A stretch of DNA of 64,000 nucleotides, from contig NZ_CXOO01000027.1 of assembly GCF_001269385.1 (NCBI RefSeq), positions 124,001-188,000 of the forward strand, written 5' to 3'. Made by a program: the position numbers and the translations under genes. This DNA is from Limnohabitans sp. DM1. Its GTDB lineage: Bacteria > Pseudomonadota > Gammaproteobacteria > Burkholderiales > Burkholderiaceae_C. The notes below the pieces were generated by a model, which was given only the letters and a program-made list of their open reading frames with translations, had not been told where the DNA came from and did not search any database. Positions 1 through 64,000 of the stretch are shown here, one piece after another (position 1 is the first letter of the stretch; each line of letters begins with the position of its first letter).

Positions 1-3000
1 GCCTCGTCCGACGCCACAGGCAGCGCCGCTCGTGGCGCAGACGCCCAACTCGAAGTGGTGCTGGGCCAGGTGGACAGCGCCTCGGTGCTCAGCAGCGACT
101 TGCTGGACAAACTGGGCCTCATGCTTGACAGCACGGCCCCCACGGTCCAATCGGTCAGCGTGGCCGTCAGTGGCAAAAGCCTGCAGCTGAGCCTGCAGCT
201 GAGCGAAGGCGTGGGCGCCAGCACTGGCCTGGCCAGCACCCGCCTGTCCCTCACGGTGGGGGGCGAGACCCTGATCGCCACCCTGGACGCGGCCGCTTCA
301 AACGCCGCTGCTGGCCTGCTCGTTTACACCGCCAGCAGCGGCCAGACCATGGTGGCCGACGGCTTCAGCTTGGGTGCCATCGACCTGAACAGCGCCGTCA
401 TTCAAGACGATGCGGGCCATGCACTGGTGCCCGGCACCCTGAACGGCAAAGTCAGTGCCATCGACGTGGCCGCCGACAACCGCCTGAGCTTTGACGGCAC
501 CCTGACCGGCAGCAGCAGCTTCACCAAAACCGGCGCAGGCGAGCTGGTGCTGCGCAGCGCCAACAGCCAAACGGGCGACATCCGCGTCAACGCGGGCACG
601 CTCACCATCACCAGTGACGCCCAGCTGGGCGCCAGCACAGCGCGTGTGTTGATCGCCGACGGTGCCACCCTCAAGGTGGCCAGCAGCCTGACGCTGGCGG
701 CCACGCGCACGCTGGAGATCACGGGCAGCGGCGCCATCGAAGTGGCGCGCGATGCCACCGTCACTTATGGCGGCGTGCTGGCCGGGGCCAATGCCAGCAG
801 TGGCTTGGTCAAAACGGGTGACGGCACCTTGGTGCTGAGCGGGGCCAACACCTACAGCGGCGCGACCGACATCCGCTCGGGCACGCTGGCCGTCAGCGGC
901 AGCCTGAACGATGTCAGCAGCGTGCGCGTGGCGCGTGGCGGCGTCTACCAGCTCAACGTCAGCGACCGCATTGGCGGGCTGGAGGGCGCAGGCGATGTGC
1001 GCAGCGGCGCGGCCAGCGGCACGGTCAATCTGGCGGTGGGCTCGGCCATGGCTGCGGGTGTGAACCAGGTGTTCAGCGGCGTGATCGCCGATGGCGCCAC
1101 CAGCAAACTTTCGCTGACCAAGCAAGGCGCAGGCAGCTTGACGCTGAGCAACGCCAACAGCTACAGCGGCGCCACCGTGATTGACGACGGCACCTTGTCG
1201 CTGAGCACACCCACACTGGCCACGGCCGGTGCGGTGGTCACCGCCACCAATGGCTATGCCTCGCCCTCGTTTGCCATTGCTGCGGGCGCCACGCTCAATT
1301 TCGATGTGGGGGCCGACACCCGCCGCAACTTCAACGAAAACAACAGCGCGGTCCTCTTCACGGGTTCGGGCACCCTGAGCAAGACCGGCCAGGGCATGGT
1401 GTATTGGCAAGGCCCGGCCACGTTTGCCATGGGCGCTGGTGCGCTCATTGATGTGCGCGAGGGCACTTTTGCAGGCGGCAACAACGCCAACGAGGTCTGG
1501 ACGAACAACCTGTCGAGCCTGAATGTGGCCGCAGGCGCGGTCTTCAACACGGTCGAGGCGGCCGTGCGTGTGGACGCCCTGACGGGTAGTGGCTCCGTCA
1601 GGATCGGCTTCCCCGGTTACGCCGCCAGCCTGACGGTGGGGGTGAACAACTTCCAGGCGGGCAGCTACAACGCTGCAGGCACCAGCACCTTCAGCGGCAA
1701 TCTGGACGAAAACGGCGCAGGCCTGGGCGTGTTCATCAAACTGGGCACGGGCACGCAGATCATGACGGGCCAGCTCAATCACAGCGGCGCCACCACCATC
1801 AGCGGCGGCACCTTGCAGTGGAACGACGGCAGCCCCCGCCAGGGCGCGTCCGTGCTGGCCAGCGCCATCACCAACCAGGGCAGCCTGGTGATCAACCGCA
1901 GCGAAGATGTGACGTTGAGCGGCGCCATCACCGGCGCTGGTAGCCTGACTCAGCAAGGCGCAGGTACCCTGATCCTGACCGGGGCCGACACCATGTCGGG
2001 CAACATCACCGTGAGCGGCGGCACGCTCAGGCTGGGTGGCGCAGGCTATCTGGGCGCAGGCGCCAACTACGGCGGCAGCATCAGCCTGGCGGCTGGCACC
2101 ACGCTGGAACACGCCTCCACGCAGGCCCAGATTTTCTCGGGCGTGATCTCGGGCGCAGGTCGCTTGGTGCAGTCGGTGTCCAACCTCACCTTGTCGGCCG
2201 CCAACACCTACACCGGCGAAACCCTGGTGAGTGGGGGCACCCTGACCCTGGGCGTGGCCAATGCCTTGGGCGCGGCCAGCAACGCCAACAACACCGTGGT
2301 CGAGATCGCCGATGTCGCCACCCTCAACGCCAACGGCCTGGCCCAGCGCATCGGCGCGCTGCAAGGGGCCGGTACGCTGACCCTGGGCGCCAGTGTTTTC
2401 ACCGTGGGCGGCAACAACAGCAGCACCCGTTTCACCGGCACCTTCAGCAGCAGCGGCAGTGGTGTTTTGGTCAAGGAAGGCGCAGGCACCTTGACTTTGG
2501 GCGGCGCCGTCAGCAACACCGGCCGCGCCGTGGTCAATGCCGGCACGCTGGTGCTGGACAAAGCTTCGGGCACCAGCGCGGTCAACGCGCTGAGCGGCGT
2601 GGATGTGGTGGCGCTTGACATCAAATCGGGCGCCACCGCCCGACTGGCCGGTGCAGGCCATGCGCAACTGAGCATCTACAGCAATGTGCTTGTCAACAGT
2701 GGTGGCACGCTGGACACCAACGGCCAGAACCTGACCCTCAATACGCTCAGCGGCAGCGGACAGGTCATCAACAACTTGGGCAACAGCACCACCGTACTGA
2801 CCCTGGGCAATTACAACAGCAGCTTCACCCTGAACACGGTGCTGGCCAATGGCGGCACGGATGCAAAAGGGCTGATCGCCCTGAGCAAAGTGGGCTCGGG
2901 CACGCTGACCATGGGTGTGGCCCAAAGCTACAGTGGTGTCACCACCATCCATGCAGGCAGCATCACCTTCAGTGCGGCCAACCTGGCCTCACGCAGCAGC

Positions 3001-6000
3001 GATGTGGTGCTCAACACCAGCACCAACGTGGGTTTCAATTTGGCGGGCTTCGCACAAAGCGTGGGCTCGATCGCGGGCAACGGCTCGATTTCGCTGGGCA
3101 CAGCCACCCTCACCGTGGGGGGCACCGATGCGTCCACCCGCTACACCGGGGTCATCAGCGGCACGGGCGCACTCGTCAAAACCGGCAGCGGCACCCTGGT
3201 CATGACCGGCGCGCAGACCTACACCGGCAGCACCACCGTGAGCGCAGGCACCTTGCAGCTGGCCGATGGCGCGGCGCTGACCCTGCCCGCCACCAGCGCC
3301 GTGGTGAACAACGCCCGATTGGTTTTCAGCAGCAACAGCGCCCTGAGCCTGGCGGCCAACTGGATCAGCGGCAGCGGCACCCTGGTGCAACGCGGCACGG
3401 GCGTGTTGACCTTCAATGGTGCCAACAGCTACACGGGCGGCACCGTGCTGGAGGCGGGCACCATCGCCCTGGCCACCAGCGATGCCGCCCTGGGCACAGG
3501 CAGCTTGCAGGTGCAGGCCAATGCCAGCCTCAGAGCGGCCACCGGTGCAGCGCGCACGCTGGGCAATGCGGTCTCGGTGACCAATGGCGCCGCCTTGACG
3601 CTGGACGCTGCGGCGGCCAGCTTGCAGCTCAACGCCAATGTGGGCGGCGCGGGCAGCCTGGTGGTCCTCAGCAGTGGCGTCAACGCGGCCATTTTGGCGG
3701 GCGATGCCAGCCTTAACGGCACCGTCACGGTCAATGCGGGCGGCACCTTGCAAGTGGGCGCGGGCGGCAGCAGCGGCAGTCTGAACGCCTCGGGCGTCAA
3801 CAACGCGGGCACGCTCAGGTTCTCGCGCAGCAACAACAGCATTTTTGCCGCACCGGTCAGCGGCACGGGCGTGGTCACCAAAGAGGGTGCAGGTGCCCTC
3901 ACGGTGAGCGGCGTCTGGAGCCACACCGGTGCCACCAACGTCAACGGCGGCAGCCTCGTCATGGGCGCAGCCCAGCGCCTGTCGGCCAGCAGCGCCGTGG
4001 CGGTGGCCGCCACCGGCGTGCTCGATTTGGCCAGTTTCAGCCAGACCCTGTCCACGCTCAGCGGTTCGGGCGCGGTCACTTTGGGCAGCGCCACGCTCAG
4101 CCTGGGGCATGCCAGCACCGCAGCCACCTTCTCGGGCGTGATCTCCGGATCTGGCGGTTTGTCCAAATCGCTGGGCAATATTCAAACCCTGTCGGGGGCC
4201 AACACCTACACCGGTGCCACCAGCGTGGCCGACGGCGGCCTCACCCTGAGCGGCGGCAGCAACCGCCTGTCGGCCAGCACCGAGGTCAACGTGGCCAGCG
4301 GCGCCACCCTCACCCTGAGCGGCACCGCCGCCAGCACCGAGCGCATGGCCAGCCTCTCGGGCGCAGGCAGCCTGGTGATGGGCGCCACCGTGCTCACCGT
4401 GGGCGCGGGCAACGCCAGCAGCAGCTACAGCGGCACGATCACAGGCACCGGCGGCCTCATCAAAGAGGGCACGGGCGTGCTCACCCTGAAGGGCCCCACC
4501 AGCAGCTTCTCAGGCACCACCACCGTCAACGGCGGCACGCTGGACATCGGGCGCAACCCGGCCAACAACAGCGTGCTCACCGGCCCCCTGGTGGTCAACA
4601 CGGGCGCCACCCTGGCGGGCAACGGCACCGTGGGCGCCAGCACCACCACCGTCAACAGCGGCGCCACCCTGAGCCCGGGCGGCACCGACGGCCCAGCGGG
4701 CGCAGGCCCGCTGAACATCAGTGGCATCCTGGTGCTGGCCAGCGGCTCGACCTTGCAGCTGCATCTGGCGGCCAACGGCGACAGCCTGGCCGACGATGAA
4801 ATCACCGGCGTGAGCAACCTCACGCTGGGCGGCACGGTGCAAGTGCAAGGCCTCAGCAGCTTCAGCGGCCTGGGCCAGGGCACCTGGAGCCTGATCAAAT
4901 ACTCGGGCACCCTGACCGGCACGCTCAGCGCCCTGACCCTGGGCACCACGCCTGGCCAGGAGGCAAGCGGCGCAGCCTACAGCCTGCTCAGCGACAGCCA
5001 CAACAAAGCCATCAACCTGCGCCTGGCCCCTGCCAGCAGCACCCTGCAAAAACCGCCCTATGCCCTGCGCCTGGCAGCGGCCGATGACACGGGCCTGAGC
5101 AACAGCGACGGCATCACCGGCAACAGCACTGCACTGACGATCAGCGGCATTGCCGAAGATGGCGCTCGCGTCTGGCTGTTTGACGACCTGAACAACGACG
5201 GCGTGATTCAGGAAGGCGAGCTGCTGAGCAACAGCATCGTGCCCACCGCAGGCACCCGTGCGTTCAGCCAGGACATTGCTCTGGGCAGCGGCACCCACTT
5301 TATTCGCGCAGTTTCGGTGGATGCCACAGGCCTGCTGGGCACGCCCAGCAACGCGCTGGTCATCACCGTGGACTTGATGGCCACCCACGCGGTGCGCCCG
5401 GGTCAGGTGCTGACCGATCCCGCACTGAACCCCACGGGTCTGACGACGGCCGATGACCGCATCAACACCGCCTTCCCCACCGTGCGCTTTGGCCTGCCGG
5501 TCAGCGCCGACGATGTCCGTGCCCGGCAAAACGCCCAGGCCGGTGACGTGTTCGAGTTCCGCAACGGCGCCACCGTGCTGGCGCGCAAGGCCCTGACGGC
5601 GCAAGACATCGCGCAAGGGTATGTGGACATCGCCCCCGACCGCGCCTTGGTGCCCAACGGCTTGAACGCCGCGACATATCAGGAAACCCTGATCGGCGTG
5701 GTCATCGACGCCGCAGGCAACGCCAGCAGCCTGGATGCGGTCTACACCCTGCGCTCGCTGTCGGTGGACCGCACCGCGCCTGCCGTGCCTTCCAATCTGA
5801 TGCTGCTCTACAGCAGCGACACCGGACGCGCCTTCAACGACAGCGTGACGAACCAGAGCAGTGGTTTTTCGATGCGCATCTACGGCGACAACGAAGCGCA
5901 GCTGATCGAGGTCTTCATGACCTCATCCGACGGCAGCAGCGTGAGCCTGGGCACGGTAGCCAACCCGGGGCAGGACTGGAGCACCTTCACCTACCGGGGC

Positions 6001-9000
6001 ATTCCGCAGCCCGATGGCCGCTACACCCAACAAAATTTGGCCGACGGCAGCTACAGCTTCACGGCCCGCGCCATGGACCAGGCGGGCAACTGGAGCGCGC
6101 TGAGCACCACGCCGCTGACCGTCACCATTGACACCACACCCCCGGCCACCCTGATGCCTGTGAGCCTGCTGGCCACCGACGACACCGGGCGCCTGGCCAA
6201 CGACGGCGTCACCCGCAACAGCACGGGCCTGACCTTCAGCGGCAGCGCCGCCGCCAGCAGCGCACCCCACACTCAGGTGCGCTTGCTCGACTACGGCAGC
6301 AACGCCGCTTTGATGCTGGCCGACGGCAGCCCTGCACCCTGGGTGCAGGTGGCCCAGGTGGCCTGCGACGCCGCAGGTGCCTACACCTTCAGCAGCCTGA
6401 ACCTGGCCCCGGGCGTGCACCACCTGCGTGTGGTGCAAGACGATCTGGCGGGCAACTGGAGTTTGCCCAGCGCCGTCACCCGCATCGAAGTCGACAAAGT
6501 CGCCCCCAATGCCCCCACCGTGGCCCTGCAGCAAACCAGCAGCAGCACCCCCACACTCAGAGGCACTTACGACGCTGCCAACACCGACACGCTCACCGTG
6601 CGCGTCAACGGCGTGGCCTATGGCCAGGCGGCCGGACGTGAGGTGCTCATTGACGGCGTGACCACCACCACCGTGGATGGCCTGAGCCTGAACGCAACCA
6701 CAGGCACCTGGAGCCTGACCATCCCGCGTGAGCGGGCCTTGCCGGTCAGCACCACGGCCTACAGCGTCACGGTGCAAAGCACCGATCTGGCGGGCAACAG
6801 CGCGGTCAACAGCAGCATTCATGCCTTGCTGGTCAGCGCCGTGCCCACAGACCCGCTGGCGCCCCGGGGCATCAGCATGCTGCCGGGCGACAGCCGCTCC
6901 GACACCGGCGTGCTCAGCAACGACAGCATCACCCAAAACCTGTCGCCCGTGCTGCGCGTGGCCCTCAATGTGGACGGCCAGCAGGGCGTGCGTGCAGGCG
7001 ACACCCTGCGACTGCTGGTGGGCACCACCGAATTTGGCCGATACACCCTGAGCGCGGCCGACCTGCTCAACCGCAGCAGCAGTGGCGCGGCGGCTTACTG
7101 GGTCGATGTGCAGTTGCAAACCGCCCTGACCAACGGCAACACCTACACCCCGGGCAGCAACAACGCGATTGCCGCGCAAATTCAGCGCCTGAGCGACAGC
7201 GGCGTGAGCACCAGCGCCAATGCGGTCTTGCCCACCCTGGTGGTGGACCGCACCGCCCCCACCGCACCGCCAGCGCCTGCGCTGGAGCGCGGTGACAACA
7301 GCGGCAGCAGCAACACCGATGCCGTGTTCAACCGGCCCAACGGCTTCAGCCTCAGTGGCGTGGTCCACGCGGCAGAAAGAACGGTGCAAGTGCAGGTGTA
7401 TGCCAATGGCGTGCTGCTGGGCAGCACCGGCGTGAGCAACGACAGCTCGCCCCGCTGGAGTTTTTATTACCCCAGCACGGCGCCAGCGCTGAGCCAGGGT
7501 GAGCACAATTTCACCGTGGTGGCCATCGACGCTGCGGGCAACGCCAGTGCCCCCTCGGCGGCACTGGCGCTGACCCTGGACAGCCGCATCGCCAGACCCA
7601 CCCAGCTGGGCCTGGACAAGTCGCGCGACAGCGCCACTGTGGGCGACAGCATCACCAACAGCGCGCTGAGCAGTGACTTCATCTTCACTGGCAAAGGCGA
7701 GGCCGGGGCCAACACCACCCAGGTGCGCCTGTTTGACGATGCCAACAACAACGGCCTACTGGATCAGGGCGAAGAGCTCACCGTTCCCTCGGGCAGCGCC
7801 GTGGACAGCAGTGGCAATTTCAGCGCGTCAATCCGCACCTGGAGCATGGCCGAAGGCGTGCACCTCATCCGCGCCATCCAGACCGATCTGGCAGGCAACA
7901 CCAGCGTTGCCAGCGAAGCCTTCCGGCTCACGGTGGACCGCTCGCCCCAGCCGCCCCTGACGATTGATCTGGCCCCCGGGCAAGACAATGGCCTGTTTGC
8001 CGACGACAAGATCACCAGCCATGCCCGCCCCACTTTCCGGGTGACTCTGGCGCCGCAGGCGCGCGCAGGCGATCGCATCGAGCTGTACAACGCCATGAGC
8101 ACCCACCCGCACTACCTGATCGGCAGTGTGCAGCTCAGCGCCAACGACCTGGCGCGTGGCCATGTGGACGTGACCAGCACCAAGGACCTGAGCGGCACCT
8201 ATAACCCCTATGCGGGCAGCTACAGCGGCATTTACGGGCGCACGGTCGATGCTGCAGGCAATCCGCAAAACCTCGCGGGCGATCCGGCGGGCGGTGCCAC
8301 CTCTTTGTACCGCTACATCGGCGCCATGCCGCGCCTGTATGTCGATGTCAACGGCGTGCCCGGCGCACCCAACATGACCTTCCTGGCCGCAGACCAGGCC
8401 CCGGGCAGCACAGGCAGCAGCATCGTCACCCGCCAGGCCACGGGCTTTACCCTGACGGGCACCTCGGCAGGCGCCAATGCCAGCCAGGTCAATTTTTATG
8501 CCGGAGACACGCTTTTGGGCAGCGTTAAACCTGGCGACATGGGCAGCGCCTACAGCTTCACCTATGCAGGCCCGGCGCTGGCCGACGGCGTTTACACGGT
8601 CTATGCCCGGGGCGTGCGCGCCAACGGCGTGGAAGGCCCGGCTTCTGCGGCCTTGTTCGTGCGCGTCGATGCGCGTGCGTTCGACCCCTCATTCCTCTGG
8701 CTGGACAGCGGCGATGACACCGGCCCCGTCAAGGGCGACGGCATCACCAGCCCGGCCAATGCGGCGCGCAACATCACCCTCAGTGGCCTGGCCAGACCGG
8801 GTGCCACGGTGGTCTTGTTCGACGACATCGACGCCGACGGCGTGCTGGACGCCGGTGAGGCGCTCACGACCTACAACGCCAACACCACCACTTTGGCCAG
8901 CGTCACGGCCCACGCCACCACGGGCGCCTTCTCGGCAGACGTGATCCTCAGCAGCGGCGCACACCGCATCCTTGCCCAGCAAACCAAGGACAACGTGGTC

Positions 9001-12000
9001 AGCCTGGTGGGCAGCGTGCTGCCCATCACCATTGATGTGGATGTCCCGCTGACCCCCACTTTTGCCCAGCTGACAGCGGTCAACGGCGTGGACGTCATCA
9101 ACGACGACGGCGTGCGCGTCTCCAGCAGCCCCAACCCCAGCCTGGACCTGCGCCTGCCCGAGGGCGTGAAGGAGGGCGATGAAGTCCTGCTGCTCAACGG
9201 CAGCACCGTGCTGATCCGCCAATCCATCACCTTGCGCGATCTGGCCTGCGCCACCGCGCGCCTGGACATCACGCCCGCCAGCAAACTGGTGGACGGCACT
9301 TACAGCAACTTGTCCGTGCGCATTCTGGATCGGGCAGGCAACGCCAGCCCGGACCTGAAACTGCCGCCGCTGATCATCAGCACGGTGGGCCTGGCCGCCT
9401 CTACGGCCTTGGATCTGATTGACGACGACGACACCGGCCCCAGCATCACCGACAACCGCACCCAGCGCAGCACCGGCTTGACCCTGACGGGCACATCGCC
9501 AGTGGGCACGGTGTCGCTGCGGATTTATGACGGCAAGACCTTGCTGGGCGAGACCTACCCGGGCATCGACGCCGATGCGCCGCAGTTTTTCAGCTTCACC
9601 TACACCGGCAGGCCCCTGGCGCCTGGCGTGCACACCCTGAGCGTGCGCGCTGTTGACCTGGTGGGCACCGAGGGCACGCCCGCCAGCCTGAGCGTGGTGA
9701 TCGACGACAGCTTGCTGCCACCCAGTCGGCTGGTGCTGGACCCGGCGGCCGATTCAGGCAGCTCCAAAACCGACCTGATCACCAACACGGTCAGCAGCAT
9801 TGGCCTGAGCGGCAAAGCCGAGCCGGGCAGCACCGTGCAGGTGTTTGACGATCAAAACGACAACAACCTGGTGGACCATGGCGAATGGCTGGCCACCGTC
9901 ACGGCCAATGCCAGCACCGGGGCCTTTACGGTGTCGGTCAGTCTGGGCTCGGGCGAGCACAAGCTGCGTGCCATTGCCACCGATGTGCAAGGCAACACCA
10001 GCCTGGCCTCGGCCTCGCTGGCCTTGACGGTGGACCGTCAGCCGCCATCGCCCCCGGTCAGTCTGGCGCTGGCGCCGGGCCAGGACACCGGGCTGAGCAG
10101 CATTGACCGCCTGATCAACCTGAGCCGCCCGGTGCTGCGCGTGGGCCTGCCCAGCGACGTGAAAGTGGGCGATGTGGTCTGGATTTCGCAGCCCGGCAAT
10201 TACTACACCACCCCCAACGCCTACACCACCAGTTACACCGTCACCCTGGCCGATTTGCCGGTCTCCGGGCGCGGTTATGTGGACATCAAGCTGGCCAACG
10301 ACCTGTTTGAATCGTCGTCGGTTGCGTACTCGAACAACGGGGTCAACTGGGTGCTCAGCGCCTACATCATCGACCAGGCGGGCAACATCGGCCAGCGCCT
10401 GGTGGTGCCCACTTTGCAAGTGGACTACACCGCCCCTGCTGCGCCCACCAGCCTGAACCTGAGCGATGCACAAGACAGCGGCCGCTCGCTGACCGACAAC
10501 ATCACGGGCATCGGCACCGGCTTCACCATCAAGGGGGCCATGGCCAGCGGCACCCGCCGCATCGAAGTGTTTGAAGGCAGCACCTCGCTGGGCTTTGCCA
10601 GCTTGCTCAGCGACACCGCCTGGAGCTTCACCTACACCGGCGCGTCCTACAGCCAGACCACACGGACCTTCACCGCCCGGGCGCTGGATGAATCGGGCAA
10701 CTTCGGCCCCCTGTCGGTGCCGCTGGTGGTCGCATTTGACACCCAGCCTGGGGCGAGCTTGTTGCCGCCCAAATGGAGTGCGGCCAGCGACTCCGGCCGC
10801 TTGTCTAACGACGGCATCACCAACGTCAGCACCGGCGTCACCTTCACCGGCTATGCCGACCCCAGCGTGGTCACCACGGTGCGCGTGCGTCTGTACAACG
10901 ACCGCAACAACGACGCCAAGGTCGACAGCCTGGAACTGCTGGCCACCGCCAACACCAATGGCAACGGTCTGTACACCTTCAGCAACATTTTTCTCTCACC
11001 CGGCACCCACTATTTGCGCGTGGCGCAAGAAGACATCGCAGGCCACTGGAGCGCCATCAGCGCGGCTGCCGTGCTGGTGGTCGATGAGCTGGCCCCCGAG
11101 CGCCCCACGGTCACCTTGCAGGCCACCGACGACACCACGCCGGTGCTGCGCGGCACCTACGATGCGGCCAACACCGATCTGCTCACGGTGCGCCTGAACA
11201 ACGTGGCTTACGGCGTGAGCGCCGGGCGCACGGTGACGATTGGCGGCGGCACTTTGACCACCGTGGCCGGTCTGGTGCTGGACGCCGCCAACGGCACCTG
11301 GCAACTGGCCTTGCGCCCCAGTGAAGCGCTGGCGCTGGCGGCAGCGCCTTACGAAGTCATCGTGCAGGCCACCGATCTGGCGGGCAACACCAGTGTGGAC
11401 AGCAGCGCCAACGAACTGCTGGTGCGTGCAGCCCCCACCGACACACTGGCCCCGACCTTTGTGCGCCTGGCCCCGGGCAGCGATACGGGCTATCTGGCCA
11501 GCGATGCATCCACGGCCAAACTGGCCCCGGTGCTGCGTGTGGGCTTGAGCCTGCGCGCTGTGCAAGGCGATGTGCTGCGTGTGCTGCAAGGCAGCACCGA
11601 GCTGACGCGCTACACCCTGAGCGCCCAGGACATTGCGCGGGCCTATGTCGATCTGCAAGGCCAGACCTTGCTGACGTCCGGCACCGACTACACCGGCACT
11701 GCCGCCATCAGTGCCAGCGTGCTGCGTCTGCAAGCCACGGGCACGCTGGAGAGCGCCGCCACGGTCCTGTCACGCCTGGAAATTGACCTGGCCCCCCCGT
11801 CTACCCTGGCAGCGCCCAACCTGGAAACCGGCTCGGACAGTGGCGCCAGCAGCGCCGACAACAAGTTGCGCTTTGGCAATGGCTTCACCTTCTATGGCAC
11901 GGTGGGCAACAGCGACGTGGTGCAAGTCCTGCTGTACGCCAACGGCGTTTACTTGGGCAGCACCGGTGTGCGGTCGGACCTCAGCTACGTCTTCACCTTG

Positions 12001-15000
12001 CCCGCCACGGCCACCGCCCTGGCCGCAGGCAGCCACGCCATCACCGCCGTGGCGGTGGACGAGGCGGGCAACCGCAGCGCCATGTCGGCGGCCCTGACCC
12101 TCAGCATCGACACCCGGGTGGAAGCGCCCAAAAACCTGTGGCTGGTGGCCACCAGCGATTCGGGTGCCAAAGACGACTGGCGCACCCGCACCGCCACCAA
12201 CCTGGTCATCAAAGGCCAGGGCGAAGTGGGTGCCACCGTCACCGCTTTTGACGACCTGAACCTCAACGGCGTGGTCGATCCGGGCGAAGTGCTGGCGGGC
12301 AGCGCCACGGTGACGGCCGCAGGCACTTTCTCATTGACCCTGACCAGCACCCTGGCCGAGGGCCAGCACCAGATCCGTCTGGTGCAAACCGACGTGACGG
12401 GCAACATCAGTGCGCCCAGCAGCGCCCTGCCGGTGGTGGTGGACAGCGTGGTGCAGCGCCCCGTCAGCGTGGCTTTGGCACCCGGCCAGGACAATGGCAC
12501 CAGCCTGATCGACAGCGTGGTCGCCACAGCCCGGCCCACCTTCCGCGTCAACCTGGCCCCCGATGCCGTTTTGGGCGACACAGTGCAGCTGTACAGAGCG
12601 GCCAGCTTCACTGGCGCCAACCTGATCGGTCAGCGCCTGCTCACGGCACTGGACATTGCCCGGGGCTATGTGGACCTGAAGTCCACCCAGAACCTGTCGG
12701 GCAACTACGACGGCACGCAAAGCGCGGGCATTTACGCCCGCATGATCGACCAGGCGGGCAATGCCAGCGGGTTTTCCAACACCCGTGGCAACTTGCCCTG
12801 GGTCACGGTGGACACCACGCTGCCCGCTGCGCCCAGCAGCCTGGCCTTGCTCACGCAAGACGACACCGGCATCAGCGCGGCCGACAACATCACGGCGCTG
12901 GACACGGGCTTTACCCTCCAAGCCACGGGGGCCGATGAGGGCATCCGTTTCATCGAGGTCTGGGACAGCCAGACCCTGCTGATGCGCGCCCCGGTGGGCA
13001 GCGTCAGCCAGATCAACGTCACCTACGACGGCCCGGCGCTGACCCCGGGTTTGCACACCCTGTCGGCCCGCTTCATTGACAAGGCGGGCAATGCCGGCCC
13101 GTTTGCGACCCCTATGCGTTTGCTGGTGGACACCACTGAAAAAGTGCAGGTGCTGGGCATGGGCCAGCTGGGTCTGCTCTCGGCCTATGACAGCGGCTAC
13201 AGCCGCAATGACGCGGTAACCAATGTCAACGCCTTCTGGGTCAGCGGCTTTTTGGCGGCGGGCGCCACGGTGCAGATTTTTGAAGACCTGAACAACGACG
13301 GTGTGTATTCGCTGGGCGAAGCGGTGGGCGCGCCCACCACCACCAGCGCCACGACAGGGGCTTTTTCCTTGTCGCTGACCCTGGGCACCGGCGAGCACCG
13401 CTTGCGCGCCATGGCCTACAACGCCAGCACCGCCATGCCGATTGGCGAGGTGTCCGAGGCCTTGGTGATCACCGTCAAAACCACACCACCGGGCCGACCC
13501 GGCGTGGTGGATGTGCTGGCCAGCAGCGACACCCCGGTGGACCTGGCGGTGCAAGGCGTGAGCGCCGCTGACCGCGTGACCAGCGACACCACCCCCAGCT
13601 TGCGCGTGGCCCTGCCCGCCGATGCTGCCGTGGGTGACCGCTTGAGCCTCTACAACGGCAGCACCGTGCTGTATGCCCTGAGCCTGAGCGCCGCACAGGT
13701 GCAAACCGGCGTGGCCGAATTCACCTTGCCCGACATGGTGGCCCTGGCTGCAGGCACCTACAACCTGACGGCCAGCCTGACCGACCGCGCAGGCAACGAA
13801 GGCGAAAAATCGCCCGCCACCTACCCCTTGGTGGTGGACGTGAGTGGCCCCGCCATCACCGCCGCGCCGACCTTGTCGGCCAGCAGCGACTCGGGCACCT
13901 CCAGCACCGACAACCTGACCCAGCGCAACACGGGCCTGAGCCTGAGCGGCAGCGTGCCCGCAGACACGGTGCGCGTGCTGGTGTACGACACGCGTGCAGA
14001 CACCACACAGACGCGCACCGGCAGTTACAACCCCGGCGCGGGCTTGACCCTGAGCGTGGCCGATGTGGCGCAGTACGCGGTGCAAGGCGTGGAACTGGCG
14101 TTCCCGGCCGGTGTGGCCAGTGTGAACATCAGCAACGCCTATCTGGACGGTGCAGGCATCGGTGCGCCTGTGCCCGCCGTGGCCTACCGCGAAACTGGCA
14201 GCACCGACCGTTGGTTGCTGGCGTCTTTTGATGCGGCCAGCAACACCACCCGCATGGTGGCCCTGAGCCTGAGCCTGGCCGCCGACGGCAGCTTGCTTGC
14301 ACGCAGCGCGGGCGCAGCCTGGGCGCGTGGCAACCAGAGCACCGACGCCAGCTTGCTCAACGCCGCCTGGCTGCAACCGGTCAGCACCATCGCAATCGCC
14401 GGCAGTGGCGCAGGCGGGGGGTATGACATCACCAGCTTTGACTTCAGCTACACCCCGACCCAGACGGTGCAAATTGGCGAAGCCACACTCACGGGCAGCA
14501 ACTACAGCTTCAACACCGGCAGCGCTCATCCCTTGGCCGCAGGGGCGCACAGCTTCAGCGTGGCCGCCATCGACGCGGCAGGCAATGTGGGCGCACGCTC
14601 GGCCCTGCGCACGGTGCTGGTGGACACGGCCATCAGCCGCCCCAGCCTGGTCATGGGCACAGCCTGGGCCGATGGCGGCGTCACCCGTGCACTGACCAAC
14701 ACCGGCACCGTGGCCCGCTTCAGCGGCAACACAGAGCCAGGCGCACGCGTGGTGGTGTTTGACGACCTCAACAACAACAGCCTGGTGGACGCCGACGAAC
14801 AAATCGCCGAAGTCACGGCCAATGCCTATGGGCAGTTCAATGCCGACGGCGCAGTGCTGTCTGCGGGCAGCCACGACGTGCGGGCCATTGCCTTTGACAA
14901 GGCGGGCAACCAGAGCCTGGCCAGCCAGGCCGTCAGCCTGAACATCGACCTGCAGCCGCCCATGGCACCTGTGGGCATCGCTTTGCTGGGCAGCAGCGAC

Positions 15001-18000
15001 GGCGGGCAGCGCAGCGACGATGCCTTCACCGCCGCCGGGCGTGATCTCACGTTCCGCGTGAGCCTCAACACCGCCGATACCCGGGTGGATGAGACGGTCT
15101 CGGTCCTCAATGCCAGCACGCTGCTGGCCTCGACCCGCGTCACCGCCGCCATGCTCAGTGCAGGCTATGCGGACCTCCAAGTCAGCGCCTCAGCGCTGGC
15201 GGCGGGCACTTACAACGACACCATCAGGGCGCAGATCACCGACGCCGCAGGCAACGCAGGGGCCACGGTGTCCATGCCCTCGTTGACTCTCAAAGCCGCG
15301 CCAGCGGCGCTGGCAGCGCCCGACCTGATCGCCGAAGACGACAGTTTCACCACGGCCGCTTCAGGCAGCCACAACAGCGGCACCTCGGCCGACAACATCA
15401 CCCGCATCAGCACCGGCTTTACCCTGAGCGGCACCATCGCGGCCGATGTGGTGAGCGTCGAGGTCTATGACGACAGCAGCGCCACCACCCCGATCGGCGT
15501 GGCGCAGGTGGACCGCAGCAACAGCACCTGGCGCTTCACGTACAGCGGCGTGCCTTATGCGGACGTGACGCGTGGCTTCAGCGTCAAGGCGGTGGACCTG
15601 GCGGGCAACAAATCGGCACCCAGCGCCTTGCTGTGGGTGGCTTTTGACACCAACGGCCCGGCCAAGCTGCCCCCACTCACGCTCGACAGCCCGGACGACA
15701 CCACGCCCACGGGCGATGGCATCACCCGCAACAGCTCGGCCTTGACGCTCAGGGGCTTTGCCGACAAGGGCGCCAAAGTGCTGGTGTTTGACGATGCCGA
15801 TGGCAATGGCCTGATCAACACCGGCGAACTGCTGGGCAGCGTCAATGCCGACGGCACCACAGGCGCTTTCACGCTCGATGTGAACCTGCCCCAAGGCACG
15901 CACGCGCTGCGTGCTGTGCAATTGGACCGGGCAGGCAACTTGAGTGTGGCTTCGCAAACCTTCAGCCTGAGCGTGGACTTGACGCCGCCGGGCCGCCCCA
16001 CGGTGGACCCCTTGGCCGTCATAGGGCAGTTCCCGCCCAACAACCTGATCACCAACGCTGACTTCGAAACCGATGCGGTGGCTGCCGGATTCATTCAAGG
16101 TGGCATCACGCCTGCCGGTTGGACCAAGGTCGGTAGCAGCAGCATTGATACCGGCTTGTATGACCCCTTGACCTCTAACTTTGGTTATCCCACCAACAAC
16201 AACATGGCTTACATCTATCAGCCCAATGTGGCTGGAGGTGTGCAGTTCTACCAAGACACCACCACGACGCTGAGCACGGGTGATCTCTTGACCTTGAGTG
16301 TGGATGTGGGTAACCGCGGGGGAACTTTCGCAGCGCACCCCTTGGTGGTGGGCGGGCATGTGGCTTTGTTCCGCACCGATGGCACCACGGCGACGCTCTT
16401 GTCGCGTCGCGTGATCACCACCAGTGATCTGGGAGCGGATGGCACTTTCAAAAATTTGAGTTTTCAATACACAGCCCTGGCCCAGGACGCCGGGCAGCGT
16501 GTGCGCGTGCTGTATGGCACAACGCAAGATCTCACGGCCAATGCTTATCTGGATCTGGACAACTTGCGCCTGACAAGGCAGAGCGCCGCCCAGCTGGCCA
16601 TGACGGCAGCGGGCAATTGGCCGGTCAGCACCACTTTGACGGGGAGCTTTGACAAGTTCAACACGGCCTCGCTGAGTGTGACGGTCGATGGCAACAGCTA
16701 CACCACCAGCAACGGACTGGTGCTGGATGCGACCCAGGGCAGCTGGCGCTTGAGCGTGCCGACCAGCAGCTTCAGAAGTGCCAACCCGATCGTCACCGTG
16801 ACCGCCAGCGATGCCGCAGGCAACAGCATGGGCAATGTGGAAACGCAGCCGCTTTTGGTGGTCAACGATGCAACCCCTTTGTGGGCCGCGCCCAAGCTGC
16901 TCAACCCCACAGGCACAGAGGCCACCTACAGCAGCAGCGCCCAAGTGAGCTTGCGCCAGGCCCTGGCAACAGGTGTCTCCAGCGGCGACACCCTGACGCT
17001 CAAACAAGGCAGCACCACCGTGCTGTCCTACACCCTGACGGCCACGGATGTGGCGCGGGGCTATGCCGATCTGAGCGCCACGCTGGCTTCGACCAGCAGC
17101 AACCCGATCACGGTGGACTACCGCGTGGGCGGCCAAGGTGATGTGGTGGCACGCAGTTACCTGCCCATGCTGCGCATCGACACCACGGCACCCGCCGTGG
17201 CGCCCGCACAGCCCACATTGCTGAGCGCTGATGACGCAGCCCTTTCCGGGGGTGCGGCCAACACCGACCTGACGATGGCCATCAACACGGGCTTCACGCT
17301 GACGGGCACCGCCAGCAGCGGCCAGGGCGTCACGCGCATTCAGGTGCTCGACCAGGCAGGCCCGACGGCCACCGTGCTGGGCCATGCGGATGTGAGGGCT
17401 GATAACACCTACGTTTTTGTCTACACCGGAGCGCCCTTGGCCGATGGCGTCCACAAGCTGAGCGTGGTTGAACTCGACGCCGCGGGCAACAGCGCGCAGC
17501 GTCTGAGCTATGGCAGCAACCTGACGAGCACCGCCACGTCCACCGGCCTGAGTGCCTCGCGGGTCGATCTGGTCGAGCTGAGCAGCGCGATCATGAACGG
17601 CAAGTCCGTCGATGGCGGCCCCAGTGGCCATGCCAGCTTTGTCCGTTTGGCAGGCACCACCGACACCTGGATCGCGGTCTACAACAACGGGGTGCATACC
17701 AAAATGGTCGCGGTGGTCTTGAGCACCAGCGGCACCGCTTTGCAGATCCGAAGCACCGGCGCCCGATACTGGACGCACGGCGGCAACCCCGCACAGACCG
17801 CGGCTGCCGTCAACGCCGCCTGGACCGCAGGCACGGCCATGACGCTGGCCACCACAGGCACGGCCGACGGCTATGGCCTGGTCAACATCACCGGCTCGGT
17901 GAGCAACCGTTCGGCCGACCGTGTGGTGACCATCGACACCCGGGTCTCGCCACTGAGCGCGCCCACGCTGACCACCGCCACGGACAGTGGCAACCTGAAC

Positions 18001-21000
18001 AACGACGGCCTGACCCGCAACACCAGCTTGACGGTGACGGGCACGGCGGAAGCCGGGGCCACGGTGCAGATTTTCCGGGACCGCAACGGCAACGCCCGCA
18101 TGGACGATGGCGAGTTGCTCGGCACCGCGACCTTGAGCGGCACCACTTACAGCCTGGGCTTGACCTTGCCTGCGGGCACCCACAGCCTGTATGCCCTGGC
18201 CACGAATGTGGCCGGTGCCATGAGCGTGTCGGCCGTCAGCACCGTGGTGGTGGACACCCTGGCGCAGCGGCCCACGGGCATCCAGATCATCGCGGGTGAC
18301 AACGGCGTGTTTGCGGCCGACGGCATCGTGAGCAATTTGCAGCCCACCGTGCGCGTGAATTTGCCTGCCGAAGCACTCGTGGGGGACAAAATCCGTCTGT
18401 ACTCGGCCGACAACACCACCTCGGTGCTGGCGACTTTGCTCATCACGCAAGCCGACAAGGACCGGGGCTATGTGGACTTTGACCCCCGCGACGGGGTGAC
18501 CACCGAATCGGTGCTGAGCTTCACGGGCAACGGCTATCTGAACTTCTCGCTCAACGAGCCCGAGACCAGCGTCAGTCGGGAAATTGTTTTTCAGACCACC
18601 ACGGGCGGGGGCTTGTTTGCGGTGACCAGTGGCGGCGCCTATGACCGAGGTCTGTGGGTCACGCCCGACGGCAACATCGGCTCTTATGTCTGGAACAGCG
18701 AGGTCATCTACACCACGGGTCTGAACCTGACCGATGGCGCGGTGCACCGCGTGGTCTTTACCCTGGGCGCCCGAGGGACCGACATTTATGTCGATGGCGT
18801 GTTGCGGGCGCACGGCAACCGCACCAGCTCTGACTACAACTGGGACACCGAACAACGCCTGGGCCACGCCTTTCATGGCGGTTACTTTGACGGCCAGATC
18901 CTGAACTATCGAACCTGGAACCAGCAGCTGAGCACCGTGGATGCCATCGCCTTGTCGGCGGGCACAGCCATCACACCCGTGGCCAGCCACACCCTGGGCT
19001 TCACGGCCGGTGGTGCCACCATCACCGACACCCCGGGCGCGGGCGTTGCGGTCATCAGCACGTTCAGCAAAGTGGGCGCGGTGGGCAGTGGGTTCACCCT
19101 GGCGGCCGACACCGTCTACACCAACGCCATCAGCGCCCGTCTGGAAGACCAGGCCGGCAACCTGAGCGCACCGGTGGTGCTGCCGCGCTACACCACCGAC
19201 AACACCGCCCCGGCCACGCCCACGGTCACGCTGCTGAACTCCGACACGGGCAGCAGCAACACCGACCGCATCACCCGCATGAGCCGAGGTTTCACGCTCA
19301 GCGGCACGGCCACCTCTGGCGCGCTGGTGTCCATCTATGACGGCGAAGTGCTGATCGGCACCGCGCCGGTCTTGGCCAACAACAGCTGGGTCTGGACGCA
19401 CAGCGGCAACGCACTGAGCAGCGGTATCCACAACATCCTGGTGCGCTCCAGCGACGCGGCGGGCAATCTGAGCGCCTATTCCAGCACCCTGGTGCTGGAC
19501 TTCGAGGACAGCGCCACCACGCCCGTCAAGGCCTATGCCAACCGCTTGTGGATTGGCAACAACGCCAGCGTCGATACAGGCAACCCCGACGACAAGCTGA
19601 TCTCGGGAAACAGCATTTCCTTGACCGGCCGCATGGCGCCCAACGCCACGGTCTGGCTTTACAACGACCGCAACAACAACGGCTTGCTCGACAGCGGCGA
19701 GCTGATCAGCACCAGTTTGAGCACCGACGCGGCAGGCCTGCTGACGGCCAGCACAGTGACCTTGCCCGGCGGCGTGAACCGTTTGCGTGCCATCGCCCTG
19801 GACGGCCAGGGCCAGCTGATCGGCACCCAAAGCGATGCACTGGTGGTGACTTCGCAGCGCACCATGCCCATGCTGCCCGGCACGCCGCGCCTTTTGGCAG
19901 CTGACGGCATCACGCCGGATGAAGACGGCTTGACCGTGCTGGCGCAGCCGAGTTTCCGCATCGACTTGCCGGTTACCGGCGACGGCGTGGTGCAAGTGGG
20001 TGACCTGGTGGTCATGAAAAACAGCGCCACCGAGCTGGCCCGCGCCAGCGTCACGGCCAGCGACATCGCCCAGGGTTTTGTGGTGCTCAAGGTGCTGCCC
20101 AACCAGGCGCTGGCCGCAGCAACCTACAACAACCTGATCAGTGTGCAGCTGATCGACGGCGCAGGCAGCATCAGCCAGGCCGCCACCGTGACCACGCTCA
20201 CCGTGGCGGGCGGTTTGCCGTCCTCGGCGGTGTTCAGCATCGCGCCGACGGTGGCTTCGGACCTGGGGGCTTCGGCCTATGACCGCATCACCAACACCAC
20301 CAGCCCGACTTTGCGCGTGTACCTGGGCACTGGGGCTGCTGTGGGCGGTTTGGTGGAAATCTTCAATGCCAGCACTGCAGGCGCCAACGATGTCAACCGC
20401 AAAGGAACGGCCACACTCACGGCTGCCCACCTGAGCCAGGGCTATGTGGATGTGGCCACGACGGCATTGACAGTGGGCACGGGCACCAACTTCTTCCGTT
20501 ACACCGCACAGGGTGGGGTGAAGTCGTCCACGCTGACCGCGATCCCCAACCTGACCATCGACACCACGGCACCGGTCCTGGCGGTGGATTTGAACCTGGC
20601 AGACAGTGATGATCTGGGACGCAGCAGCACCGACAACATCACGCGCCTGAACCAGGGCATCACCTTCAACGCCACCGGTGCGGTGAGCAATGTGGCCGAA
20701 ATCGCCTGGCTGAACGTGTACGACGGTGGGCAACTTCTCGGCCGTGCCAGTGTGGGCAATGTGCAGGGCGGCAATATCTTTTCGTTCACCCTGCCTGCGG
20801 GTGTGACCCTGTCGGATGGGGTGCATGCCATGTCGGTCCGACCGGTCGACTTTGCGGGCAACGAGGGCGCTGCCAAAACGCTGAACGTGACCATCGACCC
20901 CAACGCACCGACGGGCCTGACGGCCAGCCTGGCCAGTGCCGACCTGACCGACACGGTCAACCGCCTGACCAGCAATGTCAATGCCCTGACGCTCAGTGGC

Positions 21001-24000
21001 GTGGCCGAGGCCAATGCCCGCATCAGCGTCTTCAACGACAGCAACAACAACGGCCGACGCGATCTGGGTGAAGACAATCTGGCGCTCTACACCAAGGACA
21101 CCGGCACCGTCATCACCAGCACGGTGGTGGCCGATGGGGCCGGGGCCTACACGGTGGACCTGCGCGGCCTGGCCGTGGGGGCCTACAACTTGCGCGTGGT
21201 GCAAACCGATGTGGCAGGCAATGAGCAAGTGAGCGAGGCGGTGGCCTTCACGGTGGACACCAGCGCCTTGGCGCCACCAAGCATGGTGCTGCTCGCCACC
21301 AGCGACACGGGGGATTCGCCCTACGACGGCAAGACCAACGACAACACGCCCACATTCCGAATTGCCTTGCCGGCCGATGCGGTGCCGGGTGACAGGGTCC
21401 GCATCAACACCAGCTCTTTGGTGACCGGCACCCAGCTGGGCCTGGTCACGCTTCAAGCGGCGGACATGGCCAAAGGCTACATTGATTTCACACCGACCAC
21501 CGCCATGAATGCGGGCACGGCCGTGACGTATTCAGCCGGCACGGCGGTGACGGCCTTCATGATCGACCGGGCGGGCAATGCCAGCGCGGGCGTGACTTTG
21601 CGCACGGCGCTGGTGGTGGACAACGCCTTGCCCACGGCCCCGGCCGCTGCGCCCGATTTGGTGGCGGTGGACGACAGCGGCACCTTCAGCACCGATGTCA
21701 ACAACACCGACAACCGGGTGAACCGGGGCACGGACCTGAGCTTCGCATCGTCTGGCGCCTTGCCCACGGGCACCACGCGTGTGGAGTTGTTTGACACCTT
21801 TGGTGGTGTCACCCAAAGCCTGGGCTTTGCCGTCATGCCCAGCGCCTCGACCTGGGTCTTCAGCTACCAAGGCCCGGCCCTGGCCGACGGCACGCACGCC
21901 ATCACCTGGCGCGCCTGGGATGTGGGCGGCAACCGGGGCCCGGCGTCTGCCGCCCTGAGTCTGGTGGTGGACACGACAGGTGCCTTGCCACTGACGCCCA
22001 CCGTGGGCAGCGACACGGCCACCACCTTGCGAGTGGCCCTGAAAAATTCAGCCACCGATGACACCGGCACACTGGGTGACAACGTCACCAAGAGCCGTTC
22101 GCCCACGCTGGTGGGCGTGGCCGAGCCCGGTGCGCGCATCAGCATTTATGAAGACCGCAATGGCTCGGGTGTGGTGGAGCCGTCCGAGCTGGTGCTGAAT
22201 GCGCTCAATGCACGTTTTGTGCTGGCCCACGCCAGCACCGGTGTGTTTGAGTTCCAGTTGAGCGCCTACCAAAAAGCAGGCGTGCACCGCTACATCGTGG
22301 TGCAAAACGATGTGGCCGGGAACATGGTGGCCAGTGCGCCGCTGTCGATCACCATCGACTTCACGGCCACCAAGCCGCTGTGGCTGAACCTGCGGGAAAC
22401 CGCCAGCGTGGACAGCGGTCATCTGAACAACGACAAGATCACCAACGCCCCGCCGCAAGCGGTGATGCGTTTGCCCGCCGACGCCCGTGTGGGCGACACG
22501 GCCCGGGTGCGTGTGCTCAATTACCTCAACGGCACGGCGCACACCACGGTCGACACCTTGCTGACTGCGGCCGATATTGACGCCGGGCAGGTGCTGTTTG
22601 CGCTGACGCGCGATCAGATGAAGGGCAACACGCCGGGCAACTACTACATCGACGGTGCCATCGTGGATGCCGCAGGCAATACGCCGCTGTACAAGGGGCT
22701 GAACCCCGGCTCGGTCACGGGCAGCTACAACCTGCTGTACGAAACAAGGCCGCCAGCCGATCCCTTCACCGCCAGCCTGTATCTGGGCGATGGCAGCAAC
22801 AGCAACACCACCGCCAGTCTGGCGGCGCGCACGGCCAGCACCACGCTCAACCGCATGTTCACGCTGGAAGGCGCTTTGCCCACACGCGCTGCCACCGATT
22901 CCCTGGCCGATGTGGTCAAGGTCCAGGTCTATGACCGGGTGGGCAGCAGCCTGTATTTGCTGGGTGAGGCGGGCGTCAAGTCGGCCGCCAACGCCTGGGC
23001 GCTGACCTATGACGGCTCGGCCCTCAAGCAAGGCGCGCACAGCATTGTGCTGCGCAGTGTGGACATGGCGGGCAATCTCTCGGCCACCGATGCCGAACTG
23101 CTGGCCACCACCTCGGTGCTGACGCTGACCGTGAACAACGCGCAAGTGCTGACCGAGCCTGCCGACCGGGTGCGCCCGCAGTTGCTGGGGGGCTTGAGCT
23201 TCAATGGTGATCTGATCACCCTGAACCTGAGCGAAGCGGTGCAGTCCGCACTGCCTGCCGAAGCGTTTGCCGTGGCGGTGGATGGCGAGCTGGTGGACGT
23301 GCTTTCTGTCACGCGGGATGCCAGCGACAGCACGCAGACCCGCTTGCTCATCACCTTGGCCCAGGCCGTGACGCGCGGTCAGGCGGTGACCCTGGCCTAT
23401 ACCGATCCTTCAGCCGCTGACGACGGCATGGCTTTGCAGGACTTGGCGGGCAACGATGCCGCCAGCTTCTATGTCAGTTCGGACGCTGTCAGCAACCTGA
23501 ACCTGCCCGCCACCCCGGGCACGCCCGATTTGCTGAGCGAAGACGATTCCGGCCGATCCAGCCTGGACAACAACACCCGGGTCAATGGTCTGCGCCTGTC
23601 GATCAGCATCCCGCAAGGCGTGGCGGTGGGCGACAGTCTGCAAATTGCGCTGGATGACACCGGCAGCACGGTGCTCAAGACTGTGGTGTTGACCCCCGCC
23701 CAGATCGCGATGGAACGCGTGATTGTGAACATGCCCGCACAGGCCACAGGCCTGGAGGCTGTGCAAGGCCAATTGCTGGGCCTGAAGGCCCGCGTCGTGG
23801 CCGCTGCCGTGCTCAATGCCGGGGCCACCCGCAGCGTGGCTTCGGACTGGTCGGGTGTGCTGAATGTGGTGCTCGATGTGGTGGCGCCGGTGCAGCCTGC
23901 GCTGGCCCAGATCGACGGCCTGGGCATCGACATCACCACGCTGGAAGGCTATGCGCGCAACAACCGACCGCTGCTCGAAGGCGCGGCCGAAGCAGGCACA

Positions 24001-27000
24001 GTGGTCAAAGTGGTGGCCAACGATGTGGTGCTGGGCACAGCCTTGGCCGATGCCTCGGGCCATTGGTCGTTTGACACCAACGGCAGTTACCTGGCCGATG
24101 GTCGTTATGCCATCGTGCTCACGTCCACCGACACCGCAGGCAATGTCAGCCCGCTCAGTGCGGCCTTTACCCTGATCATTGATGCGCAAGCGCCCAAGGT
24201 GCCGCAGGTGCTGGCGGTGCAAGCCGACACCGGCAGCCAGGACACCGATGGCGTGACCCGCACCCGAACCCAGGTCCTCAGCGGCACAGCAGAAGCCCGT
24301 GGCTGGGTCGATGTGTACCGCAACGGCGTCAAGCTGGGCAGTGCGCAGACCACGGCCAGCGGCACCTGGGTGTTCAACGATCTGGTGGGCAATGTGCCGC
24401 GCAGTCTGGCCGATGGCCGCTATGTGTACACCGCCATTGGCCGTGACCTGGGGGGCAACACCAGCCTGGCGTCCAACCCCTTTGTGGTGAGCGTGGACAA
24501 CGTGGCGCCCGATGCACCCATCATCCGCGCCATGACGCCGGACACCGGGGGCAGCCAGACCGACCACCTGAGCAACAGCGCCGCGCTCGAATTGAGCGGC
24601 ACGGCAGAGCCCAACGCCAGCATCGAGGTCTATATGGGCGGCACCGACGCCAGCCATCTGGTGGGTGTGACCACGGCCAGCAGCACAGGGGCCTGGGTGT
24701 TTGATGTGGGCAGCCTGGCACTGGAGGAAGGCGACTATGCCTTCCAGGCCAAAACGGTGGACCTGGCAGGCAATGCCAGCGAAGCTTCTGCGGTGTTCAA
24801 CGTGTCGGTGGACACAACGGCACCGGCCGCTGTCAACGGTCTGGCCCTCAACGGCGTGGCTTTTGAGGTGTCGGACACGGTGCCCAGTGCCAACCTGAGT
24901 TTTTCTGGCCAGGCCGAGGCGGGCGCTCGCGTATCACTGGCTCTGGATGGGCAGTTCCTGGGTGTGGTCACGGCAGATGCCGTGACTGGCTTGTGGAGCT
25001 TTGACGACAGTGCCAGCGTGCTCGATGACGGGGCCTACACCCTGACGGTGCAAACCGAAGACCTGGCGGGCAATTTGGGCGGCATGCGCACGTTTGACTT
25101 CAAGGTGCATGCCACGCAACCCCTGGCGCCGGTGATCACGGGCCTGAGCTCTGCCACCGACACGGGCAGCAGCAACACCGACCGCATCACCCGCCTGGCT
25201 CAGCCTGGTCTGAGCGGCACGGCCTTGCCGGGCAGCACCGTGAAGGTGTATGCCTACAACTTGTCATCCCTGGTGCTGGGCAGCAGTCCGCTGGTGACGG
25301 TGGCCGCCGGGGCCGATGGCAGCTGGTCGGCAAACTTGCCCGCGGCCTTGGCCAGCGACGGTCGTTATGGCTTCAAAGCCACCGCCACCGATGCCGCGGG
25401 CCTGGTCAGCGCCTATTCGGCCACCCTGGTGGTGCAGCTGGACACCGCAGCGCCTGCCCTAGGCAGCCTGTCGGTGGATGCCGTCACGGACGACAACATC
25501 ATCAATACGGCCGACTGGCAGCAGGGCGTGACGCTGAGCGGCACGGCCGAGGCGGGGGCCGCCTTGACGCTGGTGCTGGGCACCGGGGGCTCGGCCAGAA
25601 CCGTGGAGCCCGAGAGTTTTGGCACGCAATGGTCGTATGCGCTCAGCGCCGATGACCTGGCGGCCCTGGGCGAAGGTTCAGGGCGCAGCATCCGCCTGGT
25701 GGTCACCGATGTGGCGTGCAACAGCACGTCCTTGACCCATGCGGTGGAGGTGCTGACCACGCCTCTGGCAGCGCCGGGCATGCCCGATTTGCTGACGGCA
25801 GATGACCTGGGCCTGAGCGATGTGGACAACCGCACATCGGTGAATGCACCGAAGCTGCAGGTCGTGCTGTTTGATGGCGCAGGCCGCAGGGCCAGTGCCG
25901 GTGACATGCTGGCGCTGGTGGATGCGGCGGGCGATGTGTGGGCTGAAATCAGCCTGACGTCTGAGCAAGTCAGCGCAGGCGTGGCAACGGTGCAGTTGGG
26001 GGCCACAGCGCCTTTGGCCGATGGCCTCTACACCTTGAACGCGCGGTTGACGGACCGTTCGGGCACCCGCGTGTTCTCGGCCAATGCCCTGGACTTGCGC
26101 ATTGACACACGCGTGCCGGACGCCCCCGGCGCCCCGGACCTGAACGACAGTGACGACAGTGGTCGCTCTGCCAGCGATAACCGCACCCAGGTCAAGCGGC
26201 CCGTGGTGACGCTGGAGATTGACACTGCCCAAGTCGCAGGCGCAAGCCTGGTGGCCGGTGATGTGGTGGAACTGTGGCAAACCAACGCAGGCCCCTCGGG
26301 TAATGCCCGGGTTTTGCTGGGCAGCACCACTTTGGCCGATGGCTTTGACCCCGCTGTCCAGACCACCGTGACCGTGCAGCCTTTGGTGGACCTGGCCGAT
26401 GGCCTGTACACCCTGGTGGGCCTGGTGCACCGCACGGGTGTGGCGCTGAGCAGCCCCGACTCGCCAGTGCTGAACCTGGTGGTGGACACGGCAGCGCCCA
26501 CAGCAAGTTCTGCGCCCACTTTGCTGCCTGCAGATGACACGGGCGTTTCCAGCACCGATCAGATCACGCGCAAGTTGTTGCCGCGTTTCTCGGTCAGCCT
26601 GGCCAACACCCAGGCCGTGGCCGGTGACACCTTGCAGCTGTTGCAGGGCACGCAGGTGCTGGGCAGTGTGGTGTTGACGCAGGCCCAGGTCCTTGAAGGC
26701 GTGGTCGGGGTGAGCCTGGCCAGCGCTTTGCCTGAAGGTGTCTATGCCTTGACGACCCGCTTGCTCGATGCGGCCGGGAATCTGAGCGCCGCCAGTGCCG
26801 TCCAGGATGTGACGCTGGACAAGACATCGCCGTTTGCAGCACGCATTGACGGCTTGGAGAACGACACCGGTGAGGCCGGAGATCTGCTCACCCGCGACAG
26901 CCGCTTGACGGTGTTTGGCACCTCGGAGCCCGGCAGTGAAGTGGTTTTGCTGGACGGCGTCACCACGGTGGGCGTGGCGGTGGCCGACAGCCTTGGCCAG

Positions 27001-30000
27001 TGGCGTGTGACCAGCACAGCATTGCTCGATGGCGAGCACAGCCTGACGGTCAAGAACCGCGATGCGGCAGGCAATATCGGTGGCCTCAGTGCGCCTCTGG
27101 TGGTCAACGTCGATACGGCGGCTCCCAATTTGTCGGTGGCCGCTGTGGCGGGCAATGACATCGTCAATGCCGCAGAAAAATCTGCAGGCCTGATTTTGCG
27201 CGGCAGCAGCGAAGCAGGCGCTTCGGTGCAGCTGTCCTGGACCGGTGCGCAAGGCATGCTGGACTTGCCCGCCACGACCGACGCCACGGGGCAATGGATC
27301 CTGGAGCTGAGTGCCACCGATCTGCAGGCCTTGGGCGAGGATGGCCTCACCAACCTGACCGTGAGCGCCACCGATGCTGCAGGCAACGTCAGCCGCATCA
27401 CGCGCAGCATCACGCTGATGAGCACGCCACCGACTGCGCCTGTCCTGAGCGGTTTGACCGTTGACACCGACAGCGGGCGCAGTGCCAGCGACGCGATCAC
27501 GGCCAACACCCTGCCCACGCTGGCGGGCCGTGCTGAGGGCGCGCAGTGGGTCAAGGTGTATCTGGGCAGTTCACTCCAAGCCACTGTGGCCGTCAGCGAT
27601 GGGCAATTCAGCTTCACGCCTGCACAGCGCTTGGCAGACGGTGTTTACCACTACACCGCTGTCGCCCTGGATGCAGCGGGCAACACCAGTGAGGTGAGTG
27701 GTGCCCTGAGCGTTACGGTTGACACGACGGCCCCCTTGGCCACCAGCCTGACAGGTCCTGATGTGACAGGCCAGGCACGGCCTACATTGACGGGCAGCGC
27801 CGAGCCCGATGCCCAGGTGCGTATTCTGGGCACCGGTCTGAACACCGAGCCGGTGGTTCAGGCCGATGCGGATGGGCTATTCAGCTGGCAACCGAGCGCT
27901 GATCTGGCCGATGGCCACTACAGCCTGATGGCGGAAGTCTTGGATCTGGCGGGCAATGTGTCCTCCAGGTCCGAGCCCTTGCCACTGCTGGTGGACACCC
28001 GAGCGCCCAATGCCCCGACATTGACGGGCTTTGGCACCGTAGGCGGCACACCCACGGCCTTGATTTCCGAGGTGCAGCAGCAGGTGCTGCAAGGCATGGC
28101 CGAGCCGGGTGCTGTGGTGGAAGTCTGGCGCGACGGGATCTTGTTGGGCACCCCCACAGCCGACAGCACAGGGGTCTTCACCCTGGACCTGACCGATGCA
28201 CCGCTGGCCGATGGCACCTACAGCTTCACCGCTTTGTCGACCGACAGGGCACTGAACATATCGGCCATGGCCAGTCTGTTTGACTTGACCGTGAGCACCG
28301 CAGCACCGGCCGTCGGAACACTGTCCTTGTTGGCCTTCACGGACAGCGGCGACAGCGACAGTGATGGCCTGACGCAAGACAACAGTTTCACGCTGTCTTT
28401 GACGGGTCAAGACCCGGCGGCCTTGGTGACTTATGAGGTCTCGACAGACGGCGGGTTGAACTGGGACACCACTTCGGCCGAACAAGGCCCGCTGGCAGAC
28501 GGCAGCTACCAGTTCCGCGCGCAGATGCTGGATGCCGACAGCAACCTGAGCTTGAGCAATGTGCACAGCGTGACGATTGACACCGCTGTGGCAGCAGGCG
28601 TGTTGAGCTTGGAGGGCTTGGCCGACAGCGTCAGCCAGTCAGGTGGCATCAACACCACCGACAACAGCTTTGATCTGAAACTGACAGATCCAGACGCCGA
28701 TGCCAGCGTGGTGTACCAAGTGTCCACCGACAGCGGCGCAAGCTGGAGCGCCACCTCCACAGCCCAGGTCCATCTGGCTGATGGCAGCTACCAGTTCCGG
28801 GCGCAAGTGACCGATGCAGCGGGCAATGTGGCCACGACGGCGGTGCAGCGTTTGACGATCGACACCACGCCAGAGCCCGTCACCCCAGTTGAACTGGACG
28901 TGATCAAGGCTTATGCAGACAGCAACGGCAGTGGTTCCGCCGCGGTGCCGGACCTGGCTGTGTTCACGGCATGCGCCGTGACCGGGGTCGATGCCAGCAA
29001 CCTGGACGCCATCCTCAGCGCCTTGGCCAGCAGTGCCGTCACTGCCGCCCAGACCGACACGGTGGCCAAAGTGCAGGCCATTGTCGATGCGTACCAGGCG
29101 ATTCAAGCCCACGCCGATGGCACATCGGACAACAATACGACAGCGCCTTCACAGGCGCAATACGCCGCCATCGGTGTGACCGGGGTAGACAGCGCAGACA
29201 AAGCCAGCTTGCTGGGCGATGTGATCGACGGCCAAGCCTTTGGCGCAGTTGACAGCGTGAGCGAAGTGCAAGCCTTGGCCGATGCCGTGCAAGCCGTCAT
29301 GGCCGGCACGCCCAGCCTGGCGCAATTGGCCAGTTTGGGTGTACAGGGGGTCACCGCTGAAAACCTGGCAGCCGTGCAAGCCGCACTGGCCAGCGTGACC
29401 GATGCCACGCAGCTGAGCAGCCTTGCGGCTGTGCAAACGCTGGTGTTGGCAGGTGCTTCTGACCATGCCGAGGGTACAGCCACCGCCGCATCGGCTGCAG
29501 CAACAGCCGCCGAAACAGCTGCAACGGCTTTGGTCAGTGCGGTTGCAGCCTTGAGCAGTCCGGCAACGCCCGCTGAGTTGGCAGACGTGGAGGCCAAGCA
29601 GGCCGCGGCCTTGGCGGCTACCGTTGATGCCGCTGCCAAAGCCGCAGCAGCGACCGCTGCCGCCACAGCCGCGCAAGCTGCTGCCACAGCGGCTGGTGAA
29701 ACAACGCCATCGGGCGTGACTGATGCCAAAAGTGCTGCAGCCGCTGCAAGTGCAGCGGCAGCAGCCGCAACTGCTGCAGCCACAACCAGCGAAAGCGCGA
29801 CCGACGCCAAAGTGGCCAGCTTGGCCACGGCCGCTGCCACGGCTGCAACTGCAGCCACAACGGCGGCTGCAGCAGCAACAGCGGCCAAGACCGCGCTTGA
29901 CAGTGCAGTTGCAGAACTGAGCAATCCGGCAACGCCAGCTCAGTTGAGCGATGTCGAAGCCAAGCAGGCCGCTGCCCAATCAGCCGCCGCAGATGCCGCC

Positions 30001-33000
30001 GCCAAAGCCGCAGCAGCGACTGCTGCCGCAACAGCCGCGCAAGCGGCTGCCACAGCGGCTGGTGAAACAACGCCATCTGGCGTGACAGCTGCCAACGCTG
30101 CCGCCACCGCTGCAAGTGCAGCGGGCACCGCTGCAACTGCTGCAGCCACAGCCAGCGAAACAGCGACAGACGCCAAAGTGGCCGACCTGGCAGCAGTTGC
30201 CGCCAATGCCGCAACTGCAGCCACAACAGCCGCAGCAGCAGCGACAGCCGCCAATGCAGCGTTAGAAAGCGCCGTTGCAGCACTGGGCAATCCGGCAACG
30301 CCAGCACAGTTGAGCGCCGTAGAGGCAAACCAAGCGGCTGCGCTCGCAGCTGCTGCTGATGCTGCTGCCAAAGCCGCAGAAGCGACCGCTGCCGCAACAG
30401 CCGCGCAAGCTGCTGCCACAGCGGCTGGAGAAACAACGCCATCCAGCGTGGCTGCTGCCAACAGTGCTGCTGCAGCTGCAAGTACAGCTGCAGCAGCCGC
30501 AACTGCTGCAGCCACAACCAGCGAAAGCGCGACCGACGCCAAAGTGGCCAGCTTGGCCACCGCCGCTGCCACGGCTGCAACTGCAGCCACAACGGCAGCC
30601 GCTGCAGCGACAGCCGCCAAGACAGCTTTGGACAGCGCCGTTGCAGAACTGGGCAATCCGGCAACGCCAGCTCAGTTGAGCGATGTCGAAGCCAAGCAGG
30701 CCATTGCCCAAGCAGCAGCCACAGATGCCGCCGCCAAAGCAGCAGCAGCGACCGCTGCCGCGGTAGCCGCGCAAGCGGCTGCCACAGCGGCTGGTGAAAC
30801 AACGCCATCTGGCGTCACAGCTGCCAACAGTGCTGCTGCCGCTGCAAGTGCAGCGGGCACCGCTGCAACTGCTGCAGCCACAGCCAGCGAAACAGCGACA
30901 GACGCCAAAGTGGCCGACCTGGCAGCAGTTGCCGCCAATGCCGCAACTGCAGCCACAACAGCCGCAGCAGCAGCGACAGCCGCCAATGCAGCGTTAGAAA
31001 GCGCCGTTGCAGCACTGGGCAATCCGGCAACGCCAGCACAGTTGAGCGCCGTAGAGGCAAACCAAGCGGCTGCGCTCGCAGCTGCTGCTGATGCTGCTGC
31101 CAAAGCCGCAGAAGCGACCGCTGCCGCAACAGCCGCGCAAGCTGCTGCCGCAGCGGCAGGTGAAACAACGCCATCCAGCGTGGATGTGGCCAATACCGCT
31201 GCCGCCGCTGCAAGCGCAGCAGGTACCGCTGCAATTGCTGCAGCCACAGCCAGCGAAACAGCGACCGACGCCAAAGTGGCCGACCTGGCTGCAGTTGCCG
31301 CCACTGCCGCCACTGCAGCCACAACAGCCGCAGCCGCTGCGACAGCCGCCAAGGCAGCTTTGGACAGCGCCGTTGCAGAACTGGGCAATCCGGCAACGCC
31401 AGCTCAGTTGAGCGATGTCGAAGCCAAGCAGGCCGCTGCCCAATCAGCCGCCGCAGATGCCGCCGCCAAAGCCGCAGCAGCGACTGCTGCCGCAACAGCC
31501 GCGCAAGCGGCTGCCACAGCGGCTGGTGAAACAACGCCATCTGGCGTGACAGCTGCCAACGCTGCTGCCACCGCTGCAAGCGCAGCGGGCACCGCTGCGC
31601 TTGCTGCAGCCACAGACAGCGAAACAGCCACAGACGCCAAAGTGGCCGACCTGGCAGCAGTTGCCGCCACTGCCGCAACTGATGCCACAACAGCCGCAGC
31701 TGCAGCGACAGCGGCCAAGGCAGCTTTGGAGAGCGCCGTTGTAGCACTGGGCAATCCGGCAACGCCAGCGCAGTTGAGCGATGTCGAAGCGAAGCAGGCC
31801 ATTGCCCAAGCAGCAGCCACGGATGCCGCTGCCAAAGCCGCAGCAGCGACTGCTGCCGCAACAGCCGCGCAAGCAGCTGCCACAGCGGCTGGTGAAACAA
31901 CGCCATCTGGCGTCACAGCTGCCAACAGTGCTGCCGCCGCTGCAAGTGCAGCGGGCACAGCCGCGACTGCTGCAGCCACAGCCAGCGAAACTGCGATAGA
32001 CGCCAAAGTGGCAGACCTGGCCACGGTAGCTGCCAACGCAGCCGATGCAGCAACAGCGGCAGCCGATGCAGCATCAGAGGCCAAGACTGCTTTGGTCGAG
32101 GCAGTCAATGCTCTAGGCAGTCCAGCAACGCCAGCGCAATTGGCCAACGTAGAGGTCAAACAAGCCGCAGCTTTGGCTGCTGCCGCAGATGCTGCAGCCA
32201 AAGCACAGGCGGCCACAGCTGCCGCGAACGCCACGCAAGCCGCGGCTTCAGCGGCTGGTGAAACAGTCCCTGACAGCGTGGCCATTGCCATCAGTGCGGC
32301 CACAGCTGCAAATGCAGCGGACACCGACGCCACTGCATCGGCCACGGCCAGCGAAACCGCGACAGACGCCAAAGTGGCAGACCTGGCCACGGCAGCTGCC
32401 AACGCAGCCGATGCAGCAACAGCGGCAGCCGATGCAGCATCAGAGGCCAAGACTGCTTTGGTCGAGGCAGTCAATGCTCTAGGCAGTCCAGCAACGCCAG
32501 CGCAATTGGCCAACGTAGAGGTCAAACAAGCCGCAGCACAAGCAGCGGCAGTCGACGCTGCAAACGCAGCCGCAGCGGCGAGTGATGCCGCAAGAGCAGC
32601 CGAGGACGCCGCTGTAGCCGCGAACGAAACCGAGCCTGACAGTGTGGCAGCTGCCAACAATGCTGCCGCCGCTGCAAGCACAGCGGGCGCAGCCGCAACA
32701 GCTGCCGCAAATGCCAGCGAAACCGCGACAGACGCCAAAGTGGCCATCTTGGCCACGGCAGCTGCCAACGCAGCCGATGCAGCAACAGCGGCAGCCGATG
32801 CAGCAACAGCGGCCAAGACTGCTTTGGACGAGGCAGTCAATGCCTTGAGCAGTCTGGCAACGCCAGAAGAACTGGCGGCAGTGCAAGACAAACAGGCCGC
32901 AGCACAAGCAGCGGCAGTCGACGCTGCAAACGCAGCCGCAGCGGCGAGTGATGCCGCAACAGCAGCGGAGGACGCCGCTGTAGCCGCGAACGAAACCGAG

Positions 33001-36000
33001 TCTGACAGTGTGGCAGCTGCCAACAATGCTGCCGCCGCTGCCAGCACTGCGGGCACCGACGCCAGCGCATCGGCCACCGCCAGCGAAACCGCGACAGATG
33101 CCAAAGTGGCAGACCTTGCCACGGCAGCTGCCAACGCGGCCGATGCAGCAACAGCGGCAGCCGATGCAGCAACAGCGGCCAAGACTGCTTTGGACGACGC
33201 AGTAAAAGCCCTGGGCAGTCCGGCAACCCCAGCGCAATTGACCAACGTAGAGGTCAAGCAAGCTGCAGCTTTGGCTGCTGCCGCAGATGCTGCAGCGAAA
33301 GCACAAGCAGCCACAGCTGCCGCGACCGCCGCGCAAGCCGCCGCTTCAGCGGCCGGTGAAACAGTCCCTGACAGCGTGGCCATTGCCATCAGTGCGGCCG
33401 CAGCTGCAAATGCAGCGGACACCGACGCCACCGCATCGACCACGGCCAGCGAAACCGCGACAGACGCCAAAGTGGCCATCTTGGCCACTGCAGCTGCCAA
33501 CGCAGCCGATGCCGCAACAGCGGCAGCCGATGCAGCAACAGCGGCCAAGACTACTTTGGACGAGGCAGTCAATGCCTTGAGCAGTCCGGCAACTGCAGCG
33601 CAATTGACCAACGTAGAGGTCAAGCAAGCCGCAGCTTTGGCTGCTGCCGCAGATGCTGCAGCGAAAGCACAAGCGGCCACAGCTGCCGCGAACGCCGCGC
33701 AAGCCGCCGCTTCAGCGGCCGGTGAAACAGTCCCTGACAGCGTGGCCATTGCCATCAGTGCGGCCACAGCTGCAAATGCAGCGGACACCGACGCCACTGC
33801 ATCGGCCACGGCCAGCGAAACCGCGACAGACGCCAAAGTGGCAGACCTGGCCACGGCAGCTGCCAACGCAGCCGATGCAGCAACAGCGGCAGCCGATGCA
33901 GCATCAGAGGCCAAGACTGCTTTGGTCGAGGCAGTCAATGCTCTAGGCAGTCCAGCAACGCCAGCGCAATTGGCCAACGTAGAGGTCAAACAAGCCGCAG
34001 CTTTGGCTGCTGCCGCAGATGCTGCAGCGAAAGCACAAGCAGCCACAGTTGCCGCGAAAGTGGCACAGGACGCAGCAGCAGCAGCAGGCGAAGCCGAACC
34101 TGACAGCGTGGGTGATGCCAACAGTGCGGCCACAGCTGCAAATGCAGCGGACACCGACGCCACTGCATCGGCCACGGCCAGCGAAACTGCGACAGACGCC
34201 AAAGTGGCAGACTTGGCCACGGCAGCTGCCAACGCAGCCGATGCAGCAACAGCGGCGGCCGATGCAGCAACAGCGGCCAAGACTGCTTTGGACGACGCAG
34301 TTAAAGCCTTGAGCAGTCCGGCAACGCCAGCGCAATTGGCCAACGTAGAGGTCAAACAAGCCGCATCTTTGGCTGCTGCCGCAGATGCTGCAGCGAAAGC
34401 ACAAGCAGCCACAGCTGCCGCGAAAGTGGCACAGGACGCAGCAGTAGCAGCAGGCGAAGCCGAACCTGACAGCGTGGGTGATGCCAACAGTGCGGCCACA
34501 GCTGCAAATGCAGCGGACACCGACGCCACTGCATCGGCCGCGGCCAGCGAAACTGCGACAGACGCCAAAGTGGCAGACTTGGCCACGGCAGCTGCCAACG
34601 CAGCCGATGCAGCAACAGCGGCAGCCGATGCAGCAACAGCGGCCAAGACTGCTTTGGACGACGCAGTTAAAGCCTTGAGCAGTCCGGCAACGCCAGAAGA
34701 ACTGGCGGCAGTGCAAGACAAACAAGCCGCAGCACAAGCAGCGGCAGTCGACGCTGCAAACGCGGCCGCAGCGGCGAGTGATGCCGCAACAGCAGCCGAG
34801 GACGCCGCTGTAGCCGCGAACGAAACCGAGCCTGACAGCGTGGCAGCAGCCATAGCCGCTGCGAATGCAGCAAGCACAGCGGGCGCAGCCGCAACAGCTG
34901 CCGCAAATGCCAGCGAAACCGCGACAGACGCCAAAGTGGCCATCTTGGCCACGGCAGCTGCCAACGCAGCCACTGCAGCAACAGCGGCAGCCGATGCAGC
35001 AACAGCGGCCAAGACTGCTTTGGACGAGGCAGTCAATGCCATCGGCAGTCCGGCAACTGCAGCGCAATTGACCAACGTAGAGGTCAAGCAAGCCGCAGCT
35101 TTGGCTGCTGCCGCAGATGCTGCAGCGAAAGCACAAGCAGCCACAGTTGCCGCGACCGCTGCGCAAGCCGCCGCTTCAGCGGCCGGTGAAACAGTCCCCG
35201 ACAGCGTTGCCATTGCCATCAGTGCGGCCACAGCTGCAAATGCATCGGACACCGACGCCACTGCATCTGCCACCGCCAGCGAAACAGCGACAGACGCCAA
35301 AGTGGCAGACCTTGCCATGGCAGCTGCCAACGCAGCCACTGCAGCAACAGCGGCAGCTACAAAAGCAATAGAAGCCAAGACTGCTTTGGACGAGGCAGTC
35401 AATGCCCTGGGCAGTCCAGCAACGCCAGAGGAACTGGCGGCAGTGCAAGACAAACAGGTCGCAGCACAAGCAGCGGCAGTCGACGCTGCAAACGCAGCCG
35501 CAGCGGCGAGTGATGCCGCAACAGCAGCCGAGGACGCCGCTGTAGCCGCGAACGAAACCGAGCCTGACAGTGTGGCAGCTGCCAACAATGCTGCCGCCGC
35601 TGCAAGCACAGCGGGCGCAGCCGCAACAGCTGCCGCAAATGCCAGCGAAACCGCGACAGACGCCAAAGTGGCCATCTTGGCCACGGCAGCTGCCAACGCG
35701 GCCGATGCAGCAACAGCGGCAGCCGATGCAGCAACAGCGGCCAAGACTGCTTTGGACGAGGCAGTCAATGTCCTGGGCAGTCCAGCAACGCCAGCGCAAT
35801 TGACCAACGTAGAGGCCAAGCAAGCCGCAGCTTTGGCTGCTGCCGCAGATGCTGCAGCGAAAGCACAAGCAGCCACAGCTGCCGCGACCGCTGCGCAAGC
35901 CGCCGCTTCAGCGGCCGGTGAAACAGTCCCCGACAGCGTTGCCATTGCCATCAGTGCGGCCGCAGCTGCAAATGCAGCGGACACCGACGCCACCGCATCG

Positions 36001-39000
36001 ACCACGGCCAGCGAAACCGCGACAGACGCCAAAGTGGCCATCTTGGCCACGGCAGCTGCCAACGCAGCCGATGCAGCAACAGCGGCGGCCGATGCAGCAA
36101 CAGCGGCCAAGACTGCTTTGGACGACGCAGTTAAAGCCTTGAGCAGTCCGGCAACTGCAGCGCAATTGACCAACGTAGAGGTCAAGCAAGCCGCAGCTTT
36201 GGCTGCTGCCGCAGATGCTGCAGCGAAAGCACAAGCGGCCACAGCTGCCGCGAACGCCGCGCAAGCCGCCGCTTCAGCGGCCGGTGAAACAGTCCCTGAC
36301 AGCGTGGCCATTGCCATCAGTGCGGCCACAGCTGCAAATGCAGCGGACACCGACGCCACTGCATCGGCCACGGCCAGCGAAACTGCGACAGACGCCAAAG
36401 TGGCAGACTTGGCCACGGCAGCTGCCAACGCAGCCGATGCAGCAACAGCGGCAGCCGATGCAGCAACAGAAGCCAAGACCGCTTTGGACGACGCAGTTGA
36501 AGCCTTGAGCAGTCCGGCAACGCCAGCGCAATTGACCAACGTTGAGGTCAAACAAGCCGCAGCACAAGCAGCGGCAGTCGACGCTGCAAACGCAGCCGCA
36601 GCGGCGAGTGATGCCGCAACAGCAGCGGAGGACGCCGCTGTAGCCGCGAACGAAACCGAGTCTGACAGTGTGGCAGCTGCCAACAATGCTGCCACCGCTG
36701 CAAGCACAGCGGGCACAGCCGCAACAACTGCCGCAAATGCCAGCGAAACCGCGACAGACGCCAAAGTGGCCATTTTGGCCACGGCAGCTGCCAATGCAGC
36801 CGATGCAGCAACAGCGGCAGCCGATGCAGCAACAGCGGCCAAGACTGCTTTGGACGACGCAGTTGAAGCCTTGAGCAGTCCGGCAACGCCAGCGCAATTG
36901 ACCAACGTAGAGGTCAAGCAAGCCGCAGCACAAGCAGCGGCAGTCGACGCTGCAAACGCAGCCGCAGCGGCGAGTGATGCCGCAACAGCAGCGGAGGACG
37001 CCGCTGTAGCCGCGAACGAAACCGAGTCTGACAGTGTGGCAGCTGCCAACAATGCTGCCGCCGCTGCAAGCACAGCGGGCGCAGCCGCAACAGCTGCCGC
37101 AAATGCCAGCGAAACCGCGACAGACGCCAAAGTGGCCATCTTGGCCACTGCAGCTGCCAACGCAGCCGATGCAGCAACAGCGGCAGCCGATGCAGCAACA
37201 GCGGCCAAGACTGCTTTGGACGAGGCAGTCAATGCCATCGGCAGTCCGGCAACTGCAGAGCAATTGACCAACGTAGAGGTCAAGCAAGCCGCAGCTTTGG
37301 CTGCTGCCGCAGATGCTGCAGCGAAAGCACAAGCAGCCACAGTTGCCGCGACCGCTGCGCAAGCCGCCGCTTCAGCGGCCGGTGAAACAGTCCCCGACAG
37401 CGTTGCCATTGCCATCAGTGCGGCCACAGCTGCAAATGCATCGGACACCGACGCCACTGCATCTGCCACCGCCAGCGAAACCGCGACAGACGCCAAAGTG
37501 GCAGACCTTGCCACGGCAGCTGCCAACGCAGCCACTGCAGCAACAGCGGCAGCCGATGCAGCAATAGAAGCCAAGACTGCTTTGGACGAGGCAGTCAATG
37601 CCCTGGGCAGTCCAGCAACGCCAGAGGAACTGGCGGCAGTGCAAGACAAACAGGTCGCAGCACAGGCAGCGGCAGTCGACGCTGCAAACGCAGCCGCAGC
37701 GGCGAGTGATGCCGCAAGAGCAGCCGAGGACGCGGCTGTAGCCGCGAACGAAACCGAGCCTGACAGCGTGGCAGCAGCCATCGCCGCTGCGAATGCAGCA
37801 AGCGCAGCGGGCGCAGCCGCAACAACTGCCGCAAATGCCAGCGAAACTGCGACAGACGCCAAAGTGGCAGACCTTGCCACGGCAGCTGCCAACGCAGCCG
37901 ATGCAGCAACAGCGGCAGCCGATGCAGCAGCAGCGGCCAAGACTGCTTTGGACGAGGCAGTCAATGCCCTGGACAGTCCGGCAACGCCAGAAGAACTGGC
38001 GGCAGTGCAAGACAAACAGGCCGCAGCACAGTCAGCGGCAGTCGACGCTGCAAACGCAGCTGCAGCGGCGAGTGATGCCGCAAGAGCAGCCGAGGACGCC
38101 GCTGTAGCCGCCAACGAAACCGAGCCTGACAGCGTGGCAGCAGCCATCGCCGCTGCGAATGCAGCAAGCGCAGCAGGCTCAGCCGCAACAACTGCCGCAA
38201 ATGCCAGCGAAACCGCGACAGACGCCAAAGTGGCAGACCTTGCCACGGCAGCCGCTGATGCCGCGACCGCAGCGACAACAGCGGCTGCAACAGCAACTGA
38301 AGCTAAGGACGCTCTGGACTTCGCCGTCTCAGCATTGAGCGATCCGGCAACAGCAGACGAACTGGCTGATGTCGCAGCCAAACAAGCCGCAGCGCTGGAT
38401 GCTGCCGCAGATGCCGCAGCGAAAGCGCAAGCCGCCACAGCGGCTGCGACCGCAGCACAGGCCGCCGCCGCAGCAGCAGGCGAAGCCGAACCTGACAGCG
38501 TGGGTGATGCCAACATTGCCGCCTCCGCTGCCAGCACTGCGGGCACCGACGCCACCGCATCGGCCACGGCCAGCGAAACAGCAACCGACGCCAAAGTGGC
38601 TGACCTGGCCACGGCAGCTGCCAACGCAGCCACTGCAGCAACAGCGGCAGCCGAGGCAGCAACAGAAGCCAAGACTGCTTTGGACGAGGCAGTCAATGCC
38701 TTGAGCAGTCCGGCAACGCCAGAGGAGCTGACGGCATTGGAAGTCAAACAAGCCGCAGCGCAAGCAGCGACAGTCGAAGCTGGTTCCGCAGCCGCAGCGG
38801 CGACGGCAGCCGCAGCAGCAGCCCAGGCCGCCGCCACTGCCGCCAACGAAACCGAACCTGCCAGCGTGGCAGCAGCCAACGCCGCTTCGGGTGCAGCGAC
38901 TGCAGCGGCGCAGCAGGCCGCAGCGGCTGTGCTGAGCAGCTCGGCGCAAATCGACCGTACCGCATCGGCTGACTTGAACGTTTACACGCTGGCCGGTGTG

Positions 39001-42000
39001 GCCGGTGTGGGTGCCGCAGCTCAACCCAGCGTGGCCATGGTCAACAGCGTGCTGGCCGATCGAGACATCACCGGCGTGCAAGCCGACAGCGCTGCAGACG
39101 TTCAGGTGATCGTGGATGCTTATGCCGCTGTCTTGCAAAGCGCAGATGGCCAGGCCAGCAACAGCACGCCCCCAACGTCAGCGCACTATGCGGCGCTGGG
39201 CATCAATGGCATGGACAGCGCCTTGAAGCTGGGGCTGCTGGGCGAAGTGATTGACGGCAAAACCGCAGCCGATGTGGACAGTGTGGCCAAACTGCAAGTG
39301 CTGGCCGATGCTGTGCAGGCGGTGGTGGCCAGTGCCGCAGGCCAAGGCGTGCCAACGCTGGCGCAGTTGCAGGCTCTGGGCCTCACGGCTGTGACGGCAG
39401 GCAATTTGTCTGCCGTGCAGTCGGCCCTGGCCGCGTCTGCCGATGATGGCTCGGGTGTGAGCACCTTGGGGGCCTTGCAAGCCATGGTCGATGCCTGCAC
39501 GCGCATCCTGGCGGAAGCCAATGGCGCAGCAGGAGATGCCGACAGCGCTGTCAATCCGGGCGTTGCTGACTACCAAGCGATGGGGGTTGATCTGGGCCTT
39601 TTGCGTGGCAACGCCAGCGGCATGGCTTTGTTGCAAGACGTGGTGGCCAGCCAGACCAGCACGGCCGTGGACACCTCCGGCGAAGTGAACGCACTGGCCC
39701 GTGCGGTCCAGGCCGTGTTGTCCCAGGCGCTGGATGCCACCCCAGCCGTGGTGCCTGTGGCGATAGATTTCGCCTTGATCGGTGCTGCTCAGGTGGCTGC
39801 TTTGCGCCCTGGCTCGGCAGCGCTGGCTTTGTTCAACGATCTGATCGCTTCCGCCAGCCCGGCCATGCTGGACAGCGTGGCCAAGATCGATGCGCTGGCC
39901 AGCCTGGCCGAGCGCTTCATGGTGGTGGCGGCCAGCCAGGCCAGTGCATTGACTGCCAACCAGGCCCTGAGCCCGGCAGACTTCCTGGCCTTGGGAATTT
40001 CTGGCGTGGACAGCGCCAATTTGGCGCAGGTCCTGAGCGCCATCGCCAACACCGCCAATGACGGCAGCCAGATTCAGACGCTGGCGCAGCTGCAAACGCT
40101 GGTATTGACCACCGTGCGTGATCAGCAAGCCGCAGTGGATGCGCAAGCCCGCTTGCAGGCCTATGCCAATGACCCCGCCAACGCTGCCGTGCCAAGCCTG
40201 GCCGACTACACCTTGCTGGGTGTGAGCGCTGTGAATGCCGACACACGGGCGTTCCTCAATCAGGCGCTGGCCACACAGCCGTTCAGCGGCGGCATCACGG
40301 CGCAGGCCTTGCAGGCCATGGTGGATGCGTACAACCGCATCCAGTCAGAAGCCAATGGCAGCGCCAACGACCTGACCGTGAGCGACCCCACGGCGGCCAG
40401 CTTCGAGCGCATCGGCGTGGACCTGGGTGTGGCGGCGCAAAACACGGCCCTGGGGCAAAACGCCTTGGCGCTGCTCAACGATGTCATCGGCGCACAAACG
40501 ACGCCAGCGGTGCACACCGTGGCGCAGATCCAGGCGCTGGCCAGCATCACCTCGGCGCTGCTGGAGACGGCCGCTGGCTTGACGCCTGCACAGGCGCTGA
40601 CACCGGCGGATTTCGCCTTGCTGGGGGTCACAGGCGTCACGGCTCAAAATCTGAACGCAGTGCTGGCTGCCTTGGTCAGCACGCCCGATACCGGGGATGC
40701 GATCAACTCGCTGGCCCGCTTGCAAAGCGTGGTGACTTCGGCATCTGAGCAAGCAGCAGCCATCGGTGTCTTGCAAGCCGTGGTCGACACCCAGTCGGGC
40801 AACCCCAACCTGAATGTATGGGTGCAAGCGGGCCTGACCGGTGTGACCGAGGCCAATCGCCTGGCGCTGCTCGATGCCCTGCAAAGCGGTGCCATCTCGA
40901 CTGTCACGCCTGCAGCCTTGCAGGCCGTGCTCGATGCCTACCAGTTGGTGCTGGTCGAAGCCAATGGCGGCGCACCCGATGCCAGTGCCGTGAACCCGAC
41001 TGCGGCCACCTTTGCGGCCATCGGTGCCACTGCCGCCGCCTCGCTGGCAGACGGCTCGGTGGCTCAGCAATTGCTGCTCGATGTGATCGCCAATGCGCAG
41101 TCCACAGCGGTCGATCAGGTCAGCAAGATCGACGCCCTGGCCCAGACGGTGGAGGGCCTGATGCACACGGCGGCAGGCCTGGCGGCCAGCCCCGCATTGA
41201 GCGCGGATGACTTTGCTGCTCTGGGTATCTTCGGCGTGGATGCCGACAATTTGGCCGATGTGTTGGCCCGTGTGGCCGCAGGATCGGCAGCGGGCAGCGG
41301 TGTGCTCAGCCTCAATGACTTGCAGCAAAGCGTCAGCGAGGTGATTCGCAGCAGTCAAGCAGCCCAGGCGGTCATTCAGGCGGCTTTGGCGGTCATTGCG
41401 CAGTCGGCAGACGACACGGCTGCGCCATTGCCGCGACTGGCCGATTACCTCGTGGCCGGTGTCAGCGGCGTGAACACGAACAACCTGGCGGCCATCAACA
41501 GCGTGCTGGCCAGCAGCGCAGTGCAGGGCGAGCAGGTCCGCACAGCGGCCCAAATCCAGGCCATGGTGGATGCGTATGTGCTCATCTTGGCCGAAGCCAA
41601 TGGCGCGGCCGCCGACAGCACGGCAGCCAATCCGCAGGCCGCGACCTATGCGGCCATTGGTGCCACTGCAGCGGCTGCGCTGTCTGATGGCTCTTTTGGC
41701 CAGCAGTTGCTCAACCAGGTGATGGCCGACAAGACGACGTCTGCCATCGACAGCGTGGCCGAGATCGAAGCGCTGGCCAACACGGTTCAGGCCTTGCTGG
41801 TGACCGCCGCTGGTGGTACGCCCAGCGTGGCCTTGAGCGCCGCCGATTTGCAGGCCCTGGGTCTGAGCGGTGTCACGCCCTTCAACCTGAGCGCGATTTT
41901 GGCGGCGGTGGCCGCGACAGCCGACAGCGGTGCTGGTGTGACCGATCTGGCGGCCTTGCAGGGCCTGGTCAACACGGTGCGGGGCGATTTGTTGCAGGTC

Positions 42001-45000
42001 TTGCAGCGCTATGCCAGCAGCAACAGTGGTGCCGCCCCCACCTTGGCCGATTGGCAGCGTGCCGATGTGCAAGGCGTGGACAGTCGCAATGTGTTTGCGC
42101 TCAACAGTGCACTGGCCAGCAGCGCCATCACGGGGGATGCGATCGCCAGCTTGCCTGATGTGCAGGCGCTGGTCGATGCGTATGCCGGCATCCTGGCCGA
42201 AGCCAATGGTCCTGCGGCCGATGCCTCGCCACAGTTCCAGGTGCAGGCGGCAGACTATGCCCGCATCGGCGCGGTGACGGCGGCAGCCTTGTCGCCCGAG
42301 GGCCTGCGCCTCATGGACGCGGTGCTGGCCGATCAGCCTTTCTATCTGGTCGACTCGGTGGACGAGCTTCAATCGCTGGCCTCCACCGTGGACAAGCTCA
42401 TGAGCCTGGCCGATGGGCAAGACCCGGCATCGCCCCTGACAGTGGCCGAGATGCAAGCCCTGGGCATGACCGGTGTGCAAGGCACAGCGCTGGTGGCGCT
42501 GGCCGACTTGCTCAAGTCGCCAGCGGTCAATCCGTCTGATCTGCAGTCCATGACCGATGTGCGCAGCTGGCTGCAGCAAGCCAGCCAAAGCGCGGCGCTG
42601 GCCGTGCTCACCCGTTACACGCAAGATGCCACGGCGGCCGCGCCCGCTGTGGCCGACTTTGCATACGCGCAGATCACCGGTGTGGATGCCCGCAATTTGG
42701 CGGCCATTCACTCGGCTTTGAGCAGTGCGGCTGCCAAAGGCGCAGTGCTGGATACGGCCGCCAAAGTGCAGGCCGTGGTCGATGCGTGTGCGCGCATCCT
42801 GGCCGAAGCCAACGGCACGCTGGTGGATGCCACCCCCGACAGCCAGCCCACAGCGGCCGATTACGCCGCCATCGGCGCCACCACAGCTGCGGCCTTGACC
42901 GCGCCTGCGCTGGCCTTGCTGAACGACAGCATCGCCAACATGCAAGCGGCCGATGTGTCGACGGTGGCGCAGATTGAAGTTCTGGCCGATACGGTGCAGC
43001 GCCTCATGGCGGTGGTGGCGGGCCAAGCGGCTTCGCTGAGCGTGGCCGACCTGCAGCGTCTGGGTGTGGACACCACGGGCATGTCGGCCGGACAGCTGGC
43101 GGTGGTGGTGTCGGAGTTGGTGGACCTGGCCGACGATGGCCGCGATGTGGCCCGTTTGTCTGCGTTGCAAGGCCTGGTCTTCACCGTCACCGATCGCCTG
43201 GCCCGTGTGGTGGGGGTTCAGTTGTCGAGCGACACCGGTCCGTCGGCCAGCGATTTCATCACGGCCAACAACAACCAGTTCATCAGTGGCACCCTGAATG
43301 CGCCACTGGGCATCTTTGACCGCGTCTATGGCCGACTTGATGGCCTGCAAGCCATGCCCGCGGATGCCAACTGGGTGGCTGCAGGCTGGACTGACTTGAC
43401 CGCGCATGTGGACGGCACATTGCTTCAATGGCCGGACGCGCAGCTCTTGGCGGGCCCTGCCCGCAGCCTGGTCTTGCAGGTCGTGCGCGACAACGGTGCC
43501 GATCCGCTGCGTACCAGCGAGGCTCGGGTGCAGGATTACCGATGGATCAGCGAATTGCTTGCACAGACGGCGCCACAGAATGCGCCAGTGCCCGAAGGCG
43601 GCAACCCCTCGCCCAGCGGGCTGGTGCGCCTGAAAGTGGACAACTTGCCAGACGGCACAGCCAATGTGGTCTTGCTGGTCGATGGCCGGGCAGTGCCCAG
43701 CTTGTTCCATGTGGCCACGTTGACGCTGATGCCGCTGTCGGCCCTGCCCGAAGGCAACTGGAATTTGCAGTACCAGTTCCAGGACATGGCGGGCAATGTG
43801 TCCACAGTCAGTCCGTCCTTGCAGATGCGCATCGTCTCGCCGCAAAACGGTATGGATCTGGAATCTCTGGATGGCGACGGGGTGCTGTTTTCCAACGAGA
43901 AGAACTTTGGCGACATCAACGGCGATGGCCTGGATGATGCTGATCAACGCGATGTGGTCACTTTCCAAACCTCTGCAGGCCAAGTCATGGCCTTGGACAC
44001 CACCCGTCAGGGCGCGGGCAATATGCAGGCGCTGTTGGGTGATCCGGTGAACAACCCTGGCGGTCAACTGCGGGTGGAGGTGCAAATCGACAGCGTCACC
44101 AGCCGTGCGGTCACCGCAGCCGAGCGGGCGCAGGCCTTGTCGGGCAGCCAGCTGGACAGTGCCGACGTGTTTGCGGCCACCGACGTGATTTCATTCCGTC
44201 ACTATCCGCAAGTGGTGCGTCTGGGGGATGTGGATGAAACCGCCGTCGATGCGCTGTCTGCACAGGTGCTCAGCGCCTATGTGGGGCAGGTGCATGAAGT
44301 CGATGTGAAAGTTGCCGAGGGTCTCTACAACACCTATTTCAAAGTGGGTAGCCAAGGCGTGTGGGCCTTCACCTGGGACGAGGCCAGCGGCACCGGTGCC
44401 AAATTCCTGGACACCAACAGCGACGGGTTCATCGACCTGGTGCGCCTGTTCATCCGTGATGGTGGGCGTGGCGATGACGATGGCGTGGCAGATGGCGTCG
44501 TGTTCGACCCAGGCTTTGTGGCGGCCGTGCGTGAAGCACCGCAAGTGCGCCTGGAGTCTTTCCCTGTGGCCGCCGATGGCGTGATCACTGCGGGTGAAGC
44601 CGGGCAGGTGAACTTGTCGGGCAGCACCACAGGCGTGGAAGCGGGCCAGCCCTTGACGGTGGTGTTCAGCGACGGTGTGCACACCGTCACTGCGGTGACC
44701 AACGTGGACAGTCAGGGCCGTTGGGCGCTGCAGGGCGTGGATTTGCGTGCCTTGTCGGATGGGCCCGTGAGCCTGAGCCTGTCGGTCAGCAACCAGGTGG
44801 GTGACGCCACCGCTTTGGCCGACACTGTGCAGCTGGACAAGTCGGTGCCCGTTACTGTGCCTAAGCCAGTGCCTGAGCCAGTGCCTGAGCCAGTGCCTGA
44901 GCCAGTGCCTGAGCCAGTGCCAGTGCCAGTGCCAGTGCCAGTGCCAGCGCCAGCGCCAGCGCCAGAACCGCCCATATCTGAACCCGCGCCCCTCACGGGC

Positions 45001-45717: not shown

Positions 45718-45724
45718 ATACCTT

Positions 45725-47095
45725 ATGACTCAATCAAGCGGGCCACCAGCGGCTTTGGACAATTCGCCCTTGTTGACCCTGTTCGAGCTGGGTCAACAAG
45801 CGAGGCAGGCGCAGTCACACGATGAATTGGCGTTTTTGCTGTGCAACACCACCCACGCGTTGCTGCCTTACCGGCAAGCGGTGTTGTGGCTGGGCGACGA
45901 AGGTGTGCGCGCCTTGTCGGGCGTCAGCCAGGTGGAGCACAACACGCCTTACCTCGATTGGGTCAAGGCCTTGCTGGCCCAGCCCTGGGCATCGCAGCCG
46001 GGTGTGCAGGCCTTGAGTGCGCTCGACTTGCCAGCGCAGCAGCAGCCCAGCTGGGCCGAATGGTGGCCACAAAACGCGCTCAGTTTGCCGCTGGATGTGG
46101 CGCCGGGTGCGCGCCTCTTGCTGGCCCGCGATGTGCAGTTTTCTGAAGCCGACCAAGCCAAACTCATGGCCTGGCTGTCTGTGTGGCAACACGCCTGGCG
46201 TGCACTGGCCCGGCAGCAAAGGCCTGCGCTGGGTCAGCGTTTGCGCAGCTGGCGGCGCCAGTGGCGCCTGGCCGGGCAAAAGCCCTGGTTCAAGCGGCCA
46301 GGGGTCTGGTTGATGGCGGTGCTGCTGGGTTTGTTGTTTTTGCCGGTGCGCATGACGGTGCTGGCGCCCGGCGAGCTGGTGCCTGCCCAGCCTGTGGTGG
46401 TGCGCGCCCCGATCGAGGGGGTGATTGCGCGTTTTCATGTGCAGCCCAACCAGACCGTGCGCAGCGGGCAGCAGCTGTTCGAGTTTGACGAGGCTTTGCT
46501 GCAAAGCCGTGTGGCGGTGGCCCAGCAGACGCTGGAGACGGCGCAGGCGCAATTTCGCCAGACCCATCAACTGGCCCTGGATGATGCCAAGTACAAGGCC
46601 GAATTGGCGGCTGTGGCCGGTGCCATTCAGGAGCGGCGCAGCGAGTACGAGTTCCTCAAGTCCCAATTGCAGCGCACCCAGGTCAGCGCCAGCGGCGCGG
46701 GCATGGTCTTGCTGGACGACCCCCTGACCTGGGTGGGCAAACCGGTGGCGGTGGGCGAGCAGATTTTGCGCATCGCCCGCCCGAGCGACATCGAGGTCCA
46801 GGCCTGGCTGCCGCTCGACGATGTGGTGCAGCTGCCCGTGGGCTCGACGCTCACCTTGTTTTTGCAATCGAGCCCTTTGTCGCCCGTGCATGCCGAGTTG
46901 ACCTACCTGTCGCATGAAGCCGTGCTGCGGCCCGATGCCACCTACGCATACCGCTTGCGTGCGCGGCTGCTGGCGCCCACGCCCCACAGCGTGGGGCAAA
47001 AGGGCACGGCGCGCGTGAGTGGCGAGTGGACTTTTCTGGGTTACTGGCTGCTGCGCAAGCCGCTGGCCTTGATCCGCACCAGTTTGGGGCTCTGA
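45725..47095 (+). CDS. HlyD-type membrane fusion protein with GAF-like cytosolic N-terminus
   Basis: 456 residues. Residues about 15-180 resemble a GAF-type fold (ELAFLLCNTTHALLPYRQA...VLWLGDEG). A basic stretch (QRLRSWRRQWR) and one membrane helix (about 194-212, WLMAVLLGLLFLPV) follow. The periplasmic part has the split biotinyl-lipoyl motif (VVVRAPIEGVIARFHVQPNQ and SGQQLFEFDEALL), a short helical hairpin and an adaptor beta-domain. This is the layout of periplasmic adaptors (HlyD/MFP) that link inner-membrane exporters to an outer-membrane channel. It starts 7 bp after the giant gene and ends 1 bp before the M50 gene, so the three are almost certainly cotranscribed. The GAF-like domain is unusual for an adaptor and could sense a cytosolic signal. 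Partner channel not visible. Confidence 0.85.
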   Translation: MTQSSGPPAALDNSPLLTLFELGQQARQAQSHDELAFLLCNTTHALLPYRQAVLWLGDEGVRALSGVSQVEHNTPYLDWVKALLAQPWASQPGVQALSALDLPAQQQPSWAEWWPQNALSLPLDVAPGARLLLARDVQFSEADQAKLMAWLSVWQHAWRALARQQRPALGQRLRSWRRQWRLAGQKPWFKRPGVWLMAVLLGLLFLPVRMTVLAPGELVPAQPVVVRAPIEGVIARFHVQPNQTVRSGQQLFEFDEALLQSRVAVAQQTLETAQAQFRQTHQLALDDAKYKAELAAVAGAIQERRSEYEFLKSQLQRTQVSASGAGMVLLDDPLTWVGKPVAVGEQILRIARPSDIEVQAWLPLDDVVQLPVGSTLTLFLQSSPLSPVHAELTYLSHEAVLRPDATYAYRLRARLLAPTPHSVGQKGTARVSGEWTFLGYWLLRKPLALIRTSLGL

Positions 47096-47096
47096 C

Positions 47097-49205
47097 ATGG
47101 CCTGGCCCTTGTTGCGCGAAGAGCTGGATGTGTTTGCCGGCCCCACCAGTTCCGAGGGGCAGCCCAGCTGGGTGCTGCATGACCCGGTGCGTCAGCAATA
47201 CTTTCAGATTGATTGGCTGACCTGGGAGGTCTTGTCGCGCTGGGGTCTGGGGCACACCGAAGCCATCGTGCATGCGGTGGCGCGGGACACGCCTTTGCAA
47301 ATCGAGGCCAAGCACATCGAAGAGGTGATGACCTTCTTGTCGCAGCATGAGCTGCTGCTGCCCACTGATGCCAAAGCCGCCGCCGAGATGGCCCAAAAAG
47401 TGGCCCGCACCCGCCAAAGCGTCTGGACCTGGCTGGTTCACCACTATCTGTTTTTCCGCATGCCGCTGGTCAAACCCGATGCCTGGCTGAGCCGCTGGAT
47501 GGGCGTGGCGGAGGTGTTTTTCTCGCGTCGCTTCATGGCCCTGACCGGCTTGGTGCTTTTGGTGGGCGTGTACCAGGTGATGCAGCAGTGGAGCTTGTTC
47601 ACGGCCACTTTGGTGGACACCTTCACCTGGCAAGGCTTGCTGTCTTATGGGGTGGCCTTGTCGGTGGTCAAGGTGCTGCATGAATTGGGGCACGCTTTTG
47701 CCGCCAAGCGCCAAGGCTGCCGTGTGCCGCGCATGGGGGTAGCGTTTTTGGTGATGTGGCCCATGGCCTACACCGATACCAACGAGGCCTGGCGTTTGCC
47801 CGGACGGCGCGCCCGTGTGCAGATTGCGGCGGCGGGCATCGTCACCGAGCTGGTGATCGCCTGCTGGGCCACCTTGGCCTGGGCCTTGTTGCCGGACGGG
47901 GGCTTGCGCTCCAGCGCGTTTTTTGTGGCCACGCTCAGTTGGGTGGCCACGCTGGCCATCAATGCCAGCCCCTTCATGCGCTTTGATGGCTATTTCATCG
48001 CCATGGATTTGTTGAACTTGCCTAATTTGCACGCGCGCAGTTTTGCGCTGGCGCGCTGGCAGTTGCGTGAATGGTTGTTCCAATTGGGCGAAGCGCCGCC
48101 CGAGCGCATGACGCCACTGGGGCAGTGGGGCATGGTGGTCTTTGCATTGGCGGTGTGGGTTTACCGGCTGGTGCTGTTTCTGGGCATCGCCTTGATGGTG
48201 TACCACCTGTTCACCAAGCTGCTCGGGGTGCTGCTGTTTGTCATCGAGATTTACTGGTTCATCGTGAATCCGATCCGCTCTGAAATCGTGGCCTGGATGC
48301 AGCGTTCGGCGGTCATTCGCCAGCGTCGGCGCAGCCTGTGGAGCGGCGCTTTGCTGCTGGCCCTGGGCGCGCTCATGGCGCTGCCCCTGCCCACATTGAT
48401 CACCGCGCATGCCATGCTGCGGCCCGGGCAGTCGTGGCCTGTTTATGCGCCCGGCCCTGCGCAGCTGCAGGCCTTGCCCCTGGCCGATGGCGCCCGGGTG
48501 GCCAAAGGCCAGCTGCTGGCCCGCATGAGCGAGCCGGAATTGCTGGCACAAACCGATGTGGCGCAGGCCAAAAGTGCCCGCCTGAGCTGGCAGGCGGCCA
48601 CGACCAGTTTGGCTTATGCCTCCAGTCAGCCCCTGAAGCTGGCGCGTGAGCAGTTTCAGATGTCACAAGCCGATGCGCGCAGGCTGCAAGACCAGATGGC
48701 GCCGTTTGCCCCGGTGGCCCCTTTTGCAGGCGTGTTCCGCTGGACGCAACCGGACTTGGCGGTGGGCCAATGGCTGGCGCGTCATGAGCAAATCGGCGTG
48801 TTGACCGCCGATGAGCCCTGGAAAGTCGAAACCTGGCTGGATGAAGAGCAGGTCAAGCGCTTGAAGCTGGGCAACAAGGCGCACTTTTGGGCCCCAGGTC
48901 TCAGCCAGCCGGTTGCGCTGACCATCACCCTGATGGACGCCGACGCCACCCGTCAGCTGCCCGATGGCCAGTTGACCGCGCCCATGGGCGGCCATGTGCT
49001 GGCCCGTGAACAAGGCGGCAAGTGGTTTCCCGAGCAGGCGGTGTATCGCGTGGTGCTGGCGCTGGATGAGGCCGATGCGGCCCGCTTGCCTGCCCACCTG
49101 CCGGTGCAGCGCGGGCACCTGAGCGTGTCAGCGCAAGCGGAGTCCTTGCTGGGGCGTTATGTGCGCCAGGCTTTGTCGGTGGTGTTGCGGGAGTTTCAGC
49201 CTTGA
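47097..49205 (+). CDS. PqqD-like / M50 site-2-type metalloprotease / HlyD-type fusion protein
   Basis: 702 residues. The N-terminal 95 residues resemble a PqqD-like winged-helix domain (YFQIDWLTWEVLSRW). Multiple membrane helices follow, carrying the zinc motif HELGH at 195-199 and the second metal-site motif NASPFMRFDGYF, with its Asp at 297. Both are characteristic of the M50/'peptide zinc metalloprotease' family. After the last helix (about 422-440) a periplasmic part has lipoyl-like halves (VYAPGPAQLQALPLADGARV and APVAPFAGVFRW) and a HlyD-type beta-domain. Catalytic residues look intact. Inferred role: processing or transport of the giant protein together with the upstream adaptor. This class of M50-HlyD fusion is known from genome annotation but poorly characterised. 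Confidence 0.85.
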   Translation: MAWPLLREELDVFAGPTSSEGQPSWVLHDPVRQQYFQIDWLTWEVLSRWGLGHTEAIVHAVARDTPLQIEAKHIEEVMTFLSQHELLLPTDAKAAAEMAQKVARTRQSVWTWLVHHYLFFRMPLVKPDAWLSRWMGVAEVFFSRRFMALTGLVLLVGVYQVMQQWSLFTATLVDTFTWQGLLSYGVALSVVKVLHELGHAFAAKRQGCRVPRMGVAFLVMWPMAYTDTNEAWRLPGRRARVQIAAAGIVTELVIACWATLAWALLPDGGLRSSAFFVATLSWVATLAINASPFMRFDGYFIAMDLLNLPNLHARSFALARWQLREWLFQLGEAPPERMTPLGQWGMVVFALAVWVYRLVLFLGIALMVYHLFTKLLGVLLFVIEIYWFIVNPIRSEIVAWMQRSAVIRQRRRSLWSGALLLALGALMALPLPTLITAHAMLRPGQSWPVYAPGPAQLQALPLADGARVAKGQLLARMSEPELLAQTDVAQAKSARLSWQAATTSLAYASSQPLKLAREQFQMSQADARRLQDQMAPFAPVAPFAGVFRWTQPDLAVGQWLARHEQIGVLTADEPWKVETWLDEEQVKRLKLGNKAHFWAPGLSQPVALTITLMDADATRQLPDGQLTAPMGGHVLAREQGGKWFPEQAVYRVVLALDEADAARLPAHLPVQRGHLSVSAQAESLLGRYVRQALSVVLREFQP

Positions 49206-49217
49206 ATGGCTGGGATT

Positions 49218-49240
49218 CTGTGGGTTCAAAACACCCACAG
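49218..49240. terminator. Stem-loop between convergent genes, possible bidirectional terminator
   Basis: A perfect 8-bp inverted repeat, ctgtgggt/acccacag, with a 7-base loop sits 13 bases after the stop of the M50 gene and overlaps the 3' end of the convergent yqaA-like gene. There is no clear T-run on either side, so intrinsic termination is only a candidate role. Confidence 0.4.
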
Positions 49241-49690
49241 CAGCAAGCTGGTCATGAACAGATAGCGCAGAAATTTGCCAAGGGCCATGTACAGCGTGCA
49301 GGGCCAAAGCGGCATGCGCAGCCAGCCGGCCACGGCGCACAGCGGGTCGTCCACGATGGGCAGCCAGGACAGCAGGCAGGCTTTGGGGCCAAGTTTTTCG
49401 AGCCAGATCAAAGCCCGTGTGTGGCTGGACGAATGGCCCCAGCGGTTGACCACACGGCGCGACCCCCACCCCAGCCACCAACTGATCACGCCGCCGAGGG
49501 TGTTGCCCACGGTGGCTACCAAAATGGCTGGCCAAAACATGTCGGGGTTGAGTTTGATCAGGCCAAAGACGGCGGGCTCAGAGCCCAAAGGCAACAAGGT
49601 CGCCGAGATGAAGGCCACCACAAACACGGTGCTCAGGCCGTGCTGGGGAAGGGCCAGCCAGTGCAGAAATTGATTGAGCCAAAGTTCCAT
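49226..49690 (-). CDS. YqaA-family small inner-membrane protein (DedA/SNARE-associated superfamily)
   Basis: 154 residues, mostly hydrophobic, with about four membrane segments. Diagnostic stretches are ISATLLPLGSEP near residue 30, then VATVGNTLGGVISWWLG and GRMxxR-like WLRMPLWPCTLYMALGKFLR near the C-terminus, as in the YqaA branch of the DedA superfamily. DedA proteins are linked to lipid-carrier transport and envelope homeostasis; the function of YqaA itself is not well defined. It runs convergently with the export genes and divergently from the receptor operon, so it is probably a separate transcript. Confidence 0.85.
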   Translation of the reverse strand: MELWLNQFLHWLALPQHGLSTVFVVAFISATLLPLGSEPAVFGLIKLNPDMFWPAILVATVGNTLGGVISWWLGWGSRRVVNRWGHSSSHTRALIWLEKLGPKACLLSWLPIVDDPLCAVAGWLRMPLWPCTLYMALGKFLRYLFMTSLLLWVF

Positions 49691-49809
49691 CCGGCTCAGT
49701 GTAGCGCGATGATGGGGTAACGATCGTGTGGTTTAAATCGTTAAAAGTCACAAGATGCAAGAGTGTCATTTCCATTATTTGAATTTATCAAATTAATTAA
49801 ATGATGAAT

Positions 49810-49838
49810 TTGTTTGTGGCATTAAGGGGTAATAAATG
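49810..49838 (+). promoter_or_regulatory. Candidate sigma-70-type promoter of the receptor operon
   Basis: The 204-bp divergent spacer (49691-49894) is strikingly AT-rich compared with its surroundings. A ttgttt (49810-49815) and a taaatg (49833-49838) are separated by 17 bases; taaaat at 49839-49844 is an alternative -10. A 5-bp inverted repeat gttga/tcaac (49851-49867) lies just downstream and could be an operator. All of this is by eye only. Confidence 0.3.
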
Positions 49839-49894
49839 TAAAATCTAATAGTTGATCTGGGGTCAACAACAGGTTCAAAAGGGAGCTTTTTTCG

Positions 49895-52096
49895 ATGCGC
49901 AAAATGACAAGACAACACAGCCTGTGGCGTTGGTCACTTTTGGCGGGTGCCATTCATGCTTCGTGCGCTGCGGCAGCGGGTAGCAACGAGTTTTTGGAGA
50001 TGTCATTGGAAGAGTTGGTCGATTACCGGCTCATGTCCATGTCCCGCAAAGAGCAGCGCGTGGCCGACATGGCGGCGGCGGCCTATGTGATTTCTGCCGA
50101 AGAGATCCGCCGTTCGGGGGCGCAGTCGATTCCCGAGGCCTTGCGTTTGGTGCCGGGTCTGAATGTGGCGCAAATTGCGCGCAACCGCTGGGCGGTCAGT
50201 TCGCGCGGTTTCAATGAACGGTTTTCCAGCAAGCTGCTGGTCCAGATTGATGGACGCAGCGTGTATTCGCCACTGTTTTCGGGCGTGCTGTGGGAAACCC
50301 AGGACACCGTCATGGAAGACATCGAGCGCATCGAAGTCATCCGGGGACCGGGTGCCGCCCTGTGGGGCACCAACGCCATGAACGGGGTGATCAACATCGT
50401 GACCCGCTCGGCAGCTGCCAGCCAGGGCAACATGGTCAGCACCAGCGTGGGCACGGGTGACTTGGCCTCTGTGTCCATGACGCACGGCGCCCCATTGGCG
50501 CAAGGCGGGCATTACAAGGTGTATGGCAAAACCAGCACCATGGGCGGCTCCATTGAACGCAACACCGGTTTGGCGGGGCAAGATGCGGTGCAACAGCAAC
50601 GCCTGGGTGTCCGGCTTGAACCTCAGGTGGCGGGCGGTCAACTGAGCTTGAAGGCCGATTTCTACCACGCCCGTTCCAAAGATTTTTGGGGAACGCCTAC
50701 GGTGCGTGCTTTCAGCGATGCATCCACACCCTATGCGCGCGATAGCCTCTTGTCTGAAGAAGGCCATGGCGGCGCGGTGCAAGCGCGCTATGCCTGGCGC
50801 GGAGCGCAAGGTGCAGATAATGTGCTGCAAACCTCGATTGACTATGACAAATCGATCCACGCCGGGGTTTGGGGCTCTGGCACTGCGCCCAATCAGTTTG
50901 TGGCGCAGGCCCCCAGCTACAAGGAAATGGGGGGCACGAAAACAGACGTGGACGTGGACTTTCAGCAGCGGCGCGTTCTGGGCGCGCATGACTTCATCTG
51001 GGGGCTGAACCTGCGCCACACCTCAGACAATCTGCTCTTGCCTGCGGCCCCGTATTTGTTGCTCGATGGCAAAAGCAAGCGCCTCAATTACAGCGCCTTT
51101 GTGCACGACGAAATCAGCCTGCTGCCCGAACGCTTCAAGCTGATTGTGGGCTCCAAGTTTGAAAAAGACGGCCTGACGGGCTTCAACATCCAGCCCAATG
51201 TGCGTGCGCTGTACACGCCCGGGCAAAACGAAGCCTATTGGGGAGCGCTGTCGCGTTCGGTGCGCTCGTCACGGCGCACCGAGAGTCTGGCAACTTTGGA
51301 CATCAGTGCGCAGGATGCGCACGCTGTTGACCCCAGGATTCCCGCTGGCGCTCTGACCGCTGTCACGCAAGTGTCGCCCATGGCCAACGCCAAGTTGCAA
51401 GCTGAAAACGCAGTCAGCCTTGAAGCCGGCTGGCGCAAGCAGTTCTCGAATTTCCTGAGCGTGGACACCGCGCTGTTTGTGACCGACTACAGCCATTTGC
51501 GCGGTGCTCGCTTGCTCAGCAAGCCTTTCACCGAAGCAGACATCATGAATGCTGGTGGATGTCTTCAGTCTCAAGCTCACTTGCAATTTCCGGGCGCGTG
51601 CTATTTCACTCTGGCAGGCTACAACTCCAACCTCGAGAAAGCCCGTTCCTACGGCGGCGAGTTCTCTGTAGAGTGGCATCCACGAGCTTGGTGGAAGCTG
51701 CAGGCCGCCTACAGCCACTTGCGGGTCAAAGGTGTGTACACCGGCGACCAGTTGGGTGACATCCAGGTGGCGGCGTTTGAAAACAGTGCGCCACGGCACC
51801 AGTTGTCACTCAACAATAATTTCAGCCTCGCGAGCAACCTGAACCTGAATGTGCGCTTGCGTTACAACTCGGAGACTGCGCACTACACCCTCAACAGCTT
51901 CGAACTCACACGTCTGGCACCTTACACCGGGCTTGACATGCGCCTGGCCTGGATGCCCAAACGCAACATCGAGTTGTCGCTGCAGGGGCGTAATTTGCTG
52001 AAGGATCGGCACACCGAATTCATCAACATTTTCCCCGTGACCCGTGCTTACGACGTGCAACGCAGCATGTTGGCGCAAGCGGTGCTTCGTTTCTGA
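49895..52096 (+). CDS. TonB-dependent outer-membrane receptor
   Basis: 733 residues. The start ATG has a good gggag ribosome site 9 bases upstream. A signal peptide (about 1-28, ending CAAAAG) precedes a plug domain with ISAEEIRRSGAQSIPEALRL, VSSRGF, QIDGRSVY and the conserved IERIEVIRGPGAALWGTNAM near residue 145-165, then GVINIVT. The rest is beta-strand rich and ends in a terminal aromatic (LRF), as expected for a 22-strand barrel. Such receptors import scarce ligands using TonB energy. The first gene of a three-gene operon with a YfiR-type protein and a hybrid kinase, it may be a signalling or ligand-sensing receptor rather than a simple transporter. Closest in look to vitamin B12/colicin-I-type receptors; substrate unknown. 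Confidence 0.92.
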   Translation: MRKMTRQHSLWRWSLLAGAIHASCAAAAGSNEFLEMSLEELVDYRLMSMSRKEQRVADMAAAAYVISAEEIRRSGAQSIPEALRLVPGLNVAQIARNRWAVSSRGFNERFSSKLLVQIDGRSVYSPLFSGVLWETQDTVMEDIERIEVIRGPGAALWGTNAMNGVINIVTRSAAASQGNMVSTSVGTGDLASVSMTHGAPLAQGGHYKVYGKTSTMGGSIERNTGLAGQDAVQQQRLGVRLEPQVAGGQLSLKADFYHARSKDFWGTPTVRAFSDASTPYARDSLLSEEGHGGAVQARYAWRGAQGADNVLQTSIDYDKSIHAGVWGSGTAPNQFVAQAPSYKEMGGTKTDVDVDFQQRRVLGAHDFIWGLNLRHTSDNLLLPAAPYLLLDGKSKRLNYSAFVHDEISLLPERFKLIVGSKFEKDGLTGFNIQPNVRALYTPGQNEAYWGALSRSVRSSRRTESLATLDISAQDAHAVDPRIPAGALTAVTQVSPMANAKLQAENAVSLEAGWRKQFSNFLSVDTALFVTDYSHLRGARLLSKPFTEADIMNAGGCLQSQAHLQFPGACYFTLAGYNSNLEKARSYGGEFSVEWHPRAWWKLQAAYSHLRVKGVYTGDQLGDIQVAAFENSAPRHQLSLNNNFSLASNLNLNVRLRYNSETAHYTLNSFELTRLAPYTGLDMRLAWMPKRNIELSLQGRNLLKDRHTEFINIFPVTRAYDVQRSMLAQAVLRF

Positions 52097-52108
52097 AAGG
52101 ACATGATC

Positions 52109-52693
52109 ATGACCTTTCAGTCACTTTCCTTCTTGGCCCAACAGGCTGGGGCTCGTGCTCAGTTGGTGCAGGGCGTGCGCGCATTGATCGCTTTGCTGGC
52201 AATGTGTTTGGTCTGGGCGGCGCAGGCGCAATCGGCCGCAGCAGGCCAGACGGTCGACCGCATCAAGGCCGCTTATGTTTACAACTTCGCCAAATTTGTC
52301 GAGTTGCCCGGCAGCGATGACAAATCCATCCGGGTCTGCTTGCTGGGCAAGGATGACCTCAATGGCTCCATGCACAGTTTGAACCACCGCATGGCCCAGG
52401 GCCGTGAAATTCTGGTGCGCAAAGACGTGACGCTGGACCAGCTCAAGGACTGCACCATGGCCTTTGTCGGCGAGGGCGATGCCCGCTTGTTGCCTGCCGT
52501 GGTGCGTCAGCTGGGCAGTGCACCGGTTTTGCTGGTCAGCGATGCCCGGCAAGCCATGGACCAGGGGGCACATTTGTCCCTGATCTTCAATGATGATCGG
52601 GTGGAGTTCGATGTGAACTTGTTGAACCTGCAAAAATCAAGTATCAAGGCCAGCAGCCAAATGCTCAAGTTGGCCCGTGTCGTGATTCGATAG
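52109..52693 (+). CDS. YfiR-family periplasmic protein
   Basis: 194 residues from the ATG at 52109. This start is preferred over the in-frame ATG at 52103 because gaaagg (52095-52100) is 8 bases ahead of it. A signal peptide or membrane anchor (ALIALLAMCLVWAAQAQ) is followed by the family hallmark RIKAAYVYNFAKFVELPG, a VCLLGKDDL strand, and a C-terminal LIFNDDRVEFDVNLLNLQKS followed by SSQMLKLARVV. In Pseudomonas YfiR is a periplasmic inhibitor of the diguanylate cyclase YfiN. Here no GGDEF gene is next to it; instead the partner is likely the CHASE8-like hybrid kinase 12 bp downstream. It follows the receptor gene directly. Confidence 0.88.
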   Translation: MTFQSLSFLAQQAGARAQLVQGVRALIALLAMCLVWAAQAQSAAAGQTVDRIKAAYVYNFAKFVELPGSDDKSIRVCLLGKDDLNGSMHSLNHRMAQGREILVRKDVTLDQLKDCTMAFVGEGDARLLPAVVRQLGSAPVLLVSDARQAMDQGAHLSLIFNDDRVEFDVNLLNLQKSSIKASSQMLKLARVVIR

Positions 52694-52705
52694 AAAGTTT
52701 GTACC

Positions 52706-54673
52706 TTGCTGTCCCTTGCTCCTTGGCGTCGTGAAAGGCTTTTGCATGCCCCCATGCAGGAGAAGCTTCGGTACATTCTTGGCTTGGGCATCTGGTGCGT
52801 GCTCATTTTGTTTTTTGTGGTGACTACGCTGTGGCAGGCCTCCCAAACCTTGCAGGCCACCCAGGCGGCGGCCAAAAGCCTGGCCGAACTGGCCGCTGAA
52901 AGCAACGCTGCTGCCGTGCGCTTTGAGGACCAGGCCGGTGCACAAAAACAGCTGGAAATTTTCCGGCACATCAAGAATGTGGAGACGGTGGACATCTTCA
53001 CCTGGTCCACGGGGGAGCAGGCCTTTGCGCACTATCCAGTGCGTGCCAATGGTGTGGTCGTGGCCGAGGCAACGCTGATCCCGCCGGGCGACAACTCCAG
53101 ACTGACCCTCAGCCGCTATGCGATCCGCTTGCCCATCGTTCAGGATGGGGAGCACATTGGTGTGGTGGTGGTGCAGACCCGACTCAATGATTTTTGGTGG
53201 AACATCGTCATCACTTTGTTGGTGGCCGTTGGGGCGATGCTGCTGGCTTATGCGGTGGTGCGCCATTTTTTGGGGCATTTGATCGCGCTGGTCATCCACC
53301 CCATTCTGGATTTGGCGGAGGTCATACGCCGCATCACCTCGGTGCACGACTACAGCCAACGTGCCCAAAGACAAAGCCAGGACGAAATTGGCGAGTTGGT
53401 GGCAGGCTTCAATTCCATGCTCGATCAGATTGAGCAAAAAGACAAAGCGCTGGGCCAATACAGTCAGCAATTGGAGTCCGAGGTTCAGGCACGCACGGCC
53501 GAGTTGCTCTTGGCCAAAGAGCACGCCGATGCAGCCAACCGGGCCAAGAGCCAGTTCTTGGCCAATATGAGCCACGAAATCCGCACACCGCTCAATGGTT
53601 TGATCGGTGTCTCGGAACTCTTGGGCTCCACCGAGCCGACCGAACAGCAGAAAAAACTCATCAGCATGATCAGTACTTCCTCGTCGACGCTGCTTTACCT
53701 GATCAACGACATCCTGGATTTTTCGAAAATCGAAGCGGGCATGCTGCACCTGGAGAAAGTACCCTACAGCCCCGAGCACGCAGCCAAGCAGGTGTGTGCC
53801 TTGTTCGAGCCCCATGCCCAGGACAAAGGTCTGAAGCTGGTCTTTGAGCCCCCGGCGGATGGCGTGCCCTTGATGCTTCTGGGTGACCCGCACCGCTTCA
53901 CCCAGATTGCCAGCAATCTGGTGTCCAACGCGGTCAAGTTCACCGCACAAGGCCAGGTGACCGTGAGCCTGAGCAGCAGCGCCCAAGCCGATGGCACCAC
54001 CCGCGTGCGCTGCACCGTGCAGGACACCGGCATCGGCATCAGCGAAACCGAGTCGCAGCGGTTGTTCAGTGCGTTTTCCCAAGCCGATATTTCCATGGCC
54101 CGCCGCTACGGGGGCAGTGGCTTGGGTTTGGTCATCTCTCGCCAGCTGGCCGAGTTGATGGGTGGTCAGGTGGGCTTTGAAAGCCAGCCTGGGCAAGGCT
54201 CTCGCTTTTGGTTCGAGGTCTGCGGCCCCCGGCTCAAAGACATGCCGCAAGAGCCCGGCAACCGGCCTTCTGCGCTGCCGCAATCACTGGACTGCAGCGT
54301 GCTGATTGCTGAAGACAATGACGTCAACCGTGAAATTCTGGTCACCATGCTCAAGACGGCCGGCTGCAGCGTTTTGCAAGCCCACAACGGCCTGGAAGCC
54401 GTGCAGATGAGCGCCACTATGCCCTATGACATCATCTTGATGGATGTGCAGATGCCCGAGATGGACGGCATCACGGCGGCCAAAACCATCCGTGCCCGCG
54501 AGGTGGCGCTGGGTACTGTGCGCAAACCCATTTTGGCCCTCACAGCCAATGCCCTGGCCGATGACAAGGCCAACTGCCTGGCCGCTGGCATGGACGACTA
54601 CCTGACCAAGCCCTTCATGCGGCGACAGATCCTGGAGTTGATCGGCAAATGGTTGCGCATCTCTGGGGATTGA
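52706..54673 (+). CDS. CHASE8-like hybrid sensor histidine kinase with C-terminal receiver
   Basis: 655 residues from a TTG at 52706 (agaaag 8 bases upstream); an ATG at 52754 would give 639 residues and is equally possible. Numbered from the TTG: membrane helix about 23-43; periplasmic CHASE8-like domain about 50-160 ([17 protein letters not shown]); helix about 165-190; HAMP; HisKA with [18 protein letters not shown], phospho-His about 290; HATPase with [18 protein letters not shown] and GSGLGLVIS; receiver with AEDNDVNRE, phospho-Asp about 580 in [11 protein letters not shown], and Lys in LTKPF. No HPt domain or output domain is present, so signalling must pass to an unseen partner. The periplasmic sensor probably reads YfiR, encoded 12 bp upstream. 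Confidence 0.92.
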
Positions 54674-54700
54674 GCGCAAAACAAGCAGATGACCGCCTGG

Positions 54701-55080
54701 TAGGAGCCCAAGCCTTGGGGCGATGGGCTTGGAACATGCCCTCTATTGATTCGGCCCTGTGAAGTTTTCAATGATCAAAGATGTTGTAGGTCGGCGGCAA
54801 CAGAGCCGACATGCAGCCTGCGCCGAAGTCAGCAATGTCGGGGCTTAAGCCACCGACCTATAGATTCGGCCCGATGAAGTCTGAGTCGTGTGTTGCCCGT
54901 TGGGAGGAGTTTGTGGGAGCTTGCCAGCCAAGCGAAAAGCCTGTGGTCCACAAGCGTCTGATCGCCAGCAGGGCTAGCGCCCACAAGGTGCAAGGTTGAA
55001 GTCACCCTGCAAACTTCACAGGACCGGATCAATAAGAGATGCATTGCGCACACATTTCAAACTTCAGCGTGCTGGATCAA
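54701..55080. repeat. Cluster of REP-like palindromes and flanking inverted/direct repeats
   Basis: This fills most of the 468-bp gene-free stretch 54674-55141. Hairpins: ccaagcc/ggcttgg (54708-54732); taggtcggcggc/gccaccgaccta (54787-54798 with 54849-54860) enclosing ccgacat/atgtcgg; and tgtgggagc/gcgcccaca near 54912-54985. A 22-bp sequence at 54746-54767 reappears inverted at 55011-55032 with 20 of 22 matches, and more loosely at 55059-55080. Its core gattcggccc..tgaagt is also directly repeated at 54748 and 54863, 115 bp apart. The gtagg/gggagc-led palindromes are REP-like (BIME organisation). The first hairpin may also end the kinase operon. No coding potential seen. Confidence 0.75.
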
Positions 55081-55141
55081 TGAATATGAGGCTGTCATCT
55101 GTGCGGCAGCTGGACTGATATGCCACTGATAGCCTATCCCC

Positions 55142-55255
55142 ATGATCGACCTTTATACCGACGCCACGCCCAACGGGCAAAAAATCTCCATCGCGCTCGA
55201 AGAGCTGGTTCGCAAGATGGTCGAGATGGGACACAAGCAGAAGGACAAGCCATGA
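55142..55255 (+). pseudogene. GST-like N-terminal remnant, 37 codons
   Basis: ATG at 55142 to TGA at 55253-55255. It begins MIDLYTDATPNGQKIS, then IALEEL, which closely resembles the glutathione-binding first strand and helix of YfcG/Ure2-type glutathione transferases. It then changes abruptly into a lysine-rich tail (VRKMVEMGHKQKDKP) and stops. The stop overlaps the start of the intact GST gene (ATGA, 55252-55255). The likely history is an internal deletion that fused the first about 22 codons to the end of another gene. It may still act as a leader that couples translation of the downstream gene. Confidence 0.6.
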
Positions 55256-55869
55256 AGCTCTACACCGCCCACCGCGCCCCCAGCCCCCGCCGGGTGTTGA
55301 TGTTTTTGGTCGAGAAAAACATCACTGGCATCGAGATGGTCAACATGGACCTGAACAGCGGCGAGCACCGCACGCCCGAATACCTGGCCAAAAGCCCGCT
55401 GGCCAAAGTGCCTGCACTGGAGCTGGATGACGGCCGCGTGATCACCGAGACGCGGGCGATCTGCACTTTGCTGGAAGGCCGCTACCCCGAACCCAACCTG
55501 ATGGGCGAGGGCGACGAGCGCGGTTTCATTGAGATGGCCGACCGGCAGGTGGAGTTGTATCTGCTCGGCGGCATAGCGAATGCGATCCGCCACAGCCACC
55601 CGGGCTTGGCGGCTTTGGAGAAACCCCAGTTCCCCGAGTTCGGCCGCTCACAGGCCGAGAAGGTGCGGGACGTGGCGCGGGGTTTTGACCAGCGCCTGCA
55701 AACCCAGCCCTGGATCGCGGGCGAGCGCTTCACCATCGCCGACATCACCGCGTTTTGCGCGCTGGAGTTTGCACGCGGCCTGATGAAGTTCGTGCCCGGC
55801 GACGAGGGCATGAGTGCCCTCCAAGCCTGGCGTGACCGCATGAACGAGCGGCCCAGCGCCAGGGTGTGA
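55252..55869 (+). CDS. Glutathione S-transferase family protein
   Basis: 205 residues from the ATG at 55252. This start is chosen because the thioredoxin-fold strand (MKLYTAHRAPSPRRVLMF) begins there; a longer frame upstream encodes nothing GST-like. The N-terminal domain has LAKSPLAKVPALELDDG (cis-Pro) and ITETRAICTLLEGRYPE, the glutathione gamma-Glu site. The all-helical C-terminal domain has the N-capping motif GERFTIADITAFCALEFA. The family conjugates or reduces electrophiles with glutathione in the cytosol. Its start overlaps the stop of the GST-like remnant, and it runs convergently with the acyl-CoA synthetase gene, 14 bp away. Substrate unknown. Confidence 0.9.
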   Translation: MKLYTAHRAPSPRRVLMFLVEKNITGIEMVNMDLNSGEHRTPEYLAKSPLAKVPALELDDGRVITETRAICTLLEGRYPEPNLMGEGDERGFIEMADRQVELYLLGGIANAIRHSHPGLAALEKPQFPEFGRSQAEKVRDVARGFDQRLQTQPWIAGERFTIADITAFCALEFARGLMKFVPGDEGMSALQAWRDRMNERPSARV

Positions 55870-55883
55870 TGAACTGAACGTGA

Positions 55884-57503
55884 TCAGCTGAACACGCCGC
55901 CGTAGTCCTTGCGCAGGTCGTTCTTTTGCACCTTGCCGGTGCCGCCCACGGGCAGGGATTCGAGGAACACCACATCGTCGGGCACCCACCACTTGGCGAC
56001 CTTGGTGGCTAAAAAGTCCAGGATCTCCTGCTTCTCAACCGTTTGGCCCGGCTTGCGCACGATGAACAGCAGCGGGCGCTCGTCCCACTTGGGGTGCTTG
56101 ACGCCAATGACGGCGGCCATGGCCACAGCCGGGTGACCGATGGCGGCGTTTTCCAGGTCGATGGAGCTGATCCATTCGCCCCCGGTCTTGATCACGTCTT
56201 TGGTGCGGTCGCGGATTTGCATGGTGCCTTGCGCGTCGATGGTGGCGATGTCGCCCGTGGGGAACCAGCCGTTGATCAAAGCGGTTTTGTCGGCCTTGTA
56301 GTAACGCTCCACAATCCACTGGCCGCGCACCATCAGCTCGCCTTGGGATGTGCCGTCGCGGGGCAAGGTGACGCCGTTTTCATCCACGATTTTGATCTCG
56401 ATGCCCGAGACCGCGCGGCCTTGTTTGGCCACGATGGCGTGTTGCTCGGCCGCTGGTTTTTGGCGGTCGGTGCGGGTCAACAAACTCATGGTGGCCACGG
56501 CGGTGGTTTCGGTCATGCCCCAGCCGTGGCGCACTTCCACGCCGTAGTTGTCCACAAATTTGGCGATCAGTGCCATGGGCATGGCCGAGCCGCCCACGCA
56601 GGTGCGCTTCATGTGGGCAAAGCGCAAGTTGTTTTGCTCAACGTGCTGGATCAAGCCCATCCAGATGGTGGGCACGCCCGCGCTGATGGTGACCTGCTCG
56701 CTGTCCATCAGCTCGTACAAGCTGGGGCCGTCGAGTTTGGGGCCGGGCAAGACCAGTTTGGTGCCTGCCACCAGTGCGGCGTAGGGGATGCACCAGGCGT
56801 TGATGTGGAACATGGGCACCACGGGCAAGATGGTCTCTTGCGAGGACAGGCCCAGCACATCGGGCATGCAGCCGGCCGTGGCGTTCATGACGATGGCGCG
56901 GTGCGAGTACAGCACGCCCTTGGGGTTGCCGGTGGTGCCCGAGGTGTAGCAAAGCGCTGCGCCCGTGTTTTCATCCAGCTCGGGCCAAGCAAAGGTGGTG
57001 GGGTGCGCTGCGATCAGGTCTTCGTAGTTCAGCACGCTCACGCCCTCAATCGCGGGCGTGTTGGCCGCGTCGGCCAGGCACACCCAGGCGCGCACTTTGT
57101 GGCAATGCGCGGCAATGCCTTTGACCAGCGGTGCAAAGGTGGCGTCAAACAACACCACTTCGTCTTCGGCATGGTTGATCACATAAATCAGCTGCTGGGG
57201 GTGCAGTCGCGGATTGCAGGTGTGCATCACCATGCCGCTGCCCGAGACCGCGTAATAGGCCTCCAAGTGGCGGTGGTTGTTCCAGGCGATCGAGCCGACC
57301 GCGCTGCCCGCTTTGAGGCCCATTTGCGCCAGGGCGTTGGCCAGCTGGCGCGAGCGCCGGGCGACATCGGCATAGGTGCTGCGGTGCAATGGGCCGTGCG
57401 TCTCGCGCGAGACGACTTCCTGCTCGCCAAACTGGGCAGCGCCGTGTTCAAGAATGCCCGAAATGAGCATGGGGCAGTTCATCATGAGGCCGGGTTGGGG
57501 CAT
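55884..57503 (-). CDS. AMP-forming acyl-CoA synthetase (fatty-acid/medium-chain acyl-CoA ligase type)
   Basis: 539 residues, near the usual length. The start ATG has ggag 8 bases upstream. Signature motifs: [18 protein letters not shown] near residue 183-200 (ATP-binding loop), GWGMTETT near 330, [18 protein letters not shown] near 415, and the hinge/CoA-site sequence [20 protein letters not shown] near 435, with a catalytic Lys ([11 protein letters not shown]) at the C-terminus. The GEWISS variant is typical of AlkK/DmdB-type medium-chain or methylthiopropionyl-CoA ligases. The reaction is acid + ATP + CoA to acyl-CoA + AMP + PPi. It lies 125 bp downstream of the GMC/ALDH operon on the same strand, so it may activate the acid made by those enzymes. 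Exact substrate not predictable. Confidence 0.92.
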
Positions 57504-57534
57504 GGGGGAGACTCCAGATTTTGCAAATGGTTTT

Positions 57535-57568
57535 CACAACAGCGCGGCGCATGGGGCAGGCTGTTGTG
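57535..57568. promoter_or_regulatory. Inverted repeat upstream of the acyl-CoA synthetase gene
   Basis: A perfect 9-bp inverted repeat, cacaacagc/gctgttgtg, with a 16-base spacer lies about 30-65 bases before the synthetase start, in the 125-bp gap after the GMC gene. It could be a regulator-binding site or an mRNA hairpin; no T-run follows. Confidence 0.3.
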
Positions 57569-57588
57569 GCTTGATGTTAATGGCTTTC

Positions 57589-57613
57589 GCACCTGGCTTA
57601 GGCGTTCAGGTGC
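57589..57613 (-). terminator. Stem-loop after the GMC dehydrogenase gene
   Basis: A perfect 7-bp inverted repeat, gcacctg/caggtgc, with an 11-base loop sits 15 bases past the GMC stop on the minus strand. No T-run follows, so it may be a weak or factor-dependent terminator, or an mRNA 3'-end stabiliser separating the operon from the synthetase gene. Confidence 0.3.
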
Positions 57614-57628
57614 AAGAACTTGGCGGGC

Positions 57629-59215
57629 TTAAGTGTTTTGAAGCGGCGCGGTCTTTTTACCCATGGCGTTGGCAATGTGTTCGGCGGCGATGTAGCTGAA
57701 CGCCATGATCGTCACGCTGGGGTCGACCGATGGACCTGTCGGGAAAACGGAAGGGTCTGCGACGAACAGGTTGTCGATGCCATGCACCCTGTGGCTGGAA
57801 TCGGTCACCGAAGTTTTCGGGTCAGTGCCCATTCGACACCCCCCAAACGGATGCGGCGCGACCAGGGTCAAGCTGCCGGGCTTGATCTCGATGGCGTCGA
57901 TGCGGTCAATCTCGTCCACAGAGTTCAGGGTGGTTCGCTTCAGATCACCCAGCATGACTTTGCGAGCGCCCGCCTTGAAGTTCACGATGGCTGCTTTTTT
58001 CATCAAGTCACGCAACATCTTTTGGGTTGTGGGTCCGTAGGGGTAATGAATTTGACGAACACCATTGCCGTCCACCTTCATTTCGCCCAATTCATCCGGG
58101 TGATCGTCGAGCCAGCCAATGGCACCGCCGACATGGGTCAGTTTTTCCATCCACTCGGCCGCCCCGTCGTCGAATCCGGGAATGGTATAGGCCATCAAAC
58201 CGGGTTGGATCTGATCCGGAACCAGCAAGTACCCGCCTTCCATGTATTGCCCCTTCTCGTCAAAGCGGGGCAGGCGAAAACCGTCCACGCCATAAGCGGC
58301 AGGAATATTGCGCCACATGATGATGGGCTCATCGTAGAGGCCGTGCGCATAGGTGCACGGGTTGAAGCCGAAATGCTTGCCCAGTGCCGGCAAAGCGTCG
58401 CGCAGACGGGCTTGATTGAGCAAGAATGCAGGTGTGTTGAAACCGCCTGCGGCGACCACAAAGTGCTTGGCCTTGACGGTGATCTTTTTGCCACTGGGGC
58501 GGTTGCGTGCCCGGTCGATGACGCTGGCCTGAAGTTGTGTCACGCGATGGCCCTCAAAGACAAAATCGTCGGCCTTCAAATCGGCATAGATTCGTGCCCC
58601 CAAAGCCAGTGACGCGGGAATGTGTGTGACCAGCTGGCTTTGCTTGGCATTGATGGCGCAACCTTGCATGCAATGCCCAGAGCCCGAGCAACCACTTCGG
58701 GCTTGCAGCATCGCGTGCCCTTCCCAGCCCAAAGCGTTGACGGCCTCCTTGAACAAGAGGTTCATTTTGTTGTAACGAAAAGGCTCGGCTTCCTGAATGT
58801 GGTGGATTTTTTCGATATCGGCAAAGATGGGCGCCAATTTTTCGGCGCTGTGTCCAGTGATGCCGTATTGGGACTCCCACAAGGCGAGCCGATCAGCAGG
58901 GGTGCGGTAGCTGTCAGCCCAGTAGTGAACGGATGTGCCGCCCACGAGTTCGCCATAGGTCAGCATCGTAGAGGCGTTGGTGTCGGTCGACAAAGCGCGT
59001 TCGGCATCGACTTTGGCGGCCTGGTTCAACTCGCGGTTGTCAAATGTGCTGGCCGGGTAATACCCACCTTTTTCAAGAATCACGACATCGATACCCGCTT
59101 GCGCCAGTCGATGGGCCACGGTGGCACCCCCGCAGCCAGAGCCGATGATGCAAACATCGGCCGTGATTTCAGACAGTTGACCGTAATCGGTGTGTTCAAA
59201 AATTTTGTTGGTCAT
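57629..59215 (-). CDS. GMC-type FAD-dependent dehydrogenase, catalytic subunit with CX5CX3C iron-sulfur motif
   Basis: 528 residues. The N-terminal Rossmann motif is CIIGSGCGGATVAHRLAQAG (about 15-34) with the E of VILEKGG. The cysteine cluster is C176-x5-C182-x3-C186 (GCSGSGHCMQGC), the spacing known for the [3Fe-4S] site of FAD-glucose and fructose dehydrogenases. The C-terminal GMC region has HPFGGCRMG and DNLFVADPSVFPTGPSVDPS. The start overlaps the stop of the Tat-like small subunit by 4 bp (ATGA), the arrangement of gamma-alpha dehydrogenase pairs. It probably oxidises an alcohol or sugar/sterol-like hydroxyl at the periplasmic face after being carried across by the small subunit. The cytochrome c subunit that normally accepts electrons is not in the window. 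The usual Asn of the N-P-x-x-T motif is Asp here. Confidence 0.88.
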   Translation of the reverse strand: MTNKIFEHTDYGQLSEITADVCIIGSGCGGATVAHRLAQAGIDVVILEKGGYYPASTFDNRELNQAAKVDAERALSTDTNASTMLTYGELVGGTSVHYWADSYRTPADRLALWESQYGITGHSAEKLAPIFADIEKIHHIQEAEPFRYNKMNLLFKEAVNALGWEGHAMLQARSGCSGSGHCMQGCAINAKQSQLVTHIPASLALGARIYADLKADDFVFEGHRVTQLQASVIDRARNRPSGKKITVKAKHFVVAAGGFNTPAFLLNQARLRDALPALGKHFGFNPCTYAHGLYDEPIIMWRNIPAAYGVDGFRLPRFDEKGQYMEGGYLLVPDQIQPGLMAYTIPGFDDGAAEWMEKLTHVGGAIGWLDDHPDELGEMKVDGNGVRQIHYPYGPTTQKMLRDLMKKAAIVNFKAGARKVMLGDLKRTTLNSVDEIDRIDAIEIKPGSLTLVAPHPFGGCRMGTDPKTSVTDSSHRVHGIDNLFVADPSVFPTGPSVDPSVTIMAFSYIAAEHIANAMGKKTAPLQNT

Positions 59216-59823
59216 GATGTTTTTTCGCTAGGCTGGGTGGATGCTGAACTCACCAATTTGGCATAGTGAATCCGCTGTTCGCTGTGCTTTTCGGGAAGAT
59301 TCATAAATGGGCCGTCATAGCCAATGGCTTTCCAGGTGGAGGGGTGGCCGTAGTAGTACCAACGCATCATGGCCGACAGGTTGGCAATGACTGCGCGCAG
59401 CGTGTCGTCCTGGGTGTCGGATGCTGCCGTGAGCACCTGTTTGCGCTCTTGCACCGTCAACCTTGAAAAGCGTGACAGGTGGCCATAGGCCAGCGGAAAC
59501 ATCTCCAGCAGGTAAAAAGCTGCTTTCAGATCGCTGCTGATGTTGTCGCTGACAAAAAACAATTCTTCATCGAGGCGTTTGACGACTTCGGCTTGCTCGA
59601 TGTCTGGAAAACCAGGCCGGTTTGGCACGCAAGCTTCGGCCAGTGTGTGGGCAATGTCTGCCAGATGGCCATCCACCACCAGCAACTGGCCGTAGCGTTG
59701 TCGGTAGCGATTGGTCTGCGTGATGTAAGCGCCGGCACCTGCCACCAGGGTGGCCGCGCCCGCAACGCCCAACAGCGAAAATTTCAAGAAGCGCCGCTTC
59801 GTAAAGAGGGGTGAATGTTTCAT
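59212..59823 (-). CDS. Small (gamma-type) subunit of the GMC dehydrogenase, gluconate 2-dehydrogenase subunit 3-like
   Basis: 203 residues. The N-terminus has a Tat-like signal, TKRRFLKFSLLGVAGAATLV, followed by a soluble helical protein (HLADIAHTLAEACVPNRPG, then LLEMFPLAYGHLSRFSRL, then WYYYGHPSTWKAIGYDGP). The Y-x-GHP-x-x-W-x-x-IGYDGP end is characteristic of this family. In FAD-glucose and gluconate dehydrogenases this subunit acts as a hitchhiker chaperone, bringing the cofactor-loaded catalytic subunit through the Tat system. It lies between the ALDH gene and the GMC gene, overlapping the latter by 4 bp. The start ATG at 59823 has a weak ribosome site. Confidence 0.8.
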   Translation of the reverse strand: MKHSPLFTKRRFLKFSLLGVAGAATLVAGAGAYITQTNRYRQRYGQLLVVDGHLADIAHTLAEACVPNRPGFPDIEQAEVVKRLDEELFFVSDNISSDLKAAFYLLEMFPLAYGHLSRFSRLTVQERKQVLTAASDTQDDTLRAVIANLSAMMRWYYYGHPSTWKAIGYDGPFMNLPEKHSEQRIHYAKLVSSASTQPSEKTS

Positions 59824-59866
59824 GGCGTAAAGAGCGGTTTAAAGGTGGAACAATCAGCACGACCGG

Positions 59867-61327
59867 TCACAGCTTGGGATCGGCCGAGCCCAAAAACAGT
59901 CGAAGGGCCAGGCGCTGAACAACATTGCCGTAAGGGGGATAAAACAGACCGATGGGGAAAAATCGGTGCCGCTTGAAAACCGTTTTGGCGTGTGAGAGTT
60001 CACAAAAACCCTCTTCGCCGTGGTAGGTCCCCATGCCGGAGTTGCCGACACCGCCAAAAGGGGCGTCATGGTTGACCACATGCCATCCCCAGTCGTTGAT
60101 GGTGACGCCGCCGGAATGGGTTTGCTCCAGCAACTGATGACGTTCAGCCTGGTTGTGACTGAAGCAATACAAGGCCAAGGGGCGTGCCCTGGCGTTGATA
60201 TAGGCGATCACCTCTGGGGTCGTGTCATAGGACACCACAGGCAAAACAGGGCCGAAGATTTCTTCTTGCATGATGCGCATGTCGGGCGTGCAATGGGTCA
60301 CCACATGCAGGGGCATGTTGCGGCCGTCCTGGGCCGCGTCATATGCAGTGCAAGCGACAACGGTCGCACCTTTGCTCACGGCATCGGCCAGCAGTTCCTG
60401 GATGCGGGCGACATGTCGATCGTTGATGATCCAGGTGTAGTCGTGGTTGTCCCGGACGGAGCCTTTGAACAGTTGGGCATAGCTGGCCTGCACGGCTTCA
60501 ACAAATGCCCCCATGCTCTCTCGCGGCACCAGGGCGTAATCGGGCGAAACACAGATCTGCCCGGCATTGGTGGCTTTGCCATGGGTAATGCGTTTGGCGG
60601 CATCGGCGATGGGGTAGTGACGGCTCACCACGGCAGGCGATTTGCCGCCCAGCTCCAGGGTCACGGGCGTGAGGTTGTCGGCGGCCTGGCGCATCACGAT
60701 TTTCCCGACTGCGGGTGAGCCTGTGAAGATCAGGTGGTTAAAGGGCAAGGCGGTGAAATCGCCGGGTGTGCTCAACTCTTCCCCAATCAAAAAGACCTCG
60801 TCTTCCGAGAAGATGTCGGCGAGCATTTTTTTCAGGGCCGCGTTGGTGTGGGGTGTGATTTCCGGCATTTTGACCATCACCCTGTTGCCCGCAGCGATGG
60901 CTGCAATCAAGGGCCCTAGGGCAAGGTAAACCGGGAAATTCCACGGCACGATGACGCCAACCACCCCTTTGGGTTGGTAGCGCACTTCCAGTTTGTTGGT
61001 CAGAAAAAGCAGCTCTGTGCCGCGGCGACTGGGTTGCATCCAGCGCTTGACATGCGAGATGGCGTGATTGGCCTCCAACGTGGAGCCCAGCAAATCCAGC
61101 ATCTTGGATTCGGCATGCGAGCGGCAACCAAAATCCTGATGCATCGCGTGTGCGAGCACATCCTGGTAGCGGCTGATTTGTTTTTTGATCGCCTTGAGTT
61201 GTTGGCGTCGTTGGGATGCGCTGGGGTAAGGGGCTTTGTCAAAGGCCGATTTTTGTGCCTGAAAAACAGCTTGGATGCGCTCAATGGACGGGGTTTGTGA
61301 ATCGGATGCGGGTGTGGCTTCGGTCAT
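59867..61327 (-). CDS. Aldehyde dehydrogenase, coniferyl aldehyde dehydrogenase (CalB-like) type
   Basis: 486 residues. Catalytic features: general base Glu225 in LELGGKSP and nucleophile Cys259 in NAGQICVSPDY, the usual 34 residues apart; VIVPWNFPVYLALGPLIAA for cofactor binding; and FTGSPAVGK. The short C-terminus, with FFPIGLFYPPYG close to the end, is typical of the membrane-associated coniferyl/long-chain aldehyde dehydrogenase branch. The reaction is an aldehyde to an acid with NAD(P)+. It is 43 bp upstream of the Tat-like subunit and 39 bp after the YCF48-like gene, in one operon, so it most likely oxidises the aldehyde released by the GMC dehydrogenase. Coniferyl aldehyde as the true substrate is not shown. 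Confidence 0.9.
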   Translation of the reverse strand: MTEATPASDSQTPSIERIQAVFQAQKSAFDKAPYPSASQRRQQLKAIKKQISRYQDVLAHAMHQDFGCRSHAESKMLDLLGSTLEANHAISHVKRWMQPSRRGTELLFLTNKLEVRYQPKGVVGVIVPWNFPVYLALGPLIAAIAAGNRVMVKMPEITPHTNAALKKMLADIFSEDEVFLIGEELSTPGDFTALPFNHLIFTGSPAVGKIVMRQAADNLTPVTLELGGKSPAVVSRHYPIADAAKRITHGKATNAGQICVSPDYALVPRESMGAFVEAVQASYAQLFKGSVRDNHDYTWIINDRHVARIQELLADAVSKGATVVACTAYDAAQDGRNMPLHVVTHCTPDMRIMQEEIFGPVLPVVSYDTTPEVIAYINARARPLALYCFSHNQAERHQLLEQTHSGGVTINDWGWHVVNHDAPFGGVGNSGMGTYHGEEGFCELSHAKTVFKRHRFFPIGLFYPPYGNVVQRLALRLFLGSADPKL

Positions 61328-61366
61328 GGGCGTTGTTCGGTGTGTTGGAAGGTGTGGCTGGGTTGT

Positions 61367-62341
61367 TCAATCGTTTCGCAAAATGCCTGCAGTCGAGACA
61401 AAGACGTCGCCAGAGGCGTGGCTGACTACGCCGGTCAGGCTGGCGTTGTCAGCCCGGGTATGGCGCTTGAAGGCGGGATCGGTCCCTGTGCGCTGCAGCA
61501 GCACGCCACCTGTGCCGGTGATCAGCACGCTCGCGTCCTGGCGCTCATGGATGGCGGTCAGGGATTGCTGTGTGCCGCTGACAGTGGCCGTCCAGCTCAG
61601 GCCTTGATCCTGGCTGCGGTAGACATGACCGCGCATGCCCGCTGCCAGAAGACTGCCATCGCTCAAGGCCTTGCCGGTCCAGAAAGAGCCTTTGTTCGCG
61701 GTTTGAATGGCTTGCCAGGTTTTGCCTGAATCGGCGGATCGGAAGATGGTGCCCGACTCTGCAGCGATGAACAGCAAGCCTTGGCGTCCGGGAAACAGAT
61801 GGATCAAATGTTTTTCGGCCACATGCGTTTGTGTTGAAAGGGTTCGTCTTTCCCAGGTTTTACCGCCATCGTGGGTTTCGAGTGCAAGACCGAATTGCCC
61901 CACAGCAAAGCCGTGTTGTGCGTCTGCAAACCAGATGGACAGCAAAACCTCGTCTTTGCCGCGCTCTTGTCGCAAGACTTCCCAATGCTCGCCGCCGTCG
62001 CGTGTGCCCAGGATGGTGCCATCGTGTCCGGCGATCCATCCCTGCTTGGCATCGTGGAAATGCACCGAGGTCAAGGCTGACCGGGTGGGTACTTTTTGAG
62101 CTTGCTTGAATGTTTTGCCATCTTCTGACAAAACCACCAGCCCATGATCGCCCACGGCCACGATGCGTTGGCCAGCCTGGGTGGTGGCAAAAAATACCCC
62201 GCGCATCGGATCCACCTTTGTGGGGGCGTGGGCCCATCGGCGTTGTGCGTCTTCTTTGGCGGGTGTGTTCTGGCCTTGTGCGCTGTGAGCGGATGCGGCG
62301 ATGGCCAGACACAAGCCCAGCATTGCGAATGGAAGCTTCAT
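61367..62341 (-). CDS. YCF48-like (BNR-repeat) beta-propeller periplasmic protein
   Basis: 324 residues from the ATG at 62339-62341. An in-frame ATG further upstream would overlap the exporter gene and would place the signal peptide internally. The signal peptide is MKLPFAMLGLCLAIAASAHS, then AQG. The mature part has repeated blades with S/T-x-D-G/S-G-x-x-W motifs (TRDGGEHWEVL, THDGGKTWERR, SADSGKTWQAI, SQDQGLSWTAT), each preceded by G-x-x-G-x-I/L. The fold is that of the photosystem II assembly factor YCF48, but in heterotrophic bacteria the gene regularly sits beside RND/MMPL exporters, as here (10 bp apart). It is probably a periplasmic partner of that exporter. Confidence 0.85.
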   Translation of the reverse strand: MKLPFAMLGLCLAIAASAHSAQGQNTPAKEDAQRRWAHAPTKVDPMRGVFFATTQAGQRIVAVGDHGLVVLSEDGKTFKQAQKVPTRSALTSVHFHDAKQGWIAGHDGTILGTRDGGEHWEVLRQERGKDEVLLSIWFADAQHGFAVGQFGLALETHDGGKTWERRTLSTQTHVAEKHLIHLFPGRQGLLFIAAESGTIFRSADSGKTWQAIQTANKGSFWTGKALSDGSLLAAGMRGHVYRSQDQGLSWTATVSGTQQSLTAIHERQDASVLITGTGGVLLQRTGTDPAFKRHTRADNASLTGVVSHASGDVFVSTAGILRND

Positions 62342-62351
62342 GGGTGGGCTT

Positions 62352-64000
62352 TCAATGGGCCAGGGCCGTTGCTTTGATCGGCTTCGTGCGTGGGAAAAGG
62401 GCATCGAGTGCGACGGCAAAAGCGGGCAGTACAGTGATGGCCATGATCATGTTGATCATGAACATGAAGGTCAACAAGATGCCCATGTCTGCCTGGAACT
62501 TGAGGTCAGAGAACGACCATGTGGCAACGCCCACGGACAAGGTGATGGCGGTGAAAATGGTCGCAACGCCCACTTCGCGCAGCGCCCCCTGAATCGCAGA
62601 CTTCATGTGGGCACCAGCCACCAAATGGGCCAGCAAGCGGTTGTAGATGTAGAAGGCGTAGTCAACGCCAATGCCCGTTGCCAACACCATCACGGGCAGG
62701 GTGGCCACGGTCAGGCCAATGTCAAGCGACTTCATGAACCAGTAACCCAGGAATGTGGCCAAGGTCAGCGGCAGGCAGCAGGCCAGCATGGCACGCCAGT
62801 CCCTGTAGGCCAGGAGCACCAGCGCCACGATGGCGGCATAGACGTACATCATCATGGCGATTTCACGCTGCTCGACCTCTTCATTGATGGCCGCAATCAA
62901 GCCCACATTGCCCGAGGCCAGTCGAAGCTTGACGCCTTGAGCTTGGCCATCGAAATCCGTGCGAAAACGTTTGACCGCTTCAATCACGGGTTGGATGGTG
63001 GTGGCTTTGTGGTCTCTCAGGTAGATGTTGGCCGCCATCATGGTGCATGCCCGGTTGAACAAGCCCCCGGCTTCCGGCAAGTAACCCACTGCGATTTGCA
63101 AGGCCTGGCTGTCCCTGGGCAGGGCGGTCATTTTGGGGTGCCCCTCGTTCAGACCGGCATTGGCAAACTTCGCCAGGCTCGAGATGGATGAGACCGTCAG
63201 CACGCCGGGCACTTGCGAGATGTGCTGCGTGAATTGGTCGATGTAGTTCACGACCTCGTATTGGTTGCAGGAATCGGCTGGTGTTTCAAAAACCACCGTC
63301 AACACCTCCATGCCCAGGTCAAAGCGTTGAACAATCGCATCGATGTCCTGGTTGTATGGGGAGTCGCTGCGCAATTCCGGGGCGCCCGCTTGCAAGGCAC
63401 CGATGTGTCTGCCCTGACTCTGCCAAACGGCCACGCCAAAGAGCACAGCGGTCAAAACCATCACATAGCGCACGTTGCGCAGTTCGGCCATCCAGCCGAG
63501 TTTTTCAATGAGACGGCTGCGCTGATTTTGCAAGGCTTCCTGTTGTTGCGCGTAGGTGCTCGGAAACTGGATGTAGGAGGCCACCAAAGGCAGCATGATG
63601 AGGTTGGTCACGATCTTGTAGCCGACCCCAATCGACGCGGCAATCGACAACTCCCGGATCATTGGGATGGGGATGATGATCAAGGTGATGAAGCCCACAA
63701 AAGCGGTCACGAGCGCCAAGCTGCCGGGGATGAACAGGCTGGTGAAACTGGCTTTGGCAGCGTCCATCGAAGGGGCACCGGACGCCAAGGCTTTGGCAAT
63801 GGCATTGATTTGCTGGATGCCGTGGGACACACCGATGGCAAAGACCAAGAAGGGCACCAAAATGGCCAGGGGGTCGAGCCCGAAGCCCAGCAGACTCAGG
63901 GTGCCAAACTGCCAGACCACGGAGACCATTGAGCAGCCCAGGGCCAGCAAGGTCAGTGAAACGGATCGGCAGTACCAGTAAACAGACAGGGCTGTCAGCA
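62352..64000 (-). CDS. RND-superfamily exporter (MMPL type), N-terminal part outside the window
   Basis: 549 codons are visible; the frame is open to the right edge, so the start lies beyond 64000. The visible part contains membrane-helix blocks FLVFAIGVSHGIQQINAIAK and FIPGSLALVTAFVGFITL, a large periplasmic loop (about 62900-63400), and a second helix block with VMVLATGIGVDYAFYIYN, the typical G-x-x-x-D-Y motif of the second half, then TITLSVGVATWSFSDL and AITVLPAF. This matches COG1033-type predicted exporters (SSD/MMPL). Such proteins use the proton gradient to move lipids, hopanoids or hydrophobic compounds. It is the first visible gene of the operon with YCF48, ALDH, Tat-like subunit and GMC dehydrogenase, hence probably linked to the same hydrophobic substrate. 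Confidence 0.88.
   Translation of the reverse strand, partial: LTALSVYWYCRSVSLTLLALGCSMVSVVWQFGTLSLLGFGLDPLAILVPFLVFAIGVSHGIQQINAIAKALASGAPSMDAAKASFTSLFIPGSLALVTAFVGFITLIIIPIPMIRELSIAASIGVGYKIVTNLIMLPLVASYIQFPSTYAQQQEALQNQRSRLIEKLGWMAELRNVRYVMVLTAVLFGVAVWQSQGRHIGALQAGAPELRSDSPYNQDIDAIVQRFDLGMEVLTVVFETPADSCNQYEVVNYIDQFTQHISQVPGVLTVSSISSLAKFANAGLNEGHPKMTALPRDSQALQIAVGYLPEAGGLFNRACTMMAANIYLRDHKATTIQPVIEAVKRFRTDFDGQAQGVKLRLASGNVGLIAAINEEVEQREIAMMMYVYAAIVALVLLAYRDWRAMLACCLPLTLATFLGYWFMKSLDIGLTVATLPVMVLATGIGVDYAFYIYNRLLAHLVAGAHMKSAIQGALREVGVATIFTAITLSVGVATWSFSDLKFQADMGILLTFMFMINMIMAITVLPAFAVALDALFPRTKPIKATALAH

What the first reader, a model, noticed from the sequence alone, without database searches (positions are those of the whole stretch)
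45725..49205. Candidate dedicated export/processing unit: GAF-HlyD adaptor plus PqqD/M50/HlyD fusion
Two membrane proteins start 7 bp and 1 bp after the preceding gene, directly behind the giant gene. One fuses a GAF-like sensor to a membrane-fusion adaptor. The other fuses a PqqD-like domain, an intact site-2-type metalloprotease (H195-E-L-G-H199, Asp297) and a second adaptor part. Adaptors usually partner an ABC or RND pump; here a protease-like membrane protein takes that place. This could be a poorly described secretion or maturation route for giant surface proteins.
Basis: partly seen in the sequence, partly recalled or inferred. Interest (0 to 1): 0.82.

Follow-up and report, generated by a model that had tools for sequence, protein, structure and literature searches.

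The report
Pump-less exporter for giant proteins
Bacteria carry a compact five-gene set, a giant surface-type protein plus an outer-membrane channel, three connector proteins and a built-in membrane protease, which looks like an unstudied way of exporting some of the largest known bacterial proteins without the usual ATP-driven pump.

Summary
The two genes end a five-gene set: TolC-type channel, periplasmic adaptor (both just upstream of the window), 15,494-aa giant, GAF-HlyD, M50-HlyD. No ABC gene is among them. M50-HlyD has an N-terminal fold like the RRE domains that bind RiPP leader peptides, a site-2-protease core with catalytic residues kept in 71 of 71 aligned sequences, and a MacA-like adaptor. 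The set recurs across Proteobacteria and on plasmids. Its giants share an N-terminal box (LExRxMFDGA, a cousin of LEPR-XLL, no Sec signal core) and a C-terminal box (GRxSLSEQLRxA) that matches no model I searched. In 120 relatives the N-box occurs in 13 of 16 genomes with this system and 2 of 104 without. A sister group carries an accessory SecA (by domain content, the module reported in 2015, role unknown) and co-occurs with LEPR-XLL giants in 14 of 15 genomes. Best reading: a T1SS-like exporter whose RRE/site-2-protease adaptor recognises, and probably cleaves, the giant's N-terminal leader. The motor of the SecA-less type is unknown, and an ABC encoded elsewhere is not excluded. New variant of a barely described kind.

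The parts
1..45717 (+). Giant surface-type protein (15,494 aa in all; 5' end at G000:C27:123233, 768 bases before the window). DUF4347 near the N-terminus, PATR and many Ig-like (Big_13) repeats, Ala-rich composition (21.6%), a marginal He_PIG match near the end. N-box LEQRLMFDGA lies outside the window at C27:123350-123409.
   Evidence: ORF; translation and composition; Pfam (two stretches of 4,990 aa); N-box
45634..45669 (+). C-terminal box GRVGLSDKLAQS of the giant, 27 residues from its end
45725..47095 (+). GAF-HlyD: GAF fold (residues about 12-167, inferred cytoplasmic), one hydrophobic segment (192-216), MacA/MexA-like adaptor (about 202-439)
   Evidence: homologue found with M50-HlyD in 75 of 80 named loci
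47097..49205 (+). M50-HlyD: RRE/PqqD-like domain, site-2-protease core, MacA-like adaptor
47100..47378 (+). RRE/PqqD-like domain (residues 2-94), candidate leader-binding domain
   Evidence: VIA Z 10.9 to 6jx3 and 10.2 to 5v1v, both RREs with bound leader
47622..48212 (+). Site-2-protease core (residues 176-372)
   Evidence: VIA Z 10.5 to RseP 7w6x; residues 128-309 Z 9.9 to SpoIVFB 8vjl
47679..47693 (+). HELGH zinc/catalytic motif (195-199)
   Evidence: H195, E196, H199 in 71 of 71 and in 26 of 26 of both groups
47985..47987 (+). Asp297, third zinc ligand position (by analogy with other site-2 proteases), in NxxPxxRFDGY
   Evidence: 71 of 71; 26 of 26
48390..49136 (+). Periplasmic HlyD/MacA-like adaptor half (residues 432-680)
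   Evidence: VIA Z 15.1 to MacA 9qgy_G

Best explanation
A dedicated, type-I-like exporter of giant proteins with no ABC gene of its own. Shown by sequence: a TolC-type channel, a periplasmic adaptor and two inner-membrane adaptors are encoded with the giant. One inner-membrane adaptor carries a GAF fold, the other an RRE-like domain plus an apparently intact site-2 protease. The giants lack a Sec signal core and carry an N-terminal LExRxMFDGA box and a C-terminal GRxSLSEQLRxA box. Inferred: the RRE of M50-HlyD binds the N-terminal box as RREs bind RiPP leaders; the protease cleaves the leader, to commit, mature or release the giant; and the adaptor halves with MFP1 and the channel form the conduit. 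The energy source in this SecA-less type is not known; housekeeping Sec or proton-motive force is my guess.
For: Operon and absence of ABC in it. All four exporter genes in 50 of 80 named loci, GAF-HlyD in 75 of 80, SecA in 0 of 80. Plasmid copies of the row of genes with no ABC listed in it, in E. coli, Kosakonia, Burkholderia, Magnetospirillum, Niveispirillum, Eleftheria, Azospirillum, Citrobacter and Variovorax. N-box in 13 of 16 genomes with the system and 2 of 104 without, Fisher 6e-13; both exceptions are contig-cut operons with the upstream adaptor (in one also the channel) gene. Class survey 11 of 19 versus 2 of 350. Plasmid loci not used to make the N-box profile: 11 of 12 carry a loose form of the box. 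C-box best site in the last 110 aa in 48 of 51 giants, about 2.9 expected. RRE and S2P folds. Catalytic residues 71 of 71. Sister group with accessory SecA beside M50-HlyD in 20 of 21 loci.
Against: No secretion, binding or cleavage data exist. RRE is seen by fold only; Pfam PqqD does not match. The cleavage site and which end leads are unknown. LssB-type ABC exporters are commoner in genomes with the system (11 of 16 versus 29 of 104, Fisher 0.003), so an ABC encoded elsewhere is not excluded. ABC-motif ORFs occur outside the module in 7 of 80 fetched stretches; in one (L114, Serratia) a 700-aa ABC and an adaptor follow it directly on the other strand. Six of 80 named loci have room upstream but no adjacent large ORF, and an orphan M50-HlyD lies on an Azospirillum plasmid.
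Confidence: 0.57

Rival explanations
1. The giant is exported by a conventional type I ABC exporter encoded elsewhere; the OEP and adaptors are its partners and the M50-HlyD only matures or regulates.
For: G000 has three LssB-type ABC genes over cut-off on other contigs (C14, C22, C58) and a PrtD-type (C67). LssB is enriched in genomes with the system. In L114 an ABC-adaptor pair lies next door. A C-terminal box recalls type I signals.
Against: Five of 16 genomes with the system lack LssB over cut-off; of these, G004, G012 and G083 (92, 99 and 98% complete) also lack HlyB- and PrtD-type over cut-off. This is weak, because G012 and G083 have LssB-like genes of 601 and 631 bits just under the cut-off of 693. 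The row of genes travels on plasmids with no ABC listed in it. The giant has one GGxGxD in 15,494 aa.
Confidence: 0.2
2. The giant goes through housekeeping Sec, and GAF-HlyD/M50-HlyD is an envelope signalling pair (sensor plus regulated intramembrane proteolysis) that monitors assembly of the giant.
For: M50 proteases such as RseP and SpoIVFB signal (recalled; fold match); GAF domains often sense ligands (recalled).
Against: N-termini of 24 giants have no hydrophobic core like a Sec signal (highest 13-residue hydropathy mean 1.68). Both proteins carry adaptor halves and are encoded with a channel and a further adaptor.
Confidence: 0.1
3. The module is SecA-dependent like its sister, using the housekeeping SecA (and perhaps SecYEG) instead of an accessory copy; M50-HlyD is a docking and hand-over platform and its protease activity is secondary. 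(A version of the best reading, so the odds overlap.)
For: The sister group has an accessory SecA beside it in 20 of 21 loci, with Walker motifs visible in the one read, while all 13 genomes that have only the window's type have exactly one SecA match.
Against: No direct link of housekeeping SecA to this module; catalytic residues are invariant, which argues that proteolysis matters.
Confidence: 0.3

Closest known systems
Secondary SecA_DEAD / HlyD / M50 / GAF module (Kamneva et al. 2015, PMC4452313)
   Same: By domain content: M50-HlyD and GAF-HlyD proteins, further HlyD adaptor, sometimes OEP, no ABC (sections 16, 17 read). I did not compare sequences with theirs
   Different: No accessory SecA here; separate clade from the SecA-bearing group of this survey (support 100/100); cargo box FDGA-type instead of LEPR-XLL. 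The paper calls the role completely unknown; the words LEPR, adhesin, cargo and surface do not occur in its main text
Type I secretion systems of giant adhesins (LapBCE/LapA kind; recalled)
   Same: Periplasmic adaptors, TolC-type channel, very large repetitive cargo
   Different: No ABC in the operon, one GGxGxD motif, extra inner-membrane adaptor with RRE and protease, conserved boxes at both ends of the cargo
Daptide and epipeptide M50 proteases (NCBIfam NF041824, NF058609)
   Same: Residues 21-384 match daptide_HExxH at E 1e-45 but under its cut-off (156 of 300 bits)
   Different: C-terminal adaptor half; lies in an exporter operon beside a giant gene
LEPR-XLL domain giants (NCBIfam NF012209)
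   Same: N-terminal LExR box on very large proteins; the window's giant scores 19.8 bits by six-frame search, cut-off 17, but 16.5 in the protein scan
   Different: FDGA instead of LLSA core; different exporter subtype

Membership tests
Type I secretion system | ABC transporter encoded with the system | tested here: not met
   None among the neighbours of the window's operon. Motif scan of 80 named loci: none inside the module, ABC-motif ORFs elsewhere in 7 fetched stretches, in L114 directly after it on the other strand
Type I secretion system | HlyD-family adaptor | tested here: met
   Three adaptor proteins
Type I secretion system | TolC-family outer-membrane channel | tested here: met
   OEP E 8e-24 at L003:16533-18119
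Type I secretion system | C-terminal uncleaved secretion signal | tested here: inconclusive
   A conserved C-terminal box exists; its role is unknown
Kamneva 2015 secondary-SecA module | Accessory SecA_DEAD protein | tested here: not met
   One SecA match (930-aa frame) in G000, on another contig; 0 of 80 named loci within the fetched stretch
Kamneva 2015 secondary-SecA module | M50-HlyD and GAF-HlyD proteins | tested here: met
   paper sections 16-17
Site-2 proteases (M50) | HExxH plus distant Asp in a membrane core | tested here: met
Site-2 proteases (M50) | Intramembrane proteolysis | not testable with these tools
   Needs assay
RRE/PqqD domains | Fold: three strands and three helices, leader-binding RRE structures among the nearest | tested here: met
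RRE/PqqD domains | Sequence match to Pfam PqqD | tested here: not met
   Not in the window protein; 0 of 8 further N-termini of this group; 1 of 2 sister proteins, E 0.075
RRE/PqqD domains | Binds a leader peptide | not testable with these tools
   Needs binding assay
LEPR-XLL domain proteins | NF012209 over its cut-off | tested here: inconclusive
   16.5 bits and 19.8 bits against 17

The most novel reading that the evidence does not exclude
A protein-secretion system that works with RiPP-type logic: an RRE domain on a site-2-protease/adaptor fusion captures an N-terminal leader box on proteins of up to about 17,000 residues, a second cytoplasmic domain (GAF) reads the C-terminal box, and the protease gates passage or release through a TolC conduit, with no dedicated ATPase. 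The SecA-bearing LEPR-XLL system is its motorised sister.
Probability: 0.35. Interest if true: 0.93.

Novelty: new variant of a known kind. Interest (0 to 1): 0.8.

Why it matters
It gives a probable export route, and testable signals at both ends, for some of the largest bacterial proteins. It supplies a candidate cargo (LEPR-XLL giants) for the accessory-SecA module left without a role in 2015. It links RRE leader recognition, which I know only from peptide natural products, to bulk protein secretion. The system is widespread in Proteobacteria and mobile on plasmids, including near-identical copies in 24 of 5,426 complete E. coli genomes, where its parts are mostly annotated as efflux adaptors.

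Tried and rejected
ABC motor: searched next to the operon and by a simple motif scan in 80 loci; none in the module, seven stretches with one elsewhere. LssB-, HlyB- and PrtD-type ABC families were searched in genomes (the last two in 6 genomes only); the result is mixed and told above. Accessory SecA: absent. RTX-type cargo: one GGxGxD. Group B C-termini for the C-box: the best site in the last 110 aa ranks first in 1 of the 7 large ORFs scanned (L066); one of the 7 is antisense to another. Promoter and terminator scan of 45600-49900: 1 promoter-like (0.6 expected) and 7 terminator-like sites (5.2 expected). Absence of PqqD and GAF rows in Pfam was not taken as absence of the fold. The 50 Foldseek rows shown are adaptor matches; VIA-align was needed for the RRE, S2P and GAF parts.

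Weak points of the counts. The C-box pattern was chosen after viewing the same C-termini, so the fair test is the plasmid set: rank-first in the last 110 aa in 10 of 11 (the B510 giant was cut off and not tested), but the E. coli site scores only 2.7 bits, the proteins are related and partly truncated, and Caballeronia misses. The 58 giants were cut to 54 by dropping near-duplicates, and 51 of at least 900 aa went into the ranking. The plasmid N-box count uses the loose form LExRxx[FY]D[GA][AS]: Burkholderia and Cupriavidus have Tyr, in B510 the boxed ORF is 10 kb from the orphan M50-HlyD, and in Caballeronia the box lies in a 359-codon stretch that ends before the large ORF. In the class survey only three candidates per genome were scored, and I set the border at 450 bits by eye; fragmentary hits that may belong (at least G175, G272, G304, G335) were left out; counting these four gives 11 of 23 versus 2 of 346, Fisher 3e-13. 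G242 and G364 carry the box without a hit and were not followed. Seven fragmentary SecA rows (G005, G039:C30, G051, G057) were taken as pieces of housekeeping SecA. A3 used the window and 70 of 80 loci, A4 the window and 56 of 80 (one near-duplicate dropped from each; the others truncated, outside a length range or absent). Only 14 of 54 plasmid records were opened (12 distinct loci after merging three near-identical enterobacterial ones).

Papers: 10 searches. Two asking for peptidase M50 with HlyD and giant or GAF domain returned none. 'DUF4347' and 'LEPR-XLL' returned 4 and 2 papers; for DUF4347 I saw the listing only, for LEPR-XLL the passages. PMC7352654 and PMC8277102 were seen by passages only, other papers as listings. 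The search for daptide proteases was spoiled by unrelated M50 hits. No bioRxiv and few subscription papers are held, so absence from print is not shown.
Full report
What is there. The window is G000:C27:124001-188000. The two genes of the finding exist exactly as described. The giant before them begins outside the window at C27:123233 and is 15,494 aa long. Two more genes on the same strand precede it: a TolC-family protein (528 aa, OEP E 8e-24) and an RND/HlyD-type adaptor (346 aa, RND_mfp over its cut-off), overlapping by four bases. The order is OEP, MFP1, giant, GAF-HlyD, M50-HlyD. No ABC transporter is among the neighbours. Among named genomes the nearest is Limnohabitans sp. T6-5 (95% identity of M50-HlyD).

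Anatomy of the two proteins. AlphaFold models made from 57 and 71 sequences are confident (mean pLDDT 92.5 and 89.8). GAF-HlyD: residues 12-167 match phytochrome GAF domains (Z about 15), 202-439 match MacA (Z 15-16), with one hydrophobic segment at 192-216. M50-HlyD: residues 2-94 match RRE domains solved with bound lasso leader peptides (6jx3 Z 10.9, rmsd 2.6, 82 aligned; 5v1v Z 10.2); 176-372 match RseP (Z 10.5, 25% identity) and 128-309 SpoIVFB in complex with pro-sigmaK (Z 9.9); 432-680 match MacA (Z 15.1). His195, Glu196, His199, Asn289, Pro292 and Asp297 are present in 71 of 71 aligned sequences, so the protease is under constraint. Pfam alone does not see the RRE and barely sees GAF (8 of 57).

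Two groups. In 120 relatives the M50-HlyD protein is found in 28. It splits into group A (the window's, 16 genomes) and group B (15 genomes, three of them with both), separate in the tree with 100/100 support (12 and 14 sequences). Group B loci have a short SecA beside M50-HlyD in 20 of 21 cases, and all 20 short SecA genes in the 120 genomes lie there, seven fragmentary rows set aside. The 13 genomes with only group A have exactly one SecA match each. The group-B SecA in L050 matches SecA_DEAD, P-loop and preprotein-binding domains, and its sequence shows GEGKT and VDEAD. By domain content this is the module of Kamneva et al. 2015, who proposed that SecA supplies energy and M50 a pore, and called its role completely unknown (abstract, sections 16 and 17 read).

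Recurrence. Among 80 named loci (35-95% identity to the window protein, from Pseudomonas, Variovorax, Chromobacterium, Serratia, Pantoea, Phytobacter, Azospirillum, Marinomonas, Nitrospira, Desulfopila and others), GAF-HlyD is present in 75, MFP1 in 52, OEP in 51, all four in 50, SecA in 0. Of the 30 loci without all four, 12 have a large ORF that runs off the upstream edge of the fetched DNA, and 11 more begin within 2 kb of that edge. An ORF of at least 600 aa lies within 600 bp of the module in 59 of 80, on the same strand in 54; 15 of the 21 others begin within 2 kb of the upstream edge and 6 have room (L089, L093, L095, L127, L146, L150; L146 and L150 end at a downstream edge, and L089 has a boxed large ORF farther down on the other strand). 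ABC-motif ORFs appear in 7 of the 80 stretches, outside the module; in L114 (Serratia) a 700-aa ABC and an adaptor follow it directly on the other strand. On plasmids, 54 records match. Annotated examples show giant, TolC, RND adaptor, HlyD, HlyD in a row in E. coli, Kosakonia and Burkholderia, with no ABC in the row. In complete E. coli genomes near-identical copies occur in 24 of 5,426, with 21 of 25 places on plasmids. A plasmid of Variovorax paradoxus carries a 48,720-base giant gene in front of the module.

Cargo signature at the N-terminus. Giants next to the module share LE[QP]RxMFDGA, mostly 10-45 residues from the start, without a hydrophobic signal core (24 giants, highest 13-residue hydropathy mean 1.68). 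L, E, R, F, D and A are invariant in 23 of 23 aligned. A 22-residue profile of it, searched in 120 whole relatives, hits 15 genomes once each: 13 of 16 with group A and 2 of 104 without (Fisher 6e-13). The two exceptions (G010, G036) are operons cut by contig ends that still show the upstream adaptor, and in G010 the channel gene. Of the three group-A genomes without a hit, G004 and G023 have the module at a contig end and G063 has only a 403-aa M50-HlyD frame. Over 369 genomes drawn from the class the figures are 11 of 19 and 2 of 350. Eleven of 12 plasmid loci not used for the profile carry a loose form of the box; the miss is pMSR-1 of Magnetospirillum, where the neighbour is a 492-aa ELWxxDGT protein. 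The NCBIfam LEPR-XLL model hits 14 of 15 group-B genomes and 3 of 105 others, the three being group-A giants. So each exporter subtype goes with its own version of one N-terminal box.

Cargo signature at the C-terminus. Most group-A giants end with a box GRxSLSEQLRxA, mostly 20-50 residues from the end. A pattern finds it in the last 110 residues of 38 of 54, against 2 of 2,040 random windows of the same proteins. A leave-one-out matrix places the protein-wide best site there in 48 of 51, about 2.9 expected, and in 10 of 11 plasmid proteins, one of them weakly. In 7 of 9 C-termini scanned a He_PIG Ig match ends before the box; no NCBIfam or Pfam model over its cut-off covers the box in these 9.

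Mechanism. Shown: gene set, folds, conserved catalytic residues, boxes and co-occurrence. Inferred: the RRE binds the N-box, because it is the peptide-leader fold in the system and because box type follows exporter clade; the site-2 protease cleaves at or near the leader, as SpoIVFB does with pro-sigmaK (recalled); the adaptor halves of GAF-HlyD and M50-HlyD, with MFP1, build the periplasmic conduit to the channel. That GAF reads the C-box is a guess from symmetry. The motor is open. Group B has SecA; group A probably uses something that every recipient already has, since the five genes occur as a plasmid-borne unit. Housekeeping SecA or proton-motive force are the candidates. A remote ABC is less likely but not excluded: three of 16 group-A genomes have none over the cut-off of three type I families, yet two of these have an LssB-like gene of 601 and 631 bits under the cut-off of 693, and LssB-type genes are enriched in group-A genomes (11 of 16 versus 29 of 104, p 0.003), which counts against my reading or reflects larger genomes.

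Novelty. A module like the SecA-bearing relative is in print without a known cargo. Within the papers I could search I saw no description of the SecA-less subtype, of the RRE domain, of the two cargo boxes together or of the link to LEPR-XLL giants. I file it as a new variant of a known, barely described kind, not as a type I system, because the ABC in the operon was tested and not met.

Noticed in passing
window 31404-38879 (-) and 15361-21456 (-): Very long antisense ORFs (2,491 and 2,031 aa) inside the giant, probably shadows of its repetitive, Ala-rich composition.
   Followed up: no
window 49895-54673: TonB-dependent receptor, YfiR-like (DUF4154) and CHASE8-HAMP hybrid kinase genes follow the exporter; ORFs of similar sizes follow it in L035 and L036, two near relatives (by size only).
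   Followed up: partly
L050-L070 (group B loci): LEPR-XLL giants of up to 18,552-aa frames sit in genomes with the accessory-SecA system (14 of 15), a candidate cargo for the 2015 module.
   Followed up: yes
L050:18091-19020: A roughly 310-aa protein with no Pfam or NCBIfam match lies between SecA and the LEPR giant; ORFs of 286-310 aa sit in the same place in L051, L053 and L059.
   Followed up: no
L163, L164 (E. coli plasmids): The module with a 4,459-aa Ig-like giant sits on IncF plasmids, followed by an IS1 transposase gene, its parts annotated as TolC and efflux adaptors.
   Followed up: partly
L114 (Serratia marcescens): A 700-aa ABC-motif ORF and an adaptor lie directly after the module on the opposite strand, possibly an unrelated type I system next door.
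   Followed up: no
L177, L179 (Variovorax paradoxus plasmid): A 16,239-aa giant with box LEARYMFDAA precedes the module.
   Followed up: partly
L169:6499-7977: Magnetospirillum plasmid pMSR-1 has the module beside a 492-aa protein with a C-box (GKPTFQEELRMA) but no N-box, perhaps a shortened cargo.
   Followed up: partly
L056 (G087:C2): A group B M50-HlyD without an adjacent SecA, near an ORF resembling the giant's DUF4347 region.
   Followed up: no
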